From Acidobacteriaceae bacterium (GTDB taxonomy: Bacteria; Acidobacteriota; Terriglobia; Terriglobales; Acidobacteriaceae): 52,185 nt of DNA. Shown here in pieces: positions 1 through 52,185 of the stretch. Made by a program: the position numbers and the translations under genes. Under the pieces are notes generated by a model. The model was not told where the DNA came from. It did not search any database and was given only the letters and a program-made list of their open reading frames with translations. Location: contig PLXE01000119.1 of NCBI GenBank assembly GCA_003151335.1, positions 1-52,185 on the forward strand. The letters are read 5' to 3'. Within the stretch, counting starts at the first letter, position 1; the number at the start of each line of letters is the position of its first letter.

Positions 1-2768
1 TCGCGCTGGTCGGCGGCCTTCGGATTGGCGGCAAGATAGGCGAGGTGAGCTTCGGCTTGCGCGTAGACCTGTTTACGTGCCTGCTCAAACACCGCCTGCT
101 CGAAGCAGCGATAGTGCAATTCGCGCGCGAGGTCGCTGACGGAGGGGAACTGTCCGCGTGTCATGGCGATGATCCGGTCAAGCAGTAAACGAAACGGCTC
201 GTCCGCGTGCTGCGCGAAGGCGTCGACGCACGCCAGACGGCGTTCCAGCAAAGCCAGAATAGGCGCCACTTGCTGCTCCACCCGTTGGTGCGACTTGTAG
301 ATCCAGAGCAAGCTCTCTTCCAGTTCGGGCGAGCGGTCTAGCGTCTGCACGCCATAATGAGCCAGAGTGCGACGGAGCGCTTCCACAAACTCGGGCGGGA
401 GGCCCTCGCCGCGCGTTTCGAGCATGCGCGAATAGGAAAAGAGGTAGGCTTCGGTGCTGGGCGCTTCACCGCCGGCGAGATCGTGCACGCTCGGTTTCCG
501 GCGAAACAGCGAGCATATATCCACAAAAATGTTGAGGATCTCATCTTCGCGGCGTCTTATTTCGACGCTATCGGCGGGAGCTTCCTTGAGCTGGCTCCAT
601 TGCGCAAACAGCCGCGCCGTCTGGGCCGGGTCAGCATCAAAGCCCAGCATAAGGTGACTCAGTTCTTCCAGGTCCTGGTGCCAGCGAGATTGAGTGTCCT
701 TTCCGGGCTCGTTCGCCGTGGGAGACTCACCAAATACCACCCGCTCCGTAGTTGCCGGCGTCTGGTCATTCGCAATGGCTTCGATTTGCAGCAGCGGAAC
801 TCCGGCGTCCACCTGCACATGCGGTATCGTCATCACCTGGCGAACTCTTCCGGAAAATGGGGCGACGACCGCCATCTCCATTTTCATGGCTTCCAGCACA
901 GCCAAGGTATCCCCAGCCGAAACCACGTCGCCCGCTTTCACCGCAATGGAAACGACTACCGACGGCCCGGGCGCATGGACCATTCCGCCGTCATCTCGAT
1001 TGATCGAGTGCGACACGCCGTCCACCTCGATCCGGTAATTCAGACCTTGAACTATGGAGACAACGTGGAAGCGCCGCCCCAAGGCGGTGAGCCAATATTC
1101 AAACTTGCCCAGAGGGTGGATAAGCGCCTCGATGCGCGATCCGTCCACTTCTACGCGGTATTGGTGAGGGCCGAGGCAACAAACCTTGAGCGAGTATCTT
1201 TGTCCCCGATAGCGTAGTTCCACCGTCCGGCCTAGCTCATTGCGAACGTGTGGTCGTCCGCGGACGGCTGAGGCATAGAACTGCGTCTGCTCCACTGCCA
1301 ACTCGGCAGAGTAGGCTTCGATTGCCGCTTGCACCAGCGCCACATCGGCGTGCCGCCTGGAACAATGCCCGCCATGCGCCGCCAGACGGTCCAGCCATCC
1401 GATATCCACTTCCGCTCGCTGCACCTCAGCCCGGTTCACCAAGTCCAGCAGAAATGCTTTGTTGCTGGTTCCGCCCTTGATGACGACAACGCTTTCGCGG
1501 AGCACCCGCTGCAGCCTCGAAAGTGCTTCCCCACGGTTTTGTCCATAGGCAATGATCTTGGCGATCATGGAATCGAACTCCGGGGGGATGGCATCGCCTA
1601 CCGCCACACCGGTGTCAATGCGCACCCCGGGGCCGGTCGCAAGCCTGAACCGCTCAATCGTCCCGGGGGCCGGTGCGAAACTGTTTTCCGGATCTTCGGC
1701 GTTCAGCCGCACTTCAATCGCGTGACCAGTTGTCCGGGGCGATTCTCCTTCCAGGCGTCCGCCGCGAGCGACGTGAATCTGCAGCTTGACGAGGTCGCAA
1801 CCGGTCGTGCACTCGGTCACCGGATGTTCGACTTGCAACCGGGTATTCATCTCCATGAAGGAGAAGCGGTGGCTTTCCGGCTGGTACAGGAATTCGACAG
1901 TCCCGGCGTTGTGATATCCCGCCACCTGGCTCAAGCGCACCGCCGCCTCGCGTAACGCCTGGTCCTGCAGCGAGGTGAGCGCCGGCGAGGGAGCTTCCTC
2001 CAGTACTTTCTGGTGGCGGCGTTGAATGGTGCAGTCACGCACCCCGAGCGGCCATGTCGTACCGTAATGATCGGCGATGACTTGCACCTCAACGTGGCGC
2101 GCCGCCTGAACCAGTTGCTCCATGAAAACGGTGGCATTGCCGAAGGATTTAAACGCCTCGGCGCGAGCGCCTTCAAAAGCCAGCGCGAGTTGGGGCGCAG
2201 AATTCACGCGCCGAATCCCATGACCGCCGCCTCCCGCCGTGGCTTTAATCAGAAGCGGATAGCCCAGGCGCTCGGCGTGGCGCTGGGCCTCGGCGAGCGT
2301 TTCCACCGGGCCGCCGCTCCATGGCGCAACCGGTATCTGGGCCTGCTCAGCCAGAAGTTTTGAGCTGATCTTGTCGCCCAGGCGCCGCATGACGTCGCCA
2401 TCCGGACCGATGAACACGATGCCGAGCTTGCGGCAAAGGTCCGCGAATCCAGGGTGCTCGGCGACAAAACCCCATCCCACCCAGACCGCCTCGGCGCGCG
2501 CTTTGGTCAACACCTGTTCCAGCAGGTCGTAATCGACGTAGCTGCTCTTGGATTGACCCGTGGCCGGGTCCTTGCGCAGAGCGGCGCCCAGAGACAGCGC
2601 TTCGTCCGCTTCGCAGACGAACATCGCGTGACGGTCGGGCTCGGTATAGAGGGCGATGGTACACAACGATGCGCCGTACTCTTGATTGAACTCGCGCGCC
2701 GCGTGTATGAAACGCATCGCGGCTTCACCGCGGTTGACGATGGCCACACGTTGAAATTCGTGCTGCAT
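1..2768 (-). CDS. Biotin carboxylase-BCCP subunit of a long acyl-CoA carboxylase (partial, runs off left edge)
   Basis: I translated this frame by hand; it is open from an ATG at 2768 to the left edge (about 922 residues, C-terminus missing). Residues 1-450 are a biotin carboxylase: N-terminal VAIVNRGEAAMRF, ATP-grasp glycine loop GGGGHG (179-184), and FMEMNTRLQVEHPVTE (304-319) with the catalytic E/N/R set. A BCCP domain follows with the biotinylation motif EAMKM (Lys629). About 270 mostly helical residues come next that are neither BC nor BCCP. By family analogy this could be the linker before a carboxyltransferase lying outside the window. It should carboxylate biotin with ATP and bicarbonate to make malonyl- or methylmalonyl-CoA. 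A GGAGAA ribosome binding site precedes the ATG. It lies 46 bp downstream of the synthase gene on the same strand, so the two are probably co-transcribed. Substrate and the downstream domain are inferred. Confidence 0.9.
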   Translation of the reverse strand, partial: MQHEFQRVAIVNRGEAAMRFIHAAREFNQEYGASLCTIALYTEPDRHAMFVCEADEALSLGAALRKDPATGQSKSSYVDYDLLEQVLTKARAEAVWVGWGFVAEHPGFADLCRKLGIVFIGPDGDVMRRLGDKISSKLLAEQAQIPVAPWSGGPVETLAEAQRHAERLGYPLLIKATAGGGGHGIRRVNSAPQLALAFEGARAEAFKSFGNATVFMEQLVQAARHVEVQVIADHYGTTWPLGVRDCTIQRRHQKVLEEAPSPALTSLQDQALREAAVRLSQVAGYHNAGTVEFLYQPESHRFSFMEMNTRLQVEHPVTECTTGCDLVKLQIHVARGGRLEGESPRTTGHAIEVRLNAEDPENSFAPAPGTIERFRLATGPGVRIDTGVAVGDAIPPEFDSMIAKIIAYGQNRGEALSRLQRVLRESVVVIKGGTSNKAFLLDLVNRAEVQRAEVDIGWLDRLAAHGGHCSRRHADVALVQAAIEAYSAELAVEQTQFYASAVRGRPHVRNELGRTVELRYRGQRYSLKVCCLGPHQYRVEVDGSRIEALIHPLGKFEYWLTALGRRFHVVSIVQGLNYRIEVDGVSHSINRDDGGMVHAPGPSVVVSIAVKAGDVVSAGDTLAVLEAMKMEMAVVAPFSGRVRQVMTIPHVQVDAGVPLLQIEAIANDQTPATTERVVFGESPTANEPGKDTQSRWHQDLEELSHLMLGFDADPAQTARLFAQWSQLKEAPADSVEIRRREDEILNIFVDICSLFRRKPSVHDLAGGEAPSTEAYLFSYSRMLETRGEGLPPEFVEALRRTLAHYGVQTLDRSPELEESLLWIYKSHQRVEQQVAPILALLERRLACVDAFAQHADEPFRLLLDRIIAMTRGQFPSVSDLARELHYRCFEQAVFEQARKQVYAQAEAHLAYLAANPKAADQR

Positions 2769-2814
2769 AAATTCTCCGATCGACCGATCGTCACAGCGAC
2801 CAGGTTAAGTTCGT

Positions 2815-5800
2815 TTATGCCATGACGGCATGCAGCAGTTTCAAAGGCCCGTCATCGAGGCTGTTGGGCATCGCTGCCGTGCGGTAGCCGCTTAGCTGCA
2901 CGTAGCAGTTTCCTTTCGTGTCCACAACCTCGGCATCGAAGCTTTCTTGCTCCAGATTGGGGGTGACCACGGCGTACAACTGGCTTTCAGCCAGGTCCGG
3001 CGCACGCAGCAAGGACACTTGATGAACGTCCTGTGGCAGACCAAACCGGTTTTGCACGCTCATTTCCCAGAGCCCGGCGGTCTGGAAGCAAAGCTCGATC
3101 AGCCGTGGCGCCATCAGCGTCGGCCGGTTGGACGGCTGGTGGTTGCTGGGCAATCCTCCGGCCATCAACCCGATCATCCGCTTTCCATCCCACCAAGCCC
3201 GCTCCAGGACTTGGTACGCCGGTCCGTGAAAGTAAACGCGATAAATTTCGGCGGCTTCCACGATGGAGTCGGAAGACGTAACCAAGGCCTTCGCGGTCAC
3301 CGCGGTTGGCGTCCGCTTCGACAGTCGCACCCGGGCCGTGAAGTGAATAGTCTCTTGCGGCTCCGCATGGTTGGGCAGCATGCGACGGCCAATGAGCTGG
3401 CAATCTGCGAGCAACCTGTCACCTTGCGGGTAGTACACGGCCTGGATCGTCACGGCCCGCGGCTCATCACGGTAGAACTTGAACGGTGACAGGAAATTCA
3501 CCTCTTCCACCGCCTCGACATGCCAGCCGGGATGCACGCGCAGGGCAGCCTCGGCGAATCCCTCGATCCCCATGACTCCGGGCAGCACCGGCGTGCCGCC
3601 GATCCGGTGATCGTACAAGAATGGTTGAAGTTTGGGATCGAGAGTGGTCTCCATGGTCAAGCCACTGTAAATACCCATTCCGGTGATCTTGCCCATCATC
3701 GGTCCTTGCCGCAGCTTTTCGGTGGTAGCGGCGAGGGCGTCGGTGTCAAGTCCACCGGTGTCATCCCATTCATTCAGAAGAATGCCCATGCGCTGGCCTA
3801 TGACAACTTCACCGCTCGTCCCTCCTGAGGTCAGTTCGCGGCGGACCAGCGGAATGCCGGCTTCGGGCGGCAACATATCGATGCCGGCCAGTTCCATCAT
3901 CTTCGGAATGGAGCCGCGCGTAGCCATGCCGATACCGCCCCACGCTGTCCAGTCGATGACGATGCCGCGGGTACCCGGCCGAGTCGTGCGGAAGCTTGAC
4001 GTGATCTTGCACAGCAGGTCGTTGGCGGAACTGTAATCGGTCTGTCCTCCGTTGCCGAAGCGGCCGGCAATCGAGCTGAATACCACCGTTGCGCCGAGGG
4101 GCATATCGCCGATAGCATGCAAAAGGTTGAACCAGCCGTCGCTCTTGACGTCAAACACCAGGTCGAACTCGCGCGGATCTTTGTCTGGCAGGAAATGGCT
4201 GCGCTCGATTCCCGCAGCGTGCAGCAGCACGTCAATGCGACCGCTGCGCTCCCGCACCTGGTTGATGATTCGGGCCACTCCATCCGCATCCGTTAGGTTG
4301 ACGGCGAAGTAGTGTGCCGCGCCTCCCGCGGCTCGCACCGCGTTGATCGCATTCTTAGCGGCTTGCGCACGTTCGAGGGCAGCTAGCTCCTTTTCCACCA
4401 GCGCCGGTGTAGCTCGCTCACCGCGCGCCTGGATGCGCGCGAACAGATCGCGCTTCAGGCCTTCCTTGTCGCTCACGAAGCGCTTGAGGTCGGGGTTGTC
4501 CGGATCGGGTTCGGGCACCAGATCAAGCAAGTAGAACGTGCCGCCCGAAGCTGCCGCCAGGTCGGCGGTGATGGCCGAGACGATGCTTCCCGCCGCGCCG
4601 GTGATCAGAAAGACGGTGTCGCTGTCGAGTCTCAATCCGGGCTGTCCATCGGCCGCGGGCTGTTCTTGCAGTCCCACCGTCCAGCGCTGCCCGTCCTTGT
4701 AGCCGATCTCGATTGCGCCGGGGTCGCGCAGGGTTTCCTCGATAAGGATTTCCGCCAGTTCCGACGGCTTGCGCTCGGCTTCGAAATCGACCGCTTTGAC
4801 GAGGGCGTCCTGCCGCTCCCGTTTATACGTCTTGGTAAAGCCCACGACCGCGCCGCCCAGGGGTGCGACCGCTCCGGCGTCGTCGTAACCGTGCTGCCCG
4901 CCCAGTCGCGTCGCCGACACCAGGAATGTACCCGGCTTCGCAACCTGGTCGAACAGAACACGCATGGTGGTATAAAGCGATTTCGCCCGGACCCACAGGG
5001 CCTGGCGCCAGGACGCAAGGTCCATGCCGGCAAGATTGTCCTCGTGATCCAGCGCGGACAGCCAATACACTCCTTGCACCGGCCCGGCGGCCAGCCACTC
5101 TTTGAGGCGATGGCTCAGCGCATCGGCATCCGGCGCGTCCTTGATCCATAGGACTTCTACACCCCTCATCGTCTCCAGCCGTTGCGCCAGTGCCTGTCCC
5201 ACTCCACCGTTGTCGGGCATGATCACCACGCGGTTTCCGCGGGCGAAGGTCACACCGGTTGGCTTACAAACCTTAAGCGGCGGCCGCAGATTGGGAACTG
5301 GCACGCGGCGTGGAATAAGGTTGGCAGCATCGAAACTGGCGACTGGCGGGTGCGTCGGCGTAACCGCTTTCGCAGCAGGGGTTACGGGGGCAGGTGCGCT
5401 GACCGTTGTCCGCTGCCCGGCATGGGCAAATTGAATGACGTGGGCCAGGGTTGGGAAGTCGCGCAGCTTGAGGTTCTCATCGCGCGGGATGTTATACGCC
5501 GCTCGAATGGCGGCGAACATCTCCGCCTGCTTAACGGTGTCTATGCCGAGGTCGGCTTCCAGGTCAAGATCCAGGTCCAACATGTCCTTGGGGTAGCCCG
5601 TCTTCTCGGCCACGATCTCCAACACCTTGTCTTTGATGGAATCGTCTGTGATAGCTGGAGCCGCGACAGTTGTCGGCGTTGGAGCGGCTGGTTCGGCGGT
5701 GATTGGCGACGACGGAGCCGTGCTCGCCAAGTCCGGCCGCTTCTCATAGACGAACCGGATCACGTGCGCCAGAGTTGGGTAGTCGCGCAACTTGCGGTTC

Positions 5801-8800
5801 TCGTCGCGCGGGATGCTGTAGATCTCACGGATGGCGGCAAACATCTCCGCCTGCTTAACCGTATCCACGCCGAGGTCCGCTTCCAGATCAAGATCGACAT
5901 CCAGCATGTCTTTGGGATAGCCGGTCTTCTCCACCATCAAGGCGAGAATGCGCTCCTTCACGTCATCGGCAGCGCCGTCCTTGGGAGATGTCACCGGGGA
6001 CGGCGGGGTCGGCAGTTGGGTTGCGGCGAGGTTCGGTACGGCTGCGGGTATCTCAGCCGTCTTCGCCACGGGAGTCGCGCTGGCTAGGTCGGGTCGCTTC
6101 TCGTACACGAACCGAATTACGTGCGCCAGAGTTGGGTAGTCGCGCAACTTGCGGCTCTCGTCGCGCGGGATGTTGTAGATCTCGCGGATGGCGGCGAACA
6201 TCTCCGCCTGCTTGACGGTGTCCACGCCGAGGTCCGCTTCCAGATCAAGATCGACATCCAGCATGTCTTGGGGATAACCAGTCTTCTCTACCATCAACGC
6301 GAGGATGCGTTCCTTCACCGACTCGCCAGCGCCGTCATTCGGAGATATCACCGCGGACACTGGCGTGATCGGTTGGGTTGCGACGGGAATCGGCACGGCT
6401 GCAGGTATCTCAGCCTTCTTCGGTGACGACGGAGCAAGAGCCAGGTCGGGCCGCTTCTCGTACACGAAGCGAATCACATGCGCCAGCGTGGGATAGTCGC
6501 GCAGCTTGCGGTTTTCATCGCGCGGGATGTTGTAGATCTCACGGATGGCGGCGAACATTTCCGCCTGCTTGACGGTGTCCACGCCAAGGTCCGCTTCCAG
6601 ATCAAGATCGATATCCAGCATGTCTTGCGGATATCCGGTTTTCTCCACCATCAAGGCAAGGATGCGTTCCTTCACGAGATCCCCAGCGCCGTCTTTAGGA
6701 GACGTCACCGCGGGTATCGGCGCAGGAGCTTTCGTTTCCACTTTCATCTTCGCCGGCGGGGCCGATGCCACTGCGGCTGATGTCCTTTCTTGAAGCGGCT
6801 CGCTCTTTGCCACAACCTTTGGCGGTGCAGAAGCTACGGGCGCTGCGACTTTTGTCTGCACCTCAGATGTAACGACCGCTCGGGATGTTGCGGCTGGCGC
6901 CGTCGCGGCCTCCTTGACGGCTCCTGCCATCCGCGCTGCCAGCCCTTGGTCGCGCACGCGCAGCGTACGGTGAACTACTTCCAGGTCGGCGACCGGGCGG
7001 CCTGCCATCCGGCTTAGCCAAGCGTTCCAGACGTTCTCGTCGGCAATACGATAGGCGTAGCCCAGAGCATTCGGTCCGCGACGGATCCCGTCTTTGGTCG
7101 GCACCCAGCGCAACAGAATCATGCTGATCTGGGAACCGAAACCGGCGCCCAAGTGCATGGCATACTGCACGGGATAGGCGCCGCCCTTCGACAGGTTCAA
7201 CAGACCCAACTCGGGATCGACTTCCTTGAAGTTGGCGACGGGCGGCACTAATCCCGTTTCCAGGGCCTTCACCGCAAGGACATCTTCGATGCCGGTGGCC
7301 ATGGCGTGGCCAGTCAAGCCTTTGGTATTGGCAATGACGATTCGATCGGAGCTATCGCCGAAGACGCGACGCAGTGCGTGGATCTCCGCCGAGGCGCTGC
7401 CGCCACGCGCGGGCGTGTAAGTTTCGTGGGAAACGAAGACCATCTGCGGCGCGATCTGATTGCGGGCGACGCCGCTGCAGGTTTCGGCTTCGGCGACCAG
7501 GCCTTCCATCACCTGGCCAATGTGCTGCACGTCGAGGCGAGTGCCATGAAATGCGCTGTTGGCTGTCACCGCGCTCAACACTTCACAGATAGGCTGGATT
7601 CCGCGCTCACGCGCAGCATCCAGGCTCTCCACCACAAGGGCGGCGGCGCCCATGCCCATGATCAGGCCATGCCGGCGGCGGTCGAAGGGAATCGCGGCGT
7701 CTTCAACGTTTTCATCGGTGGCGGCGGCTCCGCTGGCCAGAAAACCGGCGCCCATCCAATCGATCAGGTTGTCGGAGGTGACATCGTCTGCCGAGATGAC
7801 GATGACGCGGCGGCACCGTCCGGCGCGAATCCAGTCTTGCGCCAGCGCAACGCCTTGGGCGGTAGTGGCGCAGGCGGAGTTGATTTGCGTATTGGGACCG
7901 CGCGCGCCGATCAGTTCGGCGAATTGCGAATGTCCCATGGACAAGACTCTGAGCAGGAAGCGCCGGTCGAAGACATACGGCTGTTTTTCGATGGCCAGGC
8001 GCAACTCCTCGATGCGCCGGTCGATCTCCTGCCCCAGACCCGAATGGCCGTTACCTGCGGCCCGGGCACGGAGGCCTTCCAGCAAAGCCAACTGCTGGCG
8101 GCGCTCATGGTCTTTGTAATAGCTACCCATTATGTCGGCGAAGGAGTCACAGCCGGGGAAGGCGGAACCACAAATTACGCCGGTATCGTCGCGCATGGCG
8201 TCTGGCAATCCCCAGCGGTCCGGCAACTGGGTGCCTTTGGTCGTGGTCTTATAACGCATGACCAGCGGGATGCCAGCGTCACGCAGCGCGTCGATTCCAG
8301 CGCCGATAGCCAGGCGAGTGACACGGTCGAAAGCGGCCAGGTGTTCCGAGGGAACGCCGAATTCACTTCCCAGATCGAAGGCGCCCCCGCGGCCCGCCAG
8401 CTTGATGACATCCGCCACGTCGTGAATGGATTCAAACGTGGCCTCTCCCTGCTCGCTCTTAACCAGGCGCAAGATGTTCTTGTCCAACATGCCCTGGCGG
8501 AAGCGCGCTGGGATGGCGCTGATGAATTGATCACCGCGCAAGATGCGTTCGATGTTGCCATCGTCGAAGATGCGCTCAGTCCCAGGCAGACCCAACGACG
8601 CGCCGGTGATGCCCACTTGAAGACTGGCGGTGGCGGGCTTCTCGCCGTGGTTAATTTGCCAGCCGGCTCGTTCCAGAGTCTCGGCGAACAGGCGACCAAG
8701 TTCGTTGTACCCATTACCGTTCGCAGGGATCGACGGCGACGCGACGGAGGGGGGAGCAATTGCCGCCAGCGGCATTGGTTTGGTGTCGTTCGCTGGAGTG

Positions 8801-11694
8801 GCGATTGCCGATTGCGAGAACGCAGGTTTCGCTGGAACCTCGACCGCAGCTTCAGTCAGTCCGCGGCCCAGTCCAGCGGCATACATGGCGCACAGCGCCT
8901 GGTTGAACGCCGGAATGTCGCCGACTTTGGGATGATTCGTGAACAGCGAAACCACATCGCCGCGTTCGCCGAGCACTTCCTCAGCAAATCCCTGCAACGC
9001 CTTCTTCGGCCCGACTTCAACATAGACGCGAGCCCCAGCATCGTAGAGCGTGTTTAGGCCTTTCACAAACTGCACCGGACTGGCGACTTGCAGTGCGAGG
9101 AGATCCAGCATCTGCGGAACAGCATCAGGTCCCGTGGGATAAAACTCCCCGTTCACGTTGGCGATGACTGGCACACGAGGTGGTTGCATGTGCAGGTGCG
9201 ACAACATCTCGCGCAGCGGTTCGCTGGCCGGCGCAACAATCGACGTGTGAAACGCGTGGCTGACCGGCAACGGCACTACGTTGTAGCCAGCTTGCAGGAA
9301 GATCTCCATGGCCTGTTCGACCGCTTTGCTGGCGCCGCCGATGACCGACTGCTGCCCGCTGTTTACGTTGGCGATCACCACGTAGCCGTTGATGGTCTTC
9401 AGGATTCGCTCGACTTCAGCCAGCGGCGCAAAGACCGCCGCCATCTTTCCGGTATCTTTCACCGCCACGCGAGCCATGCCGCGGCCGCGGGCGCTAACCG
9501 CTCCCAATGCGTCCTCGAAGGTGAGAGAACCGGACGCAACCAAGGCGCCGTATTCGCCCAGGCTGTGTCCCATGGTCATGTCGGGCTGGATGCCGTAGGC
9601 GGCCAACAGCCGGGTCAGAGCCAGGTCGATGGTCAGCACAGTGGGCTGAGTGATTTCAGTCTGGCGTAGATCCTCTTCAGCTTTCGCCACGGCGTCCGCG
9701 TTAGTTTGGTCAACGAAGACAAACTCACTCAGCGGCTTGCCGAGTAGTGGGGTCATGATGCGGTCCGCTTCGGCAAAAGTTTCGGCCACGATGGGTTCGG
9801 CGGCGCGCAGCGGCTCAAGCATGTTGACGTACTGCGAGCCTTGCCCGGTGTATAGGAACGCCACTTTGCCCGCAGGGCCGCGTCCACGGAAGATGCCTTG
9901 TGGACGCAGGGCCTTCCAGATCGGAACTTGGTTGGCTTTCAACGCCTTCAAAGCTCTGGCCGATTTGTCCGCCAGATCGGCGGCGTCGGCATAGTCGATC
10001 ACAAGGCGTTCCGGCGCTCTCAGGTCCGCTTCCGCCGGAGCGGTAGGCGCAGGCGCGCGACCCGCCGCGGCATCTTTCTGGACTGCCTGGAGACGCTCGG
10101 CCAGTGCCGCATCCGACGAGGCACCGATCACCAGCGCGCCACGCAACGGAGCTTTGTAGGAGGCAGCCGCAGTTGACGGAGGCGTAACTGTTGCCGCATT
10201 GAAACTTCTCTCTACCACGACTGACGAGGGTGTAGTGACAGCTACCGACCGCTTGCCATTTCCGTTGAGCCTGCCGGGAATGTACTCTTCCAGCACGGCG
10301 TGAAAGTTGGTGCCGCCAAAGCCAAAGGCGCTGAGGCCGGCACGCCGCGGGGTATCTGCTGGGACCATCCACGGACGCAACTCAGTATTGACATACAGTG
10401 GGGAGTGAGCAAAGTCGATAGCCGAATTGGGATGCTCGCAATTCACGCTGGGGGGCAACACCTTGTCGCGAAGCGCCAGGGTTGCCTTCAGTAATCCAGC
10501 CGCGCCGGCAGCTCCCTTAAGATGCCCGATGTTCGATTTGACCGAGCCCAGCGCCACCGACCCAGCGGGAAGATGAAAACTGCTGAGCACTTCAGTCATG
10601 CTCTGGAGCTCGATGGCGTCGCCCACGCTGGTCGAGGTGCCGTGGCCTTCCATCAGCGTCGCGGTAGCGGGAGATAACCCGGCATTCTGCCAGCCGCGCT
10701 CGATGGCGAGTTTCTGGCCAATCGGGTTGGGCGCCGTAATCCCTTTTCCCTTGCCGTCGCTCGCCCCGGCGATACCGCGCAGCACGGCGTAGATCTTGTC
10801 CCCGTCGCGCTCGGCATCGGCCAGACGCTTGAGCAAAAAGATGGCAGCGCCTTCACCCATGACGAAGCCATCGGCCCCCTCGGCGTAGGGCCGGCTACCG
10901 GTTGCCGAGAGCGCGCCGATCTTGCAGAACTTGACGAAGGTTGGGGCACCCATGTTGCGGTCAATCCCGCCGCAGACTGCCACGTCAAAATCGTTCTCTA
11001 CGAGTCCTTCGACTGCCGAACTAATCGCCGCCATCGCCGATGCGCAGGCGGCGTCCACCACGTAATTGGGGCCGTGGAAGTTGTAAAGGTTGGCGATGCG
11101 GCCGGCAATGCAGTTGGCCAATTCGCCGGGCATGCTGTCTTCCGTAATCTCGGGGAGCAGCTTGCCAATGCGGTCGTGCAATTCGCGGGTGATGTCGCGG
11201 CGGGCCGCGGCGGGCAATGCGGCGAAGCTGGCGCTTTCGGCCAGCTCACGGGCGTATTCCGGAAAGTGGACACGCAGCGATGTGAGGTAATGTCTTTCTC
11301 CGGCCATGGCATTGCCCAGGATCACCGCTGTGCGATCGAGATTCATCGGCCGCGCGGGATAGCCGTAATCTTCCAAGGCTTCGCGGGTACAAGCGATGGC
11401 CCATTTTTGGGCAACGTCCATGGCATCGACAACGCGCGGCGGAATGGGCAAGTGCCACTTTCCAGGCTCCCATACGTGCTCGCGTACCCAGCCGCCGATC
11501 TTGGAGTAGGTCTTGTCGGGTGCAGCGTGATCGGCATCGTAGTAAAGCGCAGCGTCCCAACGGCTGGGCGGGACCTCGCTGATGCTGTAACGGCCGTTCT
11601 TCACGTTTTGCCAGAAAGCCGGTACGTTCACGGCGTCGGGCAGAACTGCCCCTGCTCCCACAATCGCAATGGCACGATATGCGGTGTTTTCCAT
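2815..11694 (-). CDS. Multidomain Pfa/PKS-like lipid synthase, KS-AT-KS-ACPx4-KR-DH
   Basis: This 2,959-residue iterative type I synthase resembles PfaA-like secondary-lipid synthases. Domain order: KS1 (about 8-470; active Cys217 in DAACASA, later EGHGTSTS and NIGHLKG); acyltransferase (about 615-920; GQGSQY, Ser711 in GHSLGEYG); a second KS (about 1035-1510; Cys1275 in NSACATT, His in VSHETYT and LTGHAMA); four ACP repeats (about 1667-2090) separated by Ala/Pro linkers; a ketoreductase (ITGAAGS near 2362, Ser in FSSIAG, Tyr2554 in YSSAN); and a C-terminal hotdog dehydratase (His2696 in an HxxxGxxxxP motif). Both KS domains keep Cys-His-His, so neither is a chain-length factor. No enoyl reductase or thioesterase is visible. 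All four ACPs have Thr at the usual Ser. An AGGAAG box precedes the ATG. It likely builds a long acyl chain from malonyl-CoA, perhaps supplied by the next gene; the product is unknown. Confidence 0.92.
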   Translation of the reverse strand: MENTAYRAIAIVGAGAVLPDAVNVPAFWQNVKNGRYSISEVPPSRWDAALYYDADHAAPDKTYSKIGGWVREHVWEPGKWHLPIPPRVVDAMDVAQKWAIACTREALEDYGYPARPMNLDRTAVILGNAMAGERHYLTSLRVHFPEYARELAESASFAALPAAARRDITRELHDRIGKLLPEITEDSMPGELANCIAGRIANLYNFHGPNYVVDAACASAMAAISSAVEGLVENDFDVAVCGGIDRNMGAPTFVKFCKIGALSATGSRPYAEGADGFVMGEGAAIFLLKRLADAERDGDKIYAVLRGIAGASDGKGKGITAPNPIGQKLAIERGWQNAGLSPATATLMEGHGTSTSVGDAIELQSMTEVLSSFHLPAGSVALGSVKSNIGHLKGAAGAAGLLKATLALRDKVLPPSVNCEHPNSAIDFAHSPLYVNTELRPWMVPADTPRRAGLSAFGFGGTNFHAVLEEYIPGRLNGNGKRSVAVTTPSSVVVERSFNAATVTPPSTAAASYKAPLRGALVIGASSDAALAERLQAVQKDAAAGRAPAPTAPAEADLRAPERLVIDYADAADLADKSARALKALKANQVPIWKALRPQGIFRGRGPAGKVAFLYTGQGSQYVNMLEPLRAAEPIVAETFAEADRIMTPLLGKPLSEFVFVDQTNADAVAKAEEDLRQTEITQPTVLTIDLALTRLLAAYGIQPDMTMGHSLGEYGALVASGSLTFEDALGAVSARGRGMARVAVKDTGKMAAVFAPLAEVERILKTINGYVVIANVNSGQQSVIGGASKAVEQAMEIFLQAGYNVVPLPVSHAFHTSIVAPASEPLREMLSHLHMQPPRVPVIANVNGEFYPTGPDAVPQMLDLLALQVASPVQFVKGLNTLYDAGARVYVEVGPKKALQGFAEEVLGERGDVVSLFTNHPKVGDIPAFNQALCAMYAAGLGRGLTEAAVEVPAKPAFSQSAIATPANDTKPMPLAAIAPPSVASPSIPANGNGYNELGRLFAETLERAGWQINHGEKPATASLQVGITGASLGLPGTERIFDDGNIERILRGDQFISAIPARFRQGMLDKNILRLVKSEQGEATFESIHDVADVIKLAGRGGAFDLGSEFGVPSEHLAAFDRVTRLAIGAGIDALRDAGIPLVMRYKTTTKGTQLPDRWGLPDAMRDDTGVICGSAFPGCDSFADIMGSYYKDHERRQQLALLEGLRARAAGNGHSGLGQEIDRRIEELRLAIEKQPYVFDRRFLLRVLSMGHSQFAELIGARGPNTQINSACATTAQGVALAQDWIRAGRCRRVIVISADDVTSDNLIDWMGAGFLASGAAATDENVEDAAIPFDRRRHGLIMGMGAAALVVESLDAARERGIQPICEVLSAVTANSAFHGTRLDVQHIGQVMEGLVAEAETCSGVARNQIAPQMVFVSHETYTPARGGSASAEIHALRRVFGDSSDRIVIANTKGLTGHAMATGIEDVLAVKALETGLVPPVANFKEVDPELGLLNLSKGGAYPVQYAMHLGAGFGSQISMILLRWVPTKDGIRRGPNALGYAYRIADENVWNAWLSRMAGRPVADLEVVHRTLRVRDQGLAARMAGAVKEAATAPAATSRAVVTSEVQTKVAAPVASAPPKVVAKSEPLQERTSAAVASAPPAKMKVETKAPAPIPAVTSPKDGAGDLVKERILALMVEKTGYPQDMLDIDLDLEADLGVDTVKQAEMFAAIREIYNIPRDENRKLRDYPTLAHVIRFVYEKRPDLALAPSSPKKAEIPAAVPIPVATQPITPVSAVISPNDGAGESVKERILALMVEKTGYPQDMLDVDLDLEADLGVDTVKQAEMFAAIREIYNIPRDESRKLRDYPTLAHVIRFVYEKRPDLASATPVAKTAEIPAAVPNLAATQLPTPPSPVTSPKDGAADDVKERILALMVEKTGYPKDMLDVDLDLEADLGVDTVKQAEMFAAIREIYSIPRDENRKLRDYPTLAHVIRFVYEKRPDLASTAPSSPITAEPAAPTPTTVAAPAITDDSIKDKVLEIVAEKTGYPKDMLDLDLDLEADLGIDTVKQAEMFAAIRAAYNIPRDENLKLRDFPTLAHVIQFAHAGQRTTVSAPAPVTPAAKAVTPTHPPVASFDAANLIPRRVPVPNLRPPLKVCKPTGVTFARGNRVVIMPDNGGVGQALAQRLETMRGVEVLWIKDAPDADALSHRLKEWLAAGPVQGVYWLSALDHEDNLAGMDLASWRQALWVRAKSLYTTMRVLFDQVAKPGTFLVSATRLGGQHGYDDAGAVAPLGGAVVGFTKTYKRERQDALVKAVDFEAERKPSELAEILIEETLRDPGAIEIGYKDGQRWTVGLQEQPAADGQPGLRLDSDTVFLITGAAGSIVSAITADLAAASGGTFYLLDLVPEPDPDNPDLKRFVSDKEGLKRDLFARIQARGERATPALVEKELAALERAQAAKNAINAVRAAGGAAHYFAVNLTDADGVARIINQVRERSGRIDVLLHAAGIERSHFLPDKDPREFDLVFDVKSDGWFNLLHAIGDMPLGATVVFSSIAGRFGNGGQTDYSSANDLLCKITSSFRTTRPGTRGIVIDWTAWGGIGMATRGSIPKMMELAGIDMLPPEAGIPLVRRELTSGGTSGEVVIGQRMGILLNEWDDTGGLDTDALAATTEKLRQGPMMGKITGMGIYSGLTMETTLDPKLQPFLYDHRIGGTPVLPGVMGIEGFAEAALRVHPGWHVEAVEEVNFLSPFKFYRDEPRAVTIQAVYYPQGDRLLADCQLIGRRMLPNHAEPQETIHFTARVRLSKRTPTAVTAKALVTSSDSIVEAAEIYRVYFHGPAYQVLERAWWDGKRMIGLMAGGLPSNHQPSNRPTLMAPRLIELCFQTAGLWEMSVQNRFGLPQDVHQVSLLRAPDLAESQLYAVVTPNLEQESFDAEVVDTKGNCYVQLSGYRTAAMPNSLDDGPLKLLHAVMA
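5427..6695 (-). repeat. Four tandem ACP-encoding repeats within the synthase
   Basis: Four ACP modules at about 6695-6445, 6335-6088, 5975-5725 and 5648-5427 are nearly identical over roughly 75 residues each (core EKTGYP.DMLD.DLDLEAD, then LG(V/I)DTVKQAEMFAAIR, then DYPTLAHVI). The prosthetic-group codons lie at 6574-6576, 6217-6219, 5860-5862 and 5536-5538, spaced 357, 357 and 324 bp. All four encode Thr (ACC or ACG). The fourth module is the most divergent (AAYNIPRDENLKLRDF). Near-identity of the first three suggests recent duplication or gene conversion. Confidence 0.9.
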
Positions 11695-11940
11695 ATCTGG
11701 TCACTTCCTTTGGAAATTTCTTAAACCGGGCGAAGACGGCGCCCATCGGGCGACGCAGAAGCAGGCGTTCGGAGGTTGGGTCGTTTCATTCCTTCCAACA
11801 GAGGGGAGACATGATCCACTCACACGGCCTGGATGACCCGGGAGCGCCCGACAGCATTACTACTGTGACAGGGGAAGTGGAACTTTGTCAGTGATACAGC
11901 ACGGGAAATTAGGTGATGCAGGCCACAAGGCAGGGTGACA
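11695..11940 (-). other. Non-coding leader and promoter region of the synthase operon
   Basis: About 245 bp between the 21-bp repeat array and the synthase ATG. I see no gene. Scattered TGTCA/TGACA half-sites (for example at 11867-11873, 11886-11890 and 11936-11941) resemble the arms of the array. I could not find a convincing sigma-70 promoter; a weak candidate (TTGTAT-N17-TACAGT, minus strand, within about 12002-12030) overlaps the first repeat unit. A promoter there would give a leader of nearly 300 nt. Confidence 0.4.
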
Positions 11941-12024
11941 AGTTATGTGTGACAACACAACAACTACATGTCACAACATGGTAACTACATGTTACAACAC
12001 TGTAACTACATGTTACGACACATA
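11941..12024 (-). promoter_or_regulatory. Four tandem 21-bp repeats, candidate operator array
   Basis: Units start at 11941, 11962, 11983 and 12004, exactly 21 bp apart, i.e. two helical turns. The two best units share AACTACATGTTACRACAC. Each good unit contains the imperfect inverted repeat GTAAC-TACAT-GTTAC (for example 11981-11995), and a second inversion GTTAC-N6-GTAAC spans neighbouring units. The unit at 11941 is degenerate. The array lies upstream of the synthase-carboxylase operon and just past the hairpin ending the acyl-CoA dehydrogenase unit. This is the layout expected for cooperative binding of a dimeric repressor or activator. The regulator is unknown; TetR-type lipid regulators bind comparable palindromes, but that link is inference. 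Confidence 0.7.
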
Positions 12025-12093
12025 CAATGTATTTAGCGTTGCTAAGCGGAGTCCCAACCGTTTTGGGTTGTGTTCGCTTTACGGGGAAACAGC

Positions 12094-12132
12094 ACAGGCA
12101 TCCGGCCCGCGAAAAACGGACCGAATGCCTGT
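12094..12132 (-). terminator. Hairpin downstream of the acyl-CoA dehydrogenase gene
   Basis: On the minus strand, arms ACAGGCATTCGGTCC and GGGCCGGATGCCTGT pair over 15 bp (two G-U pairs) around a nine-base loop, starting 11 bp after the stop codon at 12143. No long U-tract follows, so termination may be weak or factor-assisted. Confidence 0.5.
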
Positions 12133-12142
12133 CTCTCATTCC

Positions 12143-13825
12143 TTAAGCCAGGACGGCTTGTTCCGCTTCTTTCTTCACCCGGCTATAAAGTACGTCGGCC
12201 ACGTAATCCATGTCCGCAATCAGCCCCGCCTGCGCGCGGTGGACGGCGGGCAGTCCCAAGTCCGTTTCAAACGCGGCCATGTTCGCGTCGCTAACGCCAC
12301 CGGCTCCGGCCACCCAACGTAATCCCTCTTCGGCTACCTTGAGGGCCGCCTCGCGGGCGAAGATCCGGCCCAGCACCGCCAGTGCCGTCGCGTCGAAACG
12401 CGTGTTGGCTTTTTCGTTCAGCCGCCCTTCCGCACTGCGCGCGGCGCGGCGGGACAGACTGCCTGCGCACTCGGCGTAAGCAATCAATTCGCCCAGCCGC
12501 AGCAGGATGTGCTGGAAGCGGGTCAGGCGAGCAGCCCGCGCTTTTTCCATCACCTCGGCCAGCGCGTGCATGGACAACGCCGTAGTGTTGGCGCCCACCT
12601 CCGGATGCTGAACGTGCAGCGTCTCGTATTCGCGCGCCCGCTCGTGATAATACTGCCCGCGCGTCTTCAGGTGCAGTTGCCAGCGGTCGCGGCTGATGGT
12701 CATCTCCATGATCTCGGAGGTGCCTTCGTAAATCCTGGTGATGCGAACATCGCGGCTGATTTTCTCGACCATGTATTCGTGAGTGTAGCCGTAGCCGCCA
12801 AGCGCCTGAATGCTGGCGTCAGCGGCCGCGTCTCCAGCTTCCGTCGCCATGTACTTCGCGATGGCGCCTTCGGTGTTCAAGCTGCCTTCGCCGGCGTCGA
12901 TGCGCTCCGCGGTCTCTTCGATGTAGGAACGGGCCGCTTCCAGCCGGACCACGTGCGGCACGATCAGCTTGTGCGTATAACCCTGCTTTTCGGAGAGCGG
13001 TGAGCCAGCTTGAATGCGTTTGGTGGAATACGGGATCGCACGATCGAGCGCCGACCAGCCGGCTCCCAGGCCAAACGCCGCCACCATCACGCGCGTGTAA
13101 CCGAAGACTGCCTGCGCCTGCACCAGGCCCTGGCCTTCGACGCCGCCGACGAGCCGGTCGGCGTCAACGTACGCATCGTTGAGTGCCAGCGCTGCCGTGT
13201 TGCTCAGACGAATGCCGTGCTTGTCCTCGGGTTCATCGTGAGCAAAGCCCTTCGTGCTTGCGTCCACGATGAACCAGCTTGGCCCTGCGGGCGTATTGGC
13301 CAGGATGGTGTAAACGTCGGCGATTCCGCCGTTGCTGATCCACTGCTTGCTGCCATTGATCTTGTAGCCGACGATCTGGCCGTCCTTTTCGACGCGATCG
13401 GCGGTAGTCTTCAGCGCGCCCAAGTCGCTGCCCGCTTCCGGCTCCGTCGCGCCGTAGGCGAACAGAATTCCTTCGTCAGCAATGCGACCTAGCCATTTCT
13501 TCTTCTGCTCAGGAGTGGCGCCGAAAGTTATGGGATCGCTGCCAAGGAACGTCGCAAACAAGGAGGTGGCGACGCCAAGATCGATCCGCGCCATCGCTTC
13601 GCAGATGCAATAGACGTCGAAGGTGCTTCCCCCCATGCCGCCGTACTCTTCCGGGATGAACAGGAGTTGAATGCCCAACTTATCTGGGTCGCTCATGTGC
13701 CTGATAATCTCCACCGGGCATTCATCGCGTTCATCCAACGCGATCAGCTCTTCATCAGGCAGGCGTTTCTTCGCGAAATCCCGGAGCGATTTCAAACTTA
13801 ATTGCAATGTCTTCTTGGTGATCAT
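12143..13825 (-). CDS. Acyl-CoA dehydrogenase family protein
   Basis: This is a 560-residue flavin-dependent acyl-CoA dehydrogenase that would oxidise an acyl-CoA to the trans-2-enoyl-CoA and pass electrons to ETF. It shows the family signatures FAYGATEPEAGSDLGALK (FAD/substrate region), GSKQWISNGG, GGYGYTHEYMVE and, as catalytic base, Glu367 in IYEGTSEI. About 170 extra residues follow the core, as in the long FadE-like subgroup found in many Acidobacteriota. I chose the ATG at 13825 (MITKKTLQL) over an in-frame codon at 13873 because the latter would overlap etfA by 26 bp, while the former follows an AGAGAGGC box and leaves a 22-bp gap. It is last in the emo-etfB-etfA unit, so its electrons probably go EtfBA to Emo to menaquinone. 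Chain-length specificity cannot be read from the sequence. Confidence 0.93.
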   Translation of the reverse strand: MITKKTLQLSLKSLRDFAKKRLPDEELIALDERDECPVEIIRHMSDPDKLGIQLLFIPEEYGGMGGSTFDVYCICEAMARIDLGVATSLFATFLGSDPITFGATPEQKKKWLGRIADEGILFAYGATEPEAGSDLGALKTTADRVEKDGQIVGYKINGSKQWISNGGIADVYTILANTPAGPSWFIVDASTKGFAHDEPEDKHGIRLSNTAALALNDAYVDADRLVGGVEGQGLVQAQAVFGYTRVMVAAFGLGAGWSALDRAIPYSTKRIQAGSPLSEKQGYTHKLIVPHVVRLEAARSYIEETAERIDAGEGSLNTEGAIAKYMATEAGDAAADASIQALGGYGYTHEYMVEKISRDVRITRIYEGTSEIMEMTISRDRWQLHLKTRGQYYHERAREYETLHVQHPEVGANTTALSMHALAEVMEKARAARLTRFQHILLRLGELIAYAECAGSLSRRAARSAEGRLNEKANTRFDATALAVLGRIFAREAALKVAEEGLRWVAGAGGVSDANMAAFETDLGLPAVHRAQAGLIADMDYVADVLYSRVKKEAEQAVLA

Positions 13826-13847
13826 TGTCGGTGCCTCTCTTCTTTTC

Positions 13848-14831
13848 TTAGACCGAAACCTGTTTGATCTCACGGACCTTGCTGGTCAACTCCGGCAAGA
13901 ACTCCAGGATGTCAGCGACGATTCCAACGTCGGCCACCTGAAAGATGGGAGCTTTGGGGTTCTTGTTGATGGCCACGATGAAGGGGCTGCCCTTAAGTCC
14001 GGCCAGATGCTGGAACGAGCCGCTGATACCACATGCCATATAAATCTTGGGCTTGACCGTCTTCCCGGACGAGCCGACCTGGCGGGATTTCGGCAGCCAC
14101 TTGGCGTCCACCACGGGCCGCGAGCAACTCACCGCCGCGCCCAGCGTGTCGGCCAACTTCTCAGCGATGGCGATGTTGTCTTTTTCCTGGATGCCACGAC
14201 CAACGGAAACCAGAACGACATGCTTGGTAATATCGACGTCGCCCGCCTCGGCGACGATGGTCTCGAGATAGCGCCGACCCGCCGTCAGAGCACCGACGTC
14301 GGCAGACTTGTCGACGATGATGCCGTTGATGGGGGTGCTTTCCTGCGACTTGAATGCGCCAGGACGCAGGTTGAGGACCGCGCCAGATGAACTATCACAC
14401 GCCACGTGGGCGCTCACCTGCCCACCGAACTCCTGCCGGACCAGCTTGAGATTGGCCCCTTCAGCCCCTTCGATGCCCAACACATCGGAGACAAAAGCCG
14501 AGGTCATCTTGATGGCAAGACCCGGTGACAGATCGATTCCAAAATGAGAGTGAGGGACAAGCACAATGCCATCGTGGGGAAGGATGTTCACCAGGGCTTT
14601 GCGGACTAGCTCGGCATTGGGGTAAGCGAGTGCCTGATTCGCGATCTTCCATACTTCGGCGTAGGAGCCACGCAGGGTTTCGCAAACGGCGTCGAGTTCC
14701 GCGCCCCAACCGGTAACCACCGCGACCGGCGACGTGGCAGGGTCGATCTTTCTTGCGGCGGCTGCCAGTTCGGCCGCTGCATCGTCGGCGATGCCGCCCT
14801 TGTGTGCGATGTAGGCGAAGATGCGTGCCAT
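13848..14831 (-). CDS. etfA: Electron transfer flavoprotein subunit alpha
   Basis: The 327-residue protein has the N-terminal ETF domain (MARIFAYIAHKGG) and the C-terminal FAD-binding domain with the EtfA signature around VGSSGKTVKPKIYMACGISG, SFQHLAG and AINKNPKAPIFQVADVG. Together with EtfB it accepts electrons from acyl-CoA dehydrogenases through FAD. Its ATG overlaps the etfB stop codon by one base (TAATG), a sign of translational coupling. Gene order and close spacing put it in one unit with the Emo-type oxidoreductase and an acyl-CoA dehydrogenase. Length and motifs are normal, and I saw nothing suggesting the bifurcating type. Confidence 0.96.
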   Translation of the reverse strand: MARIFAYIAHKGGIADDAAAELAAAARKIDPATSPVAVVTGWGAELDAVCETLRGSYAEVWKIANQALAYPNAELVRKALVNILPHDGIVLVPHSHFGIDLSPGLAIKMTSAFVSDVLGIEGAEGANLKLVRQEFGGQVSAHVACDSSSGAVLNLRPGAFKSQESTPINGIIVDKSADVGALTAGRRYLETIVAEAGDVDITKHVVLVSVGRGIQEKDNIAIAEKLADTLGAAVSCSRPVVDAKWLPKSRQVGSSGKTVKPKIYMACGISGSFQHLAGLKGSPFIVAINKNPKAPIFQVADVGIVADILEFLPELTSKVREIKQVSV

Positions 14832-15622
14832 TAGTTCAACCCTCCTTTGGCTTTCATTAACTCAATCAGTTTGGCGATCACCTCTTCCCGGTCGCCTTCA
14901 AGCATCTCGGCTCCCTTGCCGAGCGTGGGCACGAAGTAGTCCACCCGCTTGACCTTCGCTCCGGCATCGCCGACCGCACTTGCATCTACACCGAGGTCGG
15001 ACGCGCCGAGAGTTGGGACCTCCAGCGACGCTACCTGCCGGATGCCTCGCATCCCGACGTAACGCGGCTCATTGATCCCGGTCTGAATCGAGAGCACACA
15101 GGGGAGATCGATCTCGTTCATTTCCTTGTTGCCGCCTTCGATCTCCCGGCTTACTCTCAGCTTGCCGCCGTCAAGGACGGAAATGGAATTCACCAGCGAA
15201 GCGAACGGATAGTCGAGCAGGGCCGCCAGCATCCCGCCGATCTGCGCGCCGCCGTCCTCAGCCTGGACCCCGGTCAGGATCAGATCGAAATGACCCTTGT
15301 GCACGTAGCCTTTCAGGATGGTCGCAATGCCCTTGCCGTCGGACCCGTCGAAGGACTCGTCGGAGAGCAGCACGCCTCGGCTGGCGCCTATGGCCATTTC
15401 GCGACGTAGCACTTCCTCGTCGTCGTCGCTGCCAACTGTAACCACGGTGACGCTGCCGCCGGCCTTGGCGGTGATCTGCAGCGCCTCTTCGACGGCGTAG
15501 TTGTCGGGTTCGTTGATCGAATACACCAGGTCGTCTCGTTCGATATCGTTCCCGGCGGTGTTTAGCTGAATTTCGTTTTCCGAAGTGTCAGGTACTCGTC
15601 TTACGCAAACTAGAATTTCCAC
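14831..15622 (-). CDS. etfB: Electron transfer flavoprotein subunit beta
   Basis: The 263-residue protein begins VEILVCVRRVPDTSE and keeps the EtfB nucleotide-binding core (NEPDNYAVEEAL, TGVQAEDGGAQIGGMLA, GINEPRYVGMRGI). I chose the GTG at 15622 because a GGGGAG box sits seven bases upstream and the family begins at this point. An in-frame ATG at 15685 would add 21 residues and overlap the upstream gene. It pairs with EtfA to make the soluble FAD carrier between acyl-CoA dehydrogenases and the membrane oxidoreductase encoded just upstream. Confidence 0.95.
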   Translation of the reverse strand: MEILVCVRRVPDTSENEIQLNTAGNDIERDDLVYSINEPDNYAVEEALQITAKAGGSVTVVTVGSDDDEEVLRREMAIGASRGVLLSDESFDGSDGKGIATILKGYVHKGHFDLILTGVQAEDGGAQIGGMLAALLDYPFASLVNSISVLDGGKLRVSREIEGGNKEMNEIDLPCVLSIQTGINEPRYVGMRGIRQVASLEVPTLGASDLGVDASAVGDAGAKVKRVDYFVPTLGKGAEMLEGDREEVIAKLIELMKAKGGLN

Positions 15623-15668
15623 AGTCGCACTCCCCAATGGTTTTGGTTCGAAAGTTATTGGCAAGGTT

Positions 15669-17801
15669 CTACGCGAAAACCTCACTCGTCAGCTTGTCGT
15701 GTTCCGGTTGTGCTGGCGCTGGGCGCACAAGTTGTTTGTCCACCAGTTCCGCCAAGTCGATGGCGGTCATCTTTCCTTCCATGCCAGCGACCTTAATCGC
15801 ATCTTCTATATTGACCATGCAGAACGGGCAGGCAGTCACGATCACATTGGCCCCGACTTGGGCGGCCATCTGCACTCTCTTTACGCCCATCCTCTGATCT
15901 TCTTTCGGCTCGTAGAACAGCATCAGCCCGCCGCCGCCGCAACAGAATGAGCGGTCGCGGCAGCGGTCCATTTCGACTCTCTTCAAGCTGGGAATCGCAT
16001 CCAGCACCTCGCGAGGATCGTCGTAAACCTGGTTGTGCCGGCCCAGATAGCAGGGATCGTGATAGGCGTAAACGTTGTCTGCGTTCTCCACCGGATCGAG
16101 CTTCAGGTTGCCGGACTTCACTTCCCGGCAGATGACCTGGCTGATGTGCTCGACGGGCGGCACATCTTTGTAATCATGCTTCAGCGCGTTGTAGGCGTGG
16201 GGATCGGCGGTTACGATGCGCTGGACTCCAGATGCCTTGATGGCGTCCACGTTGTGGTCTCGCAACGCCATAAACAAAGTTTCCTCGCCAAATCGCCGGG
16301 CGTCATGTCCACTATCTTTTTCCGCTGACCCCAGGATTCCGAAATTCACTCCGGCCGAGTCGAGAATCCTCGCCGTGGCGCGTCCAATCGATTGCATGCG
16401 GTCGTCGTAGGAGGTGATACTGTCCACGAAGTACAACGTCTCCGCGTTGCTTTTGGCGTCCGCGGTCTTAACATTGCACGTCTGGGAGAACTCTTTGGCC
16501 TTCGCCCACTCGGCCCTTTTCTTCTCCATCTTGCCGTAGGGGTTGCCTCGGCTCTCGAGGGCCTTCAGCGGTTTCTGCAGCGACTGGGGTACGTTGCCGT
16601 CGTCGATCATGCCCCGCCGCAAATCGACAATCTTGTCGATGTACTGGATCAGCAACGGGCACTCCTCTTCGCAAGCGCCGCAGGTCGTGCAAGACCAGAT
16701 TTCATCTTCGGAATAAATGCCGCCGATCAACGGCGTGCCATTGTCTGAGCGGCCGAACATTGGATAATGCTGGAAGCTGTAATCTCTCGCTTTGATGGTG
16801 AGGAACCTGGGCGATAGCGGCCTTCCCACCGCATTGGCGGGGCACTGGTCGGAGCAGCGCCCGCAGTCGGCGCAGGAATAGAAATCGAGCATGTGCTTCC
16901 AGGTGAAGTCTTCGAACGTCTTCACGCCGAACGATTTCACCTGATCCAGATGCTCGTCGGCGACGCCCCATCTCACCGGCTTGACAGTTCCGCGCTCCAA
17001 CTTTGCGAAGTAAACGTTGAACAGAGATGTTTCCACGTGGAACTGTATTCCAAACGGCCTGTAACACAGCAAAAAGTAAAAGGTCAGCACATCGACAAAA
17101 TAGGAACTGAGATGGAGGGTCTGGAGTGTCGGCAACGAGGTCGAGCCGAGAACGCTCTTCAACACCCACGGCAATGACAAGACAGCCAGGAATTCAGCGG
17201 GCTGGCCTTGCTGTGTCTGATAGGCCGCGTTGCTGGCCTCAAAGAGGCTCTCCGACGCCATCAGCAGCGCAATCAACGCCAGGAGGAAGATGGCGTCCGC
17301 CGGGTGACCTTTCCCGTACCTGGACGGCACCGCGTACCGGGCAGGCTTGAAGACGATCCGGCGAACAGCGGCGACGATCATGCAAAGGAAGACAATGGTC
17401 GCGGCATAGTCCTTGACGATGTCGTAGATGTGGCCGATTTTCCCCGAGGAGCCCGGCAAAACGAAATTCGGGGAGACACCGAGAATCAGCAGCGAGAAGG
17501 CCTGGGTTGCCAGAATAAGGAAGCCCGCAAAGAAAAGGATATGCATGGTCCCTGCGGTCCGGTAGCGTGGATGCTTCCACTGCCCCAGCCAAAATTGCAG
17601 GACCCTTCCCGCCCGAACTACGGGTCGATCAAAGCGCCAATCGCGCTCGCCCCGTGTGAGCGGCAGAATGCGCCTGGCCGCAATGTAGAAAAAGCACGCC
17701 AGCCCCAGAACATTGAGGAGCAAGAACAAGTCTCGCCCGCTTATCAACCAGTACGTCACTTGCGCGGGTGACTGGATGCCTTCCACCATAATGCTCAACA
17801 T
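15669..17801 (-). CDS. EtfAB:menaquinone oxidoreductase-type membrane Fe-S protein (Emo)
   Basis: This 710-residue fusion has an N-terminal NarI-like membrane part with five or six hydrophobic segments (for example DLFLLLNVLGLACFF, TIVFLCMIVAAV, FLLALIALLMAS). It is followed by two 4Fe-4S motifs (CADCGRCSDQC near residue 310 and CTTCGACEEEC near 370). Then come two HdrD-like cysteine-rich CCG modules (DPCYLGRHN ... SFCCGGGG, and ACPFC near the end). This is the architecture of the Emo family, which links EtfBA to membrane menaquinone in bacteria that lack the flavin ETF-QO. It heads the etfB-etfA-acyl-CoA dehydrogenase unit, which supports the role. The start could be the ATG at 17801 (GGAG is only one base away) or the ATG four codons later at 17789, which has better spacing. 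Confidence 0.9.
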   Translation of the reverse strand: MLSIMVEGIQSPAQVTYWLISGRDLFLLLNVLGLACFFYIAARRILPLTRGERDWRFDRPVVRAGRVLQFWLGQWKHPRYRTAGTMHILFFAGFLILATQAFSLLILGVSPNFVLPGSSGKIGHIYDIVKDYAATIVFLCMIVAAVRRIVFKPARYAVPSRYGKGHPADAIFLLALIALLMASESLFEASNAAYQTQQGQPAEFLAVLSLPWVLKSVLGSTSLPTLQTLHLSSYFVDVLTFYFLLCYRPFGIQFHVETSLFNVYFAKLERGTVKPVRWGVADEHLDQVKSFGVKTFEDFTWKHMLDFYSCADCGRCSDQCPANAVGRPLSPRFLTIKARDYSFQHYPMFGRSDNGTPLIGGIYSEDEIWSCTTCGACEEECPLLIQYIDKIVDLRRGMIDDGNVPQSLQKPLKALESRGNPYGKMEKKRAEWAKAKEFSQTCNVKTADAKSNAETLYFVDSITSYDDRMQSIGRATARILDSAGVNFGILGSAEKDSGHDARRFGEETLFMALRDHNVDAIKASGVQRIVTADPHAYNALKHDYKDVPPVEHISQVICREVKSGNLKLDPVENADNVYAYHDPCYLGRHNQVYDDPREVLDAIPSLKRVEMDRCRDRSFCCGGGGLMLFYEPKEDQRMGVKRVQMAAQVGANVIVTACPFCMVNIEDAIKVAGMEGKMTAIDLAELVDKQLVRPAPAQPEHDKLTSEVFA

Positions 17802-18606
17802 CTCCTACTAGGCGAGGTTCCCGTTACTCCTGCAGATATTGTTCAGAGGGCCAATGCACGAAGCGGCTGCCGGACGAGCAGGATGAGGACACTGGGTTGG
17901 CTGGCTCCTGCTTTCGCCCTTGTGAATCTGAGGAGTCGCTCAGGAGCTAGTGCGCTGACCTGAGCACCCAAGAGTACGCCTCAGTTTGAAGGCGGAGCGG
18001 ACGCATGTCTGTGATGCGGAGTATGGTGTGCCTGTGACGCAGGGTACTTTGGGACGTGACGGAACACGACGGTAGAGCTTTGCGGCAACTGGCGTATAGA
18101 GCGTCAGCCCTGCTGAAGCGAGCAACAGTCTGGCTCGTACAACGCCAGCGTTCCGCTAGAGTATGAAACTCAGTACCATGACTGGCGAAGTCACGCGTAC
18201 AGAGGCCGCAGCAGCCGGGCCGGGCGCCACGCTGTTGTATGACGACTGGCATCCCGCGCTGCGGTCCCCAAAGATATCTGGCATGCAGATGGCGACGGCC
18301 ATGTTGCTGGGCTTTCCATTGGTCCCGGGACGGACCACCGCGGGCCATTACTTCGCGATTCGCGATACCTATCCACAAACCGGCTTCTAGGACATGCGCC
18401 ACAGCAGGACCTCCCAAATACCGTGATCGACCAGAACAGGACTTCGGAACAACTTCCGGAGTCAGCTTCGGGTGTGGGTCACTGTTCAGCAGCCGATGAG
18501 TCGCACGCCGAACTGTATGCGCCGATACCTGCCGGGTTTGCCCGTCAACCCAGAAACATTGGCGAGCGTTAAACGAAGTCGGTCCACTTTTCGATTGGGT
18601 AGAGCC
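17802..18606. other. Gene-poor stretch with a Rieske relic
   Basis: Apart from the relic at 18163-18390 and a degenerate copy of the dispersed repeat at about 18376-18450, I see no gene here. Short open frames lack ribosome binding sites and recognisable domains. Confidence 0.5.
18163..18390 (+). pseudogene. N-terminal relic of a Rieske [2Fe-2S] protein
   Basis: The 75-codon frame contains LLYDDWHPALRSPKISG, MATAMLLGFPLVPGR and YFAIRDTYP. These match the start of Rieske oxygenase-type ferredoxin domains (xYDDWYPALRS ... LLGxPLVLGR ... FAxRDxCPHRG). The frame stops just where the first ligand pair CxH should be. The Cys is Tyr, the His is Gln, and TAG follows three codons later. Nothing downstream restores the second ligand pair. 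The last codons coincide with sequence typical of the dispersed repeat family (AAACCGGCTTC), suggesting truncation at a repeat junction. It is very unlikely to be functional. Confidence 0.6.
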
Positions 18607-20943
18607 TTACTCGGGAAGTCCGAGGCGTCGCATCAGGTCTTTGAAGCGGGGATCAGCGCGAAGGGGGTCCAGCGCCGGGAAGCGAATGACGAAGAGCAGT
18701 TCGCTGTCTCCGTCAGAATAGGCTTTCTCCAGATATTTGAATGCCTGATCGCGGTCTCCACAGAGCGCGGCTGCGACGGCCACGGCGGCCGAGCGATCCG
18801 AGTCGTCCATCGCCAGGGTGAGGGCGAGATAGCCCTTGGCGTCGGCGCTGGCGGAGATCGGCTTCGGAATTATGTGCCGGATTTCGTTTACCGCATCCGC
18901 AAAGCGGCCCGTGTTGGCGTACAGCTGCGATAGCTTGTAATGCGCCGGAGAAAAGTTTGGATCCCGCGCAAGAATTTTCTGAAATTGCGCGAGCGATTCG
19001 GGATAGCGCCGGGCTTGCAGCAACATCAGGGCGTAGTTTGCGTTGACGATCGAGGAAAGCGGGTCGAGCGATAACGCAATTCGAAACTGTTCCAGCGCCT
19101 CGTCGTTGCGGTTTTGGGGAGCGAGATAGTTCATGGCATAGAAATAGTGGGCGGTGGCGTTGTTGGAGTTTAACTCAATGGCACGGCGAAATTCGGACTC
19201 CGCCTCTTTCCATTTCCACTCGTTCGCCAGCGCGATGGCGCGCGCGGTGTGGGCCTCGGGCAGCGTGTCATCGAGTTCGACAGCTTTGCGCACCGCCTCG
19301 TCGGCCAGCAGTTCCGCCTGCTTCGACGGCATTGGAATATAGCTGGGGGCAATGTTATAGGTGTCGGCAAGCCCCGAGTAAGCGAGCGCGTAGTTGGGGT
19401 CGGCGGCGATCGCCTGCTGGAATAAACCAATGCTCTTCTGGATGCCCTCCGGGGTACGCCCATACCAGAGCTGGCGCCCTTCGAGGTACAGCCGGTAGGC
19501 TTCCGGGTTGGTGGTTCCGGCGCGGCCCAGCCGCTGTTGCTCGTTGCCGGTCAGGTGGATTCGCAGGCTGTTGGAAATGTCGCGGGTGATCTCGCTCTGC
19601 ACTTCGGTGACGTCGGCCAGCTTGCGGACGTAGTGCGAGCCCCACAGCTCCGCGCCATCGGCTGTATCGACCAGGTCGGCATCGACACCCACTTCGTCGT
19701 CATGCTGCGTGATGCGTCCCATCAGAACGGCGCCAACCTTGAGCGTCTGGCCAATCTGGCGGGGGTCGTCTTCTTTCCCCTTAAAGCGGAAGACCGTGCT
19801 GCGGGCCATGACTTTGATGTTTGGCAGTTGAGAAAGAGTGCCGATCAGGCTCTCGGTCAAGCCATCGCCGAGGTACTCGTTGTTTGCGTCAGATGTTGCG
19901 TTGACGAATGGTAGCACGGCAATGGAAGTAATTTGCGGTGTGGCGGCCTTGGTGCGCCAGTACCAAATCCCAGCCGCCGCTACGGCGATGAGCAGGACGA
20001 CAATTGCCGTGACCCAAACCTTGCGGGCTGACGTTATTGGGCGTGCGGCCGGCGATACAGCAACTGATTTTCCCGATTCCGTTTCCCGATTCAGCCGCTT
20101 GAGGTCCGCTCGCATTTCGGACGCATGCTGGTAACGCAAACCCCGGTCCTTCTCCAGCGCCTTGTGGATGATGCGTTCCAGATCGGCTGGCACTTCAGGG
20201 TTCAGCCGCACCGCCGCTGTGGGCGTCCCATCCAGAATGGCTTTGAAGATGACAGCAGAACTCTCTCCGCGAAACGGCAGTGTGCCCGTCGCCATCTCGT
20301 ACAACACTGCGCCGAAGGAGAATAAATCGCTCCTCGCATCCAGTTCTTTCCCGCGCGCCTGCTCTGGCGACATATAAGCGACCGTGCCCAGCGTAGAACC
20401 TGGGCTGGTCAAGTGCTGCTCATCCGTGGGCATCGTGCTGACTGCCACAATCTTGTTCGACGAACTGGCCGTGGGCGCGACCTTTGCCAGCCCGAAATCG
20501 AGGATCTTGGCGTGACCACGCTTGGTGACAAAGATGTTGGCGGGTTTGATATCGCGGTGGACGATCCCTTCGGCATGCGCGGCATCCAATCCGTCGGCAA
20601 TCTCAATGGCCAGCGAGAGCACCGTCTCGATGTCTAACGGCTTTCCCGCGATGAGATGCTTCAGCGTTACGCCGTCCAGAAACTCCATGGCGATGAACGA
20701 CTGCTCACCGTGTTTGCCGATTTCGTAGATGGTGCAAATATTGGGATGATTGAGAGCGGAGGCTGCTCGCGCCTCCCGGCGAAAGCGTTCCAGGGCTGCC
20801 GGGTCCTTCGAAAGTTCATCGGGCAGGAATTTGAGGGCGACGAAGCGGCCAAGCTCAATGTCCTCAGCCTTGTACACAACACCCATGCCACCGCCCCCGA
20901 GTTTCTCGACGATGCGGTAATGGGAGATGATCTGGTCGATCAT
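18607..20943 (-). CDS. Membrane Ser/Thr protein kinase with TolB/FlgO-like domain and TPRs
   Basis: This 778-residue PknB-type kinase has its catalytic domain at about 1-275: glycine loop KLGGGGMG, Lys38 in [14 protein letters not shown] with Asp131, and DFG at 149-151. A transmembrane helix near 310-330 ([20 protein letters not shown]) separates it from an outer part. That part starts IAVLPFVN and [10 protein letters not shown], a TolB/FlgO-like fold that precedes TPRs in many bacterial regulators, and continues with several TPR units ([38 protein letters not shown]). The outer half probably senses an envelope signal or partner. The start aligns residue for residue with the two paralogues. 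There is no good ribosome binding site, but a promoter at 20972-21000 fits. Target proteins are unknown. Confidence 0.9.
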
Positions 20944-20971
20944 TAAAGGATGTCTGGCCTCGGGTCACCTC

Positions 20972-21000
20972 ATCTTAAGGAGGCGGCCTCGGCCAGTCAA
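20972..21000 (-). promoter_or_regulatory. Sigma-70-type promoter of the TPR kinase
   Basis: On the minus strand TTGACT (20995-21000), a 17-bp spacer and TAAGAT (20972-20977) precede the kinase ATG at 20943 by about 28 bp. The same two hexamers and spacer occur upstream of the kinase at 23469. Confidence 0.65.
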
Positions 21001-21130
21001 TGCGTAACTGCTCTGGCAGGAGTGTGCAGAACCCGGAAACATCAGTTATGTAAGGACATATTCGTCGGAGGAACTGCACCGTCATTTCGATTCGAGCCAG
21101 TAATAACTCCTGGGTGGTCGATCAACCGAC

Positions 21131-21212
21131 AGTTGGCCGGAAACGGGCTTCGAGGAGATCGGTGCGCAAGCGGTATTCAGCAGCACCACACTACCCCCAA
21201 GAAGACTTCGGC
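21131..21212 (+). repeat. Dispersed intergenic repeat, diverged copy
   Basis: Aligns without gaps over about 82 bp with the copies at 22530-22610 and 26522-26605. Shared blocks include AGTTGGCC, GCTTCGAGGAGATC, CACACTACC and AAGAAGACTTC. Confidence 0.7.
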
Positions 21213-21511
21213 ACAACTGTCTCAGACCGCGTCCGGGCGGTGGCCGTTCACAGGCCAACCGTTGCGCTGCGCTGCGGGTAGCTTCCTGTTTGCCCAAGAT
21301 TCGCACTGACATTCTTGTGTACCCGTTTGCCAATCACTGCTGCGAAGCTCGCCTTAGTGGTTCGCTTTCGGGCTCAAGTTCAGCTATGGGCAAAGGCCGG
21401 TTACGACCCGGCTCACCGCGGTTGTGCTCTCCGCATCGACACGATAAGATTGGCAGACTCTGGCCGGGTGGGGCGAAGCAGACAAGAGCACGTGCTTTGG
21501 GGGAGCCGCTA

Positions 21512-22453
21512 ATGCCAGCGGAAACGTCGTCAGCCTATCTGCACAGATCTTCAGCACGAGGAAGCATGGTTTTTCGGCCTCGCATTCGCCAGTCCGGCTG
21601 TGCCGGCCTTCTCTGGCTGGTACTGCTGGCGTCGTGGTCAACCGCGCCTGCGCTCGAGATACCGGATGACGCAAGCGCCGCAACCTCCTCTGCTACAGCA
21701 GGCACGACTCTGCCGGACGCCCCCTCGGCGACGCCATCGAATAGTTACGGGGTAAGCCTCGGGACAGCCGTCAAAACGATCGGCTCCGACGAATGGCATA
21801 TCCTGAAGTACCCGTTCCAGAAGAAAGCCATCGTCTGGGATGCGCTAGTGGTCGGCGCTACCGGAGTGCTGATCGCCAACGATGAGAGCGTGGCGCACCA
21901 GGTTTCGCCAAGTTGGCACAACACCAGCATCAATGTGTCCAATGCTGGTGTCTACGGCTTGGGCGCTACTGCCGGAGGCATCTTCTTCACCGGCCTGATC
22001 ACCCATAACGAGCACGCCACTAACACCGGCATACGCAGCGCGGAAGCCAGCGTCGACAGCGTCATCCTGTATGCTGCCCTGAAGGCGATTTTGGCGCGGC
22101 AACGGCCCTACATGGGCCAGGGCGATGGGAAGTTTTTTTCCGGCAATTGGACCAGCGGCTCCTTCCCCTCGGGACACGCAACCTTCGCCTGGACGCTGGC
22201 TTCCGTTATGGCGCACGAGTACCCGAACTGGCCGATGCGCCTGCTGATGTATGGCGCGGCGACAGCCGTCAGCACAACCCGCGTGACCGGGGGAGTCCAC
22301 TTCCCCTCTGACGTCTTCTCGGGATCGGTGATCGGCTACGGCGTCGGGACCTACGTCGCACACAAGGACCGGCACAAGGACCCATCGCCCCATTCGCAGA
22401 ACAAGCTCAACCGTCTGCAGAACGCGGTCCTGGAACACGTGGCTATTCAGTAG
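21512..22453 (+). CDS. PAP2-family phosphatase, exported or membrane-anchored
   Basis: The 313-residue protein carries all three PAP2 motifs in order: KAILARQRP (K-x6-RP), FPSGH, and TTRVTGGVHFPSD (R-x5-H-x3-D). These form the phosphohistidine active site of lipid phosphatases such as undecaprenyl-pyrophosphate or phosphatidate phosphatases. The N-terminus has a hydrophobic stretch (AGLLWLVLLASW) ending near TAPALE, a plausible signal peptide or anchor. More hydrophobic segments in the second half suit a membrane enzyme. The ATG at 21512 was chosen because a GGGGGAG box stands six bases upstream; the frame is open further upstream without a start signal. A second ATG at codon 19 would give a tidier signal peptide. 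Substrate unknown. It stands alone between two kinases. Confidence 0.85.
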   Translation: MPAETSSAYLHRSSARGSMVFRPRIRQSGCAGLLWLVLLASWSTAPALEIPDDASAATSSATAGTTLPDAPSATPSNSYGVSLGTAVKTIGSDEWHILKYPFQKKAIVWDALVVGATGVLIANDESVAHQVSPSWHNTSINVSNAGVYGLGATAGGIFFTGLITHNEHATNTGIRSAEASVDSVILYAALKAILARQRPYMGQGDGKFFSGNWTSGSFPSGHATFAWTLASVMAHEYPNWPMRLLMYGAATAVSTTRVTGGVHFPSDVFSGSVIGYGVGTYVAHKDRHKDPSPHSQNKLNRLQNAVLEHVAIQ

Positions 22454-22470
22454 CTGTTACACCACGTCAA

Positions 22471-22610
22471 GAAAAGAAGACCCCCGAAAAGTCGACCAAT
22501 GATTGTGGATCTGTGGTCTGGCAACACGAGGTTGGCCCAAAACTAGCTTCGGGGAGATCAGGCGAAAGCAGCGCTCCGTAACAACACACTTCCTCGAACC
22601 GGACTTCTGG
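22471..22610 (+). repeat. Dispersed intergenic repeat, copy A (92 bp identical to copy B)
   Basis: Positions 22507-22598 are identical to 26499-26590, and the 36 bp before them align without gaps to 26463-26498 with about eight changes. It lies in direct orientation relative to copy B, 3,992 bp away. No transposase or terminal inverted repeats are visible. Confidence 0.9.
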
Positions 22611-22891
22611 CCCGCGCCGATAGGCTGTCGTGAACACCCCCACTCGCGACCTGACCCAAACGGGCCGTTCAGGGGACATGGGACGCTGATTGCTTACGAA
22701 ATGTTTGCCCGTCATCCGCCCACAATCGGCGCCACCCGCCAAGGGTGCTTCGAGCTTCCCAGCTCGGGTCTCCCTGCGGAGCATTCACTTGTGCGCAGAA
22801 GCCGTTAATCCGGCGAAGGCCTCTTACTTGCCTGCGAGACTTGGAGCGCAGCTTGATTAAAGTAGTGATGCTGGTAAGTGGCTGCGGTCGA
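22611..22891. other. Intergenic stretch without recognisable features
   Basis: About 280 bp between repeat A and the cupin gene end. I see nothing in it. Confidence 0.4.
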
Positions 22892-23164
22892 TCATGCGGT
22901 AACAATGACGCCGGTGCACGGACTCTTGCTAGCACGGTGATAGCTGTGCCGCACTCCCGAATCAAAGTACACGGCGTCTCCTGATTCGAGGTTGACTGTC
23001 TCGGAGCCGATCGTGAGCTCCAGTTTTCCGGAAATTAGATAAAGCAATTCCACGCCCGGATGCTGGTGAGGCCGCGACCTGTCAGAGGCAATGGCTTCGA
23101 ATTCCGCGTAGAAGGCATTTAGCTTCCGTTCTGTAGCTTTGAAGTCCAGGCGAGTACCAGACAC
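22892..23164 (-). CDS. Small cupin-domain protein, possibly the remnant of an XRE-cupin regulator
   Basis: The 90-residue frame is one cupin-2 barrel: RPHQHPGVELLYLISGKLEL supplies the metal-ligand His/Glu set, and LESGDAVYFDSGVRHSYHR the second motif with its His. In XRE-cupin transcriptional regulators this exact domain forms the C-terminal half after a helix-turn-helix. Here the start is a GTG, with an in-frame stop three codons upstream and no clear ribosome binding site. It may be a truncated regulator rather than a free-standing cupin. No HTH coding sequence is seen upstream, where a kinase-start relic is found instead. Ligand unknown. Confidence 0.55.
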   Translation of the reverse strand: MSGTRLDFKATERKLNAFYAEFEAIASDRSRPHQHPGVELLYLISGKLELTIGSETVNLESGDAVYFDSGVRHSYHRASKSPCTGVIVTA

Positions 23165-23310
23165 CGATTGTCACGTCACCTATTCAGGAAATCCGAGAGG
23201 CGCAGGGGGTGCAGGCCCGTGATCGATGCGCTGGCGTAGGTCGCCTCGGTTGACTTGTCCTTGCTTGCGCCCTAACATTGCTGCCCTGAGGACGGAACTT
23301 CCTTCATTCG

Positions 23311-23373
23311 GTGGCCAGACCGTCTCGCACTACGGCATCACCCGGCCAATTGGGCAGCGGCGGATGGGCGCGG
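23311..23373 (+). pseudogene. Relic of a Ser/Thr kinase gene start
   Basis: This 63-bp piece closely matches the first 63 bp of the kinase gene that starts at 23469 (GGQTVSHYGIT versus IGQTISHYRIT, and GGCCAATTGGGCAG in both). It has one extra base before GGCCAATT and one missing base before ATGGGC, so the frame is disturbed in the middle and then restored. Nothing further downstream resembles a kinase. It is a decayed partial duplication. Confidence 0.7.
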
Positions 23374-23416
23374 TACAAGGGGGTAATCTGAGGGCAGTGT
23401 ACCTTGTAATCAGCGT

Positions 23417-23445
23417 TTGACTGTCCCCGCAGCCCCGCCTAAGAT
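23417..23445 (+). promoter_or_regulatory. Sigma-70-type promoter of the beta-propeller kinase
   Basis: TTGACT (23417-23422), a 17-bp spacer and TAAGAT (23440-23445) lie 23 bp before the ATG. The predicted leader is under 20 nt and lacks a clear Shine-Dalgarno sequence. Confidence 0.65.
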
Positions 23446-23468
23446 GAACATCCCGAAACCGAACATTC

Positions 23469-26213
23469 ATGATTGGCCAAACTATCTCGCATTACCGTAT
23501 CACTGGCCAATTGGGCAGTGGCGGGATGGGCGTGGTTTACGAAGCGCAGGACCTCACGCTCGGTCGCCGCGTCGCGCTGAAGTTCCTGCCTTCGGAACTG
23601 GCCCGCGAAGCCGCAGCGCTCGACCGCTTTCTGCTCGAAGCTCGCGCTGCCTCGGCCCTGAACCATCCCAACATTTGCACCATATATGCGGTCGAGAGCG
23701 CCGAGGGCCAATCGTTCATCGCTATGGAGTTGCTGGAGGGCCAGAGCCTCGATGCCAAGCTGAGCGGTGGGCCCTTGCCGCTCGACCGCCTGCTCGATGT
23801 CAGCATCCAGCTCGCTGACGCCCTCGAGGCCGCTCACGCCAAAGGGATCGTTCACCGTGACATCAAGCCGGCAAACATCTTCCTTCACGAGCGAGGGCGC
23901 GTGAAGGTTCTCGACTTCGGTCTTGCCAAGTTGACTCATTCCGGTCAGTTGGCGACGGGAACCATAGGCGCCACGCAAGACGGACCGGGCCCAGCCCACC
24001 TTACCAGCCCGGGCTCGACGGTTGGCACCATCGCCTACATGTCACCGGAGCAGGCTCGCGGCGAGGAATTGGACGCCCGCACTGACCTGTTTTCCTTGGG
24101 TGGAGTGATCTACCAGATGGCCACGGGCCGGCTGCCTTTTTCCGGCAATACTTCCGCCGTGATCTTCCACGCCATCCTGGAGCGCGATCCGGTGTCAATC
24201 CCGCAGCTCAACTACGAACTTCCGCTCAAACTGGACGAGATCATTCGCAAAGCCCTTGAGAAGGATCGCGAACTGCGTTACCAGTCCGCCGCCGATCTGC
24301 GCGGCGACCTCAGGCGCCTTAAGCGCGACTCCGAGTCGGGCCGCAATGTTCCGCAAACGCTTTCGTCTGCCTCGACGCCGGGGCCAAAGGGCAGCGGCTT
24401 GCTTTCAGCGAGAAGCGCTACCTCACTGGCGCCGCAGGTCTCGAGTAGCTCCGTCGCAGTGACTGCTGCGCGAAGGCACAAGCTGGGGACGGGCCTTGCT
24501 GCCCTGATTGGGCTTGTGGTCTTGCTGGCTGCCGGTTACGGTATTTATTCCTTGTTCTTCCGCAGCCGCGCCCTGCCATTCCAGAACATCTCCGTTACCA
24601 AAGTAACGGACACGGGCAACGCCGTCTTGGCCGCCATCGCGCCGGATGGCAAGTACATCCTGAGCCTGGTCAGAGAAAACGGCCTAGCCAGTCTCTGGCT
24701 GCGGAACGTTCCCACCAATAGCAATGCCCAAGTGGCCCCGCCCGCCGACGTCTATTACCTCGGGCTGCGCTTTTCCCCCGACAGTAATTATCTGTACTTC
24801 GAGCGCAGCGAACCAGGCAATTACGGCTTGAAACATCTTTACCGTGCGCCGCTTCTGGGAGGCACGCCCGATCGATTGGCGACCGACCTCGATTCGAACA
24901 TCACGTTTTCTCCTGATGGCCGGAAGTTTGCCTTCATGCGTTTCAATAATCCGGACCCGGGTAAGTACCGCCTTGTCGTGCGCTCCTTCGGCAGCGAAGA
25001 CGAGAGCGTCCTCGCCGAAGGTCCGAACAGCGAAGGAATCTCGCAGCCTGCGTGGTCCCCTGATGGTAAAACGATTGTGTGCACCGCCGGACAGCCGGGG
25101 GACGCCCTTTCCGGGCTGGTGGCTTTCGATACGCGAAGCGGCCAACGGCACCTGCTTCTGAGCGCGAAGGATGCGATCTTCGCCCTACCCACCTGGATGC
25201 CGGACGGCAGTGGCTTGCTGGTTTTGGATCGCGACCACTCGTCAAATTTCACCCGGCAGCAAATTGCTTTCGTCTCTTACCCGGAGGGAAAGTTGACCCC
25301 CATCACTCGCGACAGCAACAACTATTCCGACTTGAGCGTCGCGGCCAGCGGACAGGTGCTCGCCACCGTGCTGAGCGAAGACCGCTGGAATCTTTTCGTC
25401 ATGTCGTCCACGTCCGGCGGTGCCGACGCCCGGCAGATCGCTCCCGCCAGGGCGTTCACCAACTTCACGTGGACGCGGGATGGCCAGTTGATCGATGACA
25501 AAGACAACGTGCTGCGTTCGGTCAGTCCTGATTCGGGAGCCGAGAGGACCTTCTCAACTGAACCGGACTCAGCCAACGGCGATGCCTGGGCCTGCTCCGA
25601 TGGCCGCTATATCGTGTTCCTCCTCGGATTGCATGGCGGCAAGAGTAATCAGAACATCTGGCGCGCGGATTCTTCAGGCGGAAACTTGAAGCAGCTTACG
25701 AATGGAAGGCTGGACAACTATCCCGTGTGCTCTCCCGACGCACGCTGGGTCTACTACATCGACGACAGTGAAAGAAAACTGACGAGAGTACCGATTGATG
25801 GAGGCGCCTCACAAAAGGTCACGGATGTGCCCATGGAAGGCTTTTTCGACATTTCTCCCGATGGCAGCACGGTTGCATTTGCAACGGTGAGTCACGCGGG
25901 CGAGCATAAGGAAAAACTTGCGCTGGTCGCGACCGAGAGCGGTGAAGTTCGCAAGTTGCTCGATTTTGAACGTCCTCGCATTGGACTTCTTCGCTTCACC
26001 CGTGATGGCAAGGCCGTGGTTTATGCCGTCCGCGAGAACGGCACTGACAACCTATGGCAGCAGCCGCTCGACGGTTCTAAGGGAAGGGCACTCACTGCCT
26101 TCAAGTCGGAGCGCATTTGGGATTTCCATTGGTCCTGGGACGGCAACAGGCTTGCTCTCATCCGAGGACACACCGATTCGGACGTCGTCCTTATAAATAA
26201 TCAACAGCCATAG
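23469..26213 (+). CDS. Membrane Ser/Thr protein kinase with C-terminal TolB/PD40 beta-propeller
   Basis: The 914-residue protein has a kinase domain at about 1-275 (QLGSGGMG, Lys38, HRDIKPAN with Asp131, DFG at 149-151). After a low-complexity linker comes a transmembrane helix near 340-360 (LAALIGLVVLLAAGYGIYSL). The rest is a run of TolB/WD40-like PD40 blades (IAPDGKYIL, FSPDSNYLYF, FSPDGRKFAF, WSPDGKTIV, CSPDARWVYYI, ISPDGSTVAF, FTRDGKAVVY), a beta-propeller probably outside the membrane. Such kinases are abundant in Acidobacteriota and are thought to couple extracytoplasmic binding to phosphorylation; the ligand is unknown. The start aligns with both paralogues in the window. It is flanked by the two copies of the 92-bp direct repeat. 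Confidence 0.92.
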   Translation: MIGQTISHYRITGQLGSGGMGVVYEAQDLTLGRRVALKFLPSELAREAAALDRFLLEARAASALNHPNICTIYAVESAEGQSFIAMELLEGQSLDAKLSGGPLPLDRLLDVSIQLADALEAAHAKGIVHRDIKPANIFLHERGRVKVLDFGLAKLTHSGQLATGTIGATQDGPGPAHLTSPGSTVGTIAYMSPEQARGEELDARTDLFSLGGVIYQMATGRLPFSGNTSAVIFHAILERDPVSIPQLNYELPLKLDEIIRKALEKDRELRYQSAADLRGDLRRLKRDSESGRNVPQTLSSASTPGPKGSGLLSARSATSLAPQVSSSSVAVTAARRHKLGTGLAALIGLVVLLAAGYGIYSLFFRSRALPFQNISVTKVTDTGNAVLAAIAPDGKYILSLVRENGLASLWLRNVPTNSNAQVAPPADVYYLGLRFSPDSNYLYFERSEPGNYGLKHLYRAPLLGGTPDRLATDLDSNITFSPDGRKFAFMRFNNPDPGKYRLVVRSFGSEDESVLAEGPNSEGISQPAWSPDGKTIVCTAGQPGDALSGLVAFDTRSGQRHLLLSAKDAIFALPTWMPDGSGLLVLDRDHSSNFTRQQIAFVSYPEGKLTPITRDSNNYSDLSVAASGQVLATVLSEDRWNLFVMSSTSGGADARQIAPARAFTNFTWTRDGQLIDDKDNVLRSVSPDSGAERTFSTEPDSANGDAWACSDGRYIVFLLGLHGGKSNQNIWRADSSGGNLKQLTNGRLDNYPVCSPDARWVYYIDDSERKLTRVPIDGGASQKVTDVPMEGFFDISPDGSTVAFATVSHAGEHKEKLALVATESGEVRKLLDFERPRIGLLRFTRDGKAVVYAVRENGTDNLWQQPLDGSKGRALTAFKSERIWDFHWSWDGNRLALIRGHTDSDVVLINNQQP

Positions 26214-26738
26214 TTGGCCAGGGGGAGCAACTGTAAAGGGCGGAGCGTTGCTGGCGGAATTACCTTTTCGAGTTTAGGCGTGCGGACAACAAATGGTGGG
26301 GTGCCGTTGGCGCAGAACCATTCGAACGCCGCCAACGAATCGAAACTGCACCATGGGATCTCGGCAAAAGCCGAGCCCTGATTCCACCCGAGTGACGGGC
26401 TATTCGGCAGTTGACTCAGTTGGCGAAAACAGGGCTTCGCATGAATTGGCCGCCTGTCGTCAGAAAAGAGGACCTCCGGAAAGCCCACCAATGATTAGGG
26501 ATCTGTGGTCTGGCAACACGAGGTTGGCCCAAAACTAGCTTCGGGGAGATCAGGCGAAAGCAGCGCTCCGTAACAACACACTTCCTCGAAGAAGACTTCT
26601 GGGGAATCAGTAACATTGCGTGAATTAGGCTGTGCCGTACCCGACCCATGGGTTTGGCTCGTCAACCCTGTCGATTGGCTTATTTGGCTATTGCCTAATA
26701 AGGACACACACTATGGACTTTGCCTTCTCAGGCTCTAA
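26214..26738. other. Intergenic region between convergent genes, repeat-bearing
   Basis: It contains copy B of the dispersed repeat and, just before it at about 26420-26480, a shorter degenerate copy (AGTTGGCGAAAACAGGGCTT). No gene or clear terminator is seen. Confidence 0.5.
26463..26605 (+). repeat. Dispersed intergenic repeat, copy B
   Basis: The core 26499-26590 is identical to 22507-22598. The right end continues CTCGAAGAAGACTTCTGG, closer to the diverged copy at 21131-21212 than to copy A. Confidence 0.9.
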
Positions 26739-28205
26739 TCACTGGTCCTCCGGCGGAGTCGGAATGTCCGGCGTCTGGTCCGGCGGTTTCGCTCCAAAGT
26801 GGTCAGCAAGCTGTTTGCCGTCGAAGCTGGCGGTAAAGCTTTCTTTGATCTCTGGCAGCATTGTCGCGTTCCAGTCGTACCACTCTCGAACCAACCGCCG
26901 ATAGACATCTTTTTGACGCTCCTTCAAGTTGGCACGCTCCAACGGATCGTCAACAACATTAAAAAGGAACGTGTTATCGAGGATTTTCAGGTACTTGTAG
27001 TCGCCGTCGCGCGCGGCCCGCTGCGCGTTGGCTTTGTAGCGCCAGAACAGCTTGCGTGGCACGGGCGGCGCATTTTGCGTTAGCACCGGCAGAAGATTGA
27101 CCCCATCGAGCGGGTAAGCCGGATCGGCTTCGGCGCCCGCGGCAGCGAGCAACGTGGCGACCCAGTCCATGCTGATCGAAACCTGATTGGTCGTCCGGTT
27201 CTTCGGAATGCGCGCGGGCCAGGAGATCACCGACGGGATGCGCAGTCCGCCTTCCAACAACTCCGTCTTCTTGCCGGTGAAGGGCCATGTGTCGGCAAAG
27301 CGCTCTCCTCCGTTATCACTGGTGAAAATCACGATGGTGTTCTCTGTCAATCCGTGCGCATCCAGGACCTGGAGCACGCGGCCAATCTGCCGATCCATGG
27401 CTTCGATCATTTGCTGATAGGTCTTCTGCGTTCCACCATCGAGATCGAAGTTTCCTCCGCTCCCCGGTTGCGCCAGCCGAACGGACTCCGCTTCGTCACC
27501 GGGACCCTCCCACGGCCAGTGCGGCGCGTTGAAGTGCAGGCTTAACAGGAATGGCTGTTTGGATTTTGCATAAGCGCCAATAACCTCCACCGCCCGGCTT
27601 CCCAGCAGGTCGGTCAGATATCCTGTCTGGTGGATCGGGGCATCGTCATCCCAAAGATCATCTCTATGAAGTCCTGCGGTGTGCGAAAAATAGTCCAGCG
27701 CGCCGCCGCGAAATCCGTAGAAATGGTCATAGCCACTCTGGAGAGGACCAAACTTCGGCAGAACGCCCAGGTGCCATTTTCCGATCAACGTCGAGCTGTA
27801 GCCAGCCTTCTTCAACATCGACGGCAAGGTCGGCAGCTGCGGTGGCAGACCGACGTCAGGATTTCCTGCGAGAGGCTCTTCCAGACCTACCCGCAAGCGA
27901 TACTGGTAGCGGCCGGTGATCAGCGCCGTGCGGGTCGCGGTACACACGGCGGAGTTGGCGTAAGCCTGTAGAAAACGAACTCCTGCCGCGGCAATGTGGT
28001 CGATGTGGGGAGTGCTGAGATCAGGCCGTCCGTAACAGGAAACATCGGCGAAGCCAAGATCGTCCGCCAGCAGGAAAACAATATTGGGAGGTTTGGACGC
28101 CGGCTGTGCAGCCTGAAGGTCTCCCAACGCCAGTGCGATCATTCCCGTGGCAGCACCGCGAAGCAGGTCGCGGCGGGTGATAGGGTGGTTTTCTGCAGCC
28201 GGCAT
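26739..28205 (-). CDS. Tat-exported sulfatase (arylsulfatase family)
   Basis: The 488-residue protein starts with a twin-arginine signal (TRRDLLRGAATG then a hydrophobic stretch to LQAAQ). It continues with the alkaline-phosphatase-fold sulfatase core: metal-binding DD in FLLADDLGFADVSCYG, the formylglycine site at Cys88 in VCTATRTALITGR, GKWHLG, and the late metal-binding FTSDNGGE. It would hydrolyse a sulfate ester outside the cytoplasm after Cys88 is converted to formylglycine. The motif is C-x-A-x-R rather than the commoner C-x-P-x-R. A strong GAGGAGGGG box precedes the ATG. No maturase gene is nearby. The substrate cannot be told; polysaccharide sulfates are a common guess for soil bacteria. 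Confidence 0.9.
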   Translation of the reverse strand: MPAAENHPITRRDLLRGAATGMIALALGDLQAAQPASKPPNIVFLLADDLGFADVSCYGRPDLSTPHIDHIAAAGVRFLQAYANSAVCTATRTALITGRYQYRLRVGLEEPLAGNPDVGLPPQLPTLPSMLKKAGYSSTLIGKWHLGVLPKFGPLQSGYDHFYGFRGGALDYFSHTAGLHRDDLWDDDAPIHQTGYLTDLLGSRAVEVIGAYAKSKQPFLLSLHFNAPHWPWEGPGDEAESVRLAQPGSGGNFDLDGGTQKTYQQMIEAMDRQIGRVLQVLDAHGLTENTIVIFTSDNGGERFADTWPFTGKKTELLEGGLRIPSVISWPARIPKNRTTNQVSISMDWVATLLAAAGAEADPAYPLDGVNLLPVLTQNAPPVPRKLFWRYKANAQRAARDGDYKYLKILDNTFLFNVVDDPLERANLKERQKDVYRRLVREWYDWNATMLPEIKESFTASFDGKQLADHFGAKPPDQTPDIPTPPEDQ

Positions 28206-29055
28206 TAGCCCCCTCCTCTTTCATGGCGATCTTATTTCGCGTGCTGCGCATAGGGACATGAGGTGAGCTGAATTATAGCCTGAGCAGGGTAGCCAGATTC
28301 TGTTTGCCTCGAAGGAAGCTCAGAATAACAATCTGTGTCGAAAATCCGTAAAGGATTCTCCCTAACCGCCTAGTAAGTATCCAACCGGTCACGTGACGAG
28401 TCGCGGCAATCGGGAAGTAATCGCGGAACCCAGCCTCGGAGGATGAATCATCTTTCCCGTGCTGCAGTGCTCCGCTCGCGGTCTAGAAACCGGCTTCCAG
28501 GAAGTTGGGCGCATTGGTACTGGGAAGTCGGCATAGCCGAAGCTGTCTCTCGCAGACTCGACATTTGTTCGCAATCATTCCCGAGTCACGGACAATCCGG
28601 AAGTATGACGGATTCCAGCGCGAACCGGCACGCTTCAATAGCCACCGTAGTCGATGCTGCAGTCGTCTCCAGCGGACCAGGACGCCAGACGGGCGACAGA
28701 AATGGCGAAAACATGCCGGCATCTGCTGAGGGTGGGAGTGGGAAACCGATCCGAGTCCCGTAGGGACGGCAGAGGTAGCGACACAGTCTCTTCAGCCCGC
28801 GAGGTATCGGCGGGTTCTTTCATCGCGCCGACTTCTTCCGCAGCCTCTCTAGCGCCGGACAACACAAATTCTTGGAGCATGTAACAACGGCCTCCTCAGA
28901 CTCGCAAGCGGGTCCCGAAGGCCGGCACGCCACGAGTAACTTCCAGATTGCCGACCATACGGGAGTTGTCGCGTAGTGTCTCGAATCGAGATGCCGAGTG
29001 GCCTACGCAATCCGGTGGGTTATGCGAAGTGCTCCCGCGACGCCCGTTTCGTGGA
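28206..29055. other. Gene-free intergenic region
   Basis: About 850 bp. Near its left end lies a perfect TATAAT on the minus strand (28272-28277), a possible sulfatase -10 box with a poor -35. It also holds one copy of a 31-bp repeat (28704-28734). The short frames here have no domain or start signal. Confidence 0.5.
28704..28734 (+). repeat. 31-bp intergenic repeat with palindromic core, copy 1
   Basis: Matches 32158-32188 at 30 of 31 positions and contains the perfect palindrome ATGCCGGCAT. The two copies flank the kinase gene at 29056-31905. Confidence 0.75.
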
Positions 29056-31905
29056 CTACTGCAGTTTCGCGTACTCTGCCTTGGCTTCTCTTAGGATAGG
29101 TATATCAGGATCGGCGTCCTTCCAGAGAGTGAGGAAATCCTGATAGGCGGCGCGGGCCTTATCGCGGGCGGCGGGGTCGGCCGCGGCATCGAGGGCGTAA
29201 GCGCGGGCCAGGCCGAGGCGGGCCAGCGCTCCCCAGGGAAAGTTCGTCACCAGTCCTCGGTGGTCGATGAACTTCTGAAATTCCGCTGCCGCTGCGTTGC
29301 CGTCGTGCAGCATGAGATAGGCTTCGCCGCGTAAGTAAGCCGGGCATAGGTACACAGCGAGGCCCGTGGGACTGCCGAGTTCGATCGTGTTCGCCACTTT
29401 CAATAGTTCGACTGCCCGGTTGGGGTCTTTGCGCTGCAAGGCGATCGCCGCCCGGATCGTGGGCAGCCAATACCTCTGGACCATCGTGTCCAGCGGGAAT
29501 GTCTTGTCGAGTCCGGCTGCCAGCTTCTCCGCCCCTGGCGTATCGCCTGCCCGCGCCATGGCCAGCGCCGCCATGGCCTGCACATCGCGGTTCGGGGCCA
29601 GCTTCACTGCTGCAGCGGCCTCGGCACGGGCTTGCGCCCGGTTCCCCGATTCCACCTCGCGCAAAGCCGCCGCTGCCTGATACGTTGCGGCAGCCTCTTT
29701 GGCGTCGTTGTGCTGGGCTGAATCCATCGCCCGCCGGGTCAGCTCGTGCGCGTTTTTCAACTTCCCGTGCCAGGCTTCCGTGTCCGCTTGCGAGGCCAGC
29801 AGCAAGTCTTCCGTGCCGGGCTTTCCCATGGCAGCCGATAGTAACTGCGTCATCTGTGCCGTGTCACCCTTCACAAACGCCAACTGGTAGCGGTTCAACA
29901 GCAGGATCTCTCCCTCCAGCTTGCGTTCCTCCGCCTGCTTGTACACGGCCTCCGCCTCGTCCAGCCGGTTGAGGTTTTCGTAGTCGCTACCGAGATTGTT
30001 GTAATCGATCTGGTCATTCGGTTCCAGGCGCATTGCCTCCCGGGCTTCCTCCAATGCCTTTTCCAAGTTTCCAAGTCTGGTGTAGATGAATCCCAGGTTC
30101 CCGTAGGTCAGAGCGTCCCTCGGGTAGGTCTGCTGCCATTGTTCAAAAACCTGCGCCGCCTTTTCCAGCTCTCCCGTCGCCGCCATGTAGTACGTTGCCT
30201 CTATGCCAAAACGCTCCCGTTCGCTCACCTTCTCCCGCAACTCGTAAGCCTTGCGTGCATTCTCCGCCGCCCGCCCGAGGTCGTTGAGGTTGCCGTAGAC
30301 AGCCGACATAGAGACGTAGGGCATGGCAAAATTCGGGTCAAGTTCTACTGCCCGCTTGTAGAACGGCAGAGCGGCTGTTTCCCCTTGCGCATACCGCATC
30401 TTCCGTCCTAGGCTGAAGGCTTGCAGCGCCTCCAGGGAGGGCGTAGTCGCTTCGCTCAACGGCGTGGCGTACTTCTCCACCGAGCTGAGCGATTCGCCCA
30501 GCTTGCCGCGCAAGCTGACCGCGGCCGCGTCCAGGGCTTTGAGCACCGCTTCTTTGCCCGCCGCCTGCTCCTGCGCCTCGGCCAGCACGTCGCCCGTATT
30601 GCAGTTCACCGCCTTTAGGCCACTCACGTACTGGCTGCCCAGTTCCGCAATCGATCCGGTCAGCATGGCCTTGCTGCCGGTGCGCTGGCAGACCTCGCGT
30701 GTAACCTCCGGCGTCAGCCGGTCACCGGCGGGACGGCCCATCAGCTTCAATGTCTGATTCACCTTACGCTCGGAAACCAGGTCGAGAAAGGGCGATTGCT
30801 CAAGCTGTACCGAGAGTCCCTGTTTCAGCGTGTCATCGAACACCGTGTCCCCGGTCTTGTTGTCAAAGTCGGCAAGGACGATGGTGTCCTTATCGGTGAG
30901 CTTGGCCGGACGGTGGGAGACGAAATAGCCCGCCACGGCGGCGGCTACAATTACGACTGCTGTCGCGCCGATCCACCAGCGCCGCCTCTTCCTAGTCGGC
31001 GCCACCCGAGACACGGGCGCGAAACGATTCGAGTCTGAATCACGCTTCAGCCGCTGCAAATCCGCTCGCATGTCCGCCGCGTGCTGGTAACGCAGCTCCC
31101 GGTCCTTCTCCAGCGCGCGACGGATGATGTCTTCCAGTTCGGCTGACACACTCGGATTCAGTTGCGAAGGCGGCTGCGGATTCTTGGTCAGAATCTCCGA
31201 ACAAATCACGGCCGAGCTTTCGCCCTGGAACGGCATCTTGCCCGTAGCCATCTCGTAGAGCACCGCGCCAAACGAGAACAGGTCGGTACGCGCGTCTAGT
31301 TCCTTGGCTCGCACCTGTTCCGGCGACATGTAGGTCACCGTCCCCAGCATGGCTCCCGGACTGGATAGATCCTCTTCACTGACCGTAATCGTCGCGGCAG
31401 AGGCTGCACCTGCTGCTTGCAGGGCCCGCTCTGCCAAACTCACCTTCGCCAGACCGAAGTCGAGAACCTTGGCTTGTCCGCGCTCGGTTACAAGAATATT
31501 GGCGGGCTTGATGTCGCGATGAATGATGCCCGCCTGATGGGCGGCGTCCAGCGCATCTGCGATGTCAATCGCCAGGGTCAGCAGTAGTTCCGATTCCATC
31601 GGCCGGCCGCCGATGCGATGCTTCAGCGTCATTCCATCGAGGAACTCCATGGCGATGAACGCGCGACCGTCCTCCTGGTCAATGTCGTAGATGGTGCAGA
31701 TGTTGGGATGGTTCAGCGCCGAGGCGGCGCGAGCTTCGCGCCGCAAGCGCTCCAGCGCATGCCGGTCGTGAGCCAAATCGTCGGGAAGAAACTTGAGGGC
31801 GACGAAACGGCCGAGACGTGTGTCCTCGGCCTTGTAGACCACACCCATCCCGCCGCCGCCGAGCTTCTCCAGAATGCGATAGTGCGAGATGGTTGTGTCG
31901 ATCAC
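29056..31905 (-). CDS. Membrane Ser/Thr protein kinase with TPR sensor half
   Basis: From the GTG at 31905 the protein is 949 residues. The start was chosen because [19 protein letters not shown] then aligns with both paralogues, placing Lys38, Asp131 (HRDIKPAN) and DFG 149-151 at identical positions. The longer frame starts at a TTG and lacks homology. After the kinase domain comes a transmembrane helix near 305-325 ([20 protein letters not shown]). Next is a domain opening [15 protein letters not shown], typical of the TolB-like module before TPRs in these kinases. A long TPR array follows ([45 protein letters not shown]). The role is transmembrane signalling with unknown targets. Confidence 0.9.
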
Positions 31906-31981
31906 AAGATAGGTAAAAAACTCCGGTGAGCCACAGCAAGCGTTATTGCTGAATAGGGCGGGTCTACGCTCATACTGCCGG

Positions 31982-32010
31982 ATATCAATTAAATTCGGGG
32001 TTGAGCTCAA
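31982..32010 (-). promoter_or_regulatory. Possible promoter of the third kinase
   Basis: Minus strand TTGAGC (32005-32010), 17-bp spacer, TGATAT (31982-31987), about 77 bp upstream of the chosen GTG. Weaker than the promoters of the other two kinases. Confidence 0.35.
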
Positions 32011-32157
32011 TCGTTGAGCTCAGTCAAGTTCCACGACCCAGCGCCACTGTCCCAGCCTACTAGCGTGCGGCGTAGTCCGCATTGCGAGCAGAGGAAGGAT
32101 GCGGCGGGCATGCCAGGGTACGACAGATTTTCTCCGCGTCGTAGGCCCGGTTCTAAC

Positions 32158-32188
32158 GGCGAAAACATGCCGGCATCTGCTAAGGGTG
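32158..32188 (+). repeat. 31-bp intergenic repeat with palindromic core, copy 2
   Basis: Differs from 28704-28734 only at one base (CTAAGG versus CTGAGG). It lies about 60 bp before the start of the PLP-enzyme gene. Confidence 0.75.
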
Positions 32189-32245
32189 CGTCTCAATTAC
32201 AATCGAATTTCCCGAGCTGGAGAAATGCGCTCGAAAGGATTGCGG

Positions 32246-33427
32246 ATGAACAGGAAAGCCAGCGCCGACGCCACGCGCTGTGTGCATTCCGGCGAAGATC
32301 GGCACGACCAGGCGGCGCCCTTGACCACGCCTATCGCGCAAACCGCGGTCTTCGTGCTTCCCGATGTCAAAGCGCTGCGCCGCTACGCCGAGGGCGATCG
32401 TGACTTCTATCTTTATTCGCGTTACGGCAACCCCACGGTCGCGGCGGCCGAAGAGAAGATTGCTGCGCTCGAAGGAGCGGAAGCCGCAGTCGCCACCTCC
32501 AGCGGGATGGCGGCGGAACTGGTTGCGGCCCTGATCACCTGCCAGGCGGGCGACGAGATCGTCTCCATGCTCGACATCTATGGCGGGACCCTGAAGTTGT
32601 TCGAGCAGGTGCTGCCGCGCTGCGGCATCAAGACGCGCTTCATTCCGTATCACGATATCGGGAATGCTGATCGCTACTTCAGCCGCAAGACACGAATGCT
32701 CTTTCTGGAGACGCCCACCAATCCGACGGTGCGCTGCGTCGATCTGGCCGCGCTGGCGAAAGTGGGCCGCAAGCACAAGGCTTGCGTGGTGGCCGACAAC
32801 ACCTTCGCCACGCCGGTACTGCAAAAGCCGCTGGAGTTGGGCGCCGACATCGTCATCCACTCGGCGACCAAGTATCTGGGCGGGCACAGCGATCTCACCG
32901 CCGGAGTGCTGGCCGGTTCGAAGAAGTGGATGGAGGCCGCGCGCCAGACCATGATCCTCACCGGCGGATGCCTCGATCCGGGCTGCGCCTACCTGCTGCT
33001 GCGCGGCCTGAAGACGCTGCACGTGCGCGTGGAGCGCGCCTGCCGCAATGCCGCACAAATTGCCGAGGCGCTCGAAGCCCATCCCAAAGTCGCGCGCGTG
33101 TATTATCCCGGCCTGGAAAGCCACGAAGCGCATCAATTGGCGCGCCGCCAGATGAAAGACTTCGGAATGATGGTGTCGTTCGACATTCGCGGCGGCGAAC
33201 GCGCAGCCGAGCGCTTCATCGACCGCTTGCAGCTCTGGTATCTGGCGGCCAGCCTGGGAGGCGTGGAATCCACGGTGTCATATCCAGTGCTGTCGTCGCA
33301 CGTCGGACTGGGCGCCAAGCGACTGCGCTTGCTTGGGGTGTCGCCGTCAACCATCCGGCTTTCCGTGGGAATCGAGGACGCCGGGGACTTGATCGCTGAC
33401 TTGAAACAGGCACTGGCTCGCACCTGA
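32246..33427 (+). CDS. Cys/Met-metabolism PLP-dependent enzyme (cystathionine gamma-lyase/synthase type)
   Basis: The 393-residue protein is a fold-type I trans-sulfuration enzyme: YSRYGNPT near 57-64, SSGMAA, DIYGGT, ETPTNP, ADNTFATP, the PLP lysine Lys209 in SATKYLGGHSD, and the C-terminal RLSVGIED. It cleaves or forms C-S bonds of cystathionine, homocysteine or methionine-related substrates in the cytoplasm. The Cys typical of methionine gamma-lyase after the Tyr is Gly here (YGGT), which favours cystathionine gamma-lyase or gamma-synthase. I chose the ATG at 32246 (AAAGGA seven bases upstream). A start seven codons earlier at 32225 is possible. No sulfur-metabolism neighbours help decide the reaction. 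Confidence 0.88.
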   Translation: MNRKASADATRCVHSGEDRHDQAAPLTTPIAQTAVFVLPDVKALRRYAEGDRDFYLYSRYGNPTVAAAEEKIAALEGAEAAVATSSGMAAELVAALITCQAGDEIVSMLDIYGGTLKLFEQVLPRCGIKTRFIPYHDIGNADRYFSRKTRMLFLETPTNPTVRCVDLAALAKVGRKHKACVVADNTFATPVLQKPLELGADIVIHSATKYLGGHSDLTAGVLAGSKKWMEAARQTMILTGGCLDPGCAYLLLRGLKTLHVRVERACRNAAQIAEALEAHPKVARVYYPGLESHEAHQLARRQMKDFGMMVSFDIRGGERAAERFIDRLQLWYLAASLGGVESTVSYPVLSSHVGLGAKRLRLLGVSPSTIRLSVGIEDAGDLIADLKQALART

Positions 33428-33586
33428 GCCAAACTTTGCGGCGCCTCAGGCGTCAAAGCATTGTGCCAGCAGCGGTTACTGACGGACTTGGGCTTCTTCT
33501 GAGCTTCCGTTGACCGTGAATTTCAGCGCGTAGTAACATCGCATTCACCCGCCGACGGCGGTGTGAGAGAGGGCTGTTTCCAAGGA

Positions 33587-35497
33587 ATGAGAATCTTTCG
33601 CGGCATGGTTTCGGCGGCCCTCCTTGCAGGCCTGGTTTTCAGCGCCGGATGCGAGACCGATCACCCCAAAACGGCCGCCGCCTCGCTTCCCGCTCAAGCC
33701 AAAGCTCCCGAGATCGCTGACCCTGTTGCCCAACCGGCTGATCCCAAGCCCAAAGTCCAGCCCCAGGTGAATAATCCGAAGCCCGATCCAGCCGAGGCGT
33801 TGATTGCGCAGGCCGAAAAGCAGTACGCAGCCGGACAGGCCAACTATCGGGCCGACCATTTGGAAGCCGCCAAGCAGGACTTCGATCAGGCGTTCAACAC
33901 CCTGCTGTCCAGCAATCTCGACATCCGCAATGACGAACGGCTGGAGCGCGAATTCGACAAGATTGTCGAGGCCGTGCACGAACTTGAAATGGCCGCGCTG
34001 AGACAGGGCGACGGCTTCACCGAACCGCGCTCCGAACCGGCCCCCATCGACGAAGCCAACGACATCACCTTTCCTGTCGATCCCAACGTCAGAGCCACGG
34101 CCGAGGCCGAGATCAAGACCACTAAGTCTGACTTGCCACTGGTGCTCAACGATCAGGTGGCGATGTTTATCAACTATTACTCCAGCCCCAGGGGGCGGGC
34201 CACGCTGGAGCGCGCGTGGGCCCGCTCCGGCCGTTACCGCGACATGGTCTCGCGGATTTTCAAGGAGGAGGGCGTTCCCCAGGACCTGATCTACCTGGCG
34301 CAAGCGGAGTCTGGATTTCAGCCGCTGGCGCTTTCGCGGGCGGGCGCGCGCGGCATGTGGCAGTTCATGGCCGGCTCGGGCGCGCTGTACGGCCTGGAAC
34401 GGAACTGGTGGGTGGATGACCGCCAGGATCCCGAGAAGGCCACCCGTGCCGCGGCCCGCCATTTGAAAGACCTCTACAACCAGTTTGGCGATTGGTACCT
34501 GGCCATGGCGGCCTACAATTCAGGCGCCAGCACCGTGCAGCACGCGGTGGAACGCACTGGCTATGCCGATTTCTGGGAACTCTACCGGCGTGGCGTGCTG
34601 CCCCAGGAGACCCGCAACTACGTGCCCATCATCCTGGCTGAGACCATCATGGCCAAAAATCCGGAGCAGTATGGGCTGCAGCGCGTCGCACCTGACCCGG
34701 CGCCGCAGATGGACCAGGTGACCATCGACTATCCCGTGGACTTGCGTCTGGTGGCCGAGTGCGTGGATACGTCGGTGAACTACCTCCAGGAGTTGAACCC
34801 GAGCCTGCTGCGGATGACCACTCCCAAGGACCAGAGCTTCGCCCTGAATCTTCCCGCCGGTTCGCGCGAGAAATACCAGAGCGCCATGACCGCGATACCG
34901 CCTGACATGCGGACGTGGTGGCGCTATCACCATGTCGAATATGGGGATACCCTGGCGTCGATCGCCCACAAGTATCACACCTCGTCCTCGTCGATTGCGG
35001 AAGCCAACGGCCTAACCGGCGGCGATGTCAAGGTAGGCTCGAAGCTCATCATTCCGGTTGCTCCGGGCCGCTCGAACACCGAAACCGCCTCCTATTCGCG
35101 CTACGCTACGCATTACAAAGTGCGCAAGGGAGACACCCTGTATTCCATCGCCGACGATTTCGAGGTCCCGGTCGATAAGTTACGGAAATGGAACCATCTA
35201 CGGGGAACGGAGGTGGCCCCGGGACGGATGCTGGCCATCTACAAGCCGCTGGCTGGCGCCAGCCCAGAAGAGGCGTCATCGGGCAGCGGTAGCGTTCCGG
35301 TCAGGGCCGCCAGGACAGGTAAGTCCGTATCCCCGCCGTCGAGTCCTGCGGCTGCCAAGTACCACAAGGTTAAGAAAGGCGAGACCCTGAGCAGCATCGC
35401 CGAATCCAATCACACCTCGGTGGCCGCTCTGAAGCGCGACAACCCCAAGCTGGCCGCCACTCTGCGCGCCGGCGAGGTGCTGGTCATTCGCAAGTAG
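33587..35497 (+). CDS. MltD-like lytic murein transglycosylase, lipoprotein with three LysM domains
   Basis: The protein (636 residues from the ATG at 33587) starts with a lipoprotein signal (LAGLVFSAGC, lipid-modified Cys22). After a charged Pro-rich region and a helical part comes an SLT domain: catalytic Glu241 in LAQAESGFQP, SRAGARGMWQFM, and DWYLAMAAYNSG. Three LysM modules follow (YGDTLASIAHKY, RKGDTLYSIADDF, KKGETLSSIAESN), which bind peptidoglycan. It should cleave the glycan strand to 1,6-anhydro products at the outer membrane, in wall remodelling. Neither start has an ideal ribosome binding site: an in-frame GTG at 33563 is the alternative, and GAGAGAGGG precedes the ATG by 13 bases. 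Confidence 0.92.
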   Translation: MRIFRGMVSAALLAGLVFSAGCETDHPKTAAASLPAQAKAPEIADPVAQPADPKPKVQPQVNNPKPDPAEALIAQAEKQYAAGQANYRADHLEAAKQDFDQAFNTLLSSNLDIRNDERLEREFDKIVEAVHELEMAALRQGDGFTEPRSEPAPIDEANDITFPVDPNVRATAEAEIKTTKSDLPLVLNDQVAMFINYYSSPRGRATLERAWARSGRYRDMVSRIFKEEGVPQDLIYLAQAESGFQPLALSRAGARGMWQFMAGSGALYGLERNWWVDDRQDPEKATRAAARHLKDLYNQFGDWYLAMAAYNSGASTVQHAVERTGYADFWELYRRGVLPQETRNYVPIILAETIMAKNPEQYGLQRVAPDPAPQMDQVTIDYPVDLRLVAECVDTSVNYLQELNPSLLRMTTPKDQSFALNLPAGSREKYQSAMTAIPPDMRTWWRYHHVEYGDTLASIAHKYHTSSSSIAEANGLTGGDVKVGSKLIIPVAPGRSNTETASYSRYATHYKVRKGDTLYSIADDFEVPVDKLRKWNHLRGTEVAPGRMLAIYKPLAGASPEEASSGSGSVPVRAARTGKSVSPPSSPAAAKYHKVKKGETLSSIAESNHTSVAALKRDNPKLAATLRAGEVLVIRK

Positions 35498-35635
35498 TGG
35501 CCGTCGTGTTGCTGCTGTGCCATTCATCGGCAATTTTCTAATTGCTCTCTTCCCTTCGCGCGGTTGTTCTGTTACAACAAGCCCGTTACGATTTTTTGGG
35601 GCGGCGCGATCATGACCGGGCCGAGGGGCCTGCTG

Positions 35636-35644
35636 TGCTATAAT
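35636..35644 (+). promoter_or_regulatory. Extended -10 promoter of the Lys-rich protein
   Basis: TGCTATAAT, a perfect extended -10 element, lies about 104 bp upstream of the start codon. There is no good -35. A second extended -10-like TGGTATAAA stands at 35673-35681 and could be an alternative. Confidence 0.5.
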
Positions 35645-35747
35645 CGCGCGCTTATTGCGGCAGCATTTTTTCTGGTATAAATCTGAATTGAGCCTTACGA
35701 GCTGCCTCCGTTTAGTTCTGCGGAGTCGAGCAAAATCAGGAGGACAC

Positions 35748-36233
35748 ATGACGTTTTTCGATGAGACGCTCTACGGTCGAGACGACGAAATGGATGATTA
35801 CGGAGACGGTTCCTACGGCGATTCCCTCGAAGACGAGGAATACGAAGAGGAAGAGGAAGAGGAAGAAGAACCGGAATCCGTTTCGGTGGTGATAGAAGAA
35901 GTTGACGTGGAGGAAGCGGAGCCGGAAGTTACCACGGAATCACGTGCGCCCGTCGCGGGTCAGCCGCGGGAGAGCGCTCCCAAGAAGGCCGCCAAGAAAG
36001 CACCTAAGAAGGCGGTGAAAAAGGCGGTGAAGAAAGCCGCTAAGAAGCCGGCGAAAAAGGCTGCCAAGAAGGCGGCAAAAAAGCCCGCCAAGAAAGCCGC
36101 GAAGAAACCGGCAAAGAAGTCGGCCAAGAAAGCTGCGAAGAAACCAATAAAGAGATCGGCCAAGAAAGCCGCCAAGAAATCTTCGGGCGGTGCGAAGAAG
36201 AAAGCCGCCAAGAAGGGCCGCAAACGCCGCTAA
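35748..36233 (+). CDS. Histone H1-like protein with acidic N-terminus and Lys/Ala/Pro-rich tail
   Basis: The 161-residue protein is strongly polarised. Residues 1-75 are acidic, with a run of Glu (EEEEEEEEEPE). Residues 76-161 are almost entirely Lys, Ala and Pro in KKAAKKPAKK-type repeats, ending KKGRKRR. Such tails occur in bacterial histone H1-like proteins and in the C-terminus of mycobacterial HupB, and they bind DNA. The acidic half is unusual and could mask the tail or recruit partners. A perfect AGGAGG box fixes the start. The gene stands alone between a strong -10 element and a strong terminator, as expected for an abundant product. Chromatin role inferred from composition only; an RNA- or ribosome-associated role is possible. 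Confidence 0.8.
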   Translation: MTFFDETLYGRDDEMDDYGDGSYGDSLEDEEYEEEEEEEEEPESVSVVIEEVDVEEAEPEVTTESRAPVAGQPRESAPKKAAKKAPKKAVKKAVKKAAKKPAKKAAKKAAKKPAKKAAKKPAKKSAKKAAKKPIKRSAKKAAKKSSGGAKKKAAKKGRKRR

Positions 36234-36254
36234 AGTAAACTCACCAATTATCAG

Positions 36255-36281
36255 GGCCGCGGTGTGCACCGCGGCCTTTTT
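36255..36281 (+). terminator. Rho-independent terminator of the Lys-rich protein gene
   Basis: Perfect ten-base arms GGCCGCGGTG and CACCGCGGCC are followed at once by TTTTT, 21 bp after the stop codon. Confidence 0.9.
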
Positions 36282-36723
36282 GCTGCTCAAACAGCGTAGG
36301 CCGTTCGGTCGGCACATTGGCAGAGCGGAGCTGTGCTGCCCCGATGGCGCTCCAACCTTCCTTGGTAGCGCAGTCGCGATCGCACATCGCCCGGCGACGC
36401 AGAACACACTGGCTTGGTTAATATCGCACGTGGAAGCGTGACCTTGGTCGCTGCATTTTGCGCCTCCGGAAACTACGATAAGGGCGTTGTACTGACTCGA
36501 TGGTCGCGCCGTCTTCACTGTCGGGCGAGCCAGACCCCCTGTACCGCCCGATGCTAGCGGCGCGACCTTTTCGCAGAAATTGCAAGTTTTTTCGTGCCCG
36601 CGCCCAGCCACCCGCCCGCCTCAACTGCCTGTATTTAGCGCGGGAAGAAGTCCGCAGACAGTGTCTTTCCCCGAACAGGTGGCCTCGCGGCCGCGCACCG
36701 GCCCGTTCTACTTCACAGCGATG
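36282..36723. other. Gene-free stretch before the cNMP-domain gene
   Basis: About 440 bp. No coding signal, tRNA or repeat is recognised. Confidence 0.45.
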
Positions 36724-36739
36724 TGTGATGCTAATCACC
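36724..36739 (+). promoter_or_regulatory. CRP/FNR-like binding site
   Basis: TGTGA-TGCTAA-TCACC matches the CRP consensus TGTGA-N6-TCACA at nine of ten arm positions. It ends 34 bp before the start codon of a cNMP-domain protein. Confidence 0.5.
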
Positions 36740-36773
36740 GTGTCTTCGAGCCGAACTCTGGCATAAGAACACA

Positions 36774-37280
36774 ATGAAGAATGTGGGTAACGGTTCTAAC
36801 ATCCTCAACGCGTCGCCGAACTTGAAGAGTTCCCTGGAAGCGCTCGGTCAAGCGCAGCAAATCCCAGCCGGAGATGTCCTGTTCAACACCAGCGATGAAA
36901 ACCTCGGCGTGTTTCTGGTGCGCAGGGGAAAAGTGTGTCTTCGGGTCGAGGGCTTGCCCCGATTGGATCGAGTATTTCCGGCGGGGTCGGTGCTGGGCTT
37001 GCCAGCAACCTTCGCCGGAAGCCCCTACAGCCTTACGGCCATCGCAGTCACCAACTCTGTAGTTTTACGGGTGGCACGCCGGGAATTCCTTCGTCTGATG
37101 CGGGAACAACCCGAACTCTGTCAGCAAGCCACCGACATGCTCAGTCGGGAGGTGCGCTTCATCCAGTCGGCGGTAACCCAGCGGATGCAGTCCCTGGCCT
37201 CCTTCAAAGCAGAATGCCCACCGGCAGCCGTGCGGAAGGTGCCCGCCGTGCGTAGGATGCAATCTTCTCGGGCCCGCTGA
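36774..37280 (+). CDS. Cyclic-nucleotide-binding-domain protein without DNA-binding domain
   Basis: The 168-residue protein is a single cNMP-binding (Crp effector) beta-barrel: IPAGDVLFNTSD, GVFLVRRGKVCLRVEG, PAGSVLGLPATFAG and SVVLRVARREFLRLMREQP, followed by an alpha helix like the Crp dimer helix. The winged-helix domain expected after it is absent; the last 40 residues are short and basic. It could therefore act as a ligand-sensing partner rather than as a transcription factor. The phosphate-binding arginine motif is not clearly conserved, so cyclic nucleotide binding is uncertain. A CRP-like site precedes it. The ribosome binding site is weak, so the exact start is not firm. Confidence 0.75.
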   Translation: MKNVGNGSNILNASPNLKSSLEALGQAQQIPAGDVLFNTSDENLGVFLVRRGKVCLRVEGLPRLDRVFPAGSVLGLPATFAGSPYSLTAIAVTNSVVLRVARREFLRLMREQPELCQQATDMLSREVRFIQSAVTQRMQSLASFKAECPPAAVRKVPAVRRMQSSRAR

Positions 37281-37373
37281 GCACCACCGGTCGCGACTTA
37301 AGCCGGCTTCGCACTTTGTCTCGAAATTGCGTAGAATGGCCTCGCCTTGCACATCGCAAGCGAGAAGGACATG

Positions 37374-39396
37374 ATGCGACTTATCCCGCCTTTTTCTCCT
37401 GGCCACACTCTGCTCAGTTGCCGCCTTTGCCCAACAAGTCCCGGTCGGAATTGAAACTGCTGATCTCGACCGCTCCGCGAATCCCTGTAACGACTTCTAT
37501 CAGTTTTCCAATGGAGCGTGGCGGGCCGCCAATCCGATTCCTGCCACCATGGATCGCTGGAGTCGCCGCTGGGCTGCGGGCGAAGCCAACAAGGACCAAC
37601 TGCGGGTGATCCTGGAAGAAGCGTCCGCCAAGCGCGATCTGCCCAAGGGCGGTGTTGACCAGTTAATCGGAGACTACTACGCCGCCTGCATGGACGAATC
37701 GCGGGTAAACCAGGCGGGCGCCACGCCGATCAAGCCGTTGCTCGCCGACATCGCTGCCATCAAAGACCAGGCCAGCCCCCAGCGGATGCTGCTTCGCTTT
37801 GCGGACCTCGGCATCCAGGTCCCGTTCGGGGTGAATGCCGCCTCCGACAATCACAATCCCGCGCAAGTGATTGCCGATGTGCAGGCGGCCGGTCTGGGTC
37901 TTCCTGACCGTGACTACTATCTGAAGACGGAAGAGCGCTTCCAGCAAGCGCGCGCCAAATACCTGGTCCACGTGGCCAACATGTTCCAGCTGGCCGGATA
38001 CAGCGAGGCAGACTCCCGCAAGGCTGCCGACCAGGTGATGCAATTCGAGACCGCGCTGGCCAAAGCCACTCTGGACAATGTCGCCCGGCGCGATCCTCAG
38101 GCCGTTGATCATAAGACGACGTATGCCCAGCTACAACAACTCACGCCCCACTTCGATTGGGATGGCTATTACAAGGACGCGAACCTGCCGCGGGTCAATC
38201 TGAATGTTCAGGAGCCAAAGTTCATGGAAGAGTTTGACCGGCAACTGAGCACCACAACTCTTCCCGATTGGAAAATCTACCTGACCTGGCAGCTTCTGCA
38301 TGGCGCGGCGCCCTATCTTTCGCAGCCATTCGTGCAAGAGAACTTCAACTTCTACGAGAAGACGCTCGGCGGGGTGGGCGAACTGAAGCCGCGATGGAAG
38401 CAATGCGCGGAATCCGCTGACCAGTTTCTAGGGGAAGCGCTGGGTCGAGACTATGTGGCGCGTTATTTCCCGCCGGAAGCCAAGGCGCGTGCGCAGGAAA
38501 TGGTGAAGAACATACTGGCGGCGATGGGTGACACCATCAATGGCCTGGACTGGATGACTCCCGACACCAAGAAGAAGGCGATGGAAAAGATCGCCACCTT
38601 CAATGTCAAAGTGGGATATCCCGACAAGTGGAAGGACTACAGCCACGTTGTCATTACCCGCAGCTCGTACTTTGACGATGTCATGGCGGGAGCGCAGTTC
38701 GCCGTCAACGACGACCGCTCGACCATCGGGAAAGCGGTAGACCGGGGACGCTGGGGCATGACGCCACCCACCTCCAACGCTTACTACAATCCGTTGTTGA
38801 ACGAAATTGTGTTTCCGGCCGGAATCCTGCAGCCGCCTGCGTTCAGCGTCAAGGCAACCGATGCGGTCAACTACGGCGCCATCGGCGTGGTCATCGGGCA
38901 CGAGATCAGCCACGGCTTTGACGATCAGGGGGCGCAGTACGACTCCATAGGCCGTCTGAGCAATTGGTGGACGGCTGACGATCTGAAGAAGTTCCAGGCG
39001 AAAACCGCGTGCGTGGTGAACCAGTTCGATGGCTACTACATCGAGCCGAACATTCATCACAACGGCAAGCTGGTGCTGGGCGAATCCATCGGCGATCTGG
39101 CCGGAGTCAAGATTGCCTACCTCGCGTTCCAGAAGTCACAGCAGGGCAAGCCTCCAGCGCGAGTCCTTGACGGTTTCACGCCCGATCAGCAGTTCTTCAT
39201 CGCCTGGGGACAGTTCCGCGGAGACGAGACCAGGCCGGAAACCCAGCGGCTCATGGTGCAGGGCGATCCCCACCCGGTGGCCAAGTTTCGCGTGATTGGG
39301 CCGCTTTCCAACTTTCCGCCGTTCGCCAGCGCATTTTCCTGCAAGCCGGATTCTGCCATGGTGCGTCCGGCCGCTCAGCGCTGTGTGGTGTGGTAG
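37374..39396 (+). CDS. M13-family (neprilysin-like) metallopeptidase, apparent frameshift in the signal peptide
   Basis: The body is a zinc peptidase of family M13: DFYQFSNGAWRAANPIP at the start of the domain, HEISHGFDDQG (zinc HExxH at about 38899-38913), and GESIGDLAG (third ligand Glu). C-terminal residues include FRVIGPLSNFPPF. Such enzymes cut short peptides outside the cytoplasm. The domain frame is open upstream through LFLLATLCSVAAFAQ, a good signal peptide. Its only suitable start (AAGG, then ATGATG at 37371-37376) is in another frame. One inserted base near 37386-37390, in TATCCCGCCTTTTT, would join MRLIP to RLFLLATLC. Either the gene is disrupted or the assembly lost a base. The first in-frame ATG, 37549, lies inside the domain and is not a credible start. 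Confidence 0.85.
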
Positions 39397-39572
39397 CCGG
39401 TCATTTTTCTGAAGGGAACTAAATTCACCGCCTGCCGTACAATAAGTAGCCGTACTGGCGGCGCACTTTAAATCCAGGCCAGAACTCACGAAACCCCCTG
39501 CGACACGTCGAATGAGCGTATCGGCCCCGCCAGACCTAGCAGTTCAGTTGCGTTAGAAGAGGAGCGAACTAC

Positions 39573-40304
39573 ATGCGCGTAGCCCTGAAGGTGGCGCTTG
39601 GAATCCTATGTCTCACCGCCCTGGCTTCAGCCCAGACCGCCGAGGAACTGGTGGCCAAGAATATTCAAGCCCATGGCGGACTGGAAAAAATCAAGGCGAT
39701 AAACACCATGCGGATGACCGGCAAGATTTACGTCATGAACTTTTACGCCGTGGCCGGGGTGGAGAAAAAGCGGGGCAACCTTTTGCGCCAGGACTTCACC
39801 CTCCAGGGGATGACCCAGGTCCTGGCTTATGACGGTTCGAGCGGTTGGCAGATTCAGCCCTTCGGCGGCCGCAAGGACCCGGAGTTAATGGGCGAAGACG
39901 ATACGCGCGACCTGATGGAAGAGTCCGACATCGATGGACCGCTGGTCGATTACCAGACCAAGGGCAACAAAGTCGAATATCTCGGCCACGACACGGTCGA
40001 TGGGGATGACGTTTACGAGCTCAAGGTCACTCTGAAAAACGGAGACATCATTTATTACTACCTCGACCCCGACACCTATCTGGAAATCAAGCGAGAAAAA
40101 CAGCAGTTCATCCGGGGTTCCGTGCATGAAAGCGACGAGCAACTGGGATCCTATAAACAGGTGGCGGGCGTTTACTACCCTTACTCCATTGAGGTGGGCG
40201 CGAAGAACGATCCCAGCCAGCACGTGGTTATCACCGTCGAAAAAATCGAAGTCAACGTTCCCATCGACGACGCGCAGTTCAAGATGCCGGCCGTGAAGAA
40301 ATAA
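39573..40304 (+). CDS. Exported LolA-like (outer membrane lipoprotein-sorting-like) protein
   Basis: The 243-residue protein has a clean signal peptide (MRVALKVALGILCLTALASA, cleavage after ASA). It then has AEELVAKNIQAHGGLEKIKA, typical of LolA-like proteins in which an N-terminal helix precedes a half beta-barrel. A run of amphipathic strands follows (KIYVMNFYAV, DVYELKVTLKNGD, YYYLDPDTYLEIKR). Such proteins bind acyl chains or lipoproteins in the periplasm, but many family members in soil bacteria have no proven role. GAGGAG precedes the ATG by eight to nine bases. The gene sits between two other exported proteins on the same strand, with gaps large enough for separate promoters. Confidence 0.75.
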   Translation: MRVALKVALGILCLTALASAQTAEELVAKNIQAHGGLEKIKAINTMRMTGKIYVMNFYAVAGVEKKRGNLLRQDFTLQGMTQVLAYDGSSGWQIQPFGGRKDPELMGEDDTRDLMEESDIDGPLVDYQTKGNKVEYLGHDTVDGDDVYELKVTLKNGDIIYYYLDPDTYLEIKREKQQFIRGSVHESDEQLGSYKQVAGVYYPYSIEVGAKNDPSQHVVITVEKIEVNVPIDDAQFKMPAVKK

Positions 40305-40373
40305 TAACGATACACGTAGATATCACCTGCCCGATTGGGCTACCTGATCTTCGAATAAGAGGATTTGAGCGAA

Positions 40374-43300
40374 ATGATTGCTGCTTCCTGGGTTAACAAA
40401 ACCGTACGAGTTCTGTCTTTGGCGTGCGTATTTTTGTCGCTGTGCGCGATCGCAGCGGTGGCACAAACGCCCGTCAAGTTCGATTCCTCCACCATCTCCG
40501 GCTTGGCTGCCCGCAATATCGGGTCGGCCAGGATGAGTGGGCGCATCGCCGCTGTGGATGCGATCTACGACAAGGGCCGGCTGACGGTCTTTGCCGCCTC
40601 GGCCAGCGGCGGCGTGTGGAAGTCGATCAACGGCGGCACCACCTTCAAGTCGGTGTTCGACAAGCCTGACGTGCAGTCGATCGGGGCCGTCACCATCGAC
40701 CCCTCCAATCCGCGCATCGTGTGGGTGGGCAGCGGCGAAGCTTGGACCCGCAACAGCGTCTCGGTGGGCGACGGGGTTTACAAATCGACGGACGGCGGCG
40801 AGAACTGGACCAATGTCGGCCTGAAAGACTCCGAGCACATCGCCCGCATTCTGGTGGACCCGAAGGATTCCAACAGCGTTTACGCGTGCGCCACCGGCCA
40901 TCTTTGGAATGACAACACCGAGCGCGGCGTTTACAAGACCAGCGATGGCGGAAAAACGTGGCGCAAAGTACTGGCGGGCGGCAATGCTTCGACCGGCTGC
41001 GGCACGTTGTCCATGAGCCCGCTGGAACCGAATACCATCTTCGCCTCGATGTGGGATTTCCGCCGCCAGGGTTGGACCTTCCGCTCCGGCGGCCCGGGCA
41101 GCGGCCTCTACAAGTCCACCGACGGCGGCGAGCACTGGACGGAACTCACCGACGCCAACAGCAAGGGACTTCCCGCCAAGCCTTACGGCCGCATCGCGCT
41201 GGCGGTGGCGCCCTCCAAGCCGCAGGTGGTGTATGCCATGATCGAATCGGCAAACAGCGCACTCTTCCGCTCCGATGACGGCGGCAAGACCTGGGCCAAG
41301 CTGGATGCCAGCCAGTTCATGGTGTGGCGCCCGTTCTACTTCGCCAACCTCATCGTCGATCCCAAGGATGAGAACAAAGTTTTCAAGCCTGATCTCATGC
41401 TGTTGCTCAGCGTGAATGGCGGCCGCAGTTTCAGCGGGGTCTCCAACGCAGCGCACGGCGACTTTCACGCGGTTTGGATCGACGCTGCGAACCCCAACAT
41501 TGTGTACGCCGGCGACGACGGCGGCTTGTGGCGCAGTGAGGACGGCGGCACGCGATGGAAGCACCAGTTGAATCTGCCGGTCTCGCAGTTCTATCACGTC
41601 AGCGTGGACAACGCGGACCCGTACCGCGTCTATGGCGGCTTGCAGGACAACAGCTCGTGGGTGGCCGATTCGTCCTATCCCGGGGGCGTCAGCAACTCAC
41701 GCTGGGAAAATATTTTCAACGGCGACGGTTTCTGGGCGTTCGAAGACCCTGCCGATCCTGCCTATATCTATGCCGAATACCAGGGCGGCACCATCGGACG
41801 GATAAATCGCTACACCCATGAAAGCCGTGCCATCACGCCCTATCCCGAATACGGCGAGAAGAAACTGCGCTTCAACTGGAACACGCCCATCGCCATGAGT
41901 CCCAACGAAAAAGGCACGATCTACATGGGCGCACAGTTCCTGTTCCGGTCGCGCGATCACGGACAATCCTGGGAGCGCATCTCTCCGGACCTGACCACCA
42001 ACGATCCCGAGAAGCAGAAGCAGGAAGAGTCTGGCGGCGTCACCGTGGATAACTCGGCCGCCGAAATGCACACCACGATCTTCTCCATCAGCGAGTCGCC
42101 CAAGAATGGAAACATCATCTGGGTCGGCACCGACGACGGTAATCTGCAGATCACGCGCGATGGCGGAAAGACCTGGAAGAACGTGGTGGGCAACGTCGGC
42201 GTGGCGAAATACTCATGGGTATCCACGGTCGCGGCCAGCCACTTCGACGAGGGCACCGCTTACGTGACCTTTGATCGTCACACCCTCGGCGACATGCAGC
42301 CGTACGTGTACAAGACCACCGACTACGGCAAGACCTGGACGTCTTTGCCGGCGCAGGGCAACGGAGTACGCGGCTACGCTCACGTCATCACCGAAGACAC
42401 GGTCAGCCCGAACATCCTGTTTCTGGGCACGGAGTTCGGCCTGTGGATCTCGGTCGATGGTGGCAACAAGTGGGCGCAGTACAAAGGCAGCGACTTCCCG
42501 GCGGTTGCGGTGGACGACATCGTGGTGCAGCCGCGCGAGTCCGATCTGGTGCTGGCGACCCACGGCCGCGGCATCTGGATCATCGACGACATTTCGCCGC
42601 TGCGCGCTTTGACTCCCGACCTGATGCCCAAAACTGCGGCCTTCATCACCAGCAGGCCGGCTACGCAATACATCGACGCCAATGCTTCATGGCCGGAGGG
42701 CGACGAGGCTTTCATCGGCCCCAGCCGTCCGACCGACGCGCTCATCACTTACTACCAGCGCAGCCGCCATATCTATGGCGACATGAAAATCGAAGTCTTC
42801 GACCAGCAGGGCAAGCTGCTCGACACCATAAGCGGGAGCAAGCATCGCGGTCTGAACCGCGCCACCTGGTCGATGCGGCTGAAATCCCCGACCATTCCTC
42901 CGGCGGCGAGCGCAGCCTTTGGCGCTCTCCAAGGACCGCTTGTCGTGCCGGGCGCCTACACCGTGAAAATGACCAAGGGCGATGAGGTGTACACCACCGA
43001 GCTGAAGGTCGTGGAAGATCCGCGCACTAAGTACACGATGGCGGAGCGCCAGGCCCAATTCGATCTGACCATGAAGCTCTACAACATGCTGGCTCACATG
43101 AGCTGGGCGGTCGATTCGATCATCGGAATTCGCGACGCCGCCACCCAACAGGCTGGCACGCTGCCGGCCAACGATCCCTTGCGCCAGCGTCTCACCCAGC
43201 TTGCCGCTTCGGCGGACAAGATCCGTTCGGAGATTGTGGCCACCAAAGAAGGCGGCGCCATCACCGGCGAAGAACGGCTGCGTGAATTCCTGACCACGGT

Positions 43301-43562
43301 TTATGGCGACGTGAATAGCTACAACGGGCGTCCGACCGCTGCGCAGGTTGAGCGCACGGAAGTATTGGGCCGCGAACTGGAGGACGTCATCAAGAAGGTC
43401 CAGGACCAGCTCGTGGGACAACTGCCCGCCCTCAACAGCGCGCTGGAACAGAAGAAGCTGGAGCCCATTCAAGCCCTCAGCGAGTCGGATTGGCAGAAGC
43501 AGCATCAGGAAGCACCGCCGCAGCCGAAAGCATCGGGCCTGCAAATGCGCGAGCGCGATTGA
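40374..43562 (+). CDS. Secreted BNR/sortilin-like beta-propeller protein
   Basis: The 1,062-residue protein has a signal peptide (VLSLACVFLSLCAIAAVAQ) and a long series of BNR/Asp-box repeats: SINGGTTFKSV, STDGGENWTNV, SDGGKTWRKV, STDGGEHWTEL, SDDGGKTWAKL, SEDGGTRWKHQ, SRDHGQSWERI and TRDGGKTWKNV. These build one or two large beta-propellers, as in sortilin/VPS10 and xyloglucanase-like proteins. A C-terminal helical part of about 200 residues follows. Proteins of this type are frequent in Acidobacteriota and Bacteroidota and are often annotated as glycosyl hydrolases, but no catalytic residue can be assigned. I chose the ATG at 40374 (AGAGGA nine bases upstream) over an in-frame TTG three codons earlier. 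Confidence 0.85.
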   Translation: MIAASWVNKTVRVLSLACVFLSLCAIAAVAQTPVKFDSSTISGLAARNIGSARMSGRIAAVDAIYDKGRLTVFAASASGGVWKSINGGTTFKSVFDKPDVQSIGAVTIDPSNPRIVWVGSGEAWTRNSVSVGDGVYKSTDGGENWTNVGLKDSEHIARILVDPKDSNSVYACATGHLWNDNTERGVYKTSDGGKTWRKVLAGGNASTGCGTLSMSPLEPNTIFASMWDFRRQGWTFRSGGPGSGLYKSTDGGEHWTELTDANSKGLPAKPYGRIALAVAPSKPQVVYAMIESANSALFRSDDGGKTWAKLDASQFMVWRPFYFANLIVDPKDENKVFKPDLMLLLSVNGGRSFSGVSNAAHGDFHAVWIDAANPNIVYAGDDGGLWRSEDGGTRWKHQLNLPVSQFYHVSVDNADPYRVYGGLQDNSSWVADSSYPGGVSNSRWENIFNGDGFWAFEDPADPAYIYAEYQGGTIGRINRYTHESRAITPYPEYGEKKLRFNWNTPIAMSPNEKGTIYMGAQFLFRSRDHGQSWERISPDLTTNDPEKQKQEESGGVTVDNSAAEMHTTIFSISESPKNGNIIWVGTDDGNLQITRDGGKTWKNVVGNVGVAKYSWVSTVAASHFDEGTAYVTFDRHTLGDMQPYVYKTTDYGKTWTSLPAQGNGVRGYAHVITEDTVSPNILFLGTEFGLWISVDGGNKWAQYKGSDFPAVAVDDIVVQPRESDLVLATHGRGIWIIDDISPLRALTPDLMPKTAAFITSRPATQYIDANASWPEGDEAFIGPSRPTDALITYYQRSRHIYGDMKIEVFDQQGKLLDTISGSKHRGLNRATWSMRLKSPTIPPAASAAFGALQGPLVVPGAYTVKMTKGDEVYTTELKVVEDPRTKYTMAERQAQFDLTMKLYNMLAHMSWAVDSIIGIRDAATQQAGTLPANDPLRQRLTQLAASADKIRSEIVATKEGGAITGEERLREFLTTVYGDVNSYNGRPTAAQVERTEVLGRELEDVIKKVQDQLVGQLPALNSALEQKKLEPIQALSESDWQKQHQEAPPQPKASGLQMRERD

Positions 43563-43746
43563 ACTGACAGGCCGTGTTTTGCGGAGAAAAGATCCGCTCC
43601 AAGCGGGCCAACGCATTGGGCTGCGAATCCTGCGTAACGCGGATTCTTGCCACGCTGGACATCGCGTCCCACCCTTCCTGTGGCAATCCGTTCTGAAAGT
43701 CGTCCGCGGAAGAAACCAACTGAATAACGCTGTGGCCAAACTCTCG

Positions 43747-43775
43747 TTGACATTCGCCTTTTATTCGCTAACAAT
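43747..43775 (+). promoter_or_regulatory. lexA promoter with candidate LexA operator
   Basis: TTGACA (43747-43752), 17-bp spacer, AACAAT (43770-43775). A direct repeat ATTCGC-N5-ATTCGC (43752-43757 and 43763-43768) fills the spacer with an 11-bp period, like the alphaproteobacterial LexA box GTTC-N7-GTTC. The promoter lies just upstream of lexA, so autorepression would fit. Confidence 0.5.
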
Positions 43776-43799
43776 AGGATCGGAGGTGCGCGCCCAGCC

Positions 43800-44438
43800 A
43801 TGGCTCTCACACGCCGTCAGAAACAGGTGTATGACTTTCTCTCCGAATTTGTGGACAAGCACGGCTACTCGCCATCGTTCGAGGAGATCGCCGAGGGACT
43901 CGGCCTCAGCTCGCTGGCGACCGTGCACAAGCACATCACCAACCTGGAGCAGAAGGGATTGTTGCGCCGCGACTACAATCGCAGCCGCTCCATCGATCTG
44001 CTGAAGCCGCGGGGACGCATGAAGCAGTCGCTGGCGGTGGCTGCGGCAGCGGCCGCGGAGAGCGGCATGAGTCTGCCGCTGATGGGACGCATCGCCGCCG
44101 GCCAGCCGCTGGAGGCGATGGAGAACCCCGAGTCCATTTCGCTCGCCGACTTCACCCGCTCCAAAGACGTGTACGTGCTGCAGGTGAAGGGAGAGAGCAT
44201 GCAGGACGAGCACATCGTGGACGGCGACTACGTTCTGGTGGAGAAGACCAACGTGGCCCGCGATGGCGAGATCGTGGTCGCCCTGGTGAATGGCAGCGAT
44301 GCCACCTTGAAACGAATCTACGTTGAGGGCAACAAAATTCGTCTGCAACCTTCCAACGCCGCCATGCCGCCCATCATGGTGCCCGCCGCCGTGGTGCAAG
44401 TGCAGGGCAGAGTGATTGGAGTGCTGAGAAAATACTGA
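43800..44438 (+). CDS. lexA: LexA repressor
   Basis: The 212-residue SOS repressor has an N-terminal winged helix (LTRRQKQVYDFLSEFVDKHG, then SLATVHKHITNLEQKG). Its C-terminal S24 autoprotease domain carries the cleavage site Ala100-Gly101 (IAAGQPLEA), the nucleophile Ser133 (KGESMQ) and the general base Lys171 (ATLKR). RecA-stimulated self-cleavage would relieve repression of DNA-repair genes. A GGAGG box lies 14 bases before the ATG, rather far, but the protein begins exactly at the family's normal start. The recognition helix cannot be matched to a known operator by eye; the direct repeat in the promoter is a candidate. Confidence 0.96.
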   Translation: MALTRRQKQVYDFLSEFVDKHGYSPSFEEIAEGLGLSSLATVHKHITNLEQKGLLRRDYNRSRSIDLLKPRGRMKQSLAVAAAAAAESGMSLPLMGRIAAGQPLEAMENPESISLADFTRSKDVYVLQVKGESMQDEHIVDGDYVLVEKTNVARDGEIVVALVNGSDATLKRIYVEGNKIRLQPSNAAMPPIMVPAAVVQVQGRVIGVLRKY

Positions 44439-44531
44439 GAGAAGCCCTGCGCTCCAACAGCGCTTTCGGCTCCCGGTAGGCACCGACTCCATCGCGCGGA
44501 TGTGCTCCCCCCACGAATGCGGGGCTCCCGC

Positions 44532-45641
44532 CTAGTTCCCTGCTTCCTGCTGCTTTTTCAACCTTCGGGTCTCCGCCAGCAGGGTCATGCTGTGCATCAG
44601 GTTTTGCATAGTGACGATGCCGACCAGGCGTTGCTGATCGACCACAGGGATCATGCTGAGTCCTCGTCCCCCAAGTTTGCGGAAGGCCGACGCGAGCGAG
44701 TCGCTGCCTTGCGCAATTTCGAAGGCGCGCACCATGGCCGACTGCACGTATCCGTTGCCGCCGACGCGCAGCGCCTGAACGATGCGCTGCTTGCTGATGA
44801 CCCCAATCATGTCGCTGCCGCGGACCACCGGGAAGTCGTCTTGCAGAGTGTGCACTGCTTTGTGCAGCGCGTCCTCCAGGGTATCGGCCGGCGAGAGCGT
44901 GGAGAAGCCGGTCAGCATGACATCTTCCATGCGCACGCTCTCCAGCACCGACTGAAAGACCACCGAGCGATCTTCCAGTTGCGCGCCCACGAAGAGGAAG
45001 AAGCCAATCAGCATCAGCCAGGTGTTCCATACTCCGAGAAAGATCAAAAGCATGGCGAACGCCTGCCCGATGGCAACGGCGCGGCGGGTGGCGCGCACAT
45101 AGTCCATGCGCTCGGCGAGAAGCGCGCGCAGTATGCGGCCGCCATCCATGGGATAGGCAGGCAGCAGATTGAAGCCGCCCAGGAACACATTTCCCCAGAA
45201 CAAACTGCGCGGCAGATTATTAGCGTGAACGAAGGGCTGTGCCCACAGGTGCACTTGCGGCAGAAACGCCAGGATGAATGCACCGGAGATGGCGGCGATC
45301 ACCAGGTTGACTACCGGACCGGCGGCGGAAATGCTGATATCGTGAGCCGAGTCGGCATTGTGCTGCCCCACGTCCTCCATCAGGGTGACTCCGCCGATGG
45401 GAAGCAGAATGATGGATCGCACGGCCACACCGTTGCGGTTGGCCACTACCGCGTGCCCCAGTTCATGCAGCACAACGCAGCCGAAGATGATTCCAACCAG
45501 CGCCAGACCGCGCATTGCGCCCGCGGCGCCCATGGTCACCGATTGGGTGAACCACACAAACGCCAGCAGGAAAACAAAGGTGAGGTGGATGCGGATGTCC
45601 ACTCCGAACAATCGCCCTGCGGGAATCGACCAACTTCTCAT
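44532..45641 (-). CDS. Site-2 protease family intramembrane zinc metalloprotease with CBS domains
   Basis: The 369-residue protein has four to six hydrophobic segments carrying the S2P signatures: HELGH at 59-63 (zinc His and catalytic Glu) and NLLPAYPMDGGRI (second zinc-binding region, DGG). After the membrane part, residues of about 235-355 form two CBS motifs (MEDVMLTGFSTLSPADTLEDA; LSMIPVVDQQRLVGIVTMQNL), which bind adenosine nucleotides and regulate activity. This SpoIVFB/Rip-like arrangement processes membrane-anchored anti-sigma factors or similar proteins. No obvious substrate is nearby. It ends tail to tail with lexA and is divergent from rsmD, with only 43 bp between the start codons. 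Confidence 0.92.
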   Translation of the reverse strand: MRSWSIPAGRLFGVDIRIHLTFVFLLAFVWFTQSVTMGAAGAMRGLALVGIIFGCVVLHELGHAVVANRNGVAVRSIILLPIGGVTLMEDVGQHNADSAHDISISAAGPVVNLVIAAISGAFILAFLPQVHLWAQPFVHANNLPRSLFWGNVFLGGFNLLPAYPMDGGRILRALLAERMDYVRATRRAVAIGQAFAMLLIFLGVWNTWLMLIGFFLFVGAQLEDRSVVFQSVLESVRMEDVMLTGFSTLSPADTLEDALHKAVHTLQDDFPVVRGSDMIGVISKQRIVQALRVGGNGYVQSAMVRAFEIAQGSDSLASAFRKLGGRGLSMIPVVDQQRLVGIVTMQNLMHSMTLLAETRRLKKQQEAGN

Positions 45642-45684
45642 GGTTCCGCGTCAGCCTCCAATTTCATTCTATACACTCTAGGAG

Positions 45685-46245
45685 ATGCGCATCATTGCCG
45701 GACAGTTTCGGAGCCGTCGTCTGCGTTCGCTGCCGGGTCTCGATCTGCGGCCCACCAGCGACCGGCTGCGGGAGACGCTATTCGATGTGCTGGCCGCGGC
45801 AGGCAATCTGCAGGGCAGCGTGTGGCTCGATCTGTACGCCGGGACGGGGGCGGTGGGGATCGAGGCGCTGAGTCGCGGGGCGCGCCAGGTGTATTTTGTG
45901 GAATCCGTGAAAAAACACGCACGGCTGCTGCGCGAAAATCTGGATCCGCTTGCGATGCCTGATGCATTTGAGTTGCACGAGCGCGAGGTCGCGCAAGCCC
46001 TGCCGCTTCTGGAAAGTACGGGCGTGGTCTGCGACTACTGTTTTCTCGATCCGCCGTACCGGATACGCGGCAGCTACGAGCGCACGCTCGGTTATTTGTC
46101 GCAATCGCGGCTGCTGCAGCCGTCAAGCCTTGTCATCGCCGAGCACGAAAAAAAGTTTGACCCCGGGGAACGCTTCGGCGCGCTGGTGCGTTCTCGGCGA
46201 CTCGATCAGGGCGATGCCTCGCTGAGCTTTTACAGGCTGGCCTGA
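45685..46245 (+). CDS. rsmD: 16S rRNA (guanine966-N2)-methyltransferase
   Basis: The 186-residue SAM-dependent methyltransferase begins MRIIAGQFRSRRL, the hallmark RsmD start. It follows with RPTSDRLRETLFDVL, the SAM-binding LDLYAGTGAVGIEALSRGA and the catalytic FLDPPYR. It methylates G966 of 16S rRNA in the 30S subunit. The GGAG box abuts the ATG, which is unusual, but the conserved N-terminus leaves little doubt about the start. Its stop codon lies nine bases from that of the convergent alr gene. Confidence 0.95.
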   Translation: MRIIAGQFRSRRLRSLPGLDLRPTSDRLRETLFDVLAAAGNLQGSVWLDLYAGTGAVGIEALSRGARQVYFVESVKKHARLLRENLDPLAMPDAFELHEREVAQALPLLESTGVVCDYCFLDPPYRIRGSYERTLGYLSQSRLLQPSSLVIAEHEKKFDPGERFGALVRSRRLDQGDASLSFYRLA

Positions 46246-46254
46246 GGTCAGGCG

Positions 46255-47445
46255 TCACTCCACATAGCGTCGCGGCACGCGTTTGGTGAGATTGCACAAG
46301 GTCTCGTAGACCACGGTGCCCTCCCATCGCGCCAGGTCGTGCGCCGTGATCTCCTGCGCGCCGCTGCGACCGATGAGCGTAACCTCGTCGCCGATTGCGG
46401 CGCCCGCAATGTGCGTCACATCCACCAAGGTCAGGTCCATCGAGATGCGCCCGCGTATGGGCGCGCGCTGCCCGCGCAGCAGTACTTCACCGTTGCCGAA
46501 AAGCCTGCGCGAAAGTCCGTCACCATAGCCGACGGAAACCGTGGCGATGCGCGCCGGCGCCGTCGTTTTATAAGCGCCGTTGTATCCCAGCGCCTGACCG
46601 GCGGGGACGTCACGGACCGCGACGACGTGCGTCTTCCAGGCTAATACCGGCCGCAGCGGCAATGGGAGCGCCATCGCCGGCGAACCATCGCGATAGCAGG
46701 GTGGCTGCTCGTATCCGTAGAGCGCCAGACCGGGCCGCACAAAATTGTGCCAGGTATCGGGACGCTCGATGGCCGCGCTGGTATTGGCGAGATGGCGTAA
46801 CCGGGGACGCAGATCGTAGGCCGCAAGCGTTTGCAGCGCAGAGCTGAAGCGCTCGATTTGCCGCTGGGTGGCCTCGTCATCAAGCACCTCCGACGAGGCA
46901 AGATGGCTGAATACGCCTTCCAACTCGATCTGCCGGAGGCGCTGGATGCCTTCGGCGAATGATTTCAGATCAGCCAGAGGAAGCCCGAGTCGCGCCATGC
47001 CGGTATCGATCTTCAGATGGATCGCAATCTGCGACGGCAGACGCTGGCGAGTGGCCGCCTGGGCCAGCGCTTCCGCATCTTGCAAACGGAACACCGCAGG
47101 CGTAAGCGAGAGGCGCAGGGCGTCGTCTTCTTCTCCCCGATTGACGCCGCACATCACCAACACGCGTCCCGTGATGCCGGCCTCGCGCAAGATGACTCCC
47201 TCGTCGGTAGAGGTCACCCCGAACCATTTTGCGCCTTCCTGCTGAAGCGCCAGCGCGCACTCCTGCGCACCATGTCCGTAGGCGTCGCACTTCACCACCG
47301 CGCAGATGGCGACGTCGCGGCCCACATGCTTTTGCAACACCCGGAAATTGTGACGCAAGGCGGGAAGAGAAACCTCAGCCCAATTGGGCCGGGTTTCGAT
47401 ACGAGAAGATGTAAAGGTTGTGACCACTTGATTTCGATCATACAA
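46255..47445 (-). CDS. alr: Alanine racemase
   Basis: The fold-type III PLP enzyme (up to 396 residues) interconverts L- and D-alanine for peptidoglycan. PLP lysine is Lys52 in AVVKCDAYGHG. Other signatures are HLKIDTGMARLGL, FSHLASSE, RPGLALYGYEQPP and the catalytic-tyrosine region ALGYNGAYKT with VSVGYGDG. RISMDLTLVDVT marks the C-terminal barrel. The start is uncertain: the frame begins at a TTG (47445), and a GTG six codons later (47427) is equally plausible; neither has a clear ribosome binding site. The domain itself starts at RPNWAEVSLPALRHN. Confidence 0.95.
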   Translation of the reverse strand: MYDRNQVVTTFTSSRIETRPNWAEVSLPALRHNFRVLQKHVGRDVAICAVVKCDAYGHGAQECALALQQEGAKWFGVTSTDEGVILREAGITGRVLVMCGVNRGEEDDALRLSLTPAVFRLQDAEALAQAATRQRLPSQIAIHLKIDTGMARLGLPLADLKSFAEGIQRLRQIELEGVFSHLASSEVLDDEATQRQIERFSSALQTLAAYDLRPRLRHLANTSAAIERPDTWHNFVRPGLALYGYEQPPCYRDGSPAMALPLPLRPVLAWKTHVVAVRDVPAGQALGYNGAYKTTAPARIATVSVGYGDGLSRRLFGNGEVLLRGQRAPIRGRISMDLTLVDVTHIAGAAIGDEVTLIGRSGAQEITAHDLARWEGTVVYETLCNLTKRVPRRYVE

Positions 47446-47729
47446 GCCGGCAGGGGCGACTCGCCAGCCGCCAAGGTTTACTGAATGGTTCCGGGGATAG
47501 TCAAGACTATGACGAGCACTATACCCCGCGGTTCACTAGAGCCAACCTACAACTTTCGGGTAGTTCAATTATTGATTACAGGTGACTAAAAGCCTACCCT
47601 TGGGTGCACATTCATGGTATAAACCAGAGTTCAAGCTGGCCTCCGTTTCGGGGAGGCGCGGTAAGTCGTTCGCGAAGTTGAATTCGGGCCCACTAGAAAA
47701 GCAGAGCGGAACCGCAACCTATTCCAACT
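47446..47729 (+). promoter_or_regulatory. Divergent intergenic region with extended -10 element
   Basis: About 280 bp between alr and the LuxR-type gene. TGGTATAAA at 47615-47623 is an extended -10 candidate for the rightward gene, with no matching -35. A small hairpin CCTCC-GTTTCG-GGGAGG follows at about 47641-47657. No RNA gene is recognised. Confidence 0.35.
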
Positions 47730-48446
47730 ATGATCAACGTCATCATCGCTGACCACCAAGCAATCTTTCGCGCCGGGATAGCCAAGGTATTGGCGGTGGA
47801 GGAAGACATTCGTATTGTTGGTCAGCCGCAGTCACCGGAGCAGTTGCTGAACTCGCTCCACAAGCTGCGCTCGCACGTCCTGATTCTCTCCACTAATTTT
47901 CTTTCTTTCCTGCCGGAGATCCAAGAGATTGCCGCGGAGCATGGTATCGTACTGCTCATGTTGGCGGAAAATGCCGAGCGCGCGTCGGACTTCATGCGCA
48001 TGGGAGTGCAGGGCGTCATCTACCGTTCGGCCTGCGGCAACGTCGCCGTCGAAGCAGTGCGGCGGCTCTCCCGGGGCCAGTCGTTTCTGCAGAGTCCGAA
48101 CCCGGCGGATGCGGATGTCAGCGAGGACTTGGTCGGCGCACGGGTGCGCGACCGCCTGACCGACCGAGAACTGCGGATTACCGCCGCGGTGGTGCAGGGA
48201 TACAAGAACCGTGAAATCGCCTTGCAGCTCTACACCAGCGAACAGATGATCAAGAATGCTTTGCGCAACATCTTCGACAAAATTGGGGTCTCCGACCGAT
48301 TGGAATTGGCGCTGTTTGTGGTCCACCACCGGATTCTGGCGCAGGCAACGGCATCGGTGGCGGTGGTGCCGGCGCGTCCCCCCCGGCTGTCGCAAGGTGT
48401 TAGCCAGCGGCGCACGGTCCCGTCTGAATCATCCTCCATCCACTGA
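47730..48446 (+). CDS. LuxR/NarL-type regulator with degenerate receiver domain
   Basis: The 238-residue protein has NarL architecture. The receiver fold (1-120) begins VIIADHQAIFRAGI and the LuxR-type HTH (about 145-205) reads LTDRELRITAAVVQGYKNRE then IALQLYTSEQMIKNALRNIF. The phosphorylation site is lost: the expected Asp at the end of strand beta-3 is Ser54 (HVLILSTN). Of the acidic pair only Asp8 remains (ADH instead of ADDH), and the conserved Lys is Arg (VIYRSA). It therefore probably does not respond to phosphorylation and may be constitutive, ligand-controlled or protein-controlled. The C-terminal 35 residues are Val/Ala/Arg-rich without a domain. No histidine kinase is adjacent. Confidence 0.88.
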   Translation: MINVIIADHQAIFRAGIAKVLAVEEDIRIVGQPQSPEQLLNSLHKLRSHVLILSTNFLSFLPEIQEIAAEHGIVLLMLAENAERASDFMRMGVQGVIYRSACGNVAVEAVRRLSRGQSFLQSPNPADADVSEDLVGARVRDRLTDRELRITAAVVQGYKNREIALQLYTSEQMIKNALRNIFDKIGVSDRLELALFVVHHRILAQATASVAVVPARPPRLSQGVSQRRTVPSESSSIH

Positions 48447-48551
48447 AGGCCTCCCAATTGCAAGTCGCGTTACGTCAATAGCTTACGAATAAAGAAGGGA
48501 AACCAGTTCTTCGAGTGCCCATACGTGATTTGCTAATCCCGCCTCCATTGC

Positions 48552-48571
48552 TGGCATGACCCGTCATGCCA
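48552..48571. repeat. 20-bp near-perfect palindrome between convergent genes
   Basis: Arms TGGCATGAC and GTCATGCCA are exact inverted repeats around CC. It lies about 105 bp past the LuxR-type gene and 97 bp past the rsmI stop. No T-tract follows on either strand, so it is not an obvious terminator. Confidence 0.6.
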
Positions 48572-48667
48572 CGAATCGGGGGTGGATGCGAGTGCTCTTG
48601 ATTTCAAATTGAGCCGCTACCGGGAGGGCTGATCCGCGGTTGGCTCCGCCGCTAGATCGTCCGCCGA

Positions 48668-49558
48668 TCACTTGTCTCGCTGGAACTCTCGGTAGGTCGC
48701 GCTCTTGGAAAGCCCGAACTCCCTGGCCGCCTGCTTGAGCGCGGCTTTCTCGTCGAGTTGCCCGGCTGCCATCAGTTCTCGAATTCGCTTCACAATGCTC
48801 TTGCTGGAGGCTGGCGCAGCGACACTGTCGTCGGCTTTGCCTATCAGCAGCGTGATCTCACCCCGAATGTCCGCGCGCTCCTGCAATTGCGTCAGCACGC
48901 TGGCGGCGCTGCCGCGAAGAAATTCCTCGTGCAGCTTGGTCACCTCCCGCGCCATCACCACGTGGCGTTCCGGCCCGAGAATGTCCACGATGTCGCGCAG
49001 CGTCTCGACAATGCGGTGCGGCGCCTCGTAAAAGATCTGGGTGCGCGATGAGCTGCGAATGACCTCCAGCATAGTGCGGCGCGCCCCTTCCTTGGCCGGA
49101 AGAAAACCGCCGAAGTGGAAAGAATCGGTGGGCAAGCCGCTGGCCACCAGGGCCGACAAGAATGCCGATGCTCCAGGTATGGGTACCACGCGTAGGTGAT
49201 GGCGCACCGCCAGCGCCACCAGCCGGTAGCCGGGATCGCTTACCCCGGGCATGCCGGCGTCACTCACCATGGCGATGTTGTCGCCGCGCTCCAGATGCAC
49301 CACCAACTCAGCCGCGCGGGTAAGCTCGTTGTGCTCGTGATAGCTGATGGTGGGTTTCTCGATGCCGTAGTGGTTCAGCAGCTTCATGGTCTGCCGCGTA
49401 TCTTCGCAGGCGATGAGGTCCACCTCCTTCAGGGTCCGCAAAGCGCGCAGCGTGATGTCTTCCAGATTGCCGATCGGAGTGCCGACCAGGTAAAGCGTGC
49501 CGGGCGTGACCACGTCGTCTTCACTGTCAGGTGCGGAACTGTGGGGTTCTTTGGTCAC
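48668..49558 (-). CDS. rsmI: 16S rRNA (cytidine1402-2'-O)-methyltransferase
   Basis: The 296-residue tetrapyrrole-methylase-fold enzyme shows LYLVGTPIGNLEDITLRAL, CEDTRQTMKLLNHYGI, SYHEHNE, SDAGMPGVSDPGYRLV, IPGASAFLSALVASGL, GFLPAKEGARR and FYEAPHRIVETL, all diagnostic of RsmI. It uses SAM to 2'-O-methylate C1402 in the decoding centre of 16S rRNA. The first candidate start is a GTG at 49558 with no clear ribosome binding site; a GTG about 15 codons later, just before TPGTLYLVG, is possible. It is divergent from rpmB. Confidence 0.95.
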   Translation of the reverse strand: MTKEPHSSAPDSEDDVVTPGTLYLVGTPIGNLEDITLRALRTLKEVDLIACEDTRQTMKLLNHYGIEKPTISYHEHNELTRAAELVVHLERGDNIAMVSDAGMPGVSDPGYRLVALAVRHHLRVVPIPGASAFLSALVASGLPTDSFHFGGFLPAKEGARRTMLEVIRSSSRTQIFYEAPHRIVETLRDIVDILGPERHVVMAREVTKLHEEFLRGSAASVLTQLQERADIRGEITLLIGKADDSVAAPASSKSIVKRIRELMAAGQLDEKAALKQAAREFGLSKSATYREFQRDK

Positions 49559-49614
49559 TGCGCGCAGTTTAGCACTGGGAGGGGGCGAGGTGTCAGGAGT
49601 CAGGCGGGGGCGAG

Positions 49615-49644
49615 TTGCCGTAAAACGACTCGGTCAGGTATCAT
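49615..49644 (+). promoter_or_regulatory. Likely rpmB promoter
   Basis: TTGCCG (49615-49620), 18-bp spacer, TATCAT (49639-49644), about 42 bp upstream of the rpmB start codon. Confidence 0.5.
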
Positions 49645-49686
49645 AAGGTGTTTACCCAGCCAGTTTGGCAATTTTCTGGAGTTAAC

Positions 49687-49875
49687 ATGGCCCAAGTTTG
49701 TGAAATCTGCGGCAAAGGCCCGCAGTTCGGCAACAACATCAGCCACGCGCACAACGTCACTCGTCGGCGCTGGAACGTCAATCTGCGCCCAGTGCACGCT
49801 AAAACCAAGACCGGCAACAAGCGCATGCGGGTCTGCGCCAGTTGCCTGCGTAGCGGCAAAGTAACCAAGGCGTAA
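49687..49875 (+). CDS. rpmB: 50S ribosomal protein L28
   Basis: The 62-residue protein reads [20 protein letters not shown], then [19 protein letters not shown] and [15 protein letters not shown]. It matches bacterial L28 along its length. Both CxxC pairs (CEIC and CASC) are kept, so this is the zinc-binding form. The ATG at 49687 follows TGGAG; the longer open frame upstream is non-coding. The gene has its own promoter and terminator and is monocistronic. Confidence 0.97.
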
Positions 49876-49897
49876 GCCTCTTCGTCTCTTCACGTTG

Positions 49898-49929
49898 CAA
49901 CCCTCTCGGCGTCGAGGGGGTTGTTTTTT
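49898..49929 (+). terminator. Rho-independent terminator of rpmB
   Basis: Arms CAACCCTCTCG and CGAGGGGGTTG (one G-U pair) around GCGT, followed by TTTTTT, 22 bp after the stop codon. Confidence 0.9.
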
Positions 49930-50021
49930 GGGCTGGGAAAGTTCCACCTTGCGCTGGCTCTCTCACGCCGTCCTCGCCGACGCCATGCCCTGTCACAATA
50001 ATTTGCAATTCTCAATACCGC

Positions 50022-50375
50022 CTACTCTCGTTCGGCTTTGCGCGTCAGCGACTTCAGCACCATATTGATCAGCGCCAGCACGATGGCTCCCCAAAAGGCC
50101 GGCCAGAAGCCGCGCACCACGAAAGCGGGCGCCAGCAGGGTGGAGGCAAACATCAGCATCAGCGCATTGATGACCCACCAGAAGAGCCCCAGGGTCAGAA
50201 AAGTCAGGGGCAAGGTAATGAGTTTCAAGAAGAACCCAAGCGTGGCGTTGACCAGCCCGATTACCACTGCGGCGATCAGCGCTGCCGCGAATCCGCGCAC
50301 GTAGAATCCGGGCACCACCTTGGACACGATCAGCAGGCTGATCGCGCTCAACAACCAATTCAGCAGCAAACGCAT
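50022..50375 (-). CDS. Small four-helix membrane protein, phage-holin/YvlD family
   Basis: The 117-residue protein consists almost wholly of four hydrophobic helices (LLLNWLLSAISLLIVSKVV; ALIAAVVIGLVNATLGFFL; FLTLGLFWWVINALMLMF; PAFWGAIVLALINMVL), with the NATLGFFLKLITLPLTFLTLG motif split across the helix 2-3 turn. This is the pattern of the 'phage holin family, superfamily IV' (YvlD-like) membrane proteins, which are usually chromosomal and of unknown function. AAAGGAG stands four to five bases before the ATG at 50375; the longer frame to 50435 lacks such a signal. Nothing nearby suggests a prophage. Confidence 0.85.
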   Translation of the reverse strand: MRLLLNWLLSAISLLIVSKVVPGFYVRGFAAALIAAVVIGLVNATLGFFLKLITLPLTFLTLGLFWWVINALMLMFASTLLAPAFVVRGFWPAFWGAIVLALINMVLKSLTRKAERE

Positions 50376-50671
50376 TTCGCTCCTTTGAAGGGGCGCACCT
50401 TCAGGTGCGCCATTGTAAACCTTTATTCTTGTCATTCCGCAGCCTGTTCATCCACCTTTATTTTTGTCATCCCGACCGAGCCCGCCGCGTCGGGCGAGCG
50501 GAGGGACCTGCTGTTTCTGTCCGTTGCAAGGCCTTTCTCCGCAGCCTCTAAAGCCGGCTTCATGGGCAACTCTCCAATGCACCGCGGTAGCGGTGCTGCG
50601 GCCAGATACACCAAGTCAGACCCTGCACCAAGCCCGCGCCATGCGATAAGCTCTTGCAGAGGTCGTTGACC

Positions 50672-51085
50672 ATGCCGGATGCGATTGGGCAATTCGCCAA
50701 AGCCAAGTACCTGAACCTGGAAACTTTCCGCAAAACCGGCGTGGGGGTGCGCACTCCAGTATGGTTCGCGCAGGATTCGAGCTCGCCGTCGGGCGCTGAT
50801 TTTTCGCCTGACGCTGGCTGCGTTTTCTACATTTATTCCACACCCGACGCCGGCAAGGTCAAGCGGATCCGCAACAATCCCAAGGTGCGGGTTGCGCCTT
50901 GCAGCTTTCGCGGCAACCTTCGCGGAGCCTGGGTGGAGGCCCGCGCCCGCATCTGCCAAGGCGCGGAAGCGGCCCACGGGCAGGACCTGCTGCGCCGCAA
51001 ATATGGCTGGATGAAGATTGCCGGCGACTTCTTCAGCCGCCTGCGGGGCAGGACGCAGACGGTGCTTGCGATTCACTTCGATTGA
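50672..51085 (+). CDS. PPOX-class (pyridoxamine oxidase-fold) F420- or flavin-dependent protein
   Basis: The 137-residue protein has the split-barrel flavin-binding fold of PPOX-class enzymes: YLNLETFRKTGVGVRTPVWF at the start, CVFYIYSTPDAGKVKRIRNN (cofactor-binding strand and helix), PKVRVAPCSFRG, and the C-terminal MKIAGDFFSRLRG. Members reduce F420 or bind FMN, haem or other ligands; this one cannot be placed more exactly. The ATG at 50672 is preceded by AGAGG at about nine bases and starts at the family's normal position. The gene stands alone. Confidence 0.8.
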   Translation: MPDAIGQFAKAKYLNLETFRKTGVGVRTPVWFAQDSSSPSGADFSPDAGCVFYIYSTPDAGKVKRIRNNPKVRVAPCSFRGNLRGAWVEARARICQGAEAAHGQDLLRRKYGWMKIAGDFFSRLRGRTQTVLAIHFD

Positions 51086-51233
51086 GGCGGCTGTCTGCCT
51101 CTTCACCGCGTCCCCAGCGAAGCGTATTCCGTCACCGAATGCAGTTTCACACTTGATGTATAGGGTGGAGCACCGCCTCCGATGGATTATTTGGATTATT
51201 CATGAACTTGAAAATGTCATCCTAAGGCAGGTG

Positions 51234-51275
51234 CCCCATCCTAGCCTTCTTTTGGCTAGGGTGGGGATTTTGTTT
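51234..51275 (+). terminator. Long hairpin with T-rich tail
   Basis: CCCCATCCTAGCC pairs with GGCTAGGGTGGGG (one G-U pair) around a seven-base loop and is followed by ATTTTGTTT. It is 150 bp past the PPOX stop codon, so it may be a terminator or one member of an intergenic hairpin family. Confidence 0.55.
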
Positions 51276-51321
51276 GCCTTGAGCTTGTTGATTTGCTCTG
51301 CGTCCTTCTGACCAATACGCC

Positions 51322-51371
51322 AGTCCCGCTTTGCGGGACGAAACAGCTTAGCCCAGGGCGGAAGCCCTGGG
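51322..51371. repeat. Two adjacent perfect palindromes (REP-like)
   Basis: GTCCCGC-TTT-GCGGGAC (about 51323-51339) and CCCAGGGC-GGAA-GCCCTGGG (51352-51371) form neighbouring stem-loops. A related GGGGCGCACCTTCAGGTGCGCC hairpin lies near 50390-50412. Confidence 0.55.
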
Positions 51372-51685
51372 AAGGCGTAGCGATGAAACCCGAGCCCCTT
51401 CAGGGACGGCACCTGCCGCTTCCTTCGCCCAGGTTAGCGTCCCAAAGAAGGACGCGAACCTGGGGAACCAGGCACCAGGCATTAGGCAACGACCTCGTCA
51501 ATCAGGCTTTTTTTGAACGAATGATGACGGTCGATTTGACCAACCGCTGTGAAGAAGAGAGCGAATATGGTTGTCGCATCGGAGACGATGATTTGAACTC
51601 TCCAGTAGTTGCACTGCGACGTACCGCAGAAAGGTCGTAGGGATTGACGCGCACACTTTTTCTTTTTTCGCTCATATAAGCATCA

Positions 51686-52185
51686 CTATTCAGAGGGTTC
51701 CAAGTAGAAATTCCAGAAACTGTTCGTTAGCATAGCATCTCCGGTCATAACGCGGAAGATCGAATTTGATACCGTTTCCCGAAGAAGTTGATATTCGACA
51801 TTCGCGAGGCATTTCATCTCTATGCGGAATTGAACCGTCTGCGTGAGAAACCTGTAAATCAGTTCAGCGCAATCTGTTACGGTCCGAACGACCAGCACTC
51901 CGTTTGCGACCCCCGTATCGAGGTTCACCTGAATTCCCAAAGGATGGCTTTCCATCAATGTCTCGGCTCGCTTCTCGTAGTGTTCCTGCGTCGTCTTAAC
52001 GAGAAGCGCCAAACCAGCATCCCGATCCATTTTGTCTGGAGCGTCGAGCCAGCGGCGGACCTGTTGATCGCTCCATGCGAGATTTGCCGAAAGCGTCTGA
52101 ATCCGTTCAAGGATAACTGAATCTGCAGACCTAGAATAAAGGCTAGAAAGACGAGTGACAGTGACCTGCCCCCCATCTTTAGTCC
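51686..52185 (-). CDS. Hypothetical protein, N-terminus beyond right edge
   Basis: Read on the minus strand, this frame is open from the window edge (TKDGGQVTVTRLSS) to the stop at 51686, about 165 residues. It includes ERIQTLSANLAWSDQQVRRW, MDRDAGLALLVKTTQEHYEK, and a strand-rich part LGIQVNLDTGVANGVLVV. I do not recognise the family. The mix of a helical first half and a beta-rich second half is compatible with a globular regulatory or sensory domain. The internal ATG at 52030 is not a likely start because the upstream frame is continuous with similar composition. Confidence 0.5.
   Translation of the reverse strand, partial: TKDGGQVTVTRLSSLYSRSADSVILERIQTLSANLAWSDQQVRRWLDAPDKMDRDAGLALLVKTTQEHYEKRAETLMESHPLGIQVNLDTGVANGVLVVRTVTDCAELIYRFLTQTVQFRIEMKCLANVEYQLLRETVSNSIFRVMTGDAMLTNSFWNFYLEPSE

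What the first reader, a model, noticed from the sequence alone, without database searches (positions are those of the whole stretch)
5427..6695. All four ACP repeats carry Thr instead of the phosphopantetheine Ser
The canonical motif is LG(I/V)DS(I/L)K; here every copy reads LG(V/I)DTVKQ. Four out of four rules out a chance mutation and suggests either Thr-phosphopantetheinylation by an adapted PPTase or a carrier domain that no longer carries the arm. I have an impression that related LGIDTVKQ sequences occur elsewhere, but cannot check.
Basis: seen in the sequence. Interest (0 to 1): 0.75.

Follow-up and report, generated by a model that had tools for sequence, protein, structure and literature searches.

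The report
Carrier proteins with threonine for serine
A large bacterial lipid-making enzyme carries its growing chain on domains whose usual attachment serine is a threonine in every copy, a swap kept in relatives from several bacterial phyla that mostly come with their own arm-attaching enzyme, so the textbook rule that the arm sits on serine probably has a natural exception.

Summary
The 2959-aa synthase (window 2815-11694, minus) is KS-AT-KS2-ACPx4-KR-DH; each ACP has Thr exactly where the phosphopantetheine Ser belongs. It matches the "Type R" secondary-lipid synthase of Shulse & Allen 2011 (PMC3098273), whose main text mentions neither serine nor threonine.

In 80 relatives fetched through KS2, not the ACP, 196 of 200 ACP rows read Thr, none Ser; four are truncated or garbled. 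Among 124 synthases, 96 are Thr-type (277 Thr, 2 Ser) and 28 PfaA-like (66 Ser, 0 Thr). A KS-AT tree of 63 needs one Ser/Thr change. A phosphopantetheinyl transferase is fused (19) or downstream (40) in 59 of 90 Thr synthases; in the other 31 the held sequence ends early. In this genome it follows the carboxylase gene that runs off the window.

Best reading: the arm sits on Thr, attached by this Sfp-type enzyme. E. coli ACP S36T is reported unmodifiable (PMC3340395), so this is surprising and testable. The modification itself is not shown. No paper describing it was found.

The parts
2815..11694 (-). Type I iterative synthase, 2959 aa: KS1-AT-KS2-ACPx4-KR-DH
   Evidence: catalytic motifs
10285..11676 (-). 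KS1 (Cys, His, His motifs present)
   Evidence: Pfam PF00109/PF02801; motifs
8971..9858 (-). AT (GHSLGE)
   Evidence: PF00698; motif
7105..8706 (-). KS2, in the place called CLF in the Type R description, here with Cys and two His motifs
6430..6693 (-). ACP1; Thr codon ACC 6574-6576
6073..6336 (-). ACP2; Thr codon ACC 6217-6219
5716..5979 (-). ACP3; Thr codon ACG 5860-5862
5392..5646 (-). ACP4 (most diverged repeat); Thr codon ACC 5536-5538
3937..4380 (-). KR
   Evidence: PF08659; motifs
2863..3663 (-). DH (PKS_DH_N and PS-DH)
   Evidence: PF21089, PF14765
3..2768 (-). 5' part of an acyl-CoA carboxylase gene; runs off the window start and continues on contig C57 (25-base exact overlap), where the Sfp-type PPTase gene follows it (C57:11448-12233, minus)
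12143..13873 (-). acyl-CoA dehydrogenase, conserved upstream neighbour (76 of 82 loci that hold KS1)
13848..14831 (-). ETF alpha
14831..15685 (-). ETF beta
15669..17801 (-). 4Fe-4S / CCG-domain oxidoreductase

Best explanation
These are working acyl carrier domains of a Type R secondary-lipid synthase in which the phosphopantetheine arm is attached to threonine instead of serine. The Sfp-type transferase encoded at the end of the same gene row (synthase - acyl-CoA carboxylase - PPTase) puts the arm on; in a sister group the same kind of transferase is fused to the synthase's C-terminus. The Ser/Thr difference arose once, when this mostly KS-AT-KS2-ACPn lineage and the PfaA-like lineage parted, and has been kept since. 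Shown here: position, conservation, single change on the tree, PPTase linkage where the sequence reaches far enough, ACP and Sfp folds of the models. Inferred: that the arm is really on this Thr, that this PPTase does it, and that the product is a long-chain lipid.
For: Position: the Thr aligns with Ser of solved ACPs and starts helix II in the model, which matches ACP structures. Conservation: 196 of 200 rows Thr, 0 Ser, in loci chosen by KS2; 277 Thr + 2 Ser in 96 Thr-type synthases, 66 Ser + 0 Thr in 28 others, no other residue among these 345; after a redundancy filter 218 + 2 in 77 and 66 in 28. All four Thr codons are used (ACG 124, ACC 180, ACT 17, ACA 16, duplicates included), so the residue is held while the codon drifts. 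The Asp before and Lys after it are about 100% conserved. One change on a KS-AT tree of 63 synthases (35 of the 77 filtered Thr-type, all 28 Ser-type), SH-aLRT 100, quick search without mixture model. PPTase: of 90 Thr synthases 19 have it fused and 40 within 10 kb downstream; 31 show none, each with under 7.5 kb held downstream; for eight of those (L050, L052, L055, L056, L061, L081, L086, L114) one search lists a PPTase match 0.3-1.3 kb beyond the held stretch by coordinates. Thr-linked PPTase rows of 180 aa or more: W-x-x-KE-x-x-K in 48 of 48, G-x-D-h-E in 43 of 48. In L211 and L321 the extra ACP between AT and KS2 has Ser while the tandem ACPs of the same protein have Thr, so the two hydroxyl residues replace each other there. 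Own PPTase: PF01648 above cut-off, Sfp fold Z 20.5.
Against: No chemistry was seen. In E. coli, ACP S36T is stated to be unmodifiable and non-functional (PMC3340395, passages), so Thr could in principle block the arm. PPTases linked to Thr and Ser synthases do not form two clean groups, and no active-site feature was found that explains Thr acceptance; the one discriminating column rests on 11 Ser-linked sequences. Five Thr-linked PPTases (L220, L211, L313, L321, L284) lack the G-x-D-h-E pattern. Few loci test the linkage strictly: only three non-fused Thr synthases had 7.5 kb or more downstream; all three had a PPTase. One genome goes against it: near the L110 synthase neither tandem ACPs nor a PPTase was found in the held 21.6 kb; its Thr ACPs and its single PPTase match lie elsewhere on the chromosome.
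Confidence: 0.82

Rival explanations
1. The tandem ACPs are degenerate: they no longer carry an arm and serve as scaffold, while another carrier (AcpP or a free ACP) does the work.
For: E. coli S36T is described as not modifiable (PMC3340395). The genome has ordinary Ser carriers.
Against: A dead site should drift to Ala, Gly, Val and so on; the 345 copies show only Thr or Ser. Asp before it and Lys after it stay fixed. Repeats reach six copies. Synthase active-site motifs are present and a PPTase is fused or downstream in 59 of 90 Thr synthases, the rest cut short.
Confidence: 0.07
2. The arm is attached to another Ser or Thr of the ACP and the reader's alignment is offset.
For: Two other Thr columns (T19, T69 of the model) are conserved.
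Against: T19 and T69 are also conserved in Ser-type ACPs (-21 T 100%, +61 T 92%), so they are likely structural. No conserved Ser exists elsewhere. Thr begins helix II like the canonical Ser.
Confidence: 0.03
3. The housekeeping AcpS-type enzyme loads the Thr ACPs and the linked PPTase serves something else.
For: The genome has two short AcpS-type hits besides the Sfp-type one (sequences).
Against: The Sfp-type enzyme is in the gene row or fused to the synthase. S36T is reported not to be modified in E. coli.
Confidence: 0.06
4. Thr is a regulatory phosphorylation site, one of several Ser/Thr kinases nearby acting on it.
For: The window holds at least three Ser/Thr kinase genes.
Against: Thr is kept in loci labelled with seven phyla at the exact arm position. 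Whether kinases go with the synthase in relatives was not tested.
Confidence: 0.02

Closest known systems
Type R secondary lipid synthase cluster (Shulse & Allen 2011, PMC3098273; sections 7 and 8 and passages read)
   Same: One PfaA homologue KS-MAT-CLF-ACP(3-6)-KR with a PPTase gene downstream; in Koribacter (one of the five published clusters) an acetyl-CoA carboxylase gene lies between them, as here.
   Different: The main text has no occurrence of serine or threonine; figures and supplements were not seen. Here KS2 has Cys and a C-terminal DH is found; acyl-CoA dehydrogenase is not mentioned in that text.
PfaA of PUFA synthases (TIGR02813)
   Same: KS-AT-tandem ACP-KR order; homologous ACPs sharing KTGYP and an LEADLG-like stretch.
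   Different: PfaA-like synthases sampled here have Ser and no KS2 (28 of 28). The window protein scores 995.8, under the 1010.1 cut-off; a fused-PPTase Thr synthase (L203) scores 1012.6, just over it, so the model does not separate the two kinds.
E. coli AcpP S36T mutant (PMC3340395, passages)
   Same: Thr at the same position.
   Different: A laboratory mutant described as unmodifiable; here Thr is the natural state of a whole family.
Sfp-type PPTases (Sfp 4mrt, PptT, PptAb)
   Same: Fold (Z 20.5 to 18), GxDxE and W-x-x-KE motifs.
   Different: About 16-20% identity in those alignments; the own enzyme sits in a starred clade of 29 PPTases that are all Thr-linked.
Fungal type I FAS with its own PPT domain
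   Same: PPTase domain fused to the synthase, as in the fused Thr group (fungal PPT domains appear in the fold rows; comparison otherwise recalled).
   Different: Different architecture; fungal ACP uses Ser (recalled).

Membership tests
Type R secondary lipid synthase | One protein with KS-MAT-CLF/KS-ACP(3-6)-KR | tested here: met
   KS1, AT, KS2, four ACPs, KR in one frame; KS2 has Cys, so it is a KS rather than a CLF by that residue
Type R secondary lipid synthase | PPTase gene downstream | tested here: met
   Own genome: carboxylase gene crosses from window to C57 by a 25-base overlap, PPTase follows; synthase and PPTase on one contig in close relative L310
Type R secondary lipid synthase | PPTase with P1a x(G/D)xP and P1b' hShxH, as stated in PMC3098273 | tested here: met
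   SGAP and ISLSH in the own PPTase, read by eye
Type R secondary lipid synthase | Place in the published KS tree | not tested
   Published reference sequences were not in the set
PfaA, TIGR02813 | Score over the curated cut-off 1010.1 | tested here: not met
   995.8 bits
Phosphopantetheine carrier domain, PF00550 | Score over the gathering cut-off 20.8 | tested here: met
   79.6 bits; all four repeats over cut-off singly
Phosphopantetheine carrier domain, PF00550 | Ser at the start of helix II | tested here: not met
   Thr in 4 of 4
Phosphopantetheine carrier domain, PF00550 | Arm covalently attached | not testable with these tools
   Needs mass spectrometry
Sfp-type PPTase | PF01648 domain, two-lobed fold, GxDxE and W-x-x-KE motifs | tested here: met
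   63.2 bits over cut-off 25; Z 20.5, rmsd 2.9, 212 aligned to 4mrt_A; GCDLE and LWSGKESALK

The most novel reading that the evidence does not exclude
Thr makes an orthogonal carrier system: the Ser/Thr swap keeps the housekeeping AcpS (and other enzymes that act on Ser-linked arms) from acting on these ACPs, so that only the operon's own or fused PPTase can switch the synthase on. This would be a natural second chemistry of carrier-protein activation, fixed once and spread over several phyla.
Probability: 0.4. Interest if true: 0.85.

Novelty: new variant of a known kind. Interest (0 to 1): 0.72.

Why it matters
Serine is treated as the universal phosphopantetheine site, is used to recognise carrier domains, and S-to-T is used as a dead mutant in E. 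coli. A family found in loci labelled with seven phyla, with Thr in every tandem copy read and usually a PPTase beside or inside the synthase, says the rule probably has a natural exception. It offers a ready system to ask what a PPTase needs in order to use Thr, and possibly a PPTase/ACP pair that does not cross-react with Ser carriers.

Tried and rejected
Two first scripts used motif patterns that missed the repeats and were replaced by HMM searches. One search used a model of the window's own repeats; the Ser/Thr column was masked with X so that the reading does not favour Thr. The genome searches used a Thr-only ACP alignment (A2) and so lean towards Thr in what they find; searches used a mixed one (five Thr, five Ser rows, A3). 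The chance-mutation idea was dropped. An offset Ser was looked for and not found. A Thr-specific PPTase subtype was looked for: the tree needs two changes with weak branches, and a motif G-x-D-h-E-x-x-E-x-R-(S/T) is present in 28 of 51 Thr-linked and 0 of 11 Ser-linked rows; too thin to claim. phmmer of the own PPTase against PDB sequences gave nothing at 0.001; the fold comparison did. Catalytic motifs were strings I picked by eye from the protein as fitting canonical motifs that I recalled. Attempts to find a paper on threonine as the natural arm site: search listings; passages read in PMC4035055, PMC8436480, PMC3098273, PMC13291983, PMC3340395, PMC13343975, PMC9456370, PMC11744666, PMC8007912; none describes it. 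Most subscription papers are not in that library.

Cautions on counts. Some records were fetched twice (for example L036/L083, L045/L310, L101/L309, L114/L322), so hold duplicates; one search gives the filtered ACP count. The 'testable' count was self-selecting, because it let in any locus where a PPTase was seen; one search replaces it. The second motif pattern had a spacing error; one search replaces it. Nine of the 80 loci gave no ACP row and were not counted. Many relatives are MAGs; a phylum label may be wrong for a misbinned contig (for example L063). Two deep Thr lineages (L285, L319) are long branches and the tree program warns about their join. L285 and L319 have Thr but no KS2 was detected, so KS2 is not a strict marker of Thr.
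Full report
What is there. The finding lies in one open frame on the minus strand, window 2815-11694, 2959 aa. Pfam gives two ketoacyl synthase regions, an acyl transferase, PP-binding repeats, a KR and a DH region. In every copy the motif is DLG(V/I)DTVKQAE. The Thr codons are at 6574-6576, 6217-6219, 5860-5862 and 5536-5538. In a HMMER alignment to solved ACPs the Thr stands under the Ser with no offset. In the AlphaFold2 model of ACP1 (mean pLDDT 86.5) helix II starts at this Thr, and the model matches ACP structures (best 6sm4_B, TM 0.87 by target length).

Is it more than chance. The relatives settle it. In the window and 11 loci of the same phylum 38 of 38 readable copies have Thr; a twelfth locus gave no copy. 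I then fetched 80 loci through the second ketosynthase (KS2), not the ACP, and read their ACPs with a model in which the Ser/Thr column was masked: of 200 rows, 196 are Thr, none Ser, three have a gap there and one is garbled next to an X; the rows come from 71 of the 80 loci. By NCBI labels of the record titles the 71 loci with an ACP row in a later reading are Acidobacteriota 42, Actinomycetota 17, Pseudomonadota 3, Calditrichota 2, Myxococcota 2, Bacteroidota 1, Krumholzibacteriota 1, unassigned 3. The genome's five other carriers all have Ser.

Where Ser ends and Thr begins. ACP searches in samples of other phyla brought in both kinds (with a Thr-only query; with a mixed one). Reading whole synthases gives a near rule. 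Synthases with KS-AT-ACPn-KR have Ser (DSIKRVEI and similar), and none of the 28 Ser-type loci holds a KS2. Synthases with KS-AT-KS2-ACPn-KR-DH have Thr (DTVKQAE). Of the 96 Thr-type loci three show no KS2: L305, which is cut off, and L285 and L319. A second Thr group, mostly 3000-4100 aa, has its PPTase fused at the C-terminus (L203-L213, L220, L313-L318, L321). A third, in Acidobacteriota, reads DTIKQAQ or DTVKQAQ, and one distant case reads DTVKQVA. In all, 124 synthases with KS, AT and readable ACPs in one frame: 96 Thr-type with 277 Thr and 2 Ser, 28 Ser-type with 66 Ser and no Thr, no other residue; after a redundancy filter 77 with 218 + 2 and 28 with 66. Named records agree: Nonomuraea gerenzanensis Thr; two Streptomyces, Persicobacter, Rhodococcus opacus, Azospirillum lipoferum and Methylosinus Ser (seven of the 18 plasmid-collection hits were read). 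A tree of the KS-AT part of 63 synthases (35 of the 77 filtered Thr-type, all 28 Ser-type), which holds no ACP columns, needs one Ser/Thr change, on a branch with SH-aLRT 100 (quick search); the program warns of two long Thr branches that meet.

The two Ser exceptions speak for the hydroxyl. In L211 and L321 the extra ACP between AT and KS2 has Ser, while the tandem ACPs of the same protein have Thr; in relatives such as L209, L210 and L318 that extra ACP has Thr. So in these 345 copies the position takes Thr or Ser and nothing else. All four Thr codons are in use. Asp before and Lys after the residue are fixed. No Ser elsewhere in the domain is conserved, and the two other conserved Thr are shared by the Ser-type ACPs.

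The gene row and the PPTase. Downstream of the synthase the window starts inside an acyl-CoA carboxylase gene (3-2768). Its rest lies on contig C57, which overlaps the window start by 25 identical bases and continues into an Sfp-type PPTase gene. In the close relative L045/L310 synthase, carboxylase and PPTase lie on one contig. So the order here is acyl-CoA dehydrogenase - synthase - carboxylase - PPTase, with ETF and Fe-S genes further upstream. Of 82 relative loci that hold KS1, the dehydrogenase lies upstream on the same strand in 76, the whole Fe-S - ETF beta - ETF alpha - dehydrogenase - KS1 order in 29, and the carboxylase downstream in 41; many loci are cut off. Of 90 Thr synthases, 19 have a fused PPTase and 40 one within 10 kb downstream; 31 show none, each with under 7.5 kb held downstream. 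Only three non-fused ones had 7.5 kb or more, and all three had it. For eight of the 31 one search lists a PPTase match 0.3-1.3 kb beyond the held stretch, judged by coordinates. Against this stands L110: no tandem ACPs and no PPTase in its 21.6 kb, while that genome's Thr ACPs and its single PPTase match lie elsewhere. Of 10 Ser-type synthases with the KR in the same frame, 4 had a PPTase within 15 kb or fused, so linkage is not peculiar to Thr. The own PPTase scores 63.2 bits against PF01648 (cut-off 25), and its model (mean pLDDT 80.1, from 5 sequences) matches Sfp in its complex with a carrier protein (4mrt_A, Z 20.5, rmsd 2.9, 212 aligned). Among Thr-linked PPTase rows of 180 aa or more, W-x-x-KE-x-x-K is present in 48 of 48 and G-x-D-h-E in 43 of 48.

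How it most likely works. The synthase keeps KS, AT and KR motifs, so it should need loaded carriers. The only conserved hydroxyl at the arm site is the Thr. A PPTase usually comes with it. The simplest reading is that this PPTase places the arm on the Thr. This is inference; nothing here shows the chemistry. Against it stands the statement in PMC3340395 (passages) that E. coli ACP S36T cannot be modified and is not functional; PMC9456370 uses S36T as an inactive control and PMC13343975 as an arm-site variant that no longer binds IscS (passages). This makes the natural family more surprising, and suggests that these PPTases differ from AcpS in what they accept. A PPTase tree did not show a clean Thr group, so what allows Thr is open.

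Compared with what is known. The gene order and domains fit the Type R cluster of Shulse & Allen 2011 (PMC3098273, sections 7 and 8 and passages): one PfaA homologue KS-MAT-CLF-ACP(3-6)-KR, a PPTase downstream, in Koribacter an acetyl-CoA carboxylase gene between them, and PPTase motifs x(G/D)xP and hShxH, which I read as SGAP and ISLSH. So the system is known; its threonine was not found described in that main text (no serine, no threonine) nor in papers reached. The protein falls just under the PfaA model (995.8 against 1010.1); a fused Thr synthase falls just over it (1012.6).

Verdict. A mass spectrum of one ACP with its PPTase would decide it.

Noticed in passing
window 7105-8706: The second KS, in the place called CLF in the Type R description, has the active-site Cys in nine of nine aligned rows (window and eight relatives) plus two His motifs, so it may be a working ketosynthase.
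   Followed up: partly
window 12143-17801: Acyl-CoA dehydrogenase, ETF alpha/beta and a 4Fe-4S CCG-domain protein lie in a conserved block with the synthase; Pfam named no enoyl reductase domain in the synthase, so the dehydrogenase may do that step or add double bonds.
   Followed up: partly
L203-L213, L220, L313-L318, L321: Giant synthases with tandem Thr ACPs and a PPTase domain fused at the C-terminus.
   Followed up: partly
L211, L321: Mixed proteins: Ser in the ACP between AT and KS2, Thr in the tandem ACPs.
   Followed up: partly
L284, L285, L286, L319: KS-KS-AT synthases with DTIKQAQ, DTVKQAQ or DTVKQVA motifs, deeper Thr lineages.
   Followed up: no
L110: Synthase start (dehydrogenase, KS1, KS2) without tandem ACPs or PPTase nearby; the genome's Thr ACPs are elsewhere on the chromosome.
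   Followed up: no
window 1-25 and contig C57 end: The window contig breaks inside the carboxylase gene and overlaps contig C57 by 25 bases.
   Followed up: yes
window 18607-20943, 23469-26213, 29056-32010: Three Ser/Thr protein kinase genes with TPR or beta-propeller repeats near the operon.
   Followed up: no
window 26739-28205: Sulfatase-family gene.
   Followed up: no
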